Of a DNA stretch of 46,706 nt, positions 1-46,706 are shown one piece after another. Position 1 is the stretch's first letter, and each line of letters starts with the position of its first letter. The notes under the pieces are model-generated. The model was not told the origin of the DNA. It ran no database searches and saw only the letters and a program-made list of their open reading frames with translations. The DNA is taken from assembly GCA_900316015.1 (NCBI GenBank), contig ONBG01000044.1:1-46706 (forward strand), read 5' to 3'. The DNA comes from an uncultured Prevotella sp. (GTDB lineage: Bacteria > Bacteroidota > Bacteroidia > Bacteroidales > Bacteroidaceae). Both the position numbers and the translations under genes were made by a program.

Positions 1-171
1 CGTTCATGGGAATCTTGCGAACAATTTGCGAACAAAATGCGAACAAAATCGCCCATTAATTGAGGTTTATTAAAATTTCACTTTTGCGCTGCAAAGTTAC
101 AAAATAACTGTGAGACAACAACTTACAAAGCCAAGAAAAATTTTATGAAACACTAAAAAATTTTATTTTAA
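1..171. other. AT-rich end of an upstream element, no gene supported
   Basis: This stretch precedes the first tRNA-derived repeat and is probably the distal end of another element inserted at the same tRNA. It contains three closely spaced copies of GCGAACAA (about 17-24, 29-36 and 40-47). A minus-strand reading frame could start at 56 and run off the left edge (beginning MGDFVRIL), but only 18 codons are visible, so it cannot be identified. From about 100 to 171 the DNA is very AT-rich with no recognisable signal. Confidence 0.4.
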
Positions 172-223
172 CAGACTCATAATCTGGAGGTCCTAGGTTC
201 AAGCCCTAGCTGGTCCACAGTGA
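172..223 (+). repeat. attachment-site repeat, copy 1: 3' half of a tRNA(CAT)
   Basis: These 52 bases are identical to 1784-1835. They hold an anticodon arm with loop CTCATAA (anticodon CAT), a variable loop, a T arm with loop TTCAAGC and the 3' acceptor strand ending CTGGTCCA. No D arm or 5' acceptor strand lies upstream, so this is not a complete tRNA. It is what an integrase leaves when it recombines in a tRNA 3' end. The intact tRNA gene (Met or Ile2 type) should lie to the left of the window. Confidence 0.85.
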
Positions 224-263
224 AAATCAGCGGCTTAGAGACGTCTCTAAGCCGCTGATTTTC
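222..263. terminator. bidirectional intrinsic terminator (21-bp perfect palindrome)
   Basis: Bases 222-242 and 243-263 are perfect reverse complements, giving a long GC-containing hairpin followed by TTTTTAT on the plus strand and preceded by an A-tract that serves as the U-tract for minus-strand transcripts. It lies four bases beyond the stop of the minus-strand DUF1016 gene and just after the tRNA 3' half, so it can stop transcripts from both sides. Confidence 0.85.
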
Positions 264-266
264 TTT

Positions 267-1448
267 TTATTCTTCTTTCTTGTCTTCTCCATCTAAAAGC
301 TTTTCCAACTCCTCGGCTGGCGGTAGGATTTTAAGGATGTCATCCTTTGACTTGTATGTGGCAACGCCCATCGGACGGTCATAGTCTTGAATGAGATACT
401 CGACGAATGTCTTGTCGGCACTCTTGCAGAGTATAAGTCCTATGCTTGGATTCTCAAAGGGCTTTTTGACCGTGTCGTCAAGCACTTTCAGGTAGGCACT
501 AAGCTGACCAAGGTACGATGGCTTGAAGTCCCCATGCTTTAATTCCACACAAACGAGGGCAGCCAGTTCTCTGTTGAAGAAAAGCAAATCCGGGAACAGC
601 TCATGGCCGAACTTCTCCAAATGGTACTGATTGCCAACAAACGTAAAATCCTTCCTGAAAGTCATGATGAAGTTCTTTACATTGTGGATGATGGCTTGCT
701 CGATGACTCGCTCATCAATATCTTCCTTGTCACGCTCCCCTAACTCCTCAACGTTCATAAAGTCGAGCAGATACTCGTCCTTGAACATCTGTATCGCTTT
801 CAACGCCTGTGAGGTCGGCACGGTCTTGGAAAAATTGTTGGGCAGCTGACCCTGATGGTGGTATAGGTCAGCCTTCAATGCATCACGTAGCATATTCTTG
901 CTCCATTTGCTAGCAATGGCAATGTGAATGTAGAACAAACGAGAAGGCATATCCTTAGCCTTGCTTAGGATCTCAATGTGGTGGGTGAAACTTAGGCTGA
1001 GGAATTCTGCTATGTTAAAGTGTGTAATTTCGCCAGCCACTGGCTGTCGATTTGTAGGCAATAGCTCGGTTGTGTCAATTTCCTGTGGTTCTTGTAATTC
1101 ATCAGCCGTGGCTGACGAATTGCGCAGAGCGGTAAACGCCGGCTGCCACGCCTCGTAGAAAATACGCATATAGCGCATGTTAGTCTCGCTGAATCCTCTA
1201 AGTCCAGGCAGATCTTTGTGCAACTGTTCGCTAATCTGATGTAGTGCGCCTTTTCCCCAATATCCATCTCTTGAGTTGTCGGAGATGTAATGTCCGATGC
1301 CATAGTACAGTGACAGCTCAACACTGTTGGCATACTTGGTGGCACGAAGCTGGCTTTCGAGGATGGCCTGCTTGATGTTGTCGACTGCTTTGCGTAAAGC
1401 TGGAGTCAGAGTGCCGAAAGGCTTGATGACATTGTTGTCTTTATCCAT
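267..1448 (-). CDS. DUF1016/YhcG family PD-(D/E)XK nuclease-like protein
   Basis: The 393-aa product shows the two-part YhcG architecture. An N-terminal DUF1016 helical region spans about residues 15-180 (YGIGHYISDN, WGKGALHQIS, GFSETNMRYMRIFY). A C-terminal PD-(D/E)XK-like domain spans about 265-375, with the core LFPDLLFFN followed by VCVELKHGDF and then NPSIGLILCKS. The Asp and the E-x-K are the expected metal-binding residues. Members occur in restriction and mobile-element settings, but no single reaction is established for all of them. The gene sits alone with a small upstream frame inside a tRNA-flanked cassette and ends four bases from a strong terminator. Length is normal for the family and the frame appears intact. 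Family call is firm; a role in defence or element maintenance is inference. Confidence 0.9.
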   Translation of the reverse strand: MDKDNNVIKPFGTLTPALRKAVDNIKQAILESQLRATKYANSVELSLYYGIGHYISDNSRDGYWGKGALHQISEQLHKDLPGLRGFSETNMRYMRIFYEAWQPAFTALRNSSATADELQEPQEIDTTELLPTNRQPVAGEITHFNIAEFLSLSFTHHIEILSKAKDMPSRLFYIHIAIASKWSKNMLRDALKADLYHHQGQLPNNFSKTVPTSQALKAIQMFKDEYLLDFMNVEELGERDKEDIDERVIEQAIIHNVKNFIMTFRKDFTFVGNQYHLEKFGHELFPDLLFFNRELAALVCVELKHGDFKPSYLGQLSAYLKVLDDTVKKPFENPSIGLILCKSADKTFVEYLIQDYDRPMGVATYKSKDDILKILPPAEELEKLLDGEDKKEE

Positions 1449-1459
1449 GAGTTCTAACT

Positions 1460-1672
1460 TTATTTCTTTCTAGCAAGAAGTTCCACCAATTCTTCAGTCG
1501 AGAGTGATGACAAATGCCCAACGAGTTTGTCTAGCTCTGTCTTCTGATTGTCTTCAAGATTCAACAAGAGAGCATTATATTCCATCTGCTTCTCCAAAGC
1601 TCGGTGATGCTGTAGTCTGTCTATGTTTTCCTGATGTTTTCCGGAAAAACCGGGAAAGCAATGGGGGAACAA
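1460..1672 (-). CDS. small hypothetical protein upstream of the YhcG-type gene
   Basis: This 70-codon frame ends 11 bases before the YhcG-type start and could be cotranscribed with it. The C-terminal 40 residues are charged and probably helical (ELDKLVGHLSSLSTEELVELL), which looks protein-like. The first 30 residues (MFPHCFPGFSGKHQENIDRL) do not, so translation may begin at an internal Met near 1586. I do not recognise the family. It could be a small partner of the nuclease or the tail of a lost gene whose 5' part was removed. Confidence 0.4.
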   Translation of the reverse strand: MFPHCFPGFSGKHQENIDRLQHHRALEKQMEYNALLLNLEDNQKTELDKLVGHLSSLSTEELVELLARKK

Positions 1673-1783
1673 AAATCATTTGATTTAGGGGTTTATACTC
1701 TATCTTTAACGACTACAAATTTACTAACTAATTGATTATCAGCACTGATTAATTTAGCTAAAAATCATTAAATATCATCCTCT

Positions 1784-1835
1784 CAGACTCATAATCTGGA
1801 GGTCCTAGGTTCAAGCCCTAGCTGGTCCACAGTGA
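1784..1835 (+). repeat. attachment-site repeat, copy 2: 3' half of a tRNA(CAT)
   Basis: This is an exact 52-base duplicate of 172-223, in the same orientation. The sequence before it is unrelated AT-rich DNA, so it too lacks the 5' half of the tRNA. It marks the right boundary of the 1.6-kb cassette and is probably the oldest junction with the chromosome, because DNA to its right carries the expected tRNA terminator. Confidence 0.85.
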
Positions 1836-1840
1836 TAGTT

Positions 1841-1870
1841 AAGGAGCTGTGAAAGCGCAACTCCTTTTTT
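1841..1870 (+). terminator. terminator downstream of the tRNA 3' half
   Basis: AAGGAG (1841-1846) pairs with CTCCTT (1861-1866) and is followed by a run of T. It is a modest stem placed where the original tRNA transcript would end. Confidence 0.55.
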
Positions 1871-1924
1871 CATGCCTTCGTGTGAAATTCACGTGAAATT
1901 ACAGAAGAAAAACTAAAGTGCTAC

Positions 1925-2251
1925 ATGCTAAGAGATTACATCGAATTTCACGATATTTTCTGTGTTTTCGAATATTATCTTATCTTTGATGGAGCAAAGG
2001 TTTCGCATATCTTTCAGACGTTGAGCCCTCTCAATGATTCCAAAGAAGCAAAAGAAGCCTTTAAGCAGGTTAAGCGTGTTTTTCTTTCCGGCATCCAATA
2101 TCCGGCTATAAAGGCGTTAGTCAACAACTCCTTCTTGTCTGAAAGTCAAAAGAGCATCTATTGGAGAGCAACTGACTATTGCAGGACGATGTTGAAGAAG
2201 CGACCAGTATTCATTAAGTTGTCAACCTCATGTCAACCTTTGTCAACCTAA
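1925..2251 (+). pseudogene. 5'-truncated DUF6043-like gene remnant
   Basis: The 108-aa frame from about residue 18 onward (YYLIFDGAKVSHIFQTLSPL, KQVKRVFLSGIQYPAIKALV, SQKSIYWRATDYCRTMLKKR) resembles the C-terminal half of DUF6043 proteins, which are frequent in Bacteroidales mobile elements. My memory of that family is that intact members are roughly twice as long, so the N-terminal part is probably missing and the current ATG may be fortuitous. The last ten codons are made of the GTCAACCT repeats that follow. It lies just right of the second tRNA repeat and is likely residue of an older integrated element. The family name is moderately certain. Confidence 0.55.
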
Positions 2252-2301
2252 AAACAGGTTGCAAGCCCGATAAACACTGGGGTTTGACAACCTGTCAACC
2301 T
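2221..2301 (+). repeat. iteron-like GTCAACCT cluster with imperfect hairpin
   Basis: GTCAACCT occurs at 2221-2228, 2232-2239, 2242-2249 and 2294-2301, the first three spaced 10-11 bases apart, about one helical turn. An inverted AGGTTG and the near copy GACAACCT (2286-2293) form an imperfect hairpin from 2254 to 2295 (ACAGGTTG against CAACCTGT). Helically phased repeats suggest a protein-binding site such as an iteron or element control site. The rest of the gap up to 2442 shows nothing clear. Confidence 0.6.
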
Positions 2302-2442
2302 ATTTACGAAAAAATCGCTGTGAAGTATAAGATTGTTCAGGAAATATGGTGAAACTCGTAACATCTTTAGCATATATTACTGACACACACCTTAACTGTT
2401 AGAGTTATGCTCTGAGTCGCTAATTTGCTTTTAAGGGAAACT

Positions 2443-2477
2443 TTTGTTTCTTTTCCAAATTTATTTCGTAGCTTTGC
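2443..2477 (+). promoter_or_regulatory. Bacteroidetes-type promoter of the NhaC-family gene
   Basis: TTTG at 2443-2446 is followed after 22 bases by TAGCTTTGC at 2469-2477, fitting the -33/-7 consensus. The ATG lies only 16 bases beyond the -7 box, so the leader is very short. Confidence 0.7.
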
Positions 2478-2493
2478 AACGTAATTTGCAAGT

Positions 2494-3948
2494 ATGAGGA
2501 ATATGATGAAATACATTTTGTCCTTAACGCCAGTCGTTTTTCTGATCGTCTTCCTGTCTATCGTTATTCACGTCTATGGCATTGACGTATTGTCAGGACC
2601 TAGTCAATTGGTGCTCATCGTATCTACCGGCATTGCCGTACTTATCGCAATGCTCTATTTCCATAAGACATGGAAGGAGCTGGAGACGGAAATCAACCAT
2701 TCCGTGGGCAGCATTGGCTCACCCATCGTCATACTGCTTCTCATCGGTCTGTTGTCAGGCACTTGGATGGTGAGCGGCATCGTCCCCATGCTTATCTACT
2801 ATGGCATGCAGATCATCAATCCGCATATATTCCTCATTACCAGTTGCCTGATCAGTGCCATTGTCTCAGTGATGACAGGCAGTTCATGGACAACCGTCGC
2901 CACCATAGGCGTAGCATTGATGGGAATAGGCAAGGCGCAAGGCTTCAACGACGGATGGACAGCAGGTGCCATCCTCTCTGGTGCTTATTTCGGAGACAAG
3001 ATGTCGCCATTGTCCGACACCACCGTCCTGGCTTCCTCGCTCTGTGGCACACCATTGTTCACGCATATCAAGTACATGATGATAACTACCGTTCCCTCCT
3101 TTACCATTACGTTGATCATCTTCCTCACGGCTGGCTTTCTTGTACCCGCTACAGCTTCGATAGACACATCAGCCTTCACCTCGGCTTTATCCTCAACGTT
3201 CAACCTCAGCCTTTGGCTTTTGCTCGTACCGATAGCAACGGGGTGGATGATATACAAGAAGATGCCGGCCATCATCGTGCTTTTCGCCTCTTCAGTGATG
3301 GCCATTGTCTTTGCGGTCATTTTCCAACCACATATCTTAGCAGAGGTGAGTGGCATGGATGCCAAAGCGATACCCGGGACATTATCCTCAGCCATCGTCT
3401 TGTTCAAAGGTGCCATGACCAGTTGTTTCAGATCCACGGCGATCGACAGTGGCTTTACGCCCGTCAATGAATTGCTTGCCACGCGGGGCATGGCTGGAAT
3501 GCTCAACACCGTGTGGATTATCCTTTGTGCCATCTGCTTTGGCGGAGTACTGAAAGCCAGCGGAATGCTGGCCAACATTGTCAGCCTTGTCATTCCACTT
3601 ACAAAGACACGCGTAGGCTTAGTTGCCTCGACGGTAGTCTCAGGCATTTTCTTCAATGCAACGGCAGCCGACCAGTTCCTCTCGATCATGCTCAATGCAA
3701 GCATGTTCGGTGAAATCTACAAAAAGGAAGGTTATGAGCCACGGCTTCTAAGTCGGAGCATAGAGGATTCAAGCACCGTTACCTCGGTCCTTATTCCCTG
3801 GAGCACCTGCGGCATGACGCAATCCACGGTTCTCAATGTGCCGACGCTCACCTACCTACCCTATTGCTTTTTCAATATCCTTGCGCCCATCACGAGCATC
3901 CTCGTCGCGGCAATAGGATATAAGATTTACAGATCAGTTAACAGTTAA
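2494..3948 (+). CDS. nhaC: NhaC-family Na+/H+ antiporter
   Basis: The 484-aa protein is an integral inner-membrane carrier with about 11-12 hydrophobic segments. NhaC-family features include the conserved block around residues 125-170 (MTGSSWTTVATIGVALMGIG, then GAYFGDKMSPLSDTTVLAS) and the later SSTVTSVLIPWSTCGM near 430. It would exchange internal Na+ for protons (or act on a carboxylate, as some NhaC relatives do). The chosen ATG is the first in frame after a good promoter; a second Met three codons later is also possible. It is monocistronic and convergent with the ATPase gene, with 12 bases between stops and no clear terminator. Length is normal and the frame intact. Substrate cannot be fixed from sequence. 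Confidence 0.88.
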   Translation: MRNMMKYILSLTPVVFLIVFLSIVIHVYGIDVLSGPSQLVLIVSTGIAVLIAMLYFHKTWKELETEINHSVGSIGSPIVILLLIGLLSGTWMVSGIVPMLIYYGMQIINPHIFLITSCLISAIVSVMTGSSWTTVATIGVALMGIGKAQGFNDGWTAGAILSGAYFGDKMSPLSDTTVLASSLCGTPLFTHIKYMMITTVPSFTITLIIFLTAGFLVPATASIDTSAFTSALSSTFNLSLWLLLVPIATGWMIYKKMPAIIVLFASSVMAIVFAVIFQPHILAEVSGMDAKAIPGTLSSAIVLFKGAMTSCFRSTAIDSGFTPVNELLATRGMAGMLNTVWIILCAICFGGVLKASGMLANIVSLVIPLTKTRVGLVASTVVSGIFFNATAADQFLSIMLNASMFGEIYKKEGYEPRLLSRSIEDSSTVTSVLIPWSTCGMTQSTVLNVPTLTYLPYCFFNILAPITSILVAAIGYKIYRSVNS

Positions 3949-3960
3949 GGAGTTGGGAAC

Positions 3961-5277
3961 TTACATGTCCTCCATCGAGAGGCATCCTAACGTGATCTTC
4001 ATGCCATGCAGGGGCTTACAGTTCTTCAGCATTACATCCACCTTGGCTTGCAGCAACCGCTCGTCGTAGCGACTCTTGTGACGTTTCACCTCGAACACAT
4101 CCGCTTCATGGTCAATCTCGTTAACAGCCACTAAATCTATCTCATTTTCTCCACGCCGGTTCCAGTAACCACCGATACGGGTATATCGTCCAGACTCACG
4201 CAGCTTCTGGCGGAAATAACGCTCCAGACAAAATCCGGAAAACTGTTCAAAGTCGCGTGTTACGATACGGGCGAGCTGTCCGAGCGCATCATTCTCAACC
4301 ATCGCTTGGTATTTATAGAAGAACCGGAACCACAGAATAAGGAAATTATCATTCAACTCATAACGGGTTTTCTTGGAGTTGGGAGCCTCAAAAATGGGAA
4401 CATGGCGTTTGATCAGTTGGAAATCGTTTTCCAACCGCTTCAGATAGCTACCTAAGTTTGTCATGTTCAGGCGAGCCTCAATCTCCCCACGACTGTAGAG
4501 CCCATCGGCAATGCAGCTCAGTATGGAAAAATAAGTCGTGTATTCCTTGCTAAACTCTTCGATCAAAATATTGTGTCCTTCATTGATAAATAAAGAATCA
4601 CGGTTTGTGAGTGCCCCAAGCATAGCATCGCGGTCGAAACAACCGTCATCCATAAGTAACGTTACATACCATGCCACGCCACCAGTGATCGCATAGAGAG
4701 CAAGAAGGTCATCAGGAGAATAATGAGGGTTATAATCCATTAAGATCGTCTTTAATACGGATGTCTTGAATGGCATCACTGTGATCTTTTTCTGTGCACG
4801 GGAAAAGAGAGGCTCTTTTGAATCCTCAAAGATATGCTTCATCATAGTGAAGATACTACCACTGACGATCAAGTTCAGATGTCCCCGGTCTTTATATCTG
4901 TCCCATTGGTTCTGAATCTCGCTGAACACAGCCGGGTTAACCCGATAGAAATCCTGAAACTCATCAATGATGACTGTGAAGGGACGCTCTTCGGACAGTT
5001 GGAGGAGATAGCCAAGCAGCGCAGCCACCGACGAGAAATGCCCAATGGGAATGCCGAGTTTAGCCTCAGCTTCCTGAGCGAAGTCCTCACACAGCAAGCT
5101 CTCTGCCTTTCTGGCAACAAAGAAATAAAGAATAAGTGAATCGCCACAACGCTTGGCAAGCTCAGTCTTACCAATACGTCGGCGTCCCACGAGTACAGTC
5201 ATGCGCGATTGCTCACGGCTCTGCTTCATGATACGTTCCAGTAACGCTGTTTCTTCCTCACGGTCATAAAACTTCAT
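3961..5277 (-). CDS. archaeal-type AAA ATPase with C-terminal DUF234 nuclease-like domain
   Basis: The 438-aa protein begins with the typical FYDREEETALLERI motif. It then has a Walker A (VLVGRRRIGKTELAK, about residues 29-43) and a Walker B (FTVIIDEFQDF, about 97-107). A winged-helix-like region follows (about 255-330). The C-terminal DUF234 domain shows a PD-(D/E)XK-like pattern (GENEIDLVAV, then ADVFEVKRHK). Such STAND-like ATPases are abundant in Prevotella and Bacteroides. Their role is not established; nucleic-acid handling or stress response is often supposed. The gene is monocistronic and its transcription start overlaps stacked palindromes (5305-5334), pointing to tight regulation, possibly autoregulation. 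The frame is intact. Confidence 0.88.
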   Translation of the reverse strand: MKFYDREEETALLERIMKQSREQSRMTVLVGRRRIGKTELAKRCGDSLILYFFVARKAESLLCEDFAQEAEAKLGIPIGHFSSVAALLGYLLQLSEERPFTVIIDEFQDFYRVNPAVFSEIQNQWDRYKDRGHLNLIVSGSIFTMMKHIFEDSKEPLFSRAQKKITVMPFKTSVLKTILMDYNPHYSPDDLLALYAITGGVAWYVTLLMDDGCFDRDAMLGALTNRDSLFINEGHNILIEEFSKEYTTYFSILSCIADGLYSRGEIEARLNMTNLGSYLKRLENDFQLIKRHVPIFEAPNSKKTRYELNDNFLILWFRFFYKYQAMVENDALGQLARIVTRDFEQFSGFCLERYFRQKLRESGRYTRIGGYWNRRGENEIDLVAVNEIDHEADVFEVKRHKSRYDERLLQAKVDVMLKNCKPLHGMKITLGCLSMEDM

Positions 5278-5304
5278 ACCCTATCCTCATTTGTGTCCAA
5301 TACA

Positions 5305-5347
5305 GTAATCACCATTACGGTAATGGCCATTACCATTTGCAAATATA
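5305..5347 (-). promoter_or_regulatory. promoter with overlapping palindromic operator of the ATPase gene
   Basis: On the minus strand TATATTTGC (5347-5339) matches the -7 consensus. Immediately downstream are three overlapping inverted repeats of the same half-site: GGTAATGGCCATTACC (5319-5334), CCATTACGGTAATGG (5312-5326) and GTAATcaccATTAC (5305-5318). The start of transcription would fall at the edge of this array, an ideal operator position. No -33 TTTG lies at the usual distance. The remaining gap to 5535 shows no convincing gene. Confidence 0.7.
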
Positions 5348-5535
5348 GCACAAATTTACGAGTCAACCAAGACTTTATATCTTTTTGTTCCTTACAGTCA
5401 CTCTTTCAAGGTAGTGGTATTCAGGTTACCGAAGTTGCATCTATCAATAATAATGGACGAAAATCATTAGGAATTAGGAGAAGTCCGTCGATGCCATTGA
5501 TGACCATATCCAGGAAGAAAATAAACGGCAGATAA

Positions 5536-5568
5536 TTTGGAAGCTTCATTATAAAAAACTATCTTTGC
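5536..5568 (+). promoter_or_regulatory. promoter of the small-peptide/DUF6169 pair
   Basis: TTTG (5536-5539), 20 bases, then TATCTTTGC (5560-5568) is a near-perfect Bacteroidetes promoter. The first start codon is 22 bases downstream. Confidence 0.8.
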
Positions 5569-5589
5569 AAAGTAAAACATAAATAAGAT

Positions 5590-5739
5590 ATGGAAAAGAT
5601 GACAAGAGAACAAATGCTTGAACGCTTGAAGAAATCTAAGCAGATAAAGCACAATGCTGTTGAGAGGATGAAAGTGGAGCTGGCTGATATTGTCGAGAAA
5701 GAAACTGGAACAAGACCGACTAAGTTCTTTGTTCTATGA
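5590..5739 (+). CDS. 49-aa charged helical peptide, first gene of a DUF6169 pair
   Basis: The frame starts at the first ATG after a strong promoter and encodes 49 residues, MEKMTREQMLERLKKSKQIK at the start and TGTRPTKFFVL at the end. It is rich in Lys, Glu and Arg and should form one or two amphipathic helices. Its stop overlaps the start of the next gene (ATGA, 5736-5739), so the two are translationally coupled, a pattern common to toxin-antitoxin and small regulator pairs. I do not recognise a named family. The promoter, coupling and protein-like composition support it as real even though it is short. Confidence 0.75.
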   Translation: MEKMTREQMLERLKKSKQIKHNAVERMKVELADIVEKETGTRPTKFFVL

Positions 5740-6239
5740 TTAACCTCCCAGTGGAACAGATAAGTCATGCTGCCCCTTATAAAATAAGGGTGCTGCAGGA
5801 TGGCAGTGTCTTTTTCACTACCGACAATGGTCTGCATTACATTGTCAGTTTCGACCTGGATGATGTAAGCTTATCGCGCCTTTGTTATCAATTGGTGATT
5901 GTGAACGTCGATAACTCACCCTCTCCACGCGACATCAAGCTTCGCGATACAATAGTTGCCATTGTTGAGGGCTTCTTCGCTTCAAGCAATGAGGTAATGC
6001 TTTACATTTGTGAAACAGGTGACGGCAAGCAAGCCATGCGCAACAGGCTTTTTCAATATTGGTACTCTCGCTATGAGCGTAAACAAGAATTTACATTCCT
6101 TTCCGCTTCCATAAAAGATGAGGAGGGAACTATAAATTACACTACACTTATTATCCGTAATGACAATCCTGATTATACCGAAGTGGTGAATGAGTTCGCT
6201 CTATCCGTCAAAATCCTTAATGACAAGCCAAAAGAATAA
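5736..6239 (+). CDS. DUF6169 family protein
   Basis: The 167-aa cytoplasmic protein matches the DUF6169 pattern as I know it. It has an N-terminal strand region (VFFTTDNGLHYIVSFDLD), the central segment RDTIVAIVEGFFASSNEVML, the highly conserved YICETGDGKQAMRNRLF at about residues 89-105, and a C-terminal EGTINYTTLIIRNDNPDY. Function is unknown. The gene overlaps the preceding 49-aa gene by four bases and has no other cotranscribed neighbour. It sits among remains of RhuM and nuclease-like genes, so it may belong to a defence or conflict locus, which is inference. The frame is complete. Confidence 0.8.
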   Translation: MINLPVEQISHAAPYKIRVLQDGSVFFTTDNGLHYIVSFDLDDVSLSRLCYQLVIVNVDNSPSPRDIKLRDTIVAIVEGFFASSNEVMLYICETGDGKQAMRNRLFQYWYSRYERKQEFTFLSASIKDEEGTINYTTLIIRNDNPDYTEVVNEFALSVKILNDKPKE

Positions 6240-6291
6240 ACTATGAGCCAGTGGCAGAAAGTGAAACCGTCTAAAAAACTATGTAGGGATA

Positions 6292-6368
6292 CTTGCCCAA
6301 GTATGTAAGGATACGTGGCAAAGCATGTTAAGATGCATAGCAAAGTATATTAACTTGGCAAAATATGC
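6292..6368. repeat. diverged ~22-bp tandem repeat
   Basis: Three and a half imperfect units of about 22 bases start at 6292, 6315, 6337 and 6360. They share a core like GCAAAGyATGTTAAGATrC. The array lies between the DUF6169 stop and the RhuM remnant, outside any gene. A function is not evident. Confidence 0.5.
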
Positions 6369-6544
6369 TTATTCTCCCTTTAGCTTCCTTATTTCCTTGT
6401 CAAAATCCGAGTCTATCTTCTGTGTCTTGTTGAAGATATAATATTCCTGTTCTGCATTCCGCATATATGTCCGTAATCTGCTGCCAGATGCGACGTTCGC
6501 TTGCGCGAATAGACCGTACGCGCTCAAGGAGCTCACGGAAATAG
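6369..6544 (-). pseudogene. RhuM-family remnant with internal deletion
   Basis: Reading the minus strand, one frame gives YFRELLERVRSIRASERRIW followed by QQITDIYAE, the well-conserved N-domain segment of RhuM (virulence-protein) family members. A few bases on, another frame gives AEQEYYIFNKTQKIDSDFDK and ends EIRKLKGE at a stop (6371-6369), the usual C-terminal end. The central part between them is gone and the two pieces are out of frame, so the gene is dead. RhuM genes often accompany restriction systems in Bacteroidales. Confidence 0.75.
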
Positions 6545-7057
6545 CATCAAGATTATAGAGAGTAGTTTGATAATTTTTCCCCTCGGCACTATCGACCTTA
6601 TTCTCGATAAAATTTCAAGGCTTTGCTCTTGATTTTCACATTTTAAATCATTTATTACAATTGTACAGCGTATAAAGATTTCAATTCTATCGGCATATCT
6701 TATTTGGGATATCTTATTAATTACCTGTTCAGGGATAATTGATATACTCTTAATAGAGTAAGAGCCTGTAAAAATAGCATTTGCAAAATCAGACATATCC
6801 GAAGTCTTGTTCCAGCCATTAGACCATATTGCCTTATCCGCTTTAGCAACCAGCAGGCTCAAAAACTTCTTTACTTGAGATCCCGTTTGGATATCCTGGC
6901 GAAAAAACCAAACAAGAAATGCGCTATGATAGGGTTCATAACGTTGCATATCTAAAATATTCCAAATATTGTCTTTTTTGAAGTATGCACATACATCATC
7001 ATTTACTGAATTGAGATTATATTCAGTCAACATACCCTTAATATTATTATTTGACAT
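6533..7057 (-). pseudogene. truncated PD-(D/E)XK nuclease-like protein
   Basis: The 174-aa frame opens with a plausible N-terminus (MSNNNIKGMLTEYNLNSV). It contains NIWNILDMQRYEPYHSAFLV, resembling the N-terminal helix region of PD-(D/E)XK family proteins in which an HSAFLxWLL motif precedes the nuclease core. Around residue 120 the RIEIFIR segment may be the start of the D...ExK core, but the expected E-x-K strand does not follow and the frame ends in nonsense-like sequence next to the RhuM remnant. I read it as truncated or frameshifted. The family call is tentative. Confidence 0.5.
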
Positions 7058-7090
7058 TACAAGATACCATTGTGATTAAATATTTTATAA

Positions 7091-7152
7091 CAGAATTAAG
7101 ATCACTCATTAAGTGAACTGTTATTCACTCAATGAGTGATATCTATAATTCT
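7091..7152. repeat. long two-tier inverted repeat
   Basis: ATCACTCATTAAGTGAA (7101-7117) pairs with 7124-7140 with one mismatch across a 6-base loop, and CAGAATT (7091-7097) with AATTCTG (7146-7152) extends the structure. TATTTTTTC follows on the plus strand. It could be a weak terminator, an operator between two minus-strand transcription units or an element end. The following bases to 7357 show no gene. Confidence 0.5.
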
Positions 7153-7357
7153 GGACTATTTTTTCTATTGATCAACAAACTTGAGAGAATTTTCCTTTTG
7201 ATAAACTATTCATCTAAAATGATCTGATCACCCTACTGGCTCACCCTATGTTTCTTCTTCTTATCTTCGTAGATGATCTTTTCATGACTACCTTAGAACA
7301 TATAGGAAAATATTATCCTTTATAAGGATTATTAGAAACAATTTCGCCAATGGATCT

Positions 7358-8392
7358 TTATGGACGAACAGGTCGAATTGGAAATCCAAAATAACGTATA
7401 TTATTACTTAAATAATACTCAGCATCGTAAGAGAATAAGCGGAAAGCATTGTAACTCTTAGATGTATAAACAGAGCTAGACCAATAATCCCCATTGATAT
7501 TATAGACGCTACGATGACCATATACATATCCAGCAGCTGGCAAGAAAATAGAATTTCCATTAACCTTACTTACAACTAGGTATCCAAGAACCCCATTTTG
7601 CTCTTTCCATGTCCAAGTACAACCCTTGACAAGTTCGTCTATTTCCTTTTGTGTAGGCATTCTCCAAGGACTACCGAGATTTACTGTAGCAGCATCATCC
7701 TCTGGATCAAGAGTTGTCTTGTTATCAGTAAAGCCGTTATACCCACAAGTATCACTTACACAATATTTGGTTAATGAGTTTTTACTTCCCTTACACCATT
7801 TGTACGTGCTCCATTCATAATTGTCTTTTGGAGTCACTTCACCCCAGGCATAATAATACCCGTAGCCTTCTGGATCCTTTGCCCCTATATTACGTGTAGC
7901 CCATTTAACACTAAGCCCTAGGTCAACATACTCAGGTAATTCATCGGCAAGAGTTGTAAAACTTTTCACTTCTCCATACCATGCCTTCCCATTGAGTAAA
8001 ATATAGGGACGATAATAATATTTAGTGTTTTTATCAAGATTTGGAATTGTAAATATAAAGGTTCCTGTTTTGTACCTACCTACAGAAATTTTACTGTCCC
8101 CAAAATTCGGATCATGATTCTTCTTTGACCAACAAATTCCCTCTTCACTCGCAACATTGACGTCAAGGTTGAGATTGCTTTCTACTATCATATATCCTCG
8201 CATAGAATTAGCGGAGACCAAATTTGGATCACCAGCTGTAAGGTTAAATGTATTTTCTGGCAACGTGAAGGTGAGGCTGTCGAAAGGTTGACTTTGCACA
8301 GTACCTTTTCCTCCATTCCATACAATAAACTGTTGTGCATTAGCAGTAAGTATCATAAAAGACAATGCCAATAAAGTAAATATTTTCTTCAT
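7358..8392 (-). CDS. exported protein with FISUMP/lectin-like C-terminal domain
   Basis: The 344-aa protein has a clear signal peptide (MKKIFTLLALSFMILTANAQ). A fibronectin-like beta domain follows (about 55-150, ending YGEVKSFTTL). A C-terminal domain (about 153-344) is typical of Bacteroidales Fibrobacter-succinogenes-major-paralogous (FISUMP, C-type-lectin-like) proteins: YVDLGLSVKWATRNIG, YYYAWGEVTPK, SPWRMPTQKEIDELVKG, IFLPAAGYVYG and DYWSSSVYTS. It is expected at the cell surface or outside the cell; ligand unknown. It follows the 162-aa gene by 11 bases and is the second gene of a unit driven by the promoter block at 8966-9123. No terminator other than the weak inverted repeat at 7091-7152 is seen. 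Confidence 0.8.
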   Translation of the reverse strand: MKKIFTLLALSFMILTANAQQFIVWNGGKGTVQSQPFDSLTFTLPENTFNLTAGDPNLVSANSMRGYMIVESNLNLDVNVASEEGICWSKKNHDPNFGDSKISVGRYKTGTFIFTIPNLDKNTKYYYRPYILLNGKAWYGEVKSFTTLADELPEYVDLGLSVKWATRNIGAKDPEGYGYYYAWGEVTPKDNYEWSTYKWCKGSKNSLTKYCVSDTCGYNGFTDNKTTLDPEDDAATVNLGSPWRMPTQKEIDELVKGCTWTWKEQNGVLGYLVVSKVNGNSIFLPAAGYVYGHRSVYNINGDYWSSSVYTSKSYNAFRLFSYDAEYYLSNNIRYFGFPIRPVRP

Positions 8393-8403
8393 AATTTTCT
8401 CGT

Positions 8404-8892
8404 TTAATGTTTTATAAACTTATAACTTACACCGCTACTTGTGCGGACAATATAAATTTGATTACGATGATTCGGAAGATTGATAACTGCACTCCCGCCA
8501 TCAGCATTGGAACTTGCTGAATTTACCAAGTTACCATCTATCATATAAACGCTAATACGCTCTCCCTTTGCAAGTCCTTTAGCAACAAGGGCATTGTCGA
8601 TTACATTGAACACAATTTTGCTTTTGTCTTTTACTTTAGGTAAATCAATGCTTGTGGAAGAGTTATCGCCCCAATAAAGTTTACTGACCTCAGAATAAGC
8701 ATATTCGACACTCGTTCCATTAGGCACATTAATTAGTAAGTTTGAGCCAAACACTACTGTCGGACTGTCCTTAAAAGCAAATTCCACTGTTTTGCCATTT
8801 GTTAGCAGCAGAAGTACTCCGCTATCAGCCCGAGCAGCCCATGGTATAAACCATAGGAGACACGAAAAAATAAAGGATAAATAATGTTTCAT
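8404..8892 (-). CDS. small exported protein with T9SS-like sorting tail
   Basis: The 162-aa product has a signal peptide (about 1-22, ending AARA), a beta-rich middle region (VLLLLTNGKTVEFAF, SKLYWGDN) and a C-terminal stretch resembling type IX secretion sorting tails (ISVYMIDGNLV, then IYIVRTSSGVSYKFIKH). Such short proteins are common in Prevotella next to surface lectin and BspA-like proteins, and their function is unknown. It is first in a two-gene unit, with about 150 bases of leader after the promoter block. A broken copy of its C-terminus survives at 11041-11140, showing that the gene was once duplicated here. Confidence 0.75.
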   Translation of the reverse strand: MKHYLSFIFSCLLWFIPWAARADSGVLLLLTNGKTVEFAFKDSPTVVFGSNLLINVPNGTSVEYAYSEVSKLYWGDNSSTSIDLPKVKDKSKIVFNVIDNALVAKGLAKGERISVYMIDGNLVNSASSNADGGSAVINLPNHRNQIYIVRTSSGVSYKFIKH

Positions 8893-8965
8893 AAATTTAT
8901 TATAGAATTAATACCGTCCGACAAATGTTAGTTTTCATCTCATGAAAAGAAGAGAGGAATAAGCT

Positions 8966-9123
8966 GAGTTAAGAGCGCAACTCCAAGCAAACGCCTTCTT
9001 CTATACGGGTCTCCACTCCACCGTTCTCACGGCTTCAACATGGTAACAATTGCAAAATTATGTCTTCCATTTTAACTTTCCAAAATTTTAAGGAAGGAAG
9101 TGATCCTTATGGATGAAATGGAT
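8966..9123 (-). promoter_or_regulatory. duplicated promoter-leader block, copy 1
   Basis: This block is nearly identical to 14428-14587. On the minus strand it carries TTTG (9084-9081), exactly 20 bases, then TAATTTTGC (9060-9052), a full Bacteroidetes promoter, followed by about 80 conserved leader bases. A five-codon open frame M-L-K-P-stop (9041-9027) starts right after the predicted transcription start. It drives the 162-aa and FISUMP genes. Between it and 9365 (9124-9365) I see only a small hairpin at 9182-9204 and an 18-base near-palindrome at 9319-9336. Confidence 0.8.
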
Positions 9124-9365
9124 AAAAAAGAGGATAACATGAGGAATGTTAATCATAACAAAATATAAACTCAACATGTGGATAGAATCATCATTCGATT
9201 CTATGGTACATCTTCCTGTTCCTTCATATATTCTTTGCATAGAGCGAAGTAAAGGAAGCATTGAAGAGAAGTCCTACTGTCTTTTGTGACTTGCCTGACA
9301 GTCAGACTGATGAATGGCTTGCTGTCGCGATAGCAAAACCATGTTTTTTTCTTCTTGACATAATA

Positions 9366-9399
9366 AACCCCGAAAGTCTTTTGTCTAACTTTCGGGGTT
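9366..9399 (-). terminator. intrinsic terminator of the LRR-protein unit
   Basis: AACCCCGAAAGT (9366-9377) and ACTTTCGGGGTT (9388-9399) form a perfect 12-bp stem with a 10-base loop. On the minus strand it is followed by TTATTATG, 50 bases past the stop of the LRR gene. It separates the two exported-protein units. Confidence 0.85.
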
Positions 9400-9449
9400 C
9401 AGATCAATTTTGATACGTACTCAGTTCTATTAAGCTATAAATGTCTATT

Positions 9450-11015
9450 TTATTTCACGAAAATCTTCCGTGTCGTTCCATCGCTATATCTTATTATATT
9501 AATGCCTTTTCTCATTTCCTGTAGACGAATACCATTAGTATCGTAGATTTCTTTCTTCAGCTTGCCACCCGTAATCTGGTGATACTCAACACCTGTACTT
9601 GCGCCAGAATTTATAAATAAATATTCTGGTATCTCCCCAAAAGATCTTACATGCAGAGTTGCTGGCCCATAGACATCTGCCAAATTTGATTTCTCATTCC
9701 TTAGATGAGCAAATGGATTACCGTTTTTCAAATCAACAGCCCAAGCTCTATAATCTAAATACTGCATCGTGGATGTCCAATAAGAATCTTTAGCCAAGGG
9801 GGTGCCCACTTTCGATAAAGCAGCATTAATTTCTGGAAGATTCGAGTAAAGATCATTCATCTCTCCTAAGGATGGAAGATACCCAATCTCACCATTAGGA
9901 AATGTATAAGCGGCAGCTAAGCTAACTGCAGTATTCTTCGAACTGGAGAGAGCGCTATTAATTAAACATGTATTCTTTGCCCCTGCGTAGTCATTAACAG
10001 CTTCACCAGGGTTGGAGTTACTATAATTAGGAGAATTTTTCGCGACACCGGTTACGAATCCATCCGCTCCCCAAACAACGAGGCTCGAAGAAGCATCTTC
10101 TTTAGCAATAATAGCTTTTGTGTGATCTGTTATCAGCGCAATGCCAATCACATCATCATTACGGGAGGTATTCCAAGACGAATAACTTGTGAAAGCACCA
10201 TATTTATCGAAAATGTAAACACCATTTGAAGGAAGAACAACCTCTTTTAATGAAGAACCCTGATCAGGAATAATCTGAACATTGGTAAACTTTTTCCAAC
10301 CATCTGCTGACTTATAGTCTTCTACCGATCCTGCTGGGACCATAAGGACGCAATTCATATTAAAGCCATTGAAGTTTTCACCCACAAAAGTAGGAGGCGT
10401 TATAGCCTTGCATATCAAAATATCAACGTTATAACATTGGTTAAACACAAAACCCTTTTTCCAGCCTTCTTTACCACCCTCATCCCATCCAATTCTTTTA
10501 ACAGAAGAAGGTATTGTAATCTTCTTTAAGCCGATGCATTGATTCAAAGCTTCTGCTGTAATTTCCGATATACCTTCTGGAAATTCAATCTCTTTAAGAT
10601 TCCTGTCACCCCAAAAGAGACAACCGCCCATGTTTCCTTGATATTTTACGCCTTGGGGCAAAATTATTTTCTTTAGAGAATAGCAGCGTGAGAAGACATT
10701 AGATTCAAACTCATTGACTGTCGGTGGCAAAGTGACACTTGTGACATCTGACTCATAGAACGCCCCAGCGCCGAGCTTTGTCACCTTGTACGTCTTTTTA
10801 CCATCTGAAGCAAAAGAAGGTAGAACAATATCTCCAGAATAACTACTTCTAGAAAAATACCATGTACCCGTATAAGTAACCTTACACGTAGAATCGTCAA
10901 TGATCTCATAGCTGATACCATTGTCTGTGAACTTTCTCTCTCCTCCATAAGCTTTAACGCTTACACCACATAAAAGGGTCAAGGACAATAATAGCAAAGT
11001 AGATATTTTCTTCAT
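9450..11015 (-). CDS. BspA-like LRR protein with kinase-ectodomain-like C-terminal half
   Basis: The 521-aa exported protein has a signal peptide (MKKISTLLLLSLTLLCGVSV). BspA-type leucine-rich repeats (LRR_5, about 30-205) follow, with units such as VTSVTLPPTV, LKKIILPQGV and LKKITIPSSV, then a capping segment (VLMVPAGSVEDYKSADGWKK). From about residue 266 to 445 it carries a lectin-like domain (VIGIALITDH, GADGFVTGV, AAAYTFPNGEIGYLPSLGEM, SYWTSTMQYL, FAHLRNE) that aligns closely with the outer domain of the kinase encoded at 15229-17127. It ends in a short sorting-tail-like segment (IRLQEMRKGINII to KIFVK). BspA-like proteins bind host or partner cells; the ligand here is unknown. It is the last gene of the unit and is followed by a strong terminator. 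Confidence 0.85.
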   Translation of the reverse strand: MKKISTLLLLSLTLLCGVSVKAYGGERKFTDNGISYEIIDDSTCKVTYTGTWYFSRSSYSGDIVLPSFASDGKKTYKVTKLGAGAFYESDVTSVTLPPTVNEFESNVFSRCYSLKKIILPQGVKYQGNMGGCLFWGDRNLKEIEFPEGISEITAEALNQCIGLKKITIPSSVKRIGWDEGGKEGWKKGFVFNQCYNVDILICKAITPPTFVGENFNGFNMNCVLMVPAGSVEDYKSADGWKKFTNVQIIPDQGSSLKEVVLPSNGVYIFDKYGAFTSYSSWNTSRNDDVIGIALITDHTKAIIAKEDASSSLVVWGADGFVTGVAKNSPNYSNSNPGEAVNDYAGAKNTCLINSALSSSKNTAVSLAAAYTFPNGEIGYLPSLGEMNDLYSNLPEINAALSKVGTPLAKDSYWTSTMQYLDYRAWAVDLKNGNPFAHLRNEKSNLADVYGPATLHVRSFGEIPEYLFINSGASTGVEYHQITGGKLKKEIYDTNGIRLQEMRKGINIIRYSDGTTRKIFVK

Positions 11016-11040
11016 ATTTATTATTTTATAAACTTATATT

Positions 11041-11140
11041 TTACACCTTTACTTGTGCAGACGACATTAATTTCATAACAACGATTAGGATAATGGATAA
11101 CAGTACTTCCACCTGTAGCTCAACAAGATCTCCCTCTATC
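11041..11140 (-). pseudogene. 3' remnant of a paralogue of the 162-aa exported protein
   Basis: The minus strand reads GGSTVIHYPNRCYEINVV then CTSKGVKYKFIK and a stop at 11043-11041. This corresponds residue for residue to the C-terminus of the 162-aa protein (GGSAVINLPNHRNQIYIV, RTSSGVSYKFIKH). Upstream in another frame IEGDLVEL matches IDGNLVNS of that protein, so a frameshift is present and the first three-quarters are missing. It directly precedes the LRR gene, just as the intact copy precedes the FISUMP gene. Confidence 0.8.
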
Positions 11141-11770
11141 AAAGTTCTGGTATTTATGATAGAAATGCCAATAAACAAAAAAATCTATCAAAAGGATTAA
11201 AGTTCCAAAATATAACACGAAAGACTTATTCAAACAGTCATCTATACAAGACGGAGGCCCAGAAAAGATCCCAAGAGGGAAAGTTATTGATAAGATCGAC
11301 AAAACCAGAATAAATATATTCAGATAGAGAAAGAGTATGAAATAATGGTTTGGCAAATATTCCAGAAGGCATTTACTTTTTGAGTTATACAAGTCCTCAA
11401 AGATTTCTTTACAATCACTTTCACAATAATATCTCTTCCTTATATTTTGGATAATATGATGGTCACGGCGAGAAGTAAAACCGAAATTAACGCACGAAGT
11501 TGATAACATACTAAGTATCAATATCGATAACGAATAGATCCCTAATAGGACATATTGATAGCTTTCACTAACCGAATGCTTAAATGGATAAATATAGGCA
11601 TATCCATATCCAACAAAGACGAAAGAGATAGCGACAATAAAACTTACAATACAATTCGTCTTATGATTATCATTTTCTGCATACTGATTATGTAATTGCA
11701 AAGACAGATCGTCGCTTATACGTCTCTCATCTCTGCCGTTTGCTTCATTTTCCTGTGTTTCTGTACTCAT
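11120..11770 (-). CDS. hypothetical four-helix membrane protein
   Basis: The 216-aa product has two pairs of hydrophobic segments (about residues 40-62, 70-93, 142-165 and 180-200) separated by a hydrophilic stretch of about 45 residues, and a charged N-terminus. I do not recognise the family. The final residues (FDRGRSC) lie in DNA derived from the broken 162-aa paralogue, so its natural C-terminus may have been altered when the genes joined. It lies five bases after the 60-aa gene and belongs to the GLUG-protein unit. A role in anchoring or export of its neighbours is possible but unsupported. Confidence 0.65.
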   Translation of the reverse strand: MSTETQENEANGRDERRISDDLSLQLHNQYAENDNHKTNCIVSFIVAISFVFVGYGYAYIYPFKHSVSESYQYVLLGIYSLSILILSMLSTSCVNFGFTSRRDHHIIQNIRKRYYCESDCKEIFEDLYNSKSKCLLEYLPNHYFILFLYLNIFILVLSILSITFPLGIFSGPPSCIDDCLNKSFVLYFGTLILLIDFFVYWHFYHKYQNFDRGRSC

Positions 11771-11775
11771 AGCTG

Positions 11776-11958
11776 TTAATAATTTATCTCATTCGACATA
11801 TCTTCTTGACTATTCTCTTCCATATCATCCAAAATGACATTTTGCTTCGACCATTGAATGGTAGTTGAATCATCTTTTTTAGGCAAAGACGTTGTGATCA
11901 TTTGGCTTAGCTGAAATTCAATAATTTCAGAACATGGACTTATATAGACTTTCTTCAT
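11776..11958 (-). CDS. 60-aa Prevotella-type small protein
   Basis: The start MKKVYISPCSEIIEFQLSQM and the acidic tail (ILDDMEENSQEDMSNEINY) place it in a large, uncharacterised group of short Bacteroidales proteins that begin MKKxYxxP and often lie next to surface-protein genes. It has no true signal peptide. It starts two bases after the GLUG gene ends and is followed five bases later by the membrane-protein gene, so all three are cotranscribed. Function unknown. Confidence 0.75.
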   Translation of the reverse strand: MKKVYISPCSEIIEFQLSQMITTSLPKKDDSTTIQWSKQNVILDDMEENSQEDMSNEINY

Positions 11959-11960
11959 CG

Positions 11961-14273
11961 TTATTTGATTATTATTTTCTTATGATTATAAATATAAAGA
12001 CCGGGAGCTGTAGGCTTACCGTTCAGCTTTAATCCGTTTATAGTATACCATGCATCCCCTTCCAAAGTATTATATTTTATTGGCTTTACAGGTGTAGTAC
12101 AGCCATCATAATTAAACACATATGCTTTAGCTGCACCACTATTATTATAGAAATAAGCTTTTGTATTCCCAAAGGTTTCAGCATTATAACGATAAAAACC
12201 GACTGTATTATTGAGCATACTCAGCACAAAGGCATAACCTGTAGTGACTTTATCCAAAACAGGCGTTGACATGTCGCAACCTAAAAGGTCATTGTCTTTG
12301 AAGGCATCATCCTGAGAAGTAAAATCTCCCGTAACTGATTGCAATTTTGCCTGGCTATCTGTATTCCTTATAATGACTGCATGATTAAGAAAAGCACATT
12401 TTCCCACGTTCGTCAGATGGAATGATGATGTCTGCTCCTTAGCCTTGAATAATTCCGAATTATCCATAACATTAAAGCTTAATTTACTACAATAGAACGT
12501 ATTGTAATAATAGCCATCATTCCCATCATTACACGAAAGGAGAATATCTTGCCCTGGCATATCAGCCAATAATGGAGTATTTTCCCTTATAAATATCCAT
12601 TGAGCATCATCACCTATTTTCTTAAAGAGACCTTCACCAAACATGTCTGAAAGCGGAAGTTGAGTATTGTTCTTTGACTTATATTGATTATCTCCATTCC
12701 CTATAACTTCTTCTGCATAATAATTATCAGCAGGATCACTATAATTATCAGCAGGATCAGCACATATGCCACAAACATTGTGGTAACTAGAGAGCCTCCC
12801 AACATTGTATGAATACTTTACATTGCTACCATTTCCAACAACTCCACCAACATACCAATATCCTGATATTTTCCCTTTATTATAACAATAGGAAACTAAA
12901 CCAGACCAACTCTGCTCTCCTACAATACCTCCAACACTTTCAGCATCTAAGGCACTAATATCTCCATAATTGTAACAATGAGTTATAGAAGAAGTTCTTT
13001 GACTAGAAATGCCTCTGCTGAGACCACAAATCCCTCCTACTATACCACAAGCTGGTGCTGATCCCTTTGCTGACCCATAACTTATGATTGAGCCCTTATT
13101 ATAGCAATAAGAAATCGTATCATCGGAATTTATAGAACCACAAATGCCTCCAACGTACTTAGAGCTACCGCTTTTCCCTATTATAGTACCGAAATTAGCA
13201 CATTTCTTAATCGTTTTATGTTGACTTGCGATACCACCGACATACTCTCCGATAGCTTCCACTTTACCATAATTCACACATCCAACAATGATGTGTAACC
13301 CATCGGAACCACTAATACCTCCCGCATCACCTCCTTCAGATGTAACCTTACCATAATTCGTACAATTAAATATGCTACCTGAATTGGCAATTCCTGACGC
13401 ATAACGAGTTTTCGCAACAATATTTCCGTAATTCTTGCAATTTTCAATTAATTTGCTAGAAGACGAAATACCCGAAGCATAATATTTTGAGGAAATTGTC
13501 CCATAGCTTACACAATTTATAATAAGTTGACCATCTTGTGAACATATGCCTGCAGCTCGATGACTATTTGTCACCTTCCCTCTAAAAGTACATCCAGAAA
13601 TAACTTGACTTTTATTTAAAATATAGCCGTATTGACATATTCCACCTGCTCCATATCCATCACCGTCAGAGGAAATAGAACCTTGAACCTCACAATTCAT
13701 AATAGCATCCCCTTCGAACTGACTACATATACCTCCACAACCATAACTACTTCCTATATAAACATCTAACAACTTCAATTTTTTTATATATAAGCCTCGA
13801 AAACAATAAAAAAGACCAGGGGAAGTTCCCCTATCTTGTCTCTGTACTAACCCTTTTATCGTATGCCATTGCCCATCAAGGCTCCCCTCAAACGGTTTAT
13901 TATTATGCAATTCTAAAGCTGCAGGATTAACAAGGTCGTAATCATCATCTAAAACATTTTCATTTAGGATAATATCCGAAGTCAATTTAAAATATTTCCC
14001 TTTATAAGATTGTCCAGCATTTATTTGTTGTATTAAAAAAGCTAATTGCTGAGGAGTTTTGATTTGATATGCCGTGGATTCCGTCTCTCCATCACCCCCC
14101 CCGAATTTAGATGCGATAGTTCCATCCCAAGCTGTCTGAGCAAATCCTTTATTGCCCAGCAGACAAATAATAATACAAATTAATCTCAAAAAATCACCAC
14201 CAACAGAATGTTTCTGTTTTATTGTCCACAATCTACTCATAATTAAAATATTAAAGTTGAACCTACATTGCAT
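11961..14273 (-). CDS. large GLUG-repeat surface protein with sorting tail
   Basis: The 770-aa product is an exported beta-helix-type adhesin-like protein. After a hydrophobic signal segment (FLRLICIIICLLGNKGFAQ, about residues 28-46) comes an entry domain (TAYQIKTPQQLAFLIQQI, LTSDI, FEGSLDGQWHTIKGL). Many degenerate GLUG repeats of about 22 residues follow, with cores such as CxNYGxVxxxxxxxGGI, over residues 160-510. The C-terminal segment GDAWYTINGLKLNGKPTAPG then LYIYNHKKIIIK is a Prevotella-type sorting tail. The true start may be the Met at codon 12 (14240), closer to the signal segment. It is first in a unit driven by the promoter block at 14428-14587. Base composition is AT-rich relative to flanking genes. 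Confidence 0.82.
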   Translation of the reverse strand: MQCRFNFNILIMSRLWTIKQKHSVGGDFLRLICIIICLLGNKGFAQTAWDGTIASKFGGGDGETESTAYQIKTPQQLAFLIQQINAGQSYKGKYFKLTSDIILNENVLDDDYDLVNPAALELHNNKPFEGSLDGQWHTIKGLVQRQDRGTSPGLFYCFRGLYIKKLKLLDVYIGSSYGCGGICSQFEGDAIMNCEVQGSISSDGDGYGAGGICQYGYILNKSQVISGCTFRGKVTNSHRAAGICSQDGQLIINCVSYGTISSKYYASGISSSSKLIENCKNYGNIVAKTRYASGIANSGSIFNCTNYGKVTSEGGDAGGISGSDGLHIIVGCVNYGKVEAIGEYVGGIASQHKTIKKCANFGTIIGKSGSSKYVGGICGSINSDDTISYCYNKGSIISYGSAKGSAPACGIVGGICGLSRGISSQRTSSITHCYNYGDISALDAESVGGIVGEQSWSGLVSYCYNKGKISGYWYVGGVVGNGSNVKYSYNVGRLSSYHNVCGICADPADNYSDPADNYYAEEVIGNGDNQYKSKNNTQLPLSDMFGEGLFKKIGDDAQWIFIRENTPLLADMPGQDILLSCNDGNDGYYYNTFYCSKLSFNVMDNSELFKAKEQTSSFHLTNVGKCAFLNHAVIIRNTDSQAKLQSVTGDFTSQDDAFKDNDLLGCDMSTPVLDKVTTGYAFVLSMLNNTVGFYRYNAETFGNTKAYFYNNSGAAKAYVFNYDGCTTPVKPIKYNTLEGDAWYTINGLKLNGKPTAPGLYIYNHKKIIIK

Positions 14274-14427
14274 ATAGCATTCCGAATAATTACAGTAAGC
14301 ATCACTCCCAACGATACCTTGGTTTTTAGATATTAGTTACTGATCCATATAGAAATAAGGCGTGGGAGTTATTACTGGCCATTTGCTCTCATCTCACTGG
14401 ACGAATTATTATCTGTAAATTCAGAAA

Positions 14428-14587
14428 GAGTTAAAAGCGCAACGCCAAGCAAACGCCTTCTTCTATACGGGTCTCCATTCTACCGTTCATTCACGGCTTC
14501 AGCATGGTAACAATTGCAAAATTATGTTTTCTATTTTATCTTTCCAAAATTTTGAGGAAGGAAGCGACCCTTATGGATGAAATGGAT
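14428..14587 (-). promoter_or_regulatory. duplicated promoter-leader block, copy 2
   Basis: This block matches 8966-9123 over its whole length with scattered substitutions and one 2-base insertion. TTTG (14548-14545), 20 bases and TAATTTTGC (14524-14516) are unchanged. The leader frame M-L-K-P-stop (14505-14491) is conserved, with a synonymous Leu codon change. It drives the GLUG-60aa-membrane-LRR unit, leaving about 240 bases of 5' leader before the GLUG gene. That leader (14274-14427) also holds a weak inverted repeat (ACTCCCA 14304-14310 / TGGGAGT 14363-14369). Confidence 0.8.
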
Positions 14588-14643
14588 GAGATCCTATTTT
14601 TAATAGGTATGAAAAAAAGTAATGGCATTCCAAATAAATGTAT

Positions 14644-14652
14644 TACCTTTGC
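14644..14652 (+). promoter_or_regulatory. -7 box of the HTH-protein/kinase unit
   Basis: TACCTTTGC matches the -7 consensus. No TTTG is present 19-22 bases upstream, so the promoter may be weak or activator-dependent. Its position supports translation from 14676 rather than from the ATG at 14622, which lies upstream of it. Confidence 0.55.
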
Positions 14653-14675
14653 AACATCAAATACTTTCTAATGAT

Positions 14676-15227
14676 ATGGTTTTAGACAAAAAAGCACAAG
14701 AATTAATTACGAAACAATTTGGACGAGACCTGAGTATTCCTACGGATTTTAACGATCTCTCTGACGATATAAAGGATAAGACTGGCAAGCTTCTCAGCGT
14801 GAATACCCTGAAACGGCTCTTTGGCTGGCTGCCTGGCGTGGAGCCAAGGGAGAGCACATTAGAAATCTTAGCCCGCTATGCTAAATATGGATCCTGGAAA
14901 ATCATGGAGAAGGAATGGACGGGAAAGTCTTCTGAGATAGGAAAGATCTCCGCAACGATCGTCTACCCTGAGCAACTCCATAACGGACAAACCGTTGTCA
15001 TTAAGTATGAGCCGAACCGGACACTGCGGTTGAAGAAGATCAACGGCAATGATTTTGAGATTTTAGATGCTTCCAGTTCAAAACTCCAGAAGGGTGATAT
15101 CATGGTAATCCTCAGTATCAACAAGGGATTGCCTTTCATTGCCAAGGAAGTATGGCGCAAGGGACAGAACATAGGGAGCTATCAGGGTGGAAAAGGCAGT
15201 GGTATTCAATTCATAGAGATCATCTGA
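14676..15227 (+). CDS. HTH-like protein coupled to the kinase gene
   Basis: From the Met at 14676 the product has 183 aa. An upstream in-frame ATG at 14622 would add 18 residues but precedes the -7 box. The N-terminal 65 residues match a widespread Bacteroidales module resembling a DNA-binding helix-turn-helix: LITKQFGRDL, FNDLSDDIKDKTGKLLSVNT, LKRLFGW, then PRESTLEILARYAKYGSWK. The C-terminal part (about 80-183) is beta-rich (ATIVYPEQLHNGQTVVIKYE, LQKGDIMVILSINKG) and unrecognised. It has no signal peptide or membrane segment, so it is cytoplasmic. Its stop is one base from the kinase start, so the two are coupled. It may be a regulator controlled by the kinase; that is inference. Confidence 0.75.
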   Translation: MVLDKKAQELITKQFGRDLSIPTDFNDLSDDIKDKTGKLLSVNTLKRLFGWLPGVEPRESTLEILARYAKYGSWKIMEKEWTGKSSEIGKISATIVYPEQLHNGQTVVIKYEPNRTLRLKKINGNDFEILDASSSKLQKGDIMVILSINKGLPFIAKEVWRKGQNIGSYQGGKGSGIQFIEII

Positions 15228-15228
15228 T

Positions 15229-17127
15229 ATGTCAAATTCATCACTTCTCTTTTCATCCAATGGTGGCAATATTAGCGAAGACGTACCTATAGCCATCGGC
15301 GCTACTTCCTTGTGTTACCGTGTGAACGTGGGCGGACGCATCATGTTCAAGAAGGTGCTGAAGGATGACTTGCGCTTTGACCCGCGCTACCTGAACCTGT
15401 TCAAGAAGGAATATGAACTGGGACAGGAAATGAACCATCCCAACATCGTACGTTATTTGGACTTTAAAGACGATGCCAAGGAGGTTGCTATCTATGCGGA
15501 ATTCATAGACGGCACACCGCTTGACCAGTTCTTAGAATACCATCCCAACTACTTCAAAAATAAGAGACGCCGGCGCCAGTTCCTTGAGGAGTTGCTCTCA
15601 GCCGTGGATTATCTGCACCAACGGCAAATCCTCCACTTAGATTTAAAGCCTGAAAATATCCTCATCACAACCATCGGAACGCACGTCAAGCTCTCCGACC
15701 TGGGATTCTGCTACCAGGACGGATTCCCCTTTAATGCTGGAGGCACGCCGGAATATGCGGCACCGGAGTTATTCAACACAAGTGAGCAGAAAGACGGTCC
15801 GCACCTGTCTCCTGCCTCTGATATCTATTCCTTGGGGAAGATCTTCCAGGAGATGAACATCGCGAAAAAGAGTATCATCAAGAAATGCTTGGAGGAGAAT
15901 CCTGTCGACCGATACCATAACATACCTGAGTTACGGCGAGCCCTTCTTCCACGACGTGTCCTAAGATGGGTTTTCATCACCCTGCTCATCATTGCGGCGG
16001 TTTGTGGCGGAGAGTATTGGTATATGGTAAAAGACTTAGGGGTTGTCTCGCACGATGACTTTCTGGTCGATGGATACCGGCAGGATACCACGGACATCGA
16101 CTTGATGATATGCGACAAGGATTATCATCTCTACCAACCCAAGGACTGGAACCCTGCAGACAGTGCCAAAGCCTTGGGCGTTGCCGTGCTGACTGACCAT
16201 TCTTATTACGTGTTCGCCAGGAAGTTCCCTACCATGACGGGTGTCCAATTCGGCAAAGATGGACTCATCGACGGGGTCACGACAACACCCAGCGACGGTA
16301 CTAATGGACGCTGCCATTCTGCGGGCAGTGATTTCACAGGACCGGAGAACTACAGGAAGTTGCGACCGCTTGCTTTCGAAGGCAAGGCTTGTGCCTTGAA
16401 CATCGGATACACATTTCCCAATGGCAGGGAGGGATATATTCCACCTTTGGGCGAGGTCATCGACATCCGCATGCACACCAAGGATGTAAACCGACTGTTG
16501 CAGATCATCCATGGGGATACCATCTATGAGGGGATCTGGACTTCTTGCTTGCAGTATAAGCCCACGCGGATGTGGGCCATGGGCTTCCAACCTGGTGCCA
16601 TACCTTACGCGCAGCTGAGGCAGGAGAATATCCTGACCCATTTCAACTTGGACATACCTGTCATGCCGTCGCCGCGCGCCAATGCGGAAAGGGCGAAAGA
16701 GAAGGTCGACTTCATTCCCGCCCCTGTCTTGCTCGAGTATATCCTACGTCCCGACTACGAGGCTTTCATCAGCCTACTGAAGAAGACAGGCTACCAACTG
16801 CTGACAGAAGGCAAGCAACAACAGATATGGTCGAAAGTGCAGATGCCCTCAAACGACAAATACAAGCTATACCGCAACTCGCGCGTGCTCCTCAACGGCA
16901 AGAAACTGCAGAACCTTTGCCTTTATTGCACGAAGGATCTCTTCTTGTTTTTCAGCGAGCTCTATGCCAAGGACTATCATTTCATCCATATTGATACGGA
17001 CAATGAAGGGCGAAATCACTTCGTCTACGTGAGCCCGTCAGTGCCGATCACCGTCAGCTATGCGCTTTACAATGTAGACAATGGCGTTTCCCTTTATCGC
17101 ATCTCTTTCAAGAGAAACAACCCATAG
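15229..17127 (+). CDS. membrane-spanning Ser/Thr protein kinase with lectin-like outer domain
   Basis: The 632-aa protein has a Hanks-type kinase domain at about 20-240. Recognisable are the ATP-site lysine (MFKKVL, Lys41/42), the helix-C Glu61 (FKKEYELG), the catalytic loop LHLDLKPENIL (Asp138, Asn143), metal-binding Asp157 in SDLGF, and YAAPE. The usual HRD and DFG appear as HLD and DLG, and the glycine loop is poor. One membrane helix follows (about 246-262, WVFITLLIIAAVCGG). The outer part at about 288-470 aligns with the secreted LRR protein (ALGVAVLTDH, GKDGLIDGV, GYTFPNGREGYIPPLGEV, IWTSCLQY, YAQLRQEN). A further region (490-632) is unrecognised. It is coupled to the HTH-like gene. It probably senses an envelope signal and phosphorylates cytoplasmic targets. 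Confidence 0.9.
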   Translation: MSNSSLLFSSNGGNISEDVPIAIGATSLCYRVNVGGRIMFKKVLKDDLRFDPRYLNLFKKEYELGQEMNHPNIVRYLDFKDDAKEVAIYAEFIDGTPLDQFLEYHPNYFKNKRRRRQFLEELLSAVDYLHQRQILHLDLKPENILITTIGTHVKLSDLGFCYQDGFPFNAGGTPEYAAPELFNTSEQKDGPHLSPASDIYSLGKIFQEMNIAKKSIIKKCLEENPVDRYHNIPELRRALLPRRVLRWVFITLLIIAAVCGGEYWYMVKDLGVVSHDDFLVDGYRQDTTDIDLMICDKDYHLYQPKDWNPADSAKALGVAVLTDHSYYVFARKFPTMTGVQFGKDGLIDGVTTTPSDGTNGRCHSAGSDFTGPENYRKLRPLAFEGKACALNIGYTFPNGREGYIPPLGEVIDIRMHTKDVNRLLQIIHGDTIYEGIWTSCLQYKPTRMWAMGFQPGAIPYAQLRQENILTHFNLDIPVMPSPRANAERAKEKVDFIPAPVLLEYILRPDYEAFISLLKKTGYQLLTEGKQQQIWSKVQMPSNDKYKLYRNSRVLLNGKKLQNLCLYCTKDLFLFFSELYAKDYHFIHIDTDNEGRNHFVYVSPSVPITVSYALYNVDNGVSLYRISFKRNNP

Positions 17128-17186
17128 GTCGCACGAGGTTAGCAAGCCAGAGGGGAGAAGAGGAAAATGTTAAATCATGGTTTTTA

Positions 17187-17219
17187 TTTGGTTCCTTGGG
17201 GAAGGATCGTTATTTTTGC
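17187..17219 (+). promoter_or_regulatory. promoter of the beta-barrel protein gene
   Basis: TTTG (17187-17190), 20 bases and TATTTTTGC (17211-17219) form a consensus Bacteroidetes promoter 27 bases before the start codon, so this gene can be expressed apart from the kinase. Confidence 0.8.
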
Positions 17220-17246
17220 AACACAATAATAACTCAATAAAAAACG

Positions 17247-17852
17247 ATGAACATGAAGAAACTGACGATGATCGCCGTGCTGGTCCTTGCAGCATGGATG
17301 CCAGGACATGCGCAATCACAAGGAGACAGGTTGGATTTCACGCACAACAGGATCACGATCGGAGGGGGCGCAGCCTATACGCCGACGCATATTCCCAAGG
17401 ACTATTACCAAAGGCATGCGAAAGGATCGTCGTCCTTGGAGCTGTCTCTCGACTATGCTCACCTATGGGATCTCGCCGAGCACCATGCCTTGGGATTCGA
17501 GATCAACGGCTATCAGTCGCACTTAGACAGGAACGGATGCAACATCTTCTACGGTGGGGCAAGCGTTGTCTACAACTTCCGCACCGACAACGGATGGGTA
17601 TTCTCTGCCTCCGAGGGCATGGGGTACGCTGGCAATGACTTTGACGAGGGCCTCCACGACAAATGGGACGAAGGGGGCATCGGCGTGTATTCCAAGATAG
17701 GAGCGCACTACAAGCTCACCAAACACTTAGGAATCGGAGCCGAAGCAAGGCTCTTGGGCAGTTTCTTCCGTGTCCAATATGACGACGGGGGAGACGAGGT
17801 CAAGGAGATCGTGCAGAGCGGCATCAGCGCGCAACTGCGATGGTATTTTTAG
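17247..17852 (+). CDS. outer-membrane beta-barrel protein
   Basis: The 201-aa product has a signal peptide (MNMKKLTMIAVLVLAAWMPG then HAQ). Alternating amphipathic strands with frequent Gly and aromatic residues follow (ITIGGGAAYTP, SLELSLDYAHLWDL, VYNFRTDNGWVFSASEGMGY, GVYSKIGAHYKL), and it ends in the classic barrel terminus ISAQLRWYF. It is probably an 8- to 10-strand barrel in the outer membrane. It follows the kinase by about 120 bases, has its own promoter and ends before a strong terminator. Whether it works with the kinase is unknown; adjacency and orientation make it worth testing. Confidence 0.82.
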   Translation: MNMKKLTMIAVLVLAAWMPGHAQSQGDRLDFTHNRITIGGGAAYTPTHIPKDYYQRHAKGSSSLELSLDYAHLWDLAEHHALGFEINGYQSHLDRNGCNIFYGGASVVYNFRTDNGWVFSASEGMGYAGNDFDEGLHDKWDEGGIGVYSKIGAHYKLTKHLGIGAEARLLGSFFRVQYDDGGDEVKEIVQSGISAQLRWYF

Positions 17853-17884
17853 TCGGGGCATCTCCCTGCATCACAAAGCAACGT

Positions 17885-17923
17885 AAAAGGCAGGCTTCCC
17901 TCCATCGAGGGGACCTGCCTTTT
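17885..17923. terminator. bidirectional intrinsic terminator
   Basis: AAAAGGCAGG (17885-17894) pairs with CCTGCCTTTT (17914-17923), with an inner CCCT/AGGG stem. A- and T-tracts on both sides allow it to stop the barrel gene and the convergent lipoprotein unit. Confidence 0.9.
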
Positions 17924-17947
17924 ATGCGTCAAACAAGGAAATCTCCC

Positions 17948-18892
17948 CTACTCCTTCTGGAAGTAGAGATAGGTCCAGTAAGCGGGTTCCGCCATCTCCG
18001 CGCTCTGATATGCCATGACATAGAGGTAGCCATAGTTGGATTGTGCATCGTATATATTATACGTGGCAGAATTAAGCAATGCCAGATAGGTGACCACGGT
18101 CCCTCCATCCTTGCCGAAAGGATACAGGGTGAGGTATTCGTCTGTCTTCAGGTCGTACCAATAGATGCAGGACCCGTAATCGGATTCCTCTGTATAGAGG
18201 CTCGCCGAAGGCAGGCTCAGGTCCACGGTACCCTCGTCGCTGATGGTGAGTTGCAATGCCACGCCTCCGTGCATGAAGTTTTTGAAGAGGTATTTGCCGT
18301 CGCCCAGATACATGGCGGTCTCCTTCCATTTCTCCGTATATTGGTAGACCCAGAAATCAAAGGTGACATTCTGCGGGAAGATAGCTGTCCCTGCGAACGA
18401 GCGACCGCCATCGAGCAGTGTATAATTGTCCACTTCATCGCCTTGCAGGGTTACGGTATACTTGTAGTTCTGTCCTTCTTTCGCAGAGTCCGGGATGGTC
18501 ACTGCCAGCGTGGCTGTGGAATCGCCATCCGCGAATACTACCTCTTGGGAGGCTGTCACGCCCTCCGTTGACGACGATTCGAGAACAACAGGGACAGTGA
18601 GCGTCCCTTGTGTGGTGTTCCTCACGACCGTTAGGTTGATCGTACGGTCGGAAGTATCACTGGCATTCATGAGCGTCGACTCGCTGTTGGTACCTGAGAA
18701 ATGCACTTGCTGGCATCCTGCCTTCGTGGGCTCGCCGGGCTGATAGCTGTCATCATCAGAACAGGAGGCCAAGAATAGCGGGAGAAGGAGCAAGGGAAGG
18801 CAGCTCCCACTGATGATCCCACACATATATTGTATCAAGGATTCCCTATGCCCACGGGCGGAATCTATTGGATGGATGGTTTTATTCTTCAT
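17948..18892 (-). CDS. SusCD-associated surface lipoprotein of unknown family
   Basis: Starting at the Met at 18892 the product has 314 aa (an upstream ATG at 18913 adds seven residues). A signal sequence ends in the lipobox LASCS, so it is a lipoprotein. Residues after about 50 form beta domains: an N-terminal Calx-beta-like stretch (INLTVVRNTTQGTLTVPVVL, EVVFADGDSTATLAVTIPD) and a C-terminal region (TLYPFGKDGGTVVTYLALLN, YLYFQKE) that I cannot name. It is the third gene after SusC and SusD, 41 bases beyond SusD, where surface glycan- or ligand-binding lipoproteins usually lie. It probably helps capture the substrate of that transporter. Confidence 0.8.
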   Translation of the reverse strand: MKNKTIHPIDSARGHRESLIQYMCGIISGSCLPLLLLPLFLASCSDDDSYQPGEPTKAGCQQVHFSGTNSESTLMNASDTSDRTINLTVVRNTTQGTLTVPVVLESSSTEGVTASQEVVFADGDSTATLAVTIPDSAKEGQNYKYTVTLQGDEVDNYTLLDGGRSFAGTAIFPQNVTFDFWVYQYTEKWKETAMYLGDGKYLFKNFMHGGVALQLTISDEGTVDLSLPSASLYTEESDYGSCIYWYDLKTDEYLTLYPFGKDGGTVVTYLALLNSATYNIYDAQSNYGYLYVMAYQSAEMAEPAYWTYLYFQKE

Positions 18893-18933
18893 TGTCGTAA
18901 TATCTATGATCATAAATAGAATGAATTGATCTC

Positions 18934-20688
18934 TTATCCTAACACTCCCGATGGATCAGGATTGTTGCGGATTGCCTTGTTATACTGCAACTCGTAATTG
19001 GGGATGCAGAAGTTCAAGCCGGGACAAACATAGCCGTCTTTCAACTTAAACTGGTACTTTTCGATATGGTTACTGCCTTCATAGGTCAGGTCGTAGCCCA
19101 TTTTCAGTCGCTTATAGTCGTATGGGATGATCCCTTCGCCCCAGAACTCAATGCGTTTCTGCCGGATGAGTTCTTGGGTAAAGTCCGACAGGGTCGTTGC
19201 CGAGCACGCATAAGGGGTGGGATCTGAGGAGGTAGCCTCGCAACGGTAGGTGTTCATGAAGTCGTTGAGCAACCGCACCCCAGCACTCACGCCATTGACA
19301 TGAGCGGCAGCCTCAGCCTCGATAAAGTACATTTCCTCAACGCGCATCACGGGAATATCCACGGCTGCACCCGTCTTATAATCGCTGACATTCCCATTTC
19401 CCGGCTTGAACTTCAGGCCCGTATAAGCTGGGAACTTGGCGAACTTGTCTGCCGTCATGTCGGTCGTGTACTTGGCTGCGGATGTTGCCTTGCCCGCATC
19501 TTCCGGCGCGATCCACGTGGAACGACGCCAGTCGGCGGCATTCATCTCACTATACAACTGGGCATCGATGCTGCGCGATGCACCATAGGAGGCATTTCCT
19601 GCCACCCCAAAGTCGGCATCGGCAGAGATAAAAGAAGTAAAGCTCTTCCACGACCAGTCGTCGTCCAACGTATTGTCACTCTCGTCCTTGATGTCATCAC
19701 TGGCGATCTGCTCGGCAAGCAGCCAGGCTCCATTGGCAGAGTTAAAGCCTGTCGTGGCATTATACCACTCGCTCTTGGAGAGAGGGGCATGTCCTTCCAT
19801 GGCAGCCTCCGCGCATTTCATGGCATTGGCAAAGCACTCCTTTGCCGTTGTCACGCCACATTTGTCATAGCCCTCTAAGTTGGAATCTCCTTCATGGGCG
19901 ACCTGCTCGGCCAACTCTTCCGGGTCATTCTCAAACTGAGAGCCCATCCACAACCACAGGCGGGCTTTCAGTCCGTTCACCACGGCGGCATCAGCATGGT
20001 TGGCATCGGTACGGTCGTAGCCTTCCAATAGTTTCGCGGCACGGTTCAAGTCGGTCAGGATGAAGCGGTACATCTGATAGAAAGGCGCACGAGGATTGTT
20101 GAACCCGTCTGCCTGCTGCATGCTTTCCGTCACGATCGGCACGGTAAGTCCCTGCACGCTATCCGCCTTCGCCTGGGCATCCAACTGGCTATATCCCGTG
20201 TTCCGATAGAGGTATAGCTCAGTCAGGTAGAGATAGGCAAGGGCTCGATAGGCAAGGGCATTGCCCACCGTTGGGGCATCTGCATCACTCGCATCGTTGA
20301 CTCCTGTGCCGGCAGCTAACACTAAGTTGGCCTTGGAGATGATGCTATAGTAGAGGTTCCACGTATCATAGGTATAGGTATAAGTGGCTCCTAAGTAGTT
20401 GCATTCACTGAAAGCACTGTAATAATCATACCCTGCTTGCGCGATTGGGATCTGCCCAGTCATGGCATCGAGCTCTAAACTCTGCCCTGCAAAGCCGCAG
20501 GCACCATAGCCATACCCGATCTTCATCATCTGCTGCGCTACCGCATTGCCTAAGCCATCGATGGCATTGGTCGACTTGTTCACTTGCTCCTGCACCATAC
20601 CGTTGGTGGGATAGACTGTATCCAAGCAGCTGCAGAGCAAGGGGGTAGCAGCTGCCAAAATGATGACTTGCTTGATATATCTGTTCAT
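18934..20688 (-). CDS. SusD/RagB-family substrate-binding lipoprotein
   Basis: The 584-aa lipoprotein has a signal peptide with lipobox LLCSC. SusD hallmarks include the N-terminal TPR-type helical core (WNLYYSIISKANLVLAAG, ALAYRALAYLYLTELYLYRN) and the C-terminal pattern EEMYFIEAEAAAHVNG, then LIRQKRIEFWGEGIIPYDYK and an ending IPNYELQYNKAIRNNPDPSG. It caps the SusC pore on the outer face and delivers ligand. It begins 18 bases after the SusC stop and is followed by a lipoprotein gene. No enzyme genes belong to the unit, so the substrate cannot be inferred; RagAB-like peptide uptake is as possible as glycan uptake. Confidence 0.93.
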   Translation of the reverse strand: MNRYIKQVIILAAATPLLCSCLDTVYPTNGMVQEQVNKSTNAIDGLGNAVAQQMMKIGYGYGACGFAGQSLELDAMTGQIPIAQAGYDYYSAFSECNYLGATYTYTYDTWNLYYSIISKANLVLAAGTGVNDASDADAPTVGNALAYRALAYLYLTELYLYRNTGYSQLDAQAKADSVQGLTVPIVTESMQQADGFNNPRAPFYQMYRFILTDLNRAAKLLEGYDRTDANHADAAVVNGLKARLWLWMGSQFENDPEELAEQVAHEGDSNLEGYDKCGVTTAKECFANAMKCAEAAMEGHAPLSKSEWYNATTGFNSANGAWLLAEQIASDDIKDESDNTLDDDWSWKSFTSFISADADFGVAGNASYGASRSIDAQLYSEMNAADWRRSTWIAPEDAGKATSAAKYTTDMTADKFAKFPAYTGLKFKPGNGNVSDYKTGAAVDIPVMRVEEMYFIEAEAAAHVNGVSAGVRLLNDFMNTYRCEATSSDPTPYACSATTLSDFTQELIRQKRIEFWGEGIIPYDYKRLKMGYDLTYEGSNHIEKYQFKLKDGYVCPGLNFCIPNYELQYNKAIRNNPDPSGVLG

Positions 20689-20706
20689 AGACTTACATGT
20701 TTAAGA

Positions 20707-23700
20707 TTAGAACTTGACGGTGATCCCGCCGGAGATACTACGAATGGGCTGGAAACGTTCGAAACTATAGCTGGTGTCATCCTGTACGCGTACCTGTCCA
20801 TCAAGGGCTGAGCGCGGGTCAAAGCCATGGCGCTTGGTCCAATAATAGACATTGTCGCAAGAGGCATAAACGCGCAGGCTGCTCAAGCCGAGCTTCCTCA
20901 CCCAGATACCGGGGAAGGTATAGCCTACGCTGACGTTCTTGAAGGTCAAGGAGTTGGAACTGGTGAGGAAACGGGAGGACACGCCTGCTGCGTTGTCATC
21001 GCCATACTGGAAACGGGGGATGGTGCTCGTCGTATTCTCTGATGTCCAAGCGTTCCGCAGGTCGGTGGAAAGGTTGCCACGCTCGGAGATACTGGTGGGC
21101 GACTGCATGAGCGTCATATACCCGTAGTCGAGAGCTTTGCCACCTAAGGAATAGAGGAAGCTGGCACTCAGGTCAAATCCGTAAGCAGTGAACATGGTAC
21201 CAAAACCGCCGTATACCTTAGGATTGGCATCGCCACAGAGATAGTAATCCGCCGAGGAATACTGGGTGGTCGTGCCCAAGCTACCATCGCTGTTGGTGAC
21301 ATACCAGGTTGAGCGTCCCTGACTGTCCGGTCCTGCATACTTTGGAAGGTACCAGGAATAGAGGGGAAGTCCCTCTCCGATGAAGTTATAGGTAGCGAGA
21401 TTCTTATAGCCTCCATGTCCATCCACCACAGCCATCTTGTTCTCGTCGGGCAGATAGGTTACCTCATTCTTGTTGTGCGAGAGGTTGAAGTTAACGCTCC
21501 AGTCCACCTTCTTCGTCTTGATAATATCCCCGCTCAGGCTCAGTTCAATGCCTTGGTTGACCATATCCCCCACATTGTCATAATAGCCACCATAGCCTAA
21601 GGACATTGGGGTGGTAAACCACAACAGCATATCCGTCGTCTTCCGATGGTAGTAATCGACACTTCCGGTGAGGCGATGGTGGAAAAGCTCGAATTCTATG
21701 CCCGCGTTGAAGTTGCCATTGGTCTCCCAGGTGATGTCTTCCTTTCCTTTCGAGGAGAACGTAAGCGTCGCGGAGCCATTGACCGTGGAAATCTTGTAGA
21801 AGTCGGTATAGCGGAAATCACCGATTCTATCGTTACCCTGTTCCCCGTAACTGGCTTTCACCTTCAGGAGGTCGACCCAATTGGTTTTCGGGAACCAGGT
21901 TTCTTTGCTTGTGATCCAGGCTCCGCCCACCGACCAGAAGTTACCCCAACGATGGTTTTCGGCAAAGCGTGACGACCCGTCACGACGGAAGGAGAACGAA
22001 GCATAGTAACGACTGTCGTAATCGTAGTTAGCACGGAACATATAGCCTTCTACGTTATATTTCGTTGTATAGCCTTCTGCTGAGGTCAAGGTTGATGCGC
22101 CATAGAGGTCTTGGTCCTTGCCATACGTGAAGAGATGGCTCTTGACCGCTCCTGTCGTCGTGCCGTCATCCCGCGTGTATTCATGCCCCAACAGCAGATA
22201 GAGAGAGTGCTTACCAAAGTTCTTGCTCCAGTTCAGCAACTGTTGGTAGTTGAGGGAATAGGTGCGGTAATGGTAGGCAGAGATCCCACCACCATCGGAC
22301 GTACCCACGTAGCCATAGTCTGGGCTGCTGCCAGAACGCATCCTGTTCTCCGTGTCATAGACATTGATGTTCAGCGTGAGCTTGAAATCCTTCAGGAAGG
22401 TGATGTCGGCATAGCCCGCCAAGCCGAAGGCATTGCTATTGTTATTGTAAATATTAAGCTTGTCTTCCTGGATATAATTGCCACCTTTGGCATTTGGGCG
22501 GAAGATCCCTGTAGCTGCCCCATCGCCATAGTCGTACATCTTGCCATTGGCATCTGTCATGATATTCCCATTTCCATCCCGTAGGTAGACCGGATAGACA
22601 CAAGGAGTCGAGAGCGCGCCATAAAAAGAATAATGGTTCTGGTCGGCATTGCTATGGATATAACGTGCCGTTCCCCCCACTTTTAGCCACTCCCTGGCCT
22701 GGTAGTCTACTTTCATCATACCGTTATACCGCTCATAGCCAGCTCCGTAAGTGATGCCATCATTCTTCAGGTAGCTGCCACTGCCATAGAACTGGAATTG
22801 GTCGGTGCCGCCGTTGATGCTCATATTGTATTCCTGTCGCACGCCGGTACGGATCGCCGCATCTTTCCAACTATCCGGGTAGAGCATATATTTCTTCCCA
22901 TTGTTTTCTACAACCTTCCCAAGAGTAGCATTCGGGTTCAGCTTGCCGTTCTGCCCGATCAGCATCTGTCCGTCAGGCACGGTGTAGACAATATATCCCA
23001 GTCCGCCATACGTCTGGTCCTTCGCCATGGTACTGTTGGCATTCACCCAAGCTGAGTAAGGCGACATTCCCTTAGCGTTCGTATTATAATTGTACAACGC
23101 CTTGTAATATTGCTCATAGTATTCGCCAGGATTCGTGATATAATCATAGTCGACATACCCGTTGGAATTGGCACCCCACTTGGCATCCACCGTGATTGCT
23201 GCCTTGCCTTTCGTCGCATGCTTTGTCGTGATCAGGATGACACCGTTCGCCCCGCGTGCGCCATACAAGGCATTGGAAGCTGCGTCCTTCAGGACAGAGA
23301 TGCTCTCAATATCCTGCGGGTTGATATCACTATAATAACCACTATACGGCAGACCGTCGACAACGATCAACGGAGCATTCCCCGCATTGATACTACCCAC
23401 GCCACGGATACGGATGGTGGGACTGCTTGCAGAAGGGTCGTTGCTTTCCACCATCTGGACGCCCGCCACTTTACCATTGATTGCCTCAACAGCATTGCTC
23501 AGCTGTCTCTGACTAATATCCGTGCTTTTCACGATGCCCGCCGACCCCGTGAAGCTCTCTCTCTTCTGTTTACCGAAAGCAACGACGATGATATCATCCA
23601 AATTCCGGGAATCAACCTGCATCGTAATCTTCATGTTAGCCTTGATGGCAACACGCTGTTGCACCATGCCCATATAAGTAATCACTAACATCCGCGCTGA

Positions 23701-23904
23701 CGAAGGAAGGTTCACCAACCGGAACTTACCATCTATATCAGTAACCGTACCTAACTTGGTACCTTCCACACGGACGGAAGCTCCTGTAATGGGCTGACCG
23801 TCATCTGCGGCGATCACCTCTCCAAATACCTGCTTCACCTGGGCAAAAGCACAGGAAAGAGAAAATAGAATGCAGGTAAAAAGCATCGAAATCCTTTTAT
23901 CCAT
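20707..23904 (-). CDS. SusC/RagA-family TonB-dependent outer-membrane transporter
   Basis: Starting at the Met at 23904 the product has 1065 aa; the longer frame to 23940 adds 12 unlikely residues before the signal peptide (MDKRISMLFTCILFSLSCAF). A carboxypeptidase-regulatory-like domain (FGEVIAADDGQPITGASVRV) precedes the plug domain with the SusC signature (AVEAINGKVAGVQMVESNDP, TIRIRGVGSINAGNAPLIVV, IESISVLKDAASNALYGARG, ANGVILITTK). A 22-strand barrel follows, ending GGITVKF. It imports a ligand captured by SusD using TonB energy. It is first in the susC-susD-lipoprotein unit. A possible weak promoter lies upstream, with TTAATTTCG near 24025. No regulator (sigma/anti-sigma, hybrid two-component) lies next to it. 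Confidence 0.94.
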   Translation of the reverse strand: MDKRISMLFTCILFSLSCAFAQVKQVFGEVIAADDGQPITGASVRVEGTKLGTVTDIDGKFRLVNLPSSARMLVITYMGMVQQRVAIKANMKITMQVDSRNLDDIIVVAFGKQKRESFTGSAGIVKSTDISQRQLSNAVEAINGKVAGVQMVESNDPSASSPTIRIRGVGSINAGNAPLIVVDGLPYSGYYSDINPQDIESISVLKDAASNALYGARGANGVILITTKHATKGKAAITVDAKWGANSNGYVDYDYITNPGEYYEQYYKALYNYNTNAKGMSPYSAWVNANSTMAKDQTYGGLGYIVYTVPDGQMLIGQNGKLNPNATLGKVVENNGKKYMLYPDSWKDAAIRTGVRQEYNMSINGGTDQFQFYGSGSYLKNDGITYGAGYERYNGMMKVDYQAREWLKVGGTARYIHSNADQNHYSFYGALSTPCVYPVYLRDGNGNIMTDANGKMYDYGDGAATGIFRPNAKGGNYIQEDKLNIYNNNSNAFGLAGYADITFLKDFKLTLNINVYDTENRMRSGSSPDYGYVGTSDGGGISAYHYRTYSLNYQQLLNWSKNFGKHSLYLLLGHEYTRDDGTTTGAVKSHLFTYGKDQDLYGASTLTSAEGYTTKYNVEGYMFRANYDYDSRYYASFSFRRDGSSRFAENHRWGNFWSVGGAWITSKETWFPKTNWVDLLKVKASYGEQGNDRIGDFRYTDFYKISTVNGSATLTFSSKGKEDITWETNGNFNAGIEFELFHHRLTGSVDYYHRKTTDMLLWFTTPMSLGYGGYYDNVGDMVNQGIELSLSGDIIKTKKVDWSVNFNLSHNKNEVTYLPDENKMAVVDGHGGYKNLATYNFIGEGLPLYSWYLPKYAGPDSQGRSTWYVTNSDGSLGTTTQYSSADYYLCGDANPKVYGGFGTMFTAYGFDLSASFLYSLGGKALDYGYMTLMQSPTSISERGNLSTDLRNAWTSENTTSTIPRFQYGDDNAAGVSSRFLTSSNSLTFKNVSVGYTFPGIWVRKLGLSSLRVYASCDNVYYWTKRHGFDPRSALDGQVRVQDDTSYSFERFQPIRSISGGITVKF

Positions 23905-24186
23905 ACTAACAAAATTAATAAAACACACTAAACGATTCACTCACTCTCTCTGCAATAGCAGTCGATTCAACATCGACGAAAGGCAGGAACACCCCTACAG
24001 AAATGTTCAACTAACGTCGGCGAAATTAAACAATATTTTGCTATCCACCAACAAAAACATAAATTATTTCACTTTTCTACGAATAAAATTACCATTTTAT
24101 TATTATTTGAGTCATATTTACGCCATTTTGTTACCTCCAATCTTTTTCTATATCACCCTGATCTAAAAAGAAGAAAGGAACATAAA

Positions 24187-24400
24187 AGCAAGAAGACGAA
24201 CGCCAGCAATGGCGAAGCCGAGCATAAGCAAAAAAGGAAGCAAGATAAGGAGAAGGGAGCAAAGAAAAGGAGGGAAAAGAAAGAGCAAGCAAAAAGACGA
24301 ACTCCGACAATGGAGAAGCCGATCCTAAGCAAAAAGGGAAGAAAACAAAGAAGAAGGGAGCAAAGAAAGAAGAGAAGGAAGAAAGAGCAAAGAAGGAGAG
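24187..24400. repeat. purine-rich tandem repeat, two ~102-bp units
   Basis: The segment AGCAAgAAGACGAACgCC through AAGCAAAAAAGGAAG (24187-24240) recurs at 24288-24341 with about a dozen differences. The purine-rich stretches after each copy are also similar, giving a period near 101 bases. The plus strand of 24170-24640 is very poor in pyrimidines. A second short repeat, GCGCGAGCCCGAAAAA, occurs near 24412 and again near 24620. No credible gene is present between 23905 and 24701; long frames here are low-complexity. Confidence 0.65.
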
Positions 24401-24492
24401 GAAAGAGCAAGGGCGCGAGCCCGAAAAAAAAGCACGAGGGCTTATGAATGCCCGAGTACCCTAATGAAAGAGCGACGAGAGGAGCGGTTGCA

Positions 24493-24516
24493 CCCCCTTC
24501 TTTTGAAAGAAGGGGG
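24493..24516. repeat. REP-like hairpin
   Basis: CCCCCTTCTTT (24493-24503) and AAAGAAGGGGG (24506-24516) are perfect complements separated by two bases, followed by CCTTGGGGGATGTTAGGGG. Short GC-rich palindromes of this kind are scattered in many Bacteroidales genomes. That this one is part of such a family is inferred, not shown by a second copy in the window. Confidence 0.55.
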
Positions 24517-24648
24517 CCTTGGGGGATGTTAGGGGAGTCAGAAAAAGAATTAATCAGGAAAGAAATGAACCAGAACCTGATGAAAGAAATGAGAAGAAAG
24601 AAGAAAAAGGAAAGAGGGAAGCGCGAGCCCGAAAAAGAAGAACATTAC

Positions 24649-24701
24649 TTTGGCGATTCCAGTGAATTACACTATCTTTGCAAAGATAATTCTTTGCAAA
24701 G
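24649..24701 (+). promoter_or_regulatory. esterase promoter with twin TTTGCAAA palindromes
   Basis: TTTG (24649-24652), 20 bases and TATCTTTGC (24673-24681) form a consensus promoter. The 10-base palindrome CTTTGCAAAG occurs at 24676-24685, overlapping the -7 box, and again at 24692-24701, abutting the start codon. The centre-to-centre distance is 16 bases, so the pair could be an operator. Confidence 0.75.
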
Positions 24702-25568
24702 ATGAAAAAGATCATATGTTTTATCGCAGCCGCATTGACCTGTCAATGCCTGACCGCACAAGAAAAGGAATTTCCGGTTTGGCCAGAAAACACTCCAAAC
24801 GAAGTCCATCTACAAAAAGGCAAATCCGTTGAGGAAAAGGGGAACGACAACGTGACCCGCATCCTATCACAGCCCATCCCCACGCTACAGCGGTTTCCCG
24901 CAAAGAGCGGAACACGAAGCAAAGTGTGTGTGGCGACAAACAAACCAGCTTCGACCCAAGACAAAGTCATCATCATTTGTCCGGGAGGCGGATACAGCAT
25001 CCTCGCTATTGACTTAGAAGGAACAGAGATCGCTCAATGGCTCAACTCGTTAGGCTATACCGCATATATCCTTCGCTATCGTGTTCCGAAGGACAGAGAA
25101 GGTGCCCTACAAGACGCGCAGCGTGCCATCCGCATCGTCCGCCATCAGAACCCAGGTAAGAAGATCGGTATCATGGGCTTCTCTGCCGGAGCCAGTCTTT
25201 CCGCCAGGGCAGCCACACGGTCACAAGCTCCGTCGTACACACCCATCGATGAGATCGACAAGGAATCCTGCCGACCTGATTTTTGCGGGCTCATCTATCC
25301 CGCCTATTTAGATGAGGGACCCAACCATACGCTCACACCAGAACTAACCCTTGACGAGAACACCCCACGTTGCTTTATCTTCCAGACAGCTGTTGATCCC
25401 TATGGCAACAGTGCCTTCGTCTTCGGTCAGGCACTCCGCTTCCACAAGATCCCTGTTGAGCTGCACGTCTATCCGACAGGAGCACATGGATACGGCTTAC
25501 GGACCAACCTGGCAAAAGCTGGCGGGATCTGGCCGAAGCTCATGGCGACGTGGCTGAAAACTTTCTAA
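24702..25568 (+). CDS. exported alpha/beta-hydrolase, carbohydrate-esterase type
   Basis: The 288-aa protein has a signal peptide (MKKIICFIAAALTCQCLTAQ) and an alpha/beta-hydrolase fold. Visible are the oxyanion segment IICPGGGYSILAID (about 90-103), the nucleophile elbow GIMGFSAGASL (Ser near 159), a late acid region (QTAVDPYGNSAF) and the catalytic His in PTGAHGYGL (near 270). This pattern is that of prolyl-oligopeptidase-like acetylxylan esterases found in Bacteroidetes xylan loci. It probably removes acetyl groups from xylo-oligosaccharides in the periplasm or at the surface. It has its own strong promoter and is convergent with the xyloside operon, with which it shares a terminator. Exact substrate is inferred from context. 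Confidence 0.8.
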   Translation: MKKIICFIAAALTCQCLTAQEKEFPVWPENTPNEVHLQKGKSVEEKGNDNVTRILSQPIPTLQRFPAKSGTRSKVCVATNKPASTQDKVIIICPGGGYSILAIDLEGTEIAQWLNSLGYTAYILRYRVPKDREGALQDAQRAIRIVRHQNPGKKIGIMGFSAGASLSARAATRSQAPSYTPIDEIDKESCRPDFCGLIYPAYLDEGPNHTLTPELTLDENTPRCFIFQTAVDPYGNSAFVFGQALRFHKIPVELHVYPTGAHGYGLRTNLAKAGGIWPKLMATWLKTF

Positions 25569-25583
25569 ACCTATGAAGAAGCG

Positions 25584-25627
25584 AAATCATAAGGGCGAGT
25601 CAAGATGATGACCCGCCCTTATGATTT
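25584..25627. terminator. bidirectional intrinsic terminator
   Basis: AAATCATAAGGGCGAGTC (25584-25601) pairs with 25610-25627 through 18 positions with one mismatch and an 8-base loop. It stops both the esterase gene and the convergent four-gene xyloside operon. Confidence 0.9.
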
Positions 25628-25634
25628 AAGCTCC

Positions 25635-27425
25635 CTATTCTTTCCAATGCGCATAGAAATCCTTGAGGACATAGAATGCAGCCTTTTTCTTTCCTTGGTC
25701 GGAAATCAATCCCTTTCGATTGAAGAAGTCTTGGATCCCCGGTAAAGGTCGGCGTGGAGACATAAAGTCGACTAAGATCCAAGGGCTCAATCCCGAGAGA
25801 CCGTCTATCTTGCTCAGCATCGCTAAGTTCTGGCGATAGACTTCAGCCTGGAACTCTTCAGTCCACCGTTGGTCTGCCGACCCATGGTATCCTTGCAAGG
25901 CCCCTCCTCCGAATTCACTGATGATAACAGGCTTATCATAAGGGATTTCCCATGTCATCTTGGCTGCATCATGCACATCACGATACCAGCCAATATACTC
26001 ATTGAAGCTGACCACATCCACGAATCGATTCATATGGTCATGAAGTACATTATGGTAGTTGGACGCAGAAGTCACCTCCATGGCCATACTGATCAGGCGG
26101 GTACTATCTTGGGAACGGGCGTATTGCGCTAAGTTTTCCAAGAACGTGTCACGGGCGTCACTATGGGGAGTTTCATTTGCGATCGACCAGATGATAATAT
26201 TGCAGCGATTCTTATCCCTCGCAATCATGTCATGCAACTGGCGTTGGGCATTCTGGTATGTCTCTGGGTTTGACCAAGAGATCGTCCAATAAACTGGGAT
26301 TTCAGACCAAACCATGATTCCCATCCTCTCTGCCTCACGGACAGCCTTCTCATGATGTGGGTAATGGGCAAGGCGCACATAGTTACAACCCAGTTCTTTC
26401 GCCCAACTCAACAAGGTATCTGCATCAGAAGCCAAATGGATCCTACCTTGTTTGAAGGGCCGTTCCTCGTGAATGCTAATGCCGCGAAGAAGGATGGGCT
26501 TCCCATTTAAGAGGATCTGCTTGCCCTTTGTCTCTATCGTCCTAAAACCAATCTCATCATGAATGACCTCTGACCCATTCCCAAAGGCTACCTGGTAGAG
26601 CTTGGGATGGTCTGGCGTCCATAATACAGGCCTTGATTTCTGGTTAAAATACACCATACCATTCGCGTCTGTCTGGAAGGACCTCTTGATCTTCAGGCCA
26701 GGAATGGACAGGGTGATCTCTTTACCTTCGACAGGACGGTTCAACTTGACCCAGCCGTTTATCAAGCGGGGATTATGCTTTGCCAACTGAAGTGAATAGT
26801 CTTCTATGTAGGTTTCGTCTACTTCAGCTAAGAGCACATCCCGGGTGATTCCGCCATAGTTCCACCAATCGAAGATCTGAGTAGGGACATGATCGGCATT
26901 CCGTTTATTGTCCACTTTCACGACGACGAAGTTCTCTCCATCGTGGAGGACATCCGTCACGTCAAAATTAAAAGGCGTGAAGCCTCCCACATGTTTCCCT
27001 ACCCGCTTGCCATTCACATAAACTACGGACTCGTAATTGACAGCGCCGAAGTAAAGAATGGCCTTCTTTCCCGTTTGGGGATGATAGGTGAAACTCTTCT
27101 TAAACCATACTGTCCCCTCGTAGAACTTCAGCTCTGGGTCTTGGGTGTTCCAGTCAGACGGGATGTCCATCGTCTTCGACTTGTCAAAATCATATTCTAC
27201 CAAGTCGGAAGGGGATTTCGCCTTCGCATTGTCCCCAAAGGTATGGCTCATTGGTTTCCAACGATAATTATAATAGCCGATCTCTTGAACGTCAATGATA
27301 TAATTCCATTTTCCATTCAAGGAGATACTCTTCCTTGCAAAGATATTCGACAGCAAGGGAACTTCCTGGGCAGCATAGGTTGACAATGCCAAGAAAGACA
27401 GACAGATCAATAGTATTCTTTTCAT
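25635..27425 (-). CDS. GH2 beta-glucuronidase-type glycosidase, exported
   Basis: The 596-aa protein has a signal peptide (MKRILLICLSFLALSTYA), a GH2 sugar-binding beta domain (about 30-200, DWWNYGGITRDVLL), an immunoglobulin-like domain (205-297) and a TIM barrel (300-596). The acid/base is Glu418 (WSIANETPH) and the nucleophile Glu504 (IISEFGGGAL). Near the C-terminus Asn569-Arg570-Lys571 in FNRKGLISDQGKKK matches the NxK motif by which beta-glucuronidases bind the glucuronate carboxylate. Length equals the E. coli enzyme. It starts three bases after the symporter gene and is last in the xylB-GH43-xylE-GH2 operon. Release of glucuronate from xylan-derived material is the likely role; the linkage is inferred. 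Confidence 0.85.
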   Translation of the reverse strand: MKRILLICLSFLALSTYAAQEVPLLSNIFARKSISLNGKWNYIIDVQEIGYYNYRWKPMSHTFGDNAKAKSPSDLVEYDFDKSKTMDIPSDWNTQDPELKFYEGTVWFKKSFTYHPQTGKKAILYFGAVNYESVVYVNGKRVGKHVGGFTPFNFDVTDVLHDGENFVVVKVDNKRNADHVPTQIFDWWNYGGITRDVLLAEVDETYIEDYSLQLAKHNPRLINGWVKLNRPVEGKEITLSIPGLKIKRSFQTDANGMVYFNQKSRPVLWTPDHPKLYQVAFGNGSEVIHDEIGFRTIETKGKQILLNGKPILLRGISIHEERPFKQGRIHLASDADTLLSWAKELGCNYVRLAHYPHHEKAVREAERMGIMVWSEIPVYWTISWSNPETYQNAQRQLHDMIARDKNRCNIIIWSIANETPHSDARDTFLENLAQYARSQDSTRLISMAMEVTSASNYHNVLHDHMNRFVDVVSFNEYIGWYRDVHDAAKMTWEIPYDKPVIISEFGGGALQGYHGSADQRWTEEFQAEVYRQNLAMLSKIDGLSGLSPWILVDFMSPRRPLPGIQDFFNRKGLISDQGKKKAAFYVLKDFYAHWKE

Positions 27426-27428
27426 CTT

Positions 27429-28898
27429 TTATTTTGATTGCTTTTTCCACAGTTTACTCATATCCTCAAGGGTCTTGCCTTTGGTTTCTGGCACTAACTT
27501 CCAGACAAAGATTGCCGCAATCACGCAGATGATGCCATAGAGACCATAGGTGAACCAATGCCCGAAGTTGTCTCCTACCGTCAGGTGCATATTGAACATC
27601 GGCACGAAACTGGAACTGACGATAAAATTGAAGATCCACTGGAAGGCAACGGCGATGGCAACAGCCGCCCCGCGAATGGTATTCGGGAAGATCTCTGCGA
27701 TGAGCACCCAGGTGATAGGTCCCCAAGAGAACATGAAACTGGCACTGTAGACCATGATAGACAGCATGCAGACCATGCTCAGGGAAGGATTCCCGAAAGT
27801 GAGTGCTACCCCAAAGGATCCAACTGCCATCCCGATAGACCCACAGATGAGCAAGGGACGACGACCGAGCTTCTCTACTGAAAAAACGGCTACAAGCGTG
27901 AAGGTGATGTTCACGACACCCATGATGACGGTGTTCACCATTGGGTTGGTCATTCCCATGTCACCGAAGATGCGTGGCGCATAATAGAGCACGGCATTGA
28001 TGCCGACTGCTTGCTGGAAGACAGAGAGCATGATGCCCACGAAGATACACATAAAACCATAAGAGAACAACTTCTCCGTTTTGACGGCAGCCGTGCTCTT
28101 GATCTCATCCAAGATATGCTTGGCCTGTGTATAACCATTGATCCGGACCAGGATCTTCAAGGCTTTCTCATCCTGCCCTGACATCGCCAAGTAACGGGGT
28201 GTCTCTGGGACGAAACAAATCAAAATAGTAAAAAGCCCCGCAGGCACGCACTCTGATCCAAACATATACCGCCAGCCCTTGACGATGGTCCATTCTGCAT
28301 CCGTGAAATTGGTCATCACTCCTGTTACTGCATCATAGATAGGATTGGCATGACTGCCTAAGATGATCAGGTTGACGAAATAGACGACTAACTGTCCGAA
28401 GATAATGGCGAACTGGTTCCAGCTTACCAACATTCCCCGGATATTGCTCGGGGCCACCTCACCAATATACATCGGACAAATGGCAGATGCCATGCCTACA
28501 CCGATCCCACCTAAGATACGATAAAGGTTAAATACCACTAAGAGTGTCCACGTGGGCTTTCCCTGTGGCAGGATATAGGTCTCTGGCTCCATGCTCCCCC
28601 ATGCTGAGAGGAAAAAGCATACGCCGGCAAAGATCAACGAACGCTTGCGACCGAGCTTACTGGCAAAGAGTCCTGACAAGGCGGAGCCGATTATACAACC
28701 AATCAATGCGCTGGACGATGTGAAACCGTGCATGAAATCTGTGTACTGAAAGTCGTGTGCTTCCTTAAAGAAAGCCTGTAGTCCTTTTTCCGCGCCGGAA
28801 ATCACTGCAGTATCATAACCAAACAACAAGCCGCCCAACACGGCGACCATCACAATAGAGATTAGGTAGGCTTTACTGCCCTTTTCATTTTGTTCCAT
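27429..28898 (-). CDS. xylE: xylose/arabinose-type H+ symporter (MFS sugar porter)
   Basis: The 489-aa inner-membrane protein has 12 predicted helices and the sugar-porter signatures GGLLFGYDTAVISG, LGRKRSLIFAG, FRILGG-like NLYRILGGIGVGMAS, VPETPRYL, QQAVGINAVLYYAP, KLGRRPLLICG and VPETKGKTLEDM. It would bring a pentose, most likely xylose, into the cell with protons. It lies between the GH43 and GH2 genes in a tight operon led by xylulokinase, which supports xylose as substrate. No defect is visible. Confidence 0.9.
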   Translation of the reverse strand: MEQNEKGSKAYLISIVMVAVLGGLLFGYDTAVISGAEKGLQAFFKEAHDFQYTDFMHGFTSSSALIGCIIGSALSGLFASKLGRKRSLIFAGVCFFLSAWGSMEPETYILPQGKPTWTLLVVFNLYRILGGIGVGMASAICPMYIGEVAPSNIRGMLVSWNQFAIIFGQLVVYFVNLIILGSHANPIYDAVTGVMTNFTDAEWTIVKGWRYMFGSECVPAGLFTILICFVPETPRYLAMSGQDEKALKILVRINGYTQAKHILDEIKSTAAVKTEKLFSYGFMCIFVGIMLSVFQQAVGINAVLYYAPRIFGDMGMTNPMVNTVIMGVVNITFTLVAVFSVEKLGRRPLLICGSIGMAVGSFGVALTFGNPSLSMVCMLSIMVYSASFMFSWGPITWVLIAEIFPNTIRGAAVAIAVAFQWIFNFIVSSSFVPMFNMHLTVGDNFGHWFTYGLYGIICVIAAIFVWKLVPETKGKTLEDMSKLWKKQSK

Positions 28899-28916
28899 AA
28901 TAGATTATCTATGTTT

Positions 28917-30560
28917 TTATTTTGCCACTCTAAACCAGTCTGCATCTATCCATCCACAATTCGACTGGATATTGATTTCTTCGGATACGAAACCCATCTT
29001 GGCTCCGATCCATTTTCCTTCTTTCATCGTGAAGATGTCTCCCACATCCTGAAATTTCTTTCCATTCATGCTATAGGCAAACCTGCATTTACCATGGTCG
29101 ACGCTCATCCTGAGGTAAATGTCAAGGTAGATGGCGGGACTATAGGGGATCTGGTCCCTTGCTGTCGGTTTCAGTGTCGCTAATACACTCACGGTTTCCT
29201 TGCCTTTGTTATCTGCTCCAATACAGGTTCGTTGCTGGAGTTGGAAGTTCTCTCCGATCCGTTCGACGACAAGGTCGGAATAATCTTGTCCCATCATGAT
29301 CAGACCTCCGTACTGATGGTCTGCTTTCGACGCAAAACGGATCTTAGCCGTCACAGTAAACTGATCCGCTGGGGTTTTCTGGAGCAACAGATTCGGTGCC
29401 GTCCACAAGTTGCGTTCCTGCTGTGCCGGTCGGATGACATCACCCACTCCTGCCCTTTGTACCAGTTTATAGGTATATAGTCGCATCATGCCATTTGCCA
29501 TAGGCATGCCGAACAGAGGGTCGTAAGGTCCTTCCCATTGCCATTGCAATCCTAAGCGTGGGCGATTGAACTCATCGCTCTCCAGGGGATTCATGATCAC
29601 TGTCGACCCTGACTTGGGCTTCCTATATGTCAGTACAGGTTGTCCCTTCTTACCCATGATAGGCCATCCACTGGTCCAGTCGACAGGTTGCAGATGGAGG
29701 ACACGTCCATAACAGCCTTTGTCCTGGAAATGCAAGAACCAATCTTCTCCAAATGCAGTATGCACCCACGCTCCCTGATGAGGTCCATTGACTTCAGTCC
29801 TACCTTGCGAGAGGACTTTCTTGCATTCATAAGGACCATATGGACTTTTGGAACGCATGGCTAACTGCCAACCTTTTGCCACGCCTCCGGCTGGGCACAG
29901 GATCCAGTACCAACCGTCTCTCTTGTAAAACTTCGGACCCTCAGCCGTATGATTATCATTCCCGCCATCAAAGACAATGACTGGATCGCCTACAGGATAG
30001 GTACCATCGGCAGAAAGCTCACGTACCGTGAGCACAGAGTTGAACCCACTCCGACTCGCTGCCCATCCATTCACTAAGTAGCATTTTCCATCGTCATCCC
30101 AAAGAGGACAAGGATCAATGATCCCACGTGCCTTGATGACCAATACTGGTTTCTCCCAAGGTCCTTCCGGATGCTTGGCTTTGACCCTATAGACGCCACG
30201 GTCGGGGTCACCCCAGTAAATATAATATTCGCCGTTATGATAGCGGATGCTAGGAGCCCAGACCCCTTTTCCTCTCGCCATGGCACCACGATAGGGATGC
30301 GGAAGGGCATAAGAGAGGATCTCCCAGTTGACCAAGTCCTTGGAATGGAGAATTGGCAAGCCTGGGAAACATTCAAACGAGCTGGCTGTCAGATAGTAAT
30401 CTTCACCAACAGCGATCACGTCCGGATCGCTGTAATCAGCATTGATCACTGGGTTCTGATAGGTGCCGTTGCCATTGTCGGGCGACCAAACCTGCGACTT
30501 GTATTGAGCATGTGCCATCCATGGCAGCATTGCCAAGGCCAAGAATAAGAGATCTTTCAT
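28917..30560 (-). CDS. GH43 beta-xylosidase/alpha-L-arabinofuranosidase, exported
   Basis: The 547-aa protein has a signal peptide (MKDLLFLALAMLPWMAHAQ). A GH43 five-bladed propeller follows (about 28-330), with the three catalytic carboxylates recognisable: base Asp45 (ADYSDPDVI), pKa modulator Asp149 (GIIDPCPLWDD) and acid Glu207 (TAEGPKFYKR). A C-terminal beta-sandwich (about 340-547, QQRTCIGADN to FRVAK) is of the type often found in GH43 xylosidases. It would release xylose or arabinose from short xylan fragments. It is second in the operon, 12 bases after xylulokinase, and feeds the downstream symporter. Substrate preference between xylose and arabinose is not resolved. Confidence 0.9.
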   Translation of the reverse strand: MKDLLFLALAMLPWMAHAQYKSQVWSPDNGNGTYQNPVINADYSDPDVIAVGEDYYLTASSFECFPGLPILHSKDLVNWEILSYALPHPYRGAMARGKGVWAPSIRYHNGEYYIYWGDPDRGVYRVKAKHPEGPWEKPVLVIKARGIIDPCPLWDDDGKCYLVNGWAASRSGFNSVLTVRELSADGTYPVGDPVIVFDGGNDNHTAEGPKFYKRDGWYWILCPAGGVAKGWQLAMRSKSPYGPYECKKVLSQGRTEVNGPHQGAWVHTAFGEDWFLHFQDKGCYGRVLHLQPVDWTSGWPIMGKKGQPVLTYRKPKSGSTVIMNPLESDEFNRPRLGLQWQWEGPYDPLFGMPMANGMMRLYTYKLVQRAGVGDVIRPAQQERNLWTAPNLLLQKTPADQFTVTAKIRFASKADHQYGGLIMMGQDYSDLVVERIGENFQLQQRTCIGADNKGKETVSVLATLKPTARDQIPYSPAIYLDIYLRMSVDHGKCRFAYSMNGKKFQDVGDIFTMKEGKWIGAKMGFVSEEINIQSNCGWIDADWFRVAK

Positions 30561-30572
30561 GATAATTCCGTA

Positions 30573-32066
30573 TTAGCTGATGAGTTTTTCTAATTGCTCT
30601 TTCCATTTCACATAAGCATGCAGGTATTCCCCTCTACGATTCTCATCGGGCTCGATCTCTGCCAGTTTCTTCAAGGTTGAGAAAGCCTCATCATGATCAC
30701 TATAGATGCCGCAGCCCATGCCTGCGCCCTTCGCTGCGCCGATACTACCATCCGTATCATAGAGCTCGATCGTAGCACCACTGACACCTGCCAAGGTGTC
30801 CCGGAAGAGACGACTGAGGAACATATTTGCCTTGCCAGCATGGATTTTCTGTATGTCCATGCCCATCTGTTGCATGATCTCCATACCATAGCAGAAACTG
30901 AACACGATGCCTTCATGTGCCGCACGGATCAGATGGGCACGTGTATGCTTGTTGAAGTTAACGCCTTGGATCGAGCATCCTATCTCTCTATTCTCCAATA
31001 CACGCTCTGCCCCATTGCCGAACGGGATGACCGATACCCCATCTGCGCCAATCGGAGCTGTCTCAGCTAACTGGTCCATCTCTGGATAACTGAGCTCCGG
31101 ACACAGGTTGCGATGGACCCAGGCATTCAGGATACCTGTCCCGTTAATGCAGAGTAGGACTCCTAAACGATCCAGGTCACAGGTGTAGTTGACATGCGCA
31201 AACGTGTTAACACGACTCAGAGGATCATAATTAGCTTCGTCTAAGACACCATAGACAACGCCGGATGTCCCTGCCGTAGAGGCAATCTCACCTGGATTGA
31301 ACACGTTTAAGGAAAGTGCATTGTTAGGCTGGTCGCCCGCACGATAGGAAATAGGTGTACCCGCTTTCAGCCCTAATTCCGCTGCGACCTCCTTGGATAC
31401 CTCACTTTGCACGCTGAATGTCGGGACGATAGGAGCCAACATCTCTTCCGGAAAACCATAGTACTTCAACAAGAAGTCGGCAGGACACTTGTGCTTGAAA
31501 TCCCAAAACATCCCTTCTGACAGACCACTGATTGTCGTGTTGACCACTCCACTCAACTTCATGGCTATATAATCTCCGGGCAACATGATATGATCAATCT
31601 TATCAAACACTTCCGGTTCATTTTCCTTCACCCATGCCAACTTCGAAGCCGTGAAGTTACCCGGGGAATTTAACAAAGTACTCAAGCAGAGGTCTGAGCC
31701 TAAATCCTTCATCGCTTTTTCCCCATAAGGGACAGCCCGGGAGTCACACCAGATAATGGCATCTCGCAACGGCTTCTGGTCTTTGCCCACGCAAACCAGT
31801 CCGTGCATTTGGTAAGAAATGCCGATGGCTTTTACCTGATCGCCCTTAGCCCCACTATCCTCCATGACCTTCTGGAGAGAAAGCTTTGCATTCTCCCACC
31901 ACATCTCCGGATCTTGCTCAGCCCATCCTATCTCCACAGACTTGATCGGAGCCTCATGTTCCGGGAAGAAAGCTGTTGCGGCACATTGTCCGCTCTCTAC
32001 ATCCACGAGAGAAGCCTTTACAGAACTACTCCCGACATCAAAACCTAATAAATATTGCTTTTCCAT
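30573..32066 (-). CDS. xylB: xylulokinase
   Basis: The 497-aa FGGY kinase begins LLGFDVGSSSVKASLVD (phosphate-binding loop). It has SYQMHGLV and IIWCDSRAV in the N-domain, the catalytic Asp in SYRAGDQPNNALS, TAGTSGVVYG, and the C-terminal GSIGAAKGAGMG. It phosphorylates D-xylulose in the cytoplasm. It is first in the xyloside operon and is divergently transcribed from the SpmAB gene with overlapping promoters. Xylose isomerase (xylA), the expected partner, is not in the window. Confidence 0.92.
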   Translation of the reverse strand: MEKQYLLGFDVGSSSVKASLVDVESGQCAATAFFPEHEAPIKSVEIGWAEQDPEMWWENAKLSLQKVMEDSGAKGDQVKAIGISYQMHGLVCVGKDQKPLRDAIIWCDSRAVPYGEKAMKDLGSDLCLSTLLNSPGNFTASKLAWVKENEPEVFDKIDHIMLPGDYIAMKLSGVVNTTISGLSEGMFWDFKHKCPADFLLKYYGFPEEMLAPIVPTFSVQSEVSKEVAAELGLKAGTPISYRAGDQPNNALSLNVFNPGEIASTAGTSGVVYGVLDEANYDPLSRVNTFAHVNYTCDLDRLGVLLCINGTGILNAWVHRNLCPELSYPEMDQLAETAPIGADGVSVIPFGNGAERVLENREIGCSIQGVNFNKHTRAHLIRAAHEGIVFSFCYGMEIMQQMGMDIQKIHAGKANMFLSRLFRDTLAGVSGATIELYDTDGSIGAAKGAGMGCGIYSDHDEAFSTLKKLAEIEPDENRRGEYLHAYVKWKEQLEKLIS

Positions 32067-32123
32067 TTCCGTTTTCAGTTATTGTAGATTGAATATTAAG
32101 TATCCTTTTGGCCAATTAGCGCA

Positions 32124-32166
32124 AGGCGAGCGCAATCAAGTTTACTTGAATTGCCGAGCCGACGCC
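32124..32166. repeat. imperfect interspersed-type hairpin in the xylB leader
   Basis: GGCGAGCGCAATCAAG, a TTTA loop and CTTGAATTGCCGAGCC (about 32124-32160), flanked by GCGC and GACGCC, form an imperfect hairpin. It lies in the 5' leader of xylB. It resembles small repeats I associate with Prevotella intergenic DNA, but only one copy is present in this window. Confidence 0.45.
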
Positions 32167-32174
32167 TAAGTTCT

Positions 32175-32233
32175 GCAAAGGTAAGAAAAATATCTGAAGT
32201 CTTTGCAAAATAAAGAAATTTATCTAATTTTGC
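32175..32233. promoter_or_regulatory. divergent overlapping promoters of xylB and the SpmAB gene
   Basis: Plus strand: TTTG (32202-32205), 19 bases, TAATTTTGC (32225-32233), only seven bases before the SpmAB ATG, so its mRNA is leaderless or nearly so. Minus strand: TTTG (32209-32206), 22 bases, TACCTTTGC (32183-32175) for xylB. Both -33 boxes fall in the same palindromic TTTGCAAA (32202-32209), so the two polymerases must compete. Confidence 0.75.
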
Positions 32234-32240
32234 ATCCGAT

Positions 32241-33473
32241 ATGGTACTCAATTATATTTGGATCGCATTCTTTGTCATAGCCTTTGTCGTGGCTTTGGTG
32301 AGGCTAATCTTTGGGGGAGACTATGATGTCTTCCCTGCTTTGATGAACTCGACGTTCGATTCCGCCAAGACAGCATTTGAGATTTCTATCGGACTGACCG
32401 GTGTCCTGTCTCTTTGGTTAGGGATCATGAAGATCGGGGAAAAAGGAGGGTTTGTCAATGCGATTGCAAAAATCCTGTCACCTGTCTTTGTCAAGCTTTT
32501 CCCCGACATCCCGAAAGGGCATCCTGTCACCGGGTCTATCTTCATGAACTTTGCCGCGAACATGTTAGGACTGGACAATGCTGCCACTCCCTTGGGACTG
32601 AAAGCCATGGAACAACTGCAAGAGTTAAATCCCAAGAAGGATACGGCAACCAACCCGATGATCATGTTCTTGGTGATGAACACCAGTGGACTATGCATTA
32701 TCCCGGTGAGTATTATGACCTATCGCTCGCAGATGGGAGCTGCCCAACCTACAGATGTTTTCATCCCGATCCTCTTGGCGACCTTTATCGCTACAGTCTG
32801 CGGCATCATCATCTGCTCACTCTTCCAGAAGATCAATCTTTTCAACAAGACGATCCTGCTTACTTTAGGCGGCGCTTGCGTAGTCGTCGCAGCTATTATG
32901 TGGGGATTTAGTCAACTAAGTCCTGAAATGATGAATAAGGTGAGCACCAGCGTAGCCACCATCTTGCTAATGACCATCATCACCGGATTCCTCGTCCGCG
33001 GCTTTATCAAGCATATTAACTGTTATGATGCCTTTATTGAAGGAGCCAAGGACGGGTTCACTACTGCCGTGCGTATCATCCCTTATCTGGTTGCGATCCT
33101 CGTTGGAATTGGGGTTTTCCGTGCATCAGGAGCCATGGACATGGTAGTAGATGGTGTCAAATGGGGTGTCGGTGCCTGTGGATTCGATACACAATTCGTG
33201 GATGCGCTTCCTACAGCCTTGATGAAGCCTCTTTCCGGAAGTGGGTCCAGAGGGTTGATGGTCGACTGCATGAAGACCTTCGGTGCTGATTCTTTCGTGG
33301 GGCGTCTTTCCTGCATTTTCCAAGGATCCACCGATACAACATTTTATATTCTCGCCGTCTATTTCGGTTCTGTCAATATTAAATATACCCGACATGCTGT
33401 GGCAGCCGGACTGCTTGCAGACCTGTCCGGTTCCATTGCAGCCATCTTCATCGCTTATCTTTTCTTCTCTTAA
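32241..33473 (+). CDS. SpmA/SpmB fusion, nucleoside-recognition (Gate) membrane protein
   Basis: The 410-aa inner-membrane protein fuses spore-maturation SpmA-like (about 1-215) and SpmB-like (about 235-410) halves. Conserved segments are FEISIGLTGVLSLWLGIMKI, GSIFMNFAANMLGLDNAATP and FLVMNTSGLCIIPVS in the first half, and IRIIPYLVAILVGIGVFRAS, ALMKPLSGSGSRGLM and FQGSTDTTFYILAVYFGSV in the second. In non-sporulating Bacteroidetes this fusion is common and its transport role is unknown. It heads a probable run of five plus-strand genes; the flippase gene starts 42 bases after its stop. Confidence 0.9.
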   Translation: MVLNYIWIAFFVIAFVVALVRLIFGGDYDVFPALMNSTFDSAKTAFEISIGLTGVLSLWLGIMKIGEKGGFVNAIAKILSPVFVKLFPDIPKGHPVTGSIFMNFAANMLGLDNAATPLGLKAMEQLQELNPKKDTATNPMIMFLVMNTSGLCIIPVSIMTYRSQMGAAQPTDVFIPILLATFIATVCGIIICSLFQKINLFNKTILLTLGGACVVVAAIMWGFSQLSPEMMNKVSTSVATILLMTIITGFLVRGFIKHINCYDAFIEGAKDGFTTAVRIIPYLVAILVGIGVFRASGAMDMVVDGVKWGVGACGFDTQFVDALPTALMKPLSGSGSRGLMVDCMKTFGADSFVGRLSCIFQGSTDTTFYILAVYFGSVNIKYTRHAVAAGLLADLSGSIAAIFIAYLFFS

Positions 33474-33515
33474 TGAAGGATAGCAAGCGGAAGGCTCATC
33501 CTATATTTCTACATT

Positions 33516-35006
33516 ATGGCCAGTTTAAAAAGTTTAGCAAAGGATACCGCCATTTATGGCATTAGCAGCATCGCTGCACGTTTCATCAACTACCTGCTCG
33601 TACCCATCGAGACATTCTCTTGGGCTGCCAGTGGAGGACAATATGGCATCATCACCAATGTATATTCCTATATCGGGCTGTTGATCATTGCTCTCACCTT
33701 CGGCATGGAGACGACCTTCTTCCGCTATGCCAACAAGGAGGGGGAAAATGCCCAGATGGTGTACTCCACTGCCTTGAGAATGGTGGGGGCTGTCGTTATC
33801 CTCTTCACAGTAGTAGTCTTGCTGTTCCTCAAGCCGATCACCGCCGCCATGGGCTATGCTGAGCATCCTTGGTATATCGGGACCATGGCTATCTGCGTTG
33901 CCATCGACGCATGGTCGTGTATCTTGTTCGACTACCTTCGTTATCAGCACCGTCCCCTAAAATTTGCCTTTCTGAAGGTCATTAACATCTTTATCAATGT
34001 TTGTGCGACGGCAGTATTCCTGATCGTCTTCCCCATGATGAAGTGGAATGTCTTTGGGATCTATGACAAGAACTTCATCCCAGACGTTGGCATCGTATTT
34101 TATATCAACCTCGCCTGTTCCATCGCCACCTTGCTTCTGCTCTTCAAGGAGATGCGAGGTGTCTGGTTTGGATTCGACTGGGCACTTTGCAAGCGAATGC
34201 TCTCCTATACATGGCCGATGCTGATCCTCGGACTGGCAGGACAGCTGAACCAAAGCGCATCTACCATTCTCTTCCCGTATTTCTACAGCGGGAGTATCCA
34301 CGAAGCCCATGCCCAATTAGGCATCTATGGGAGTTGTATCAAGATTGCCATGATCATGGTCATTATCACACAGGCTTTCCGCTTTGCCTATGAGCCGTTT
34401 GTCTTTGCCAATAAGAGCGCGGACAAGAAGCAAACCTATGCCAAGGTCATGAAATACTATGTAATCTTCACCTTGCTCGCCTTCCTATGCGTGATCGGCT
34501 ACATGGATATCTTACGCCATCTTGTTGGATCTTCTTACTGGGAAGGACTGAAGGTGGTTCCCATTGTCATGGCGGCGGAAATCATGTTCGGCATCTACTT
34601 CAACCTGAGCTTTTGGTATAAGCTCACCGACCGTACGATATGGGGAGCCTATTTCTCAGGACTGGGATGCATTGTCCTGATCCTTATTGACGTCATCTTT
34701 ATCCCTAAGTTCAGCTATATGGCTTGTGCTTGGGCAGGATTCGCAGCCTATGGCATCAGCATGATCGCCAGTTACGTCTTCGGGCAGAAATACTACCCAA
34801 TCAACTATCCCATCAAAGACATTCTGCTCTATGTCGTCGTATCGATCATTCTCTTCGTCGGCATGGAGATTTCACAAAGTCAACTGAGCACGTTGCCCTG
34901 CTTGCTGGTCAATACCTTGTTGATTATGGTCTACATCGCATTCGTGATCAAGCGCGATTTGCCCCTGTCATCATTGCCCGTCATCGGCAAACATTTCAAG
35001 AAATAA
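33516..35006 (+). CDS. Wzx/MATE-like oligosaccharide flippase
   Basis: The 496-aa protein has about 14 hydrophobic segments and the MOP-superfamily N-terminus LAKDTAIYGISSIAARFINY followed by YGIITNVYSYIGLLIIALTF and GMETTFFRYAN. It probably flips a lipid-linked oligosaccharide or related precursor across the inner membrane. It is not in a glycan-biosynthesis cluster: its neighbours are the SpmAB gene and an S46 peptidase gene, which starts eight bases after its stop. It could therefore be a conserved single-copy flippase for a core cell-envelope precursor. Substrate is unknown. Confidence 0.85.
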   Translation: MASLKSLAKDTAIYGISSIAARFINYLLVPIETFSWAASGGQYGIITNVYSYIGLLIIALTFGMETTFFRYANKEGENAQMVYSTALRMVGAVVILFTVVVLLFLKPITAAMGYAEHPWYIGTMAICVAIDAWSCILFDYLRYQHRPLKFAFLKVINIFINVCATAVFLIVFPMMKWNVFGIYDKNFIPDVGIVFYINLACSIATLLLLFKEMRGVWFGFDWALCKRMLSYTWPMLILGLAGQLNQSASTILFPYFYSGSIHEAHAQLGIYGSCIKIAMIMVIITQAFRFAYEPFVFANKSADKKQTYAKVMKYYVIFTLLAFLCVIGYMDILRHLVGSSYWEGLKVVPIVMAAEIMFGIYFNLSFWYKLTDRTIWGAYFSGLGCIVLILIDVIFIPKFSYMACAWAGFAAYGISMIASYVFGQKYYPINYPIKDILLYVVVSIILFVGMEISQSQLSTLPCLLVNTLLIMVYIAFVIKRDLPLSSLPVIGKHFKK

Positions 35007-35014
35007 AACCATCC

Positions 35015-37135
35015 ATGAATATGAAACGAAAGCTATTCTTCCTCTTTTTCTTACCGTCACTTTTTTCCTATCTGTCCGTGCAGGCAGATGAGGGCATGTG
35101 GACGCTATACAACCTGCCCCAGGCTGTTTATCAGCAGATGCAAACAGAGGGCTTCCATTTGCCTTACCAAGACTTATATGAAAGCAAGAATGCGATCAAG
35201 AACGCAGTCGTCAACTTCTCAGGATATTGCTCTGGGGTTGTCGTCTCTCCCGATGGCTTGGTCTTTACCAACCACCATTGTGGGTTCGAAAGCATCCGCA
35301 GCCATTCCACCGTTGAGCATGATTATATGCTGAATGGCTTCATCGCCCACTCTTACCAAGAAGAGTTGCCCAACGAGCACATGTTTGTCAGCTTTATGGT
35401 GGAACAAAAGGATATCACCCCGCAATTAGAGAAAGACGGGTTCAACCTCCTTTCCTTGAAGCAACAGGAGCATTACCTCGACTCTTTAGAAAACAAGATG
35501 ACAAAGGAAGTGGAGGCAAAAGATTCCACCTTACGTGTGGAAATCAAGCCCTATTACGAGGGAAACAAGTACTACCTGACGACTTATCGTGACTTTTCCG
35601 ACATCCGGCTTGTCTTTGCTGTGCCCAAGTCGATGGGCAAGTTTGGGGGCGAGACTGACAACTGGATGTGGCCTCGCCAGACTTGCGATTTCTCCGTCTT
35701 CAGGATCTACGCGAATCCAAAGACAAACGGGCCTGCCAAATATTCGAAAGACAATGTCCCCTATCATCCAAAAAACTGGATACAGGTTTCCCTGCAGGGA
35801 TACAAAGAAGGTGATTTCGCCATGACCATGGGATACCCTGGCTCAACGGAACGCTATCTCTCCAGTTATGGCATCCGTCAAATGAGGGAAAACAATGCCG
35901 CTCGCGCCCAAGTACGTGGCATCAAGCAAGAGATCATGATCCGACACATGAGAGCGAACGAGGCAGTACGCATCAAGTACGACTCGAAGTTCGCCACGAG
36001 TTCCAACTATTGGAAGAACTCCATCGGGATGAACAAATGTATAGACAGCATCGGCATCATCAGTCTGAAGAAGCAATACGAGGATCGTATCCGGCACTGG
36101 CAAGACTCCACGGGCTACCTGAAGGGAAAGCTCGACTTTGACGTGATGGCACGCCTCTATCAGCAACGCCTAAACGACCGTGTCGCCTTGACGTATTGGA
36201 GCGAGACCTTCAATCGCACCAACGAATTTACCACCCGTGCCATGCGCTTGTCCAATGGCATCACGGTTAAAGGGTCGAAGAAGAAGCAATACGTCGATTT
36301 CAAGGACAATCGAGATACCTGGGATGAAGCTCTCGACAAGGAAGTGCTTGCAGCCCTCCTCAAGAACTATAAGGAGCATGTCAGCAAAGAATATCTGCCT
36401 GCTTTCTATCGGACTATCTCCAGCAAGTTCGGCAACGATTACACCAAATTCGTCAATTACCTCTACGACAAATCCGCGATCATGAAGCCAGGCAAGAAGC
36501 TCTATATCAAGAAACGAAGCTACAAGAAAGACCCGGGCGTTCAATACGGTCTGGACCTATTGGAGACCATGGCTGATTTCCAAGAGAAATTGTATGGTGC
36601 TGCAGCAGACAGTATTCAAGAGCAAGAGAAATATCTTTGTGATGCAAAGCTCAGGATGGAAGAAGACCTTCCCCATTATTCTGATGCGAATTTCACCCTG
36701 CGCCTAAGCTATGGCCAGGTAGGAGGATTCACGCTCAATGGTGCCAATTCCGGCTATTATACTACGGCAGAAAGTATTGTCAAGAAGATGGAACAAGGCG
36801 GCAAGGTGATCGACTACTTGGCAGAGCCAATCATGAAGCAATTGATGAGCGCACAGGATTTCGGACCCTACCAAGACAAGACCACAGGGAAGATGCAACT
36901 TTGCTTCCTCACCAATAATGATATTACGGGTGGCAACAGTGGGTCTCCCATTTTCGATGGAAACGGTCGACTGATCGGACTTGCCTTTGATGGTAACTGG
37001 GACAGTTTGTCCAGCGACATCTATTTCGACAAGAAATTAGCTCGTTGCATTGGCGTTGACATTCGCTACGTCCTATACCTCATGGACAAATGGGGACATG
37101 CCGACCGCCTGTTGAAAGAGATCAATCCACAATAA
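35015..37135 (+). CDS. S46-family dipeptidyl-peptidase, DPP7-type
   Basis: From the Met at 35015 the product is 706 aa, right for S46. An upstream extension of the frame overlaps the flippase and is rejected, since a signal peptide starts here (MNMKRKLFFLFFLPSLFSYL, SVQA). The trypsin-like triad is visible: His in GLVFTNHHCGF (87/88), Asp225 (RQTCDFSVF) and Ser642 (TGGNSGSPIF). Residue 660, 18 after the serine (LAFDGNWD), is Gly. In P. gingivalis the equivalent position is Gly in DPP7 and Arg in Asp/Glu-specific DPP11, so this enzyme should prefer hydrophobic residues. It would release dipeptides in the periplasm for amino-acid nutrition. Confidence 0.92.
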   Translation: MNMKRKLFFLFFLPSLFSYLSVQADEGMWTLYNLPQAVYQQMQTEGFHLPYQDLYESKNAIKNAVVNFSGYCSGVVVSPDGLVFTNHHCGFESIRSHSTVEHDYMLNGFIAHSYQEELPNEHMFVSFMVEQKDITPQLEKDGFNLLSLKQQEHYLDSLENKMTKEVEAKDSTLRVEIKPYYEGNKYYLTTYRDFSDIRLVFAVPKSMGKFGGETDNWMWPRQTCDFSVFRIYANPKTNGPAKYSKDNVPYHPKNWIQVSLQGYKEGDFAMTMGYPGSTERYLSSYGIRQMRENNAARAQVRGIKQEIMIRHMRANEAVRIKYDSKFATSSNYWKNSIGMNKCIDSIGIISLKKQYEDRIRHWQDSTGYLKGKLDFDVMARLYQQRLNDRVALTYWSETFNRTNEFTTRAMRLSNGITVKGSKKKQYVDFKDNRDTWDEALDKEVLAALLKNYKEHVSKEYLPAFYRTISSKFGNDYTKFVNYLYDKSAIMKPGKKLYIKKRSYKKDPGVQYGLDLLETMADFQEKLYGAAADSIQEQEKYLCDAKLRMEEDLPHYSDANFTLRLSYGQVGGFTLNGANSGYYTTAESIVKKMEQGGKVIDYLAEPIMKQLMSAQDFGPYQDKTTGKMQLCFLTNNDITGGNSGSPIFDGNGRLIGLAFDGNWDSLSSDIYFDKKLARCIGVDIRYVLYLMDKWGHADRLLKEINPQ

Positions 37136-37178
37136 TTAGACACTACCCTTTGGGCGCAAATTCAATTCAATCAACATC

Positions 37179-37805
37179 ATGCATATCGTTGTCGCTGGAA
37201 ATATAGGAAGTGGGAAGACCACCTTGACGACCTTGCTCGCCAAGTATTATGGCTGGATGCCCCGCTTTGAAGCAGTTGACTATAATCCCTATTTAGCCGA
37301 TTACTATCAGGATATCCATCGATGGTCGTTCAACCTTGAGGTTTATTTCCTGAAACAACGGTTTAAAGATCTCATCGAGATCAACCATTCTGAGAAAACG
37401 ATCATCCAAGACCGGTCCATCTTTGAGGGCGTATATGTCTTCGCAGCCAATAATAGGGCTATGGGCAACTTGTCTGACCGCGACTTCACGACGTATATGG
37501 AACTATTTGAGTCGATGATGACCCTCGTGAAATATCCAGAATTGATGATATACCTCCGGGCTTCCGTCCCTCATTTAGTGGAAAACATTCAAAAGCGGGG
37601 CAGGGATTATGAGCAATCCATGCAGATTGATTATCTGGAAAACCTGAACAAACGGTACGATGACTTTATCTTCCACAAATATCAAGGGAAAATACTACCC
37701 ATTGAGGTGGATGACATCGACTTCCAAAACAACCCAAAGGACTTTGCTAAGATCGTGGACCAGGTAGATGCCCGCTTGTTCGGACTCTTCTCACACCAAG
37801 AATAA
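37179..37805 (+). CDS. deoxynucleoside kinase, first of a tandem pair
   Basis: The 208-aa protein has the P-loop VVAGNIGSGKTTLTTLLAK (residues 4-22), substrate-site motifs PRFEAVDYNPYLADYY and RWSFNLEVYFLKQRF, the QDRSIFEGVYVFA segment, and a lid with RGRDYEQSMQIDYLENLNKR. It phosphorylates deoxynucleosides (purine type in related Firmicutes pairs) with ATP for salvage. It is followed 18 bases later by a paralogue, suggesting a heterodimer. It is the fourth gene of the SpmAB-led run. Confidence 0.9.
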   Translation: MHIVVAGNIGSGKTTLTTLLAKYYGWMPRFEAVDYNPYLADYYQDIHRWSFNLEVYFLKQRFKDLIEINHSEKTIIQDRSIFEGVYVFAANNRAMGNLSDRDFTTYMELFESMMTLVKYPELMIYLRASVPHLVENIQKRGRDYEQSMQIDYLENLNKRYDDFIFHKYQGKILPIEVDDIDFQNNPKDFAKIVDQVDARLFGLFSHQE

Positions 37806-37823
37806 CTAATCACAATCAAGAAT

Positions 37824-38450
37824 ATGCATATTGCAGTAGCTGGAAATATCGGAAGTGGCAAGACTACCCTGACAAAGATGCTTGCCAAGCGTTATAAATG
37901 GACCCCTCGTTTTGAACCCGTTGACAACAATCCTTATTTAGAGGATTTCTATAAGGATATGGCAAGATGGTCATTCAACCTGCAGGTCTATTTCTTGAAC
38001 AAGCGCTTCAAGGAAGTTGTCGAGATCTCGAAAAGTAAGGATACCATTATCCAAGACCGAACGATCTTCGAGGATGCTAAAATCTTTGCGCCCAATCTTC
38101 ACGACATGGGTATGATGAGTGACCGTGACTTTCAAAACTATAGTGATCTCTTCGATCTGATGATGTCGATCGTAGGACTGCCCGACCTGATGATCTACAT
38201 CCGTTCGTCCATTCCTAACTTGATTGCCCAGATCGCTAAGCGGGGCAGGGATTATGAACAGTCGATCCGTATCGACTATCTTGAAGGACTGAACAAGCGG
38301 TATGAGGACTGGATCCGTACCTATCCAGGGCACTTGATCATTATAGAAGGCGATCACACTAAGTTTGAGAATAACCTGCAGGACTTCCAAAAGATCACGG
38401 ACATGATCGATGCCAAGCTCTATGGGTTCTTCCCCATGGACGAGAAATAA
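37824..38450 (+). CDS. deoxynucleoside kinase, second of a tandem pair
   Basis: The 208-aa paralogue has the same length as its neighbour and shares the P-loop (AVAGNIGSGKTTLTKMLAK), PRFEPVDNNPYLEDFY, RWSFNLQVYFLNKRF, QDRTIFEDAKIFA and RGRDYEQSIRIDYLEGLNKR. Differences cluster in the middle helices (KDMARW, NLHDMGMMSDRDF) and in the Ser to Thr change in the DRS motif, which may reflect a different base preference. In Lactobacillus, tandem dAK/dGK genes give a heterodimer; the same arrangement here is inferred. It is last in the run and is convergent with the maturase gene 46 bases away. Confidence 0.9.
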   Translation: MHIAVAGNIGSGKTTLTKMLAKRYKWTPRFEPVDNNPYLEDFYKDMARWSFNLQVYFLNKRFKEVVEISKSKDTIIQDRTIFEDAKIFAPNLHDMGMMSDRDFQNYSDLFDLMMSIVGLPDLMIYIRSSIPNLIAQIAKRGRDYEQSIRIDYLEGLNKRYEDWIRTYPGHLIIIEGDHTKFENNLQDFQKITDMIDAKLYGFFPMDEK

Positions 38451-38496
38451 GGATCAGAGTCTATCGGTCCTTGATCTGATGAGCAGGGGAAGCGTA

Positions 38497-39708
38497 TCAG
38501 AAGACGTGATTCATGACATTGGCTGGTGGTCGCTGGGCTGCAAGCTCTCCTTTCATAAATTCCATGTAAGGAGCCACGTGCTCGAAGAATTGATAATAGC
38601 CTTTACAAAGATAGTTCAAGCCTGGCTGATTGTACTTATCCCGTAAGAAGCGGTTCTTTGGGCATTCTCCATGACAGGCAAACTGAAACTTGCATTCCTT
38701 GCATTGGCGAGGCAACAACTGATGCTTCATCTTCGCAAACTGTTTCTGCTGGTCGGAATACATCATCTCCGTTAAGGTCTTGGTATGGATATTCCCTAAC
38801 CGGTATTCTGGATACACGAAATGGTCACAGGAGTACACATCCCCATTAAACTCCATGATACCAGCATGTCCACATTCCTTGGCCATGGAACAGAGACCAG
38901 GGGCTACCCCTACCCAGTTGGCTAAGGTCGAATCAAACAATTGTATGAAATATTCGCCCACATCATGGTGCACCCACTCATCAAAGATCGTGCATAGGAA
39001 ATTTCCCCATTGCTCTGGTGTCACCGAAAAGTCGGTCAGTTCCCCACCCTCTTGCATGCCCGGAGCTAAGGTCAGTCCGTCAGCACGTGTCACCTTGCGT
39101 TCGACAATCGGCGTAAACTGGATATACTTACAGTGAATCTCCTTGAAGAAATGATAGAAGTCTAAGGGATAATCCGCATTGAAATCATTGACAACCGCCA
39201 ATGCATTCCATTCCACCCCATGTTTGTTTAACAGGTGAATACCCTGCATCACCTTTTGGAAAGTCGGCTTCCCTGTCGCCGTCTTCCTGTACTCATCGTG
39301 AAACTCTTGTGGTCCGTCAATAGAGACACCCACAAGAAAATGATTCTCCTTGAAGAACTCGCACCACTCATCCGTAATCAACGTACCATTGGTCTGGATA
39401 CAATTATCGATCTGATGCCCCCGGGCATACCGCCTTTCCAGCTCGAGCGCATGTTTGTAAAAGGATATCGGGCGCATGAGTGTCTCTCCACCATGCCATG
39501 TAAACAGCACCTGAGGCATCGTCTGTGCCTCGATGTACTCCTTGATGAACCGTTCCAAGAGATCCTCCGTGATCACATGGTTTTGAGCATGGTCATACAG
39601 CTTGTCCTTCTCTAAATAATAGCAATACTTACATCTGAGATTACAGAGGGATCCTGCTGGTTTCAACATGATATACAAAGGATTGCCAAAAGGTGCTATT
39701 GTTGCCAT
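38497..39708 (-). CDS. anaerobic sulfatase-maturating radical SAM enzyme
   Basis: From the Met at 39708 the product has 403 aa; 35 residues of upstream frame include promoter DNA and are rejected. The radical-SAM motif CNLRCKYCYYLEK (Cys22, 26, 29) and WHGGETLMRP lie in the N-terminal barrel. The C-terminal SPASM region has many cysteines (CSMAKECGHAG, YSCDHFVYPE, CKECKFQFACHGECPKNRF). It oxidises the active-site Cys or Ser of sulfatases to formylglycine, without oxygen. No sulfatase lies in the window, so it must serve enzymes encoded elsewhere. It is divergent from fhs. Confidence 0.92.
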   Translation of the reverse strand: MATIAPFGNPLYIMLKPAGSLCNLRCKYCYYLEKDKLYDHAQNHVITEDLLERFIKEYIEAQTMPQVLFTWHGGETLMRPISFYKHALELERRYARGHQIDNCIQTNGTLITDEWCEFFKENHFLVGVSIDGPQEFHDEYRKTATGKPTFQKVMQGIHLLNKHGVEWNALAVVNDFNADYPLDFYHFFKEIHCKYIQFTPIVERKVTRADGLTLAPGMQEGGELTDFSVTPEQWGNFLCTIFDEWVHHDVGEYFIQLFDSTLANWVGVAPGLCSMAKECGHAGIMEFNGDVYSCDHFVYPEYRLGNIHTKTLTEMMYSDQQKQFAKMKHQLLPRQCKECKFQFACHGECPKNRFLRDKYNQPGLNYLCKGYYQFFEHVAPYMEFMKGELAAQRPPANVMNHVF

Positions 39709-39748
39709 GATAATGTCTATATTGATTGAATGAATGATAATTTTAGCT

Positions 39749-39787
39749 ACAAAGGTACACATTCTTAATAAAAAAAAGTAATTTTGC
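39749..39787. promoter_or_regulatory. back-to-back -7 boxes for the maturase gene and fhs
   Basis: Minus strand TACCTTTGT (39757-39749) serves the maturase gene. Plus strand TAATTTTGC (39779-39787) serves fhs, 25 bases before its ATG. Neither has a clear TTTG -33 box. Confidence 0.6.
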
Positions 39788-39811
39788 AGGATAAAATCAA
39801 AGTTATCACCC

Positions 39812-41479
39812 ATGAAGACTGATGTAGAAATAGCTCGCGAGCGTCATTTGCTCCGCATTGATGAGATTGCAAGAAACGTAGATATGCCCACAGATGAGCT
39901 GGAGCATTATGGAAAATACATGGCAAAGGTTCCCATTCATCTGATTGACAATAAGAAGGTTGCGAACAGTAACCTGATCTTAGTCACCGCCATCACACCC
40001 ACGAAAGCAGGTATCGGTAAGACGACCACCTGCATAGGATTGGCACAAGGCATGAACAAGATGGGCAAGAAAGCAATCACTGCCTTGCGCGAACCCAGTC
40101 TCGGCCCTTGTTTCGGCATGAAAGGAGGAGCCACGGGAGGAGGCTATTCACAGGTCTTGCCCATGGAAAAAATCAACCTGCATTTCACCGGTGACTTCCA
40201 TGCAGTTACGACTGCCAATAACATGATCGCAGCCTTGCTTGACAACTATATCTACCAACACCAGGATGAAGGATTTGGGCTCAAGGAAGTGTACTGGCGT
40301 CGCGTGATGGACATCAACGACCGGAGCTTGAGAGACATTGTGATCGGCATTGGTCCCAAGACCAATGGTATTGTGCGAGAGACTGGCTTTGATATTACGC
40401 CAGCCAGTGAGATCATGGCGATCCTCTGCTTGGCTAAAGATGAGGATGACCTTAGAAAGAGACTCAACAATATCCTTTTAGGCATTACCATGGACGACCA
40501 ACCCTTCACCCTAAAAGACATGGGCGTGACGGGCGCTATCATGGTGCTCTTGCAAGATGCGCTCAAGCCCAATCTTGTGCAGACCTTAGAGGGGACACCT
40601 GCCATGATCCATGGAGGACCGTTTGCGAATATTGCACATGGATGCAACAGCATCTTAGCCACCAAGATGGCAATGACATTCGGAGATTATGTCATCACCG
40701 AGGCTGGGTTCGGTGCCGACTTAGGGGCGGAAAAATTCTATGATATCGTATGCCGAAAAGCTGGACTACAACCCAGGCTCACTATTCTCGTCGCTACCAT
40801 CCAAGGGCTGAAGATGCATGGAGGCATCCCCTTGGCTTCCATCAAAGACCCAAACCCGGAAGGGGTGAGAAAAGGACTGGAGAACCTTGACAAGCATATT
40901 GAGAACCTACAGCGATTCGGGCAGACCGTCATCGTCACACTCAACCATTTCGCTACGGACACAGAAGAGGAGGAAAACATCTTGGCTGAACATTGCAAGC
41001 AGATGAAGGTGGGGTTTGCCATCAACGATGCCTTTATACAAGGAGGAAACGGGTGTTCTGGACTGGCTCAATTAGCCGTTGACACCATTCAAGCACAGCC
41101 TTCACGACCTTTGCAGTTTATCTATGAGGAGAATGACCTCATCACAACAAAGATCAGCAAGGTAGCACAGAACGTGTATGGTGCCGCGAAGGTGGCATTC
41201 AGACCTGCTGCTCAACGTGCCATCGACAGACTGGAAAAATGGGGATATGGACAATTGCCTGTATGTATTGCCAAAACACAATATTCGTTCAGCGATAATT
41301 CCAAAAGCTATGGCGTACCCAAGGACTTTACCTTTACGATCCGGGATGTCGTGGTGAATGCAGGGGCAGGCATGATCGTAGCCATCGCAGGGGATATTAT
41401 GCGCATGCCTGGTCTCCCCAAGCATCCAAACGCTTTGCATATTGACCTCGTCAATGGCATTGCCGAAGGATTGGGATAG
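39812..41479 (+). CDS. fhs: formate--tetrahydrofolate ligase
   Basis: The 555-aa protein is full length. Signature segments are the P-loop-like [20 protein letters not shown] (about 59-78), [60 protein letters not shown] and [20 protein letters not shown]. It makes 10-formyl-THF from formate, THF and ATP in the cytoplasm, feeding purine synthesis and one-carbon metabolism. It is monocistronic or reads into the GH2 gene 59 bases downstream, since no terminator is evident between them. Confidence 0.96.
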
Positions 41480-41538
41480 GAGGACAACTCCTACCCCCTA
41501 CTTTACCAAGAAACAAACCATTTAACATTTATAATTCT

Positions 41539-44121
41539 ATGAAACAAATATTATTACTGACCTTATGGTTATCTTGCTCCCTCCCCTTACTTGCGAAAGG
41601 AGCAGTGCTTCCTCAACGAATTTCCCTGAAAGGTACATGGCAGTTCGCACTGGATCCTGACTCTAACAAGAGCCAGGCATCTGTCTTGGAAGACAGGATC
41701 CAACTGCCAGGAACCACGGACACGAATCGCAAAGGCTTTCCTTGTACCAACAAACAGGAGACAACCCACTTAACCAGACTTTTTTCCTATATAGGCAGAG
41801 CCTGGTACAGACGAACCCTCTCGATCCCCAAATCTTGGAAAAAGCAAGTGATCACCCTTCACTTAGAGCGTACGAAACCAACAATGGTCTTCATTGATGG
41901 GAAGAAAGTGGGAACCAACAACAATATCTCCACCCCACAGATATACGACCTGACTCACTTCCTGAAGCCAGGAGACCATGACTTGACCATCTTGGTAGAC
42001 AATGCCCATGGCGTTCCCCATCAACTGTACGCCAACTCCCATGCCTATACAGAGGACACGCAAACCAACTGGAATGGCATTATTGGAGAAATATACTTGC
42101 AAGCTACGCCCAAAGGCTACGTGGAGCAGAAATCATATCCCAAAGAAACCTTGCCCTGCTTCAAGGATTTCCATATTCAAGGGCATCATTTCTTTGCCAA
42201 CGGCCGCATGACCTTCCTGCGGGGCAAGCACGACGCCTGCGTCTGGCCCCTCACCGCACATGTTGCCATGGATAAGGAATCATGGATGAACTACCTTGGG
42301 ACTCTCAAGGAATATGGCATCAACCATATCCGCTTCCATTCCTGGTGTCCACCAGAGGCTGCCTTTGCTGCAGCTGATGAGTTAGGGTTCTACCTACAAC
42401 CCGAGCTCCCTTTCTGGGGCAGTTTCGATGCTAAGGACACAGTATTGATGGCTTTCTTGCATAAGGAAGGGATCAACATCTTGAAAGAATACGGTCATCA
42501 TCCTTCCTTTGTCATGATGGCACTAGGCAATGAGCTATGGGGAGACATTGATGAGATGAAGGCCTTTGTCGATGACTTCAGGAAGGTGAATTCCCGAATC
42601 CTCTATACCTTCGGCTCCAATTACTATCTCGGTTTCAAAGGTTGGCATGAAGGTATGGATTATTTCACGACCTGTCGCGTAGGAGAAGAGGCATACGGGG
42701 AATACCAGACCCATACCCGCAGTTCCTTCTCCTTTGCAGATGCCGCAGAAGGTGGGATCATCAATCATTTCTACCCTGCCACTTGGCGCACTTTCGATGA
42801 AGCTATCAAAGCTTGTCCCGTACCTGTTATCAGTCATGAGACGGCACAATTCCAGACTTACCCTGATTATAATGAGATCAAGAAGTATACGGGAGTCCTC
42901 TATCCCTATAACATGGAAATCTTCCGCGAGCGACTGAGAAAGGCTGGGATGCTCGACCAAGCAGAAGATTTTCATAAGGCGAGTGGACGATGGTCGGTAG
43001 AACTGTATAAGTCGGACATAGAAATGGACCTTCGGTCAAAGGACATGGCTGGATTCCAACTCCTCGACTTACAAGACTATCCAGGACAGGGATCCGCATA
43101 TATAGGACTGTTGGATGCTTTTATGGAGAGCAAAGGCATTACCACCCCTGAGGAATTCCGTCAATGGTGCGCACCTGTCGTTCCTCTATTCGTCGCCAAG
43201 AAATACTGTTTCCGTACTGACGAAGGTTTCCATGCAGACCTTGAGATCGCCAATTATAGTGAAACGCCATTTGACAATAAGACTTTGCACTGGCAATTGG
43301 CATCAGCAGACGAAGTACTCCTCCAAGGCGATTTCCCTATTACATCCGACCGACAGGGCGTGACTAAGGCTGGGACCATTCAGGAATCCTTGCCCAAGAT
43401 CATACACGCCATACGCTGTGACCTCACGCTCAGCATACCGGGAACAAAATATAAGAACACGTATCCCATCTGGATCTATCCTTCGAAGAACCAACTGGAA
43501 GCATTGAAGAAAAAGGTAATCATCACGGACACATTGACAGCGGCAATCCAAGAAAAGCTTCAACGAGGTGCCAAGGTATTGCTCATGCCCAAGGCAGGTA
43601 CCTTCAAGAACACCGTAGGAGGACTTTTTGCTACGGACTATTGGAACTACCGGATGTTCAAGACGATCTCGGAAAAGAACAACCGACCTGTCTCTCCTGG
43701 CACTTTAGGGATTCTCACAGATCCCAAGCATCCTATCTTCCAAGATTTCCCAACAGAGATGCACACAAACTGGCAATGGTATCCCATCATCCGAAACAGC
43801 AGTCCTATGATCCTTGACCGACTGGAGAAAAGCTACCGCCCGATCGTGCAAGTCATTGACAACATAGAACGCAACCATAAGCTCGGTCTTCTCTTCGAGT
43901 TTACCATCGGCAAGGGAAAGCTACTGTTCTGTATGTCCAACCTTGAAAAGGCATCCGAATACCCAGAAGGAGAACAACTGTTCTTAAGTATACTGGAGTA
44001 CATGCAATCGGATGATTTCCATCCAAGTACTTCAATGACACTCTCCCGACTCCTTGAGACGCTGAATCAAAAAGCAAGCGACAATGACATCAAGGAATTG
44101 AATAATATCTCTTACCATTAA
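41539..44121 (+). CDS. exported GH2-family glycosidase apparently lacking the middle beta-sandwich
   Basis: The 860-aa protein has a signal peptide (about 1-20), a GH2 sugar-binding domain (25-190, ending TNWNGIIGEIYLQA) and a TIM barrel (from about 212: FFANGRMTFLRGKHDACVWP, INHIRFHSWCPPEAAFAAAD). The likely acid/base is Glu332 (MALGNELWGD) and nucleophile Glu434 (VISHETAQFQ). In relatives I know, an immunoglobulin-like domain of about 100-130 residues separates these two; here only about 20 residues do. C-terminal beta domains run to 840. It is probably a beta-galactosidase-like enzyme; the specificity is uncertain. Its last codons overlap an inverted repeat that probably terminates the convergent operon. 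Confidence 0.82.
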   Translation: MKQILLLTLWLSCSLPLLAKGAVLPQRISLKGTWQFALDPDSNKSQASVLEDRIQLPGTTDTNRKGFPCTNKQETTHLTRLFSYIGRAWYRRTLSIPKSWKKQVITLHLERTKPTMVFIDGKKVGTNNNISTPQIYDLTHFLKPGDHDLTILVDNAHGVPHQLYANSHAYTEDTQTNWNGIIGEIYLQATPKGYVEQKSYPKETLPCFKDFHIQGHHFFANGRMTFLRGKHDACVWPLTAHVAMDKESWMNYLGTLKEYGINHIRFHSWCPPEAAFAAADELGFYLQPELPFWGSFDAKDTVLMAFLHKEGINILKEYGHHPSFVMMALGNELWGDIDEMKAFVDDFRKVNSRILYTFGSNYYLGFKGWHEGMDYFTTCRVGEEAYGEYQTHTRSSFSFADAAEGGIINHFYPATWRTFDEAIKACPVPVISHETAQFQTYPDYNEIKKYTGVLYPYNMEIFRERLRKAGMLDQAEDFHKASGRWSVELYKSDIEMDLRSKDMAGFQLLDLQDYPGQGSAYIGLLDAFMESKGITTPEEFRQWCAPVVPLFVAKKYCFRTDEGFHADLEIANYSETPFDNKTLHWQLASADEVLLQGDFPITSDRQGVTKAGTIQESLPKIIHAIRCDLTLSIPGTKYKNTYPIWIYPSKNQLEALKKKVIITDTLTAAIQEKLQRGAKVLLMPKAGTFKNTVGGLFATDYWNYRMFKTISEKNNRPVSPGTLGILTDPKHPIFQDFPTEMHTNWQWYPIIRNSSPMILDRLEKSYRPIVQVIDNIERNHKLGLLFEFTIGKGKLLFCMSNLEKASEYPEGEQLFLSILEYMQSDDFHPSTSMTLSRLLETLNQKASDNDIKELNNISYH

Positions 44122-44135
44122 GTCATTGTCGCTTG
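44075..44135 (-). terminator. terminator-like inverted repeat overlapping the GH2 3' end
   Basis: CAAGCGACAATGAC (44075-44088) and GTCATTGTCGCTTG (44122-44135) are perfect 14-base complements with a 33-base spacer. On the minus strand the stem is followed by CTTTTTG, as expected of a terminator for the fucosidase-mutarotase operon ending at 44160. The left arm encodes GH2 residues near SDNDI. Confidence 0.6.
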
Positions 44136-44159
44136 TAAAGCGTCAAAAGTACCTTCGCA

Positions 44160-44552
44160 TCAATATAAATAGAACATACGCTCCATGAGATGCCATTTAT
44201 CCGTAGAGGTCATTCCTTCATGGCATCCTTGGAGCGCAGCAACATAATCTTCCCATTCCTGCTGGCGAGGAAGAGTAGCCAAACGGGCCATGGCCGTATC
44301 CCAATCGAAGTCGAGTGGCGTTTCAACGATCATGAACACCTTGTTCTCATAGATATACATCTCCATTTCAAGAATGCCAACTTCCCGGATTCCATTAATG
44401 ATCTCTTTCCAAGCTTTCCCTTCGCTATGTGCTTCGCGATAACGGGCAATCAGTTGGGCATCGTCCCTCAGGTCCAAGGTACGACAATAACGCTTGACGG
44501 GCTGATGGTATTCCTGTACGCGATAACCTTCAGTTTTCTTATTCTCTTCCAT
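44160..44552 (-). CDS. L-rhamnose/L-fucose mutarotase (RhaM family)
   Basis: The 130-aa cytoplasmic protein matches the RhaM (DUF718) fold: VKRYCRTLDLRDDAQLIARY, REAHSEGKAWKEIINGIREV, GILEMEMYIYENKVFMIVET, then the Trp-rich end WEDYVAALQG. Family enzymes interconvert anomers of 6-deoxy-hexoses. It lies 19 bases after the alpha-L-fucosidase stop in the same operon, so L-fucose is the probable substrate. It is the last gene before a terminator-like repeat. Confidence 0.88.
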   Translation of the reverse strand: MEENKKTEGYRVQEYHQPVKRYCRTLDLRDDAQLIARYREAHSEGKAWKEIINGIREVGILEMEMYIYENKVFMIVETPLDFDWDTAMARLATLPRQQEWEDYVAALQGCHEGMTSTDKWHLMERMFYLY

Positions 44553-44571
44553 ATATGTGATTGTTAATATC

Positions 44572-46221
44572 TTATTTAATTTTCAATACGGGTGCAATGG
44601 TATTGCAAGGCTTGGCAGGCAGATCTACGGCCAACCCTCCTGCTGTCCGATGGCATTTCACCTTACCATATCCTAATAAGGTAACCGACCTAATTTTCCC
44701 AGGATAGAGTTTGCTGGTCGTCGAAAGACTCTTGATGATCACTTGATGGTCATGAGGCCATGCCAATGGAACAGCATAGAGGGTCTTACCTTTTTGCGTG
44801 AACCTTATTTCTGAAGCACCAGCCTTTGTATAGGAATCTTCATTGAAGCCCTGTGCATTGATCTTGATGTCCGACTCTGCGATAGGACCTTCTCCGAAGA
44901 CTTTCCATGGACGTGTACCGATGATACTCTCCTGGTTCACACGCATCCATGCGCCAAACTCATCTAAGATCGCTTTTTCCTTTTCATCAAAGGTGCCATC
45001 ACTACGCAAAGGCACAGAAAGCAATAAGTTCCCATTCTTGCTTACGACATCAACCAAGAGCTTAGCTACCTGTGAAGCGGTCTTATACCATCCTTTCTCG
45101 TAGATCTCAGTATTATAATGCCATCCCCCAATGCAAGAACACGTCTGCCAAGGACGATTGATGATCTGGTTCGGAGCGCCACGTTCCACATCCCATGTAA
45201 TGCCCTTACGTTGTTGCTCATCCAATATCTTGCCAAACATCACTGCCGTCATCTTACCCTGATGGGTAGCAAGATTGTGATTATAGAAATCAGCCGCAAT
45301 CTTCAAGCCACAATCACTAATCGGCCAAAACGGAAGTACGGTCACATCAAAATAGATCAAGTCTGGGTTATAACGGTTGATCGCGTCAAGTGTACGGTTA
45401 TAGAAATTTGTCACAAACCTCTGTGATGGTCGGGCTGCGCCATTCCCCCATCCCCATTGCTTATGGATCATACCATCAGCCCAAGACCCTTGGCTTAGAG
45501 GGTGGTTCTGCTGGTAGAGGTCTTGAGGATCAAGACCTTCCCACCATTTGCCTTTCCCATCAGCTTTCGTCATCCATCCATCATATGGGACGCCCATCTT
45601 ATCCCCACTGAGGTCATAGCGGCGTGATGGCTCGTACCAAGTCCAAGCATGGTCTGCATGGAAAGAAATACCAAATTTCAGTCCGTACTTACGGGCAGCT
45701 TTTGCCCAACCCGCCAGGATATCCTTGTGTGGACCTATGTTCTTGGCATTCCATGGCTGATACTTAGAGTCCCAAAGGTCAAAATTGTCATGATGGTTGC
45801 CCAATGCAAAGAAATACTGCGCGCCCAAGCTCTTATAGTAAGCCACTAAAGAGTCAGGATTCCACCGCTCTGCCTTAAAGAGCGGAAGGATATCCTTAAA
45901 GCCCACCTCCGACTGATGTCCATAATGTTCCCGATGGTATTTCCATGCCTTTGAGCCCTCTTGATACATCGATCGAGCCATCCAGTCTCCGGATCCTTCC
46001 ACACATTGCGGTCCCCAATGCGCCCAAATGCCAAATTTCGCATTGCGAAACCATTCCGGCACCTGATATTGACTTTCAAGCGATTCCCACGTAGGCTGAT
46101 ACTTGCCTGTCATCATCTTCTCCTGAGCCTCAGAAACGGGGACTTCAAACTGTTGTGCCCCAGCAGTTGCTGCAGAAAGCAGCAATAATCCTGTTAATAA
46201 TGATAACTTCATCTCTTTCAT
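44572..46221 (-). CDS. GH29 alpha-L-fucosidase, exported
   Basis: The 549-aa protein has a signal peptide (MKLSLLTGLLLLSAATAGAQ; the Met at 46212 may be the true start). A GH29 barrel follows with WFRNAKFGIWAHWGPQCVEG, FALGNHHDNFDLWDS (substrate-binding His pair), GLKFGISFHADHAW and the nucleophile Asp292 in NPDLIYFDVTVLPF. A C-terminal beta-sandwich (about 430-549) includes TRPWKVFGEGPI. It would release L-fucose from glycans. It is followed by a mutarotase gene and preceded by the tail of a SusD gene, so it belongs to a fucose-directed uptake locus that extends beyond the window. Confidence 0.93.
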   Translation of the reverse strand: MKEMKLSLLTGLLLLSAATAGAQQFEVPVSEAQEKMMTGKYQPTWESLESQYQVPEWFRNAKFGIWAHWGPQCVEGSGDWMARSMYQEGSKAWKYHREHYGHQSEVGFKDILPLFKAERWNPDSLVAYYKSLGAQYFFALGNHHDNFDLWDSKYQPWNAKNIGPHKDILAGWAKAARKYGLKFGISFHADHAWTWYEPSRRYDLSGDKMGVPYDGWMTKADGKGKWWEGLDPQDLYQQNHPLSQGSWADGMIHKQWGWGNGAARPSQRFVTNFYNRTLDAINRYNPDLIYFDVTVLPFWPISDCGLKIAADFYNHNLATHQGKMTAVMFGKILDEQQRKGITWDVERGAPNQIINRPWQTCSCIGGWHYNTEIYEKGWYKTASQVAKLLVDVVSKNGNLLLSVPLRSDGTFDEKEKAILDEFGAWMRVNQESIIGTRPWKVFGEGPIAESDIKINAQGFNEDSYTKAGASEIRFTQKGKTLYAVPLAWPHDHQVIIKSLSTTSKLYPGKIRSVTLLGYGKVKCHRTAGGLAVDLPAKPCNTIAPVLKIK

Positions 46222-46275
46222 TTTATTATAGATAACGGGAATAAAAGATTCTTATGATCATTCACTCATCAATTT

Positions 46276-46611
46276 TTAATGATAGCCTTCATTTTGCTTA
46301 AGATTCTTATCCACGTTTAAATCATTTTGTGGAATAGGAAAATAGCGGTTATGATCTGACCAAGAACGAGTTTCGAATTTATAATATCCATCCTTATCTA
46401 CAGGAGATGCTGTTGAACCACTACCACGATAATTGCGAGCATGAGGATCATCAGATAGCTTCACGCCCGTAAAAGTATGATTGAGTTCTTCTTTAGCGAT
46501 ACCCCAGCGCAAGACATCGAAATAACGCAACCCTTCGAAAGCCAATTCTACTCGACGTTCTTGACGAACAGCCTGACGAACATCTTCTTGTGTAGACAAT
46601 TCTGCTTTCTC
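46276..46611 (-). pseudogene. SusD/RagB C-terminal fragment, 5' side lost
   Basis: The frame encodes the C-terminal end of SusD: QEKAELSTQEDVRQAVRQER, RVELAFEGLRYFDVLRWGIA and the ending NRYFPIPQNDLNV then KQNEGYH. Upstream of QEKAEL the similarity stops and an in-frame TGA appears, so the first roughly 450 residues are absent. The fragment begins where foreign-looking DNA starts (46612). It was probably part of the susC-susD-fucosidase-mutarotase operon before disruption. Confidence 0.75.
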
Positions 46612-46706
46612 CTGACTTCGTCACTCAAAAATGTCCATTTCGTAATTGATTGATAAACAACATTTTGTATCTTTGCATACCCTAATTTTGGGGTACGCAA
46701 AAGGTC
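46612..46706 (+). mobile_element. probable insertion-sequence end interrupting susD
   Basis: SusD coding ends abruptly at about 46612. The following DNA carries a plus-strand -7 box TATCTTTGC (46668-46676) reading to the right. It overlaps a hairpin GCATACCC / GGGTACGC (46675-46698), a layout common at transposase-promoter ends of insertion sequences. No transposase is within the window, so the type cannot be named. An assembly join would give the same picture. Confidence 0.4.

Follow-up and report, generated by a model that had tools for sequence, protein, structure and literature searches.

What does it mean that a bacterial kinase carries, beyond its membrane helix, a domain that recurs in an exported protein encoded nearby? 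The question is raised by a 46,706-nucleotide stretch of DNA from an uncultured Prevotella sp. (hereafter, the window), in which a membrane kinase gene and its upstream partner gene are divergent from a cluster of genes for predicted exported proteins. The reading examined here, to which we assign a probability of about 0.5, is that the pair at 14622-17127 constitutes a local signalling switch for the adjoining exported-protein genes, with a sensor domain resembling the product.

An outer domain common to a kinase and an exported LRR protein

The features compared are the following (signal peptides were assigned throughout by a simple hydropathy rule):

15229..17127, plus strand: membrane Ser/Thr kinase, 632 aa (PF00069 at residues 24-213, then a predicted transmembrane helix and an outer part)
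16147..16626, plus strand: kinase copy of the shared outer domain, residues 307-466 (from the alignment)
16666..17124, plus strand: extra C-terminal part of the kinase, approximately residues 480-632, with zero family matches
9450..11015, minus strand: exported BspA-type LRR protein, 521 aa (LRR_5, E 1.8e-19; signal peptide)
10488..10787, minus strand: BspA LRR region of the LRR protein, residues 77-176
9693..10175, minus strand: LRR-protein copy of the shared domain, residues 281-441 (from the alignment)
7358..8392, minus strand: exported FISUMP-type protein
8404..8892, minus strand: small exported protein, unit partner of the FISUMP protein

The kinase matched PF00069 with 112.5 bits (cut-off 31.7, E 3e-32) and contains HLDLKPEN at residue 136, DLG (a DFG variant) at 157 and APE at 178, features that mark it as a probable Hanks-type Ser/Thr kinase with predicted activity. 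Of the motif patterns applied (HxDxKxxN, DFG-type, APE and glycine loop), the simple glycine-rich loop pattern had no match in the first 250 residues, which counts against a switch. Hydropathy predicts a single transmembrane helix at about residues 244-262. The preliminary description placed the domain outside the membrane; read as outside the cell, this is not supported: in a Gram-negative bacterium, whatever follows one inner-membrane helix would be expected in the periplasm.

The alignment pairs residues 307-466 of the kinase with residues 281-441 of the LRR protein, 51 of 162 positions being identical (31%; 93.6 bits, E 2e-24 for the pair), and the local score of 234 compares with a mean of 30.9 (sd 4.7, maximum 54) in 500 shuffles. 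When the kinase outer part alone served as the query, the match widened to residues 292-466 and 266-441, respectively, in agreement with the proposed extent (about 288-470 in the kinase and 264-445 in the LRR protein). The common domain is thereby confirmed. The LRR assignment of the neighbor is likewise secure (PF13306, 70.3 bits against a cut-off of 27.7).

In the whole genome (G000; 3.3 Mb, 97% complete), the kinase outer domain matched itself and the LRR protein only, and a four-row profile again recovered just these two copies, which lie approximately 6 kb apart; the chance of a second copy falling within 7 kb is about 0.004. Few genomes have the domain in its window form (3 of 301 in the family at E ≤ 1e-3, the window's own counted), and a pattern scan of a species-genome collection yielded 2 loci, both already among those matches, whereas wider relatives are commoner, occurring in 23 of 393 genomes of the order (profile, E ≤ 1e-4). 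Searches of solved structures with the shared domain returned nothing convincing. Fresh copying of the neighbor's domain into the window kinase is not supported, given the 31% identity of the copies and a six-sequence tree that is unresolved and in which the kinase branch is very long (AU p 0.129 for grouping the kinase and LRR-protein domains, 0.050 for grouping the two kinase domains).

The same domain had also been ascribed to the exported FISUMP protein. At the sequence level this is rejected: pairwise scores equaled those of shuffles (33 versus a mean of 31.3, and 35 versus 35.0), and profile-profile comparison gave a probability of 3% over 18 columns. Both the LRR-protein copy (19.9 bits) and the FISUMP protein (22.4 bits) fell below the Lcl_C (PF07603) cut-off of 34.9, and the kinase copy had zero match to Lcl_C. 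A distant common fold is possible. At locus L146, a single exported chain combines the shared domain with a FISUMP domain. The word FISUMP was not found in the literature searched.

The kinase belongs to a conserved gene pair

The genes between the kinase and the LRR protein are:

14622..15227, plus strand: partner protein, 201 aa, putative DNA-binding regulator (open reading frame ending 1 bp before the kinase gene)
11961..14273, minus strand: GLUG-motif protein, predicted exported, the first gene divergent from the partner-kinase pair
11120..11770, minus strand: small protein judged by eye to be a membrane protein, encoded between the GLUG gene and the LRR gene
11016..11137, minus strand: decayed tail of a gene resembling 8404, directly upstream of the LRR gene (by similarity)

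The divergent neighbor in the window is thus the GLUG gene, and the LRR protein that mirrors the kinase lies two genes beyond, an arrangement that counts against a local switch. So does the anonymity of the partner, for which profile searches against known families and solved structures gave nothing convincing; its putative helix-turn-helix (TLKRL...STLEILA) was recognized by eye alone, and the protein had zero matches in Pfam, NCBIfam and PADLOC. The kinase domain is similar to PADLOC kinases (mad6, PD-T4-6), which raises the idea of an anti-phage or conflict system whose likeness to surface proteins would reflect phage-binding domains. A related domain in L009 lies in a region that is prophage-like by eye, and an L227 protein with sub-threshold NACHT/STAND matches begins with a partner-like N-terminal part. 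However, the 25 PADLOC matches listed cover the kinase domain and its edge only, with none for the partner or three exported-side proteins; on this ground, the filing as a defense system was dropped, and we regard this explanation as very improbable.

The pair itself is widespread. We identified 129 partner genes in 127 loci, 103 of which, the window included, have a kinase within 700 bp and 26 of which do not, and the partner family is present in 109 of 301 family genomes. The locus survey comprised 126 fetched places, leaving aside partner matches that cover the N-terminal part alone, some others among those listed and matches beyond the list; L106 has no row because its partner and kinase calls overlapped. 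The outer domains of the kinases are varied, with BspA-type LRRs in 35 of 99 (kinases shorter than 290 aa were excluded here and from the domain-sharing count below). L006/L147, in another genus, shows the same partner, kinase and domain architecture, which speaks for a switch. The nearest relative, L066, has the same kinase-borne domain and no second copy in its genome (87% complete), which counts against a switch matched to its product.

LRR genes beside LRR kinases

Domain sharing between the kinase and a neighbor recurs in 14 of 35 LRR kinases, in addition to L156 and the window. The first upstream, divergent gene encodes an LRR protein in 11 of 28 LRR-kinase loci versus 2 of 33 loci whose kinase has another or no outer domain (p 0.0035) and versus 2 of 85 at other places examined (p 2e-6). 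The Fisher test excluded the short or cut kinases L096, L102 and L104 and two window-type kinases, loci without a visible upstream gene were omitted from the neighbor-position counts, and the frameshifted L110 kinase was classed by its next open piece; at L104, where the kinase is cut by the contig end, the divergent gene is again an LRR gene. Counted anywhere in the locus among the first 80 loci, LRR genes accompany 12 of 24 LRR kinases versus 8 of 37 others (p 0.028), a count that omits 19 loci lacking an outer domain that could be used; 10 of these 19 contain an LRR open reading frame, which in some cases is a fragment of the kinase itself. From outside the family, three LRR kinases (L220, L224 and L225) had no LRR gene in the 6.5 kb fetched, which counts against a switch. 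The data support recurrence in relatives, with a position-specific excess for LRR kinases that speaks for a switch.

This pattern could also arise by domain reuse without functional coupling, the outer domains being drawn from the genome's pool of surface modules and shared through local cluster recombination. In the genus that supplies most cases, LRRs are plentiful (nine genomes have 20-116 LRR_5 matches each), and this genus contributes 8 of the 11 divergent LRR genes, which counts against a switch. An LRR gene also lies upstream of kinases without LRRs in 8 of 61 loci, compared with 13 of 214 for the remaining places (p 0.10). For L153 and L171, the exported proteins that match the outer domain are found in other loci only, and local duplication is visible in the window cluster, where the decayed 8404-like tail is recognizable at 11024-11137 (53% identity, E 1.2e-4, one stop). 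Yet the excess of divergent LRR genes is specific to one position, the window's domain has just two copies in its genome, and operator-like repeats (see below) sit between the pair and the divergent gene; we consider reuse without coupling a rather unlikely account.

Locus L156 repeats the window pattern with a third domain: the outer part of its kinase and the neighboring exported protein share 93% identity at the protein level and 92% at the DNA level, in inverted copies, as in recent copying or conversion, which would suit domain reuse. The locus comes from a fragmented assembly, as a 6.5-kb contig whose two ends both fall in the repeat; misassembly is possible, although the copies differ from each other, which argues for two real ones. 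A module within an arabinofuranosidase, presumably of family GH51, shows 65% identity to part of the outer domain, a resemblance that favors glycan binding; the label LamG-like reflects sub-threshold matches only.

A further alternative is cargo monitoring, in which the kinase would sense exported proteins while they are in the periplasm, either by contact of like with like or by competing for the same secretion or folding partner, and fit synthesis to export capacity. The match between outer-domain type and co-encoded protein in the window, L156 and the 14 LRR kinases accords with this, as does a predicted exported LRR gene directly upstream and in the same direction in 3 of 5 pairs whose kinase has nearly no outer domain (L085, L087 and L092) and in 2 of 3 short-kinase pairs (L096 and L102); such genes suggest possible action of the LRR part in trans. 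A sub-threshold match to a T9SS tail is present in the 8404 protein, and other tails are similar by eye. Against it stand the 21 of 35 LRR kinases without a match in the fetched locus (some loci are cut by contig ends) and L066, in whose genome no cargo copy was found. Moreover, LRR outer domains are no nearer to their own neighbor than to others (permutation p 0.25), which rules against pair-specific matching and counts against cargo monitoring and a switch alike; independent pairs on the kinase tree numbered 5, too few to reach significance. We judge cargo monitoring unlikely.

Operator-like repeats and a duplicated regulatory element

Returning to a local switch, candidate regulatory sequences lie upstream of many partner genes and, in the window, also upstream of the 8404 gene. 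Those in the window are:

14428..14587, no strand: first copy (copy 1) of a 160-bp repeat in a regulatory region, in the gap that separates the GLUG and partner genes
8966..9123, no strand: second copy (copy 2) of this 160-bp repeat, at 74-231 bp upstream of the 8404 gene; the FISUMP gene follows the 8404 gene
14573..14589, plus strand: 9-bp-period tandem repeat, a weak candidate operator, with a one-mismatch copy at 9109 inside copy 2 of the 160-bp element

Across the family, tandem repeats with a 10-bp period precede 37 of 125 partner genes versus 2.0 in shuffles, the 37 cases not being independent, as several come from near relatives (e.g., L169 and L193). Such repeats occupy the shared intergenic region in 9 of the 11 loci with a divergent LRR gene. 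The window partner gene has no 10-bp-period repeat upstream, which counts against a switch there. One repeat sequence occurs at six sites in five genomes, all at partner loci, and one of these sites precedes a divergent, predicted exported protein. Used as a pattern, TTGGTMCATTTTGGTMC matched in 4 of 6 genomes, and its uniqueness to partner loci is not absolute: other contigs hold one of its two G158 sites and one of its three G256 sites, and another G256 site is about 4 kb off, with a control pattern giving one match in G158. At a relative's locus, TTGGTTCATCTTGGTTC is a candidate partner-binding sequence.

The two 160-bp copies in the window are identical at 147 of 160 positions, and the genome has no third copy. 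Duplication of the partner's upstream region is not a general feature, second copies being found for 20 of 125 partner genes versus 14 of 122 controls (no enrichment), which counts against a switch. Together, the family's operator-like repeats and the window's duplicated element lend support to the prediction that the pair regulates exported genes.

A possible mechanism

The common domain, the conserved gene pair, the operator-like repeats of the family and the duplicated element of the window are direct observations. From these, we infer a topology, phosphotransfer, DNA binding, a direction of regulation and a common ligand, as follows. The kinase would be anchored in the inner membrane, its lectin-like domain projecting into the periplasm, and the partner would bind DNA in the divergent promoter region and, via the duplicated 160-bp element, also before the FISUMP operon. 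A ligand, either a glycan or a peptide also met by the surface protein, would bind the kinase's domain and alter partner phosphorylation, and the output of the surface-protein genes would change.

More tentatively, Bacteroidales may possess an entire class of such kinase-regulator pairs, every pair having a separate operator and serving a single cluster of surface proteins that are exported. In each, the periplasmic sensor domain would be maintained, or captured anew, to resemble the controlled product (LRR, lectin-like or LamG-like), such that the cell senses what its surface protein meets or how well export proceeds. To our knowledge, how Bacteroidales choose among their many BspA-type and lectin-like surface proteins is largely unknown, and the pairs suggest a little-known way of tuning the production of these proteins. 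If so, one regulator pair per surface-protein cluster could be read from the genome, the sensor domain hinting at the ligand and the short operator naming the target, which would make ligand and regulon testable locus by locus.

Comparison with known systems

The window neighbor and many kinase outer domains consist of LRR_5 repeats, as in BspA-type LRR surface proteins; at the level of search listings, the literature searched did not describe kinases with BspA LRRs in the outer part. Compared with the lectin-like Lcl_C/DUF1566 and FISUMP domains, the LRR-protein copy of the shared domain has a sub-threshold Lcl_C match, whereas the shared domain as such remains below the Pfam cut-off and has no significant FISUMP match. 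PASTA Ser/Thr kinases (PknB/Stk1) are also membrane kinases with an outer domain common to exported proteins, the PASTA repeats of penicillin-binding proteins (PBPs). The window kinase has no PASTA repeats in Pfam, its NCBIfam PknB_PASTA match (80.8 against a cut-off of 450) covers the kinase domain alone, and the kinases surveyed here differ in their varied outer domains and dedicated partner gene.

The preliminary description knew of no described system with this layout. For kinases this stands in the literature searched, at listing level, whereas the same logic is found in SigI/RsgI of Clostridium thermocellum, as described in PMC4711584. There, too, a gene pair combines a membrane sensor bearing a secreted-protein-type outer module with a regulator for secreted-protein genes: the GH10 module of RsgI6 is 57% identical to Xyn10D, and RsgI outer modules are varied (CBM3, PA14, GH10) (PMC4711584). 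According to the same source, the sensing module lies at the outer cell surface and its polysaccharide binding was measured, whereas here the module would be periplasmic and is known from sequence. The cytoplasmic side differs as well: in place of an anti-sigma domain with a sigma-factor partner, the window has a kinase domain and a new putative DNA-binding protein without a Pfam or NCBIfam family. The feature in common, a sensor whose outer module recurs in a secreted protein, is present in the window in the kinase and the LRR protein; if our reading is right, the RsgI principle has been rebuilt with a kinase in a Gram-negative phylum.

A domain shared by a kinase and its exported neighbor

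The preliminary description placed the same outer domain in a kinase and in a nearby exported LRR protein, and likened it to the fold of an exported FISUMP protein. The kinase and LRR protein ORFs were both recovered at the positions proposed for them, within the following arrangement:

7358-8392 (-), FISUMP protein
8404-8892 (-), small exported protein (8404)
9450-11015 (-), exported BspA-type LRR protein, 521 aa
11961-14273 (-), GLUG gene, divergent from the pair
14622-15227 (+), partner, putative DNA-binding regulator
15229-17127 (+), kinase, 632 aa

The domain is indeed common to residues 307-466 of the kinase and 281-441 of the LRR protein (51 identities in 162 columns, 93.6 bits, E 2e-24), with a local alignment score of 234 versus a maximum of 54 in 500 shuffles. 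Within the whole genome, the kinase domain matches only itself and the neighboring LRR protein, which is also its best match among the sequences compared (95.1 bits), followed, in other species, by an exported protein (63.5 bits) and a kinase (61.6 bits). The window form is rare, occurring in 3 of 301 family genomes including the window's own, and a scan of the species-genome collection returned 2 outside loci, apparently the same as in the family search; at the order level, 23 of 393 genomes contain wider relatives. The FISUMP protein, by contrast with the earlier proposal, has no sequence relationship to the shared domain. The two domain types nevertheless travel together, because an exported protein at another locus (L146) joins both in a single chain.

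Another relative of the shared domain, L009 1405-2016 (-), lies in what by eye is a prophage-looking region, next to LamG-like and methylase-like ORFs (also by eye), and matches PHROG 4245, of unknown function.

A conserved pair with exchangeable outer domains

The partner gene, encoding a 201-aa protein that matched no known family in family or structure searches, ends one base upstream of the kinase gene. Another genus also carries this gene pair, again with the shared outer domain (L006/L147; 31% identity over 488 columns). The partner family is present in 109 of 301 family genomes and, at the order level, in 37 of 198 (E ≤ 1e-8), some via the N-terminal part alone. The 126 family loci fetched, together with the window, contain 129 partner genes, 103 of which have a kinase within 700 bp; outside the family, a kinase adjoins the partner at 7 of 8 full-length fetched sites (L219-L226, the exception being L222).

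The N-terminal part of the partner also forms the start of an 832-aa protein (L227 80-2575 (-)) that matches NACHT/STAND below threshold. Roughly twelve open frames of about the size of that protein, from other families of the order, match this N-terminal part as well. About 120 bp past the window kinase, 17247-17852 (+) encodes a small protein that has a signal peptide and, below threshold, a beta-barrel match; the gene possibly belongs to the kinase operon.

Among the 99 kinases with a length of 290 aa or more, the outer domain consists of BspA-type LRRs in 35, the window's domain in 2, a LamG-like module in 1, a domain also present in exported proteins of other loci in 2 and other sequences in 50, and is almost lacking in 9. 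Outer domains are swapped among kinases of the pair family: the LRR label requires at least 6 changes on the kinase tree, where the main LRR group (31 of 32 kinases with LRRs) spans several genera. The kinases of the window and its nearest relative, L066, fall near the base of the larger tree group, with a joint support of only 35.

At five loci (L085 5818-8016, L087, L092, L096, and L102), the kinase has almost no outer domain and is immediately preceded by a codirectional LRR gene whose product is predicted to be exported, as though the kinase received its LRR part from a separate protein. The outer domain of L119 8543-10165 (+) has a sub-threshold NTF2-like (Cds6_C) match and shares 63% identity with the final part of a 641-aa ORF from another genome (L145).

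Mirroring of outer domains by neighboring genes

Each outer domain was compared with the ORFs of the same locus other than the kinase (E ≤ 1e-3), which gave a match for 14 of 35 LRR kinases, 1 of 2 window-type kinases and 1 of 53 others. In that last case, L156, a predicted exported protein situated past the divergent LRR gene matches the kinase's outer part at 93% identity in protein and 92% in DNA (556/604, inverted), and a portion of the outer part shares 65% identity with a module inside an arabinofuranosidase. These copies look like the product of recent copying or conversion; local recombination without functional coupling is one rival explanation of domain sharing. The inverted copies occupy 1-601 and 5895-6492 of the whole contig; at each contig end, 127 bases are identical to the terminus of L214 (LRR, sub-threshold cohesin, dockerin).

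With pairs in the order partner-kinase and the nearest upstream gene scored, a divergent LRR gene was found there in 11 of 28 LRR kinases versus 2 of 33 kinases whose outer domain is of another type or missing (Fisher p 0.0035). LRR genes occupied only 2 of 85 other places in the LRR kinase loci (p 2e-6); the same comparison of places for kinases without LRRs gave 8/61 versus 13/214 (p 0.10). The 11 mirrored loci belong to genera g20 (8), g30, g10 and g14 (1 each). LRR stretches are abundant in g20 (20-116 per genome), which does not account for the position of the divergent gene. A tree-aware test of the association lacked the power to reach significance; LRR outer domains were no closer to their own neighbors than to others (p 0.25), and 3 LRR kinases outside the family had no LRR gene within the 6.5 kb fetched.

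Regulatory DNA and organization of the window cluster

Exact 7-bp tandem repeats were sought in the 250-bp upstream regions of 125 partner genes, with 20 block shuffles as reference. Repeats of period 10 precede 37 of the 125 genes versus 2.0 in shuffles (sd 0.8, max 4); among the remaining periods between 7 and 23, the highest count is 11 (period 9), and periods 11, 19, and 21 give 8-10. The median distance of the period-10 repeat from the called partner start is 85 bp (examples: L130 3157-3173; L131 12052-12068). It frequently reads like TTGGTTCAtcTTGGTTC, with locus-specific variants, and 9 of the 11 mirrored LRR loci have it in their shared intergenic region, where it reaches the called start in L091. 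In five genomes, TTGGTTCATCTTGGTTC with at most 1 mismatch has six sites, all at the partner locus; of the two in genome G268, one is flanked by a 426-aa gene and by the divergent gene of a predicted exported Sel1-repeat protein. A variant repeat pattern is less exclusive to the partner locus than TTGGTTCATCTTGGTTC. The period-10 repeats are probable operators of a new regulator family.

The period-10 repeat is absent upstream of the window's partner gene. The interval separating the pair from the GLUG gene does, however, contain a 160-bp stretch (14428-14587) with a second copy, 92% identical and in the same orientation, at 8966-9123, before the exported 8404/FISUMP genes, and this is the only other copy in the whole genome. 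A decayed tail of an 8404-like gene lies upstream of the LRR gene, and another 8404-like/FISUMP pair, in the same order and without stops, is found on contig C33 (G000:C33:98742-100247; L244, L248), making this a recurrent two-gene exported unit. The cluster therefore resembles a set of duplicated units for exported proteins; two of these units stand behind the same element, and the kinase pair diverges from one of them. Across loci, recurrence of the region upstream of the partner within its own locus was not enriched (20/125 versus 14/122 in the control). A SusD- and SusC-like pair (18934-23940 (-)) adjoins the cluster.

A putative local switch and its described counterparts

The domain sharing between kinase and neighbor is both real and specific, and it belongs to a wider pattern that is apparently undescribed; the function is inferred. 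In the simplest account, the pair would form a local switch: the kinase, whose catalytic-loop motifs are present, would sit in the inner membrane with a periplasmic sensor domain, phosphotransfer would occur within the pair, and the partner would bind the repeats and thereby control the exported-protein genes. Because the sensor domain resembles the product, the resemblance suggests a common ligand, and the link of the L156 outer part to an arabinofuranosidase points to glycans. The other rival to this switch is that the kinase monitors cargo in the periplasm.

No kinase with this layout was found described in the literature searched, judged at the level of listings. In PASTA kinases, as in the window kinase, the outer domain type also occurs on exported proteins. 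The closest described logic is that of SigI/RsgI in C. thermocellum: the outer modules of RsgI proteins bind polysaccharides, and between the GH10 module of RsgI6 and the secreted Xyn10D there is 57% identity (PMC4711584). The window pair has a different output arm and is therefore not a member of that system.
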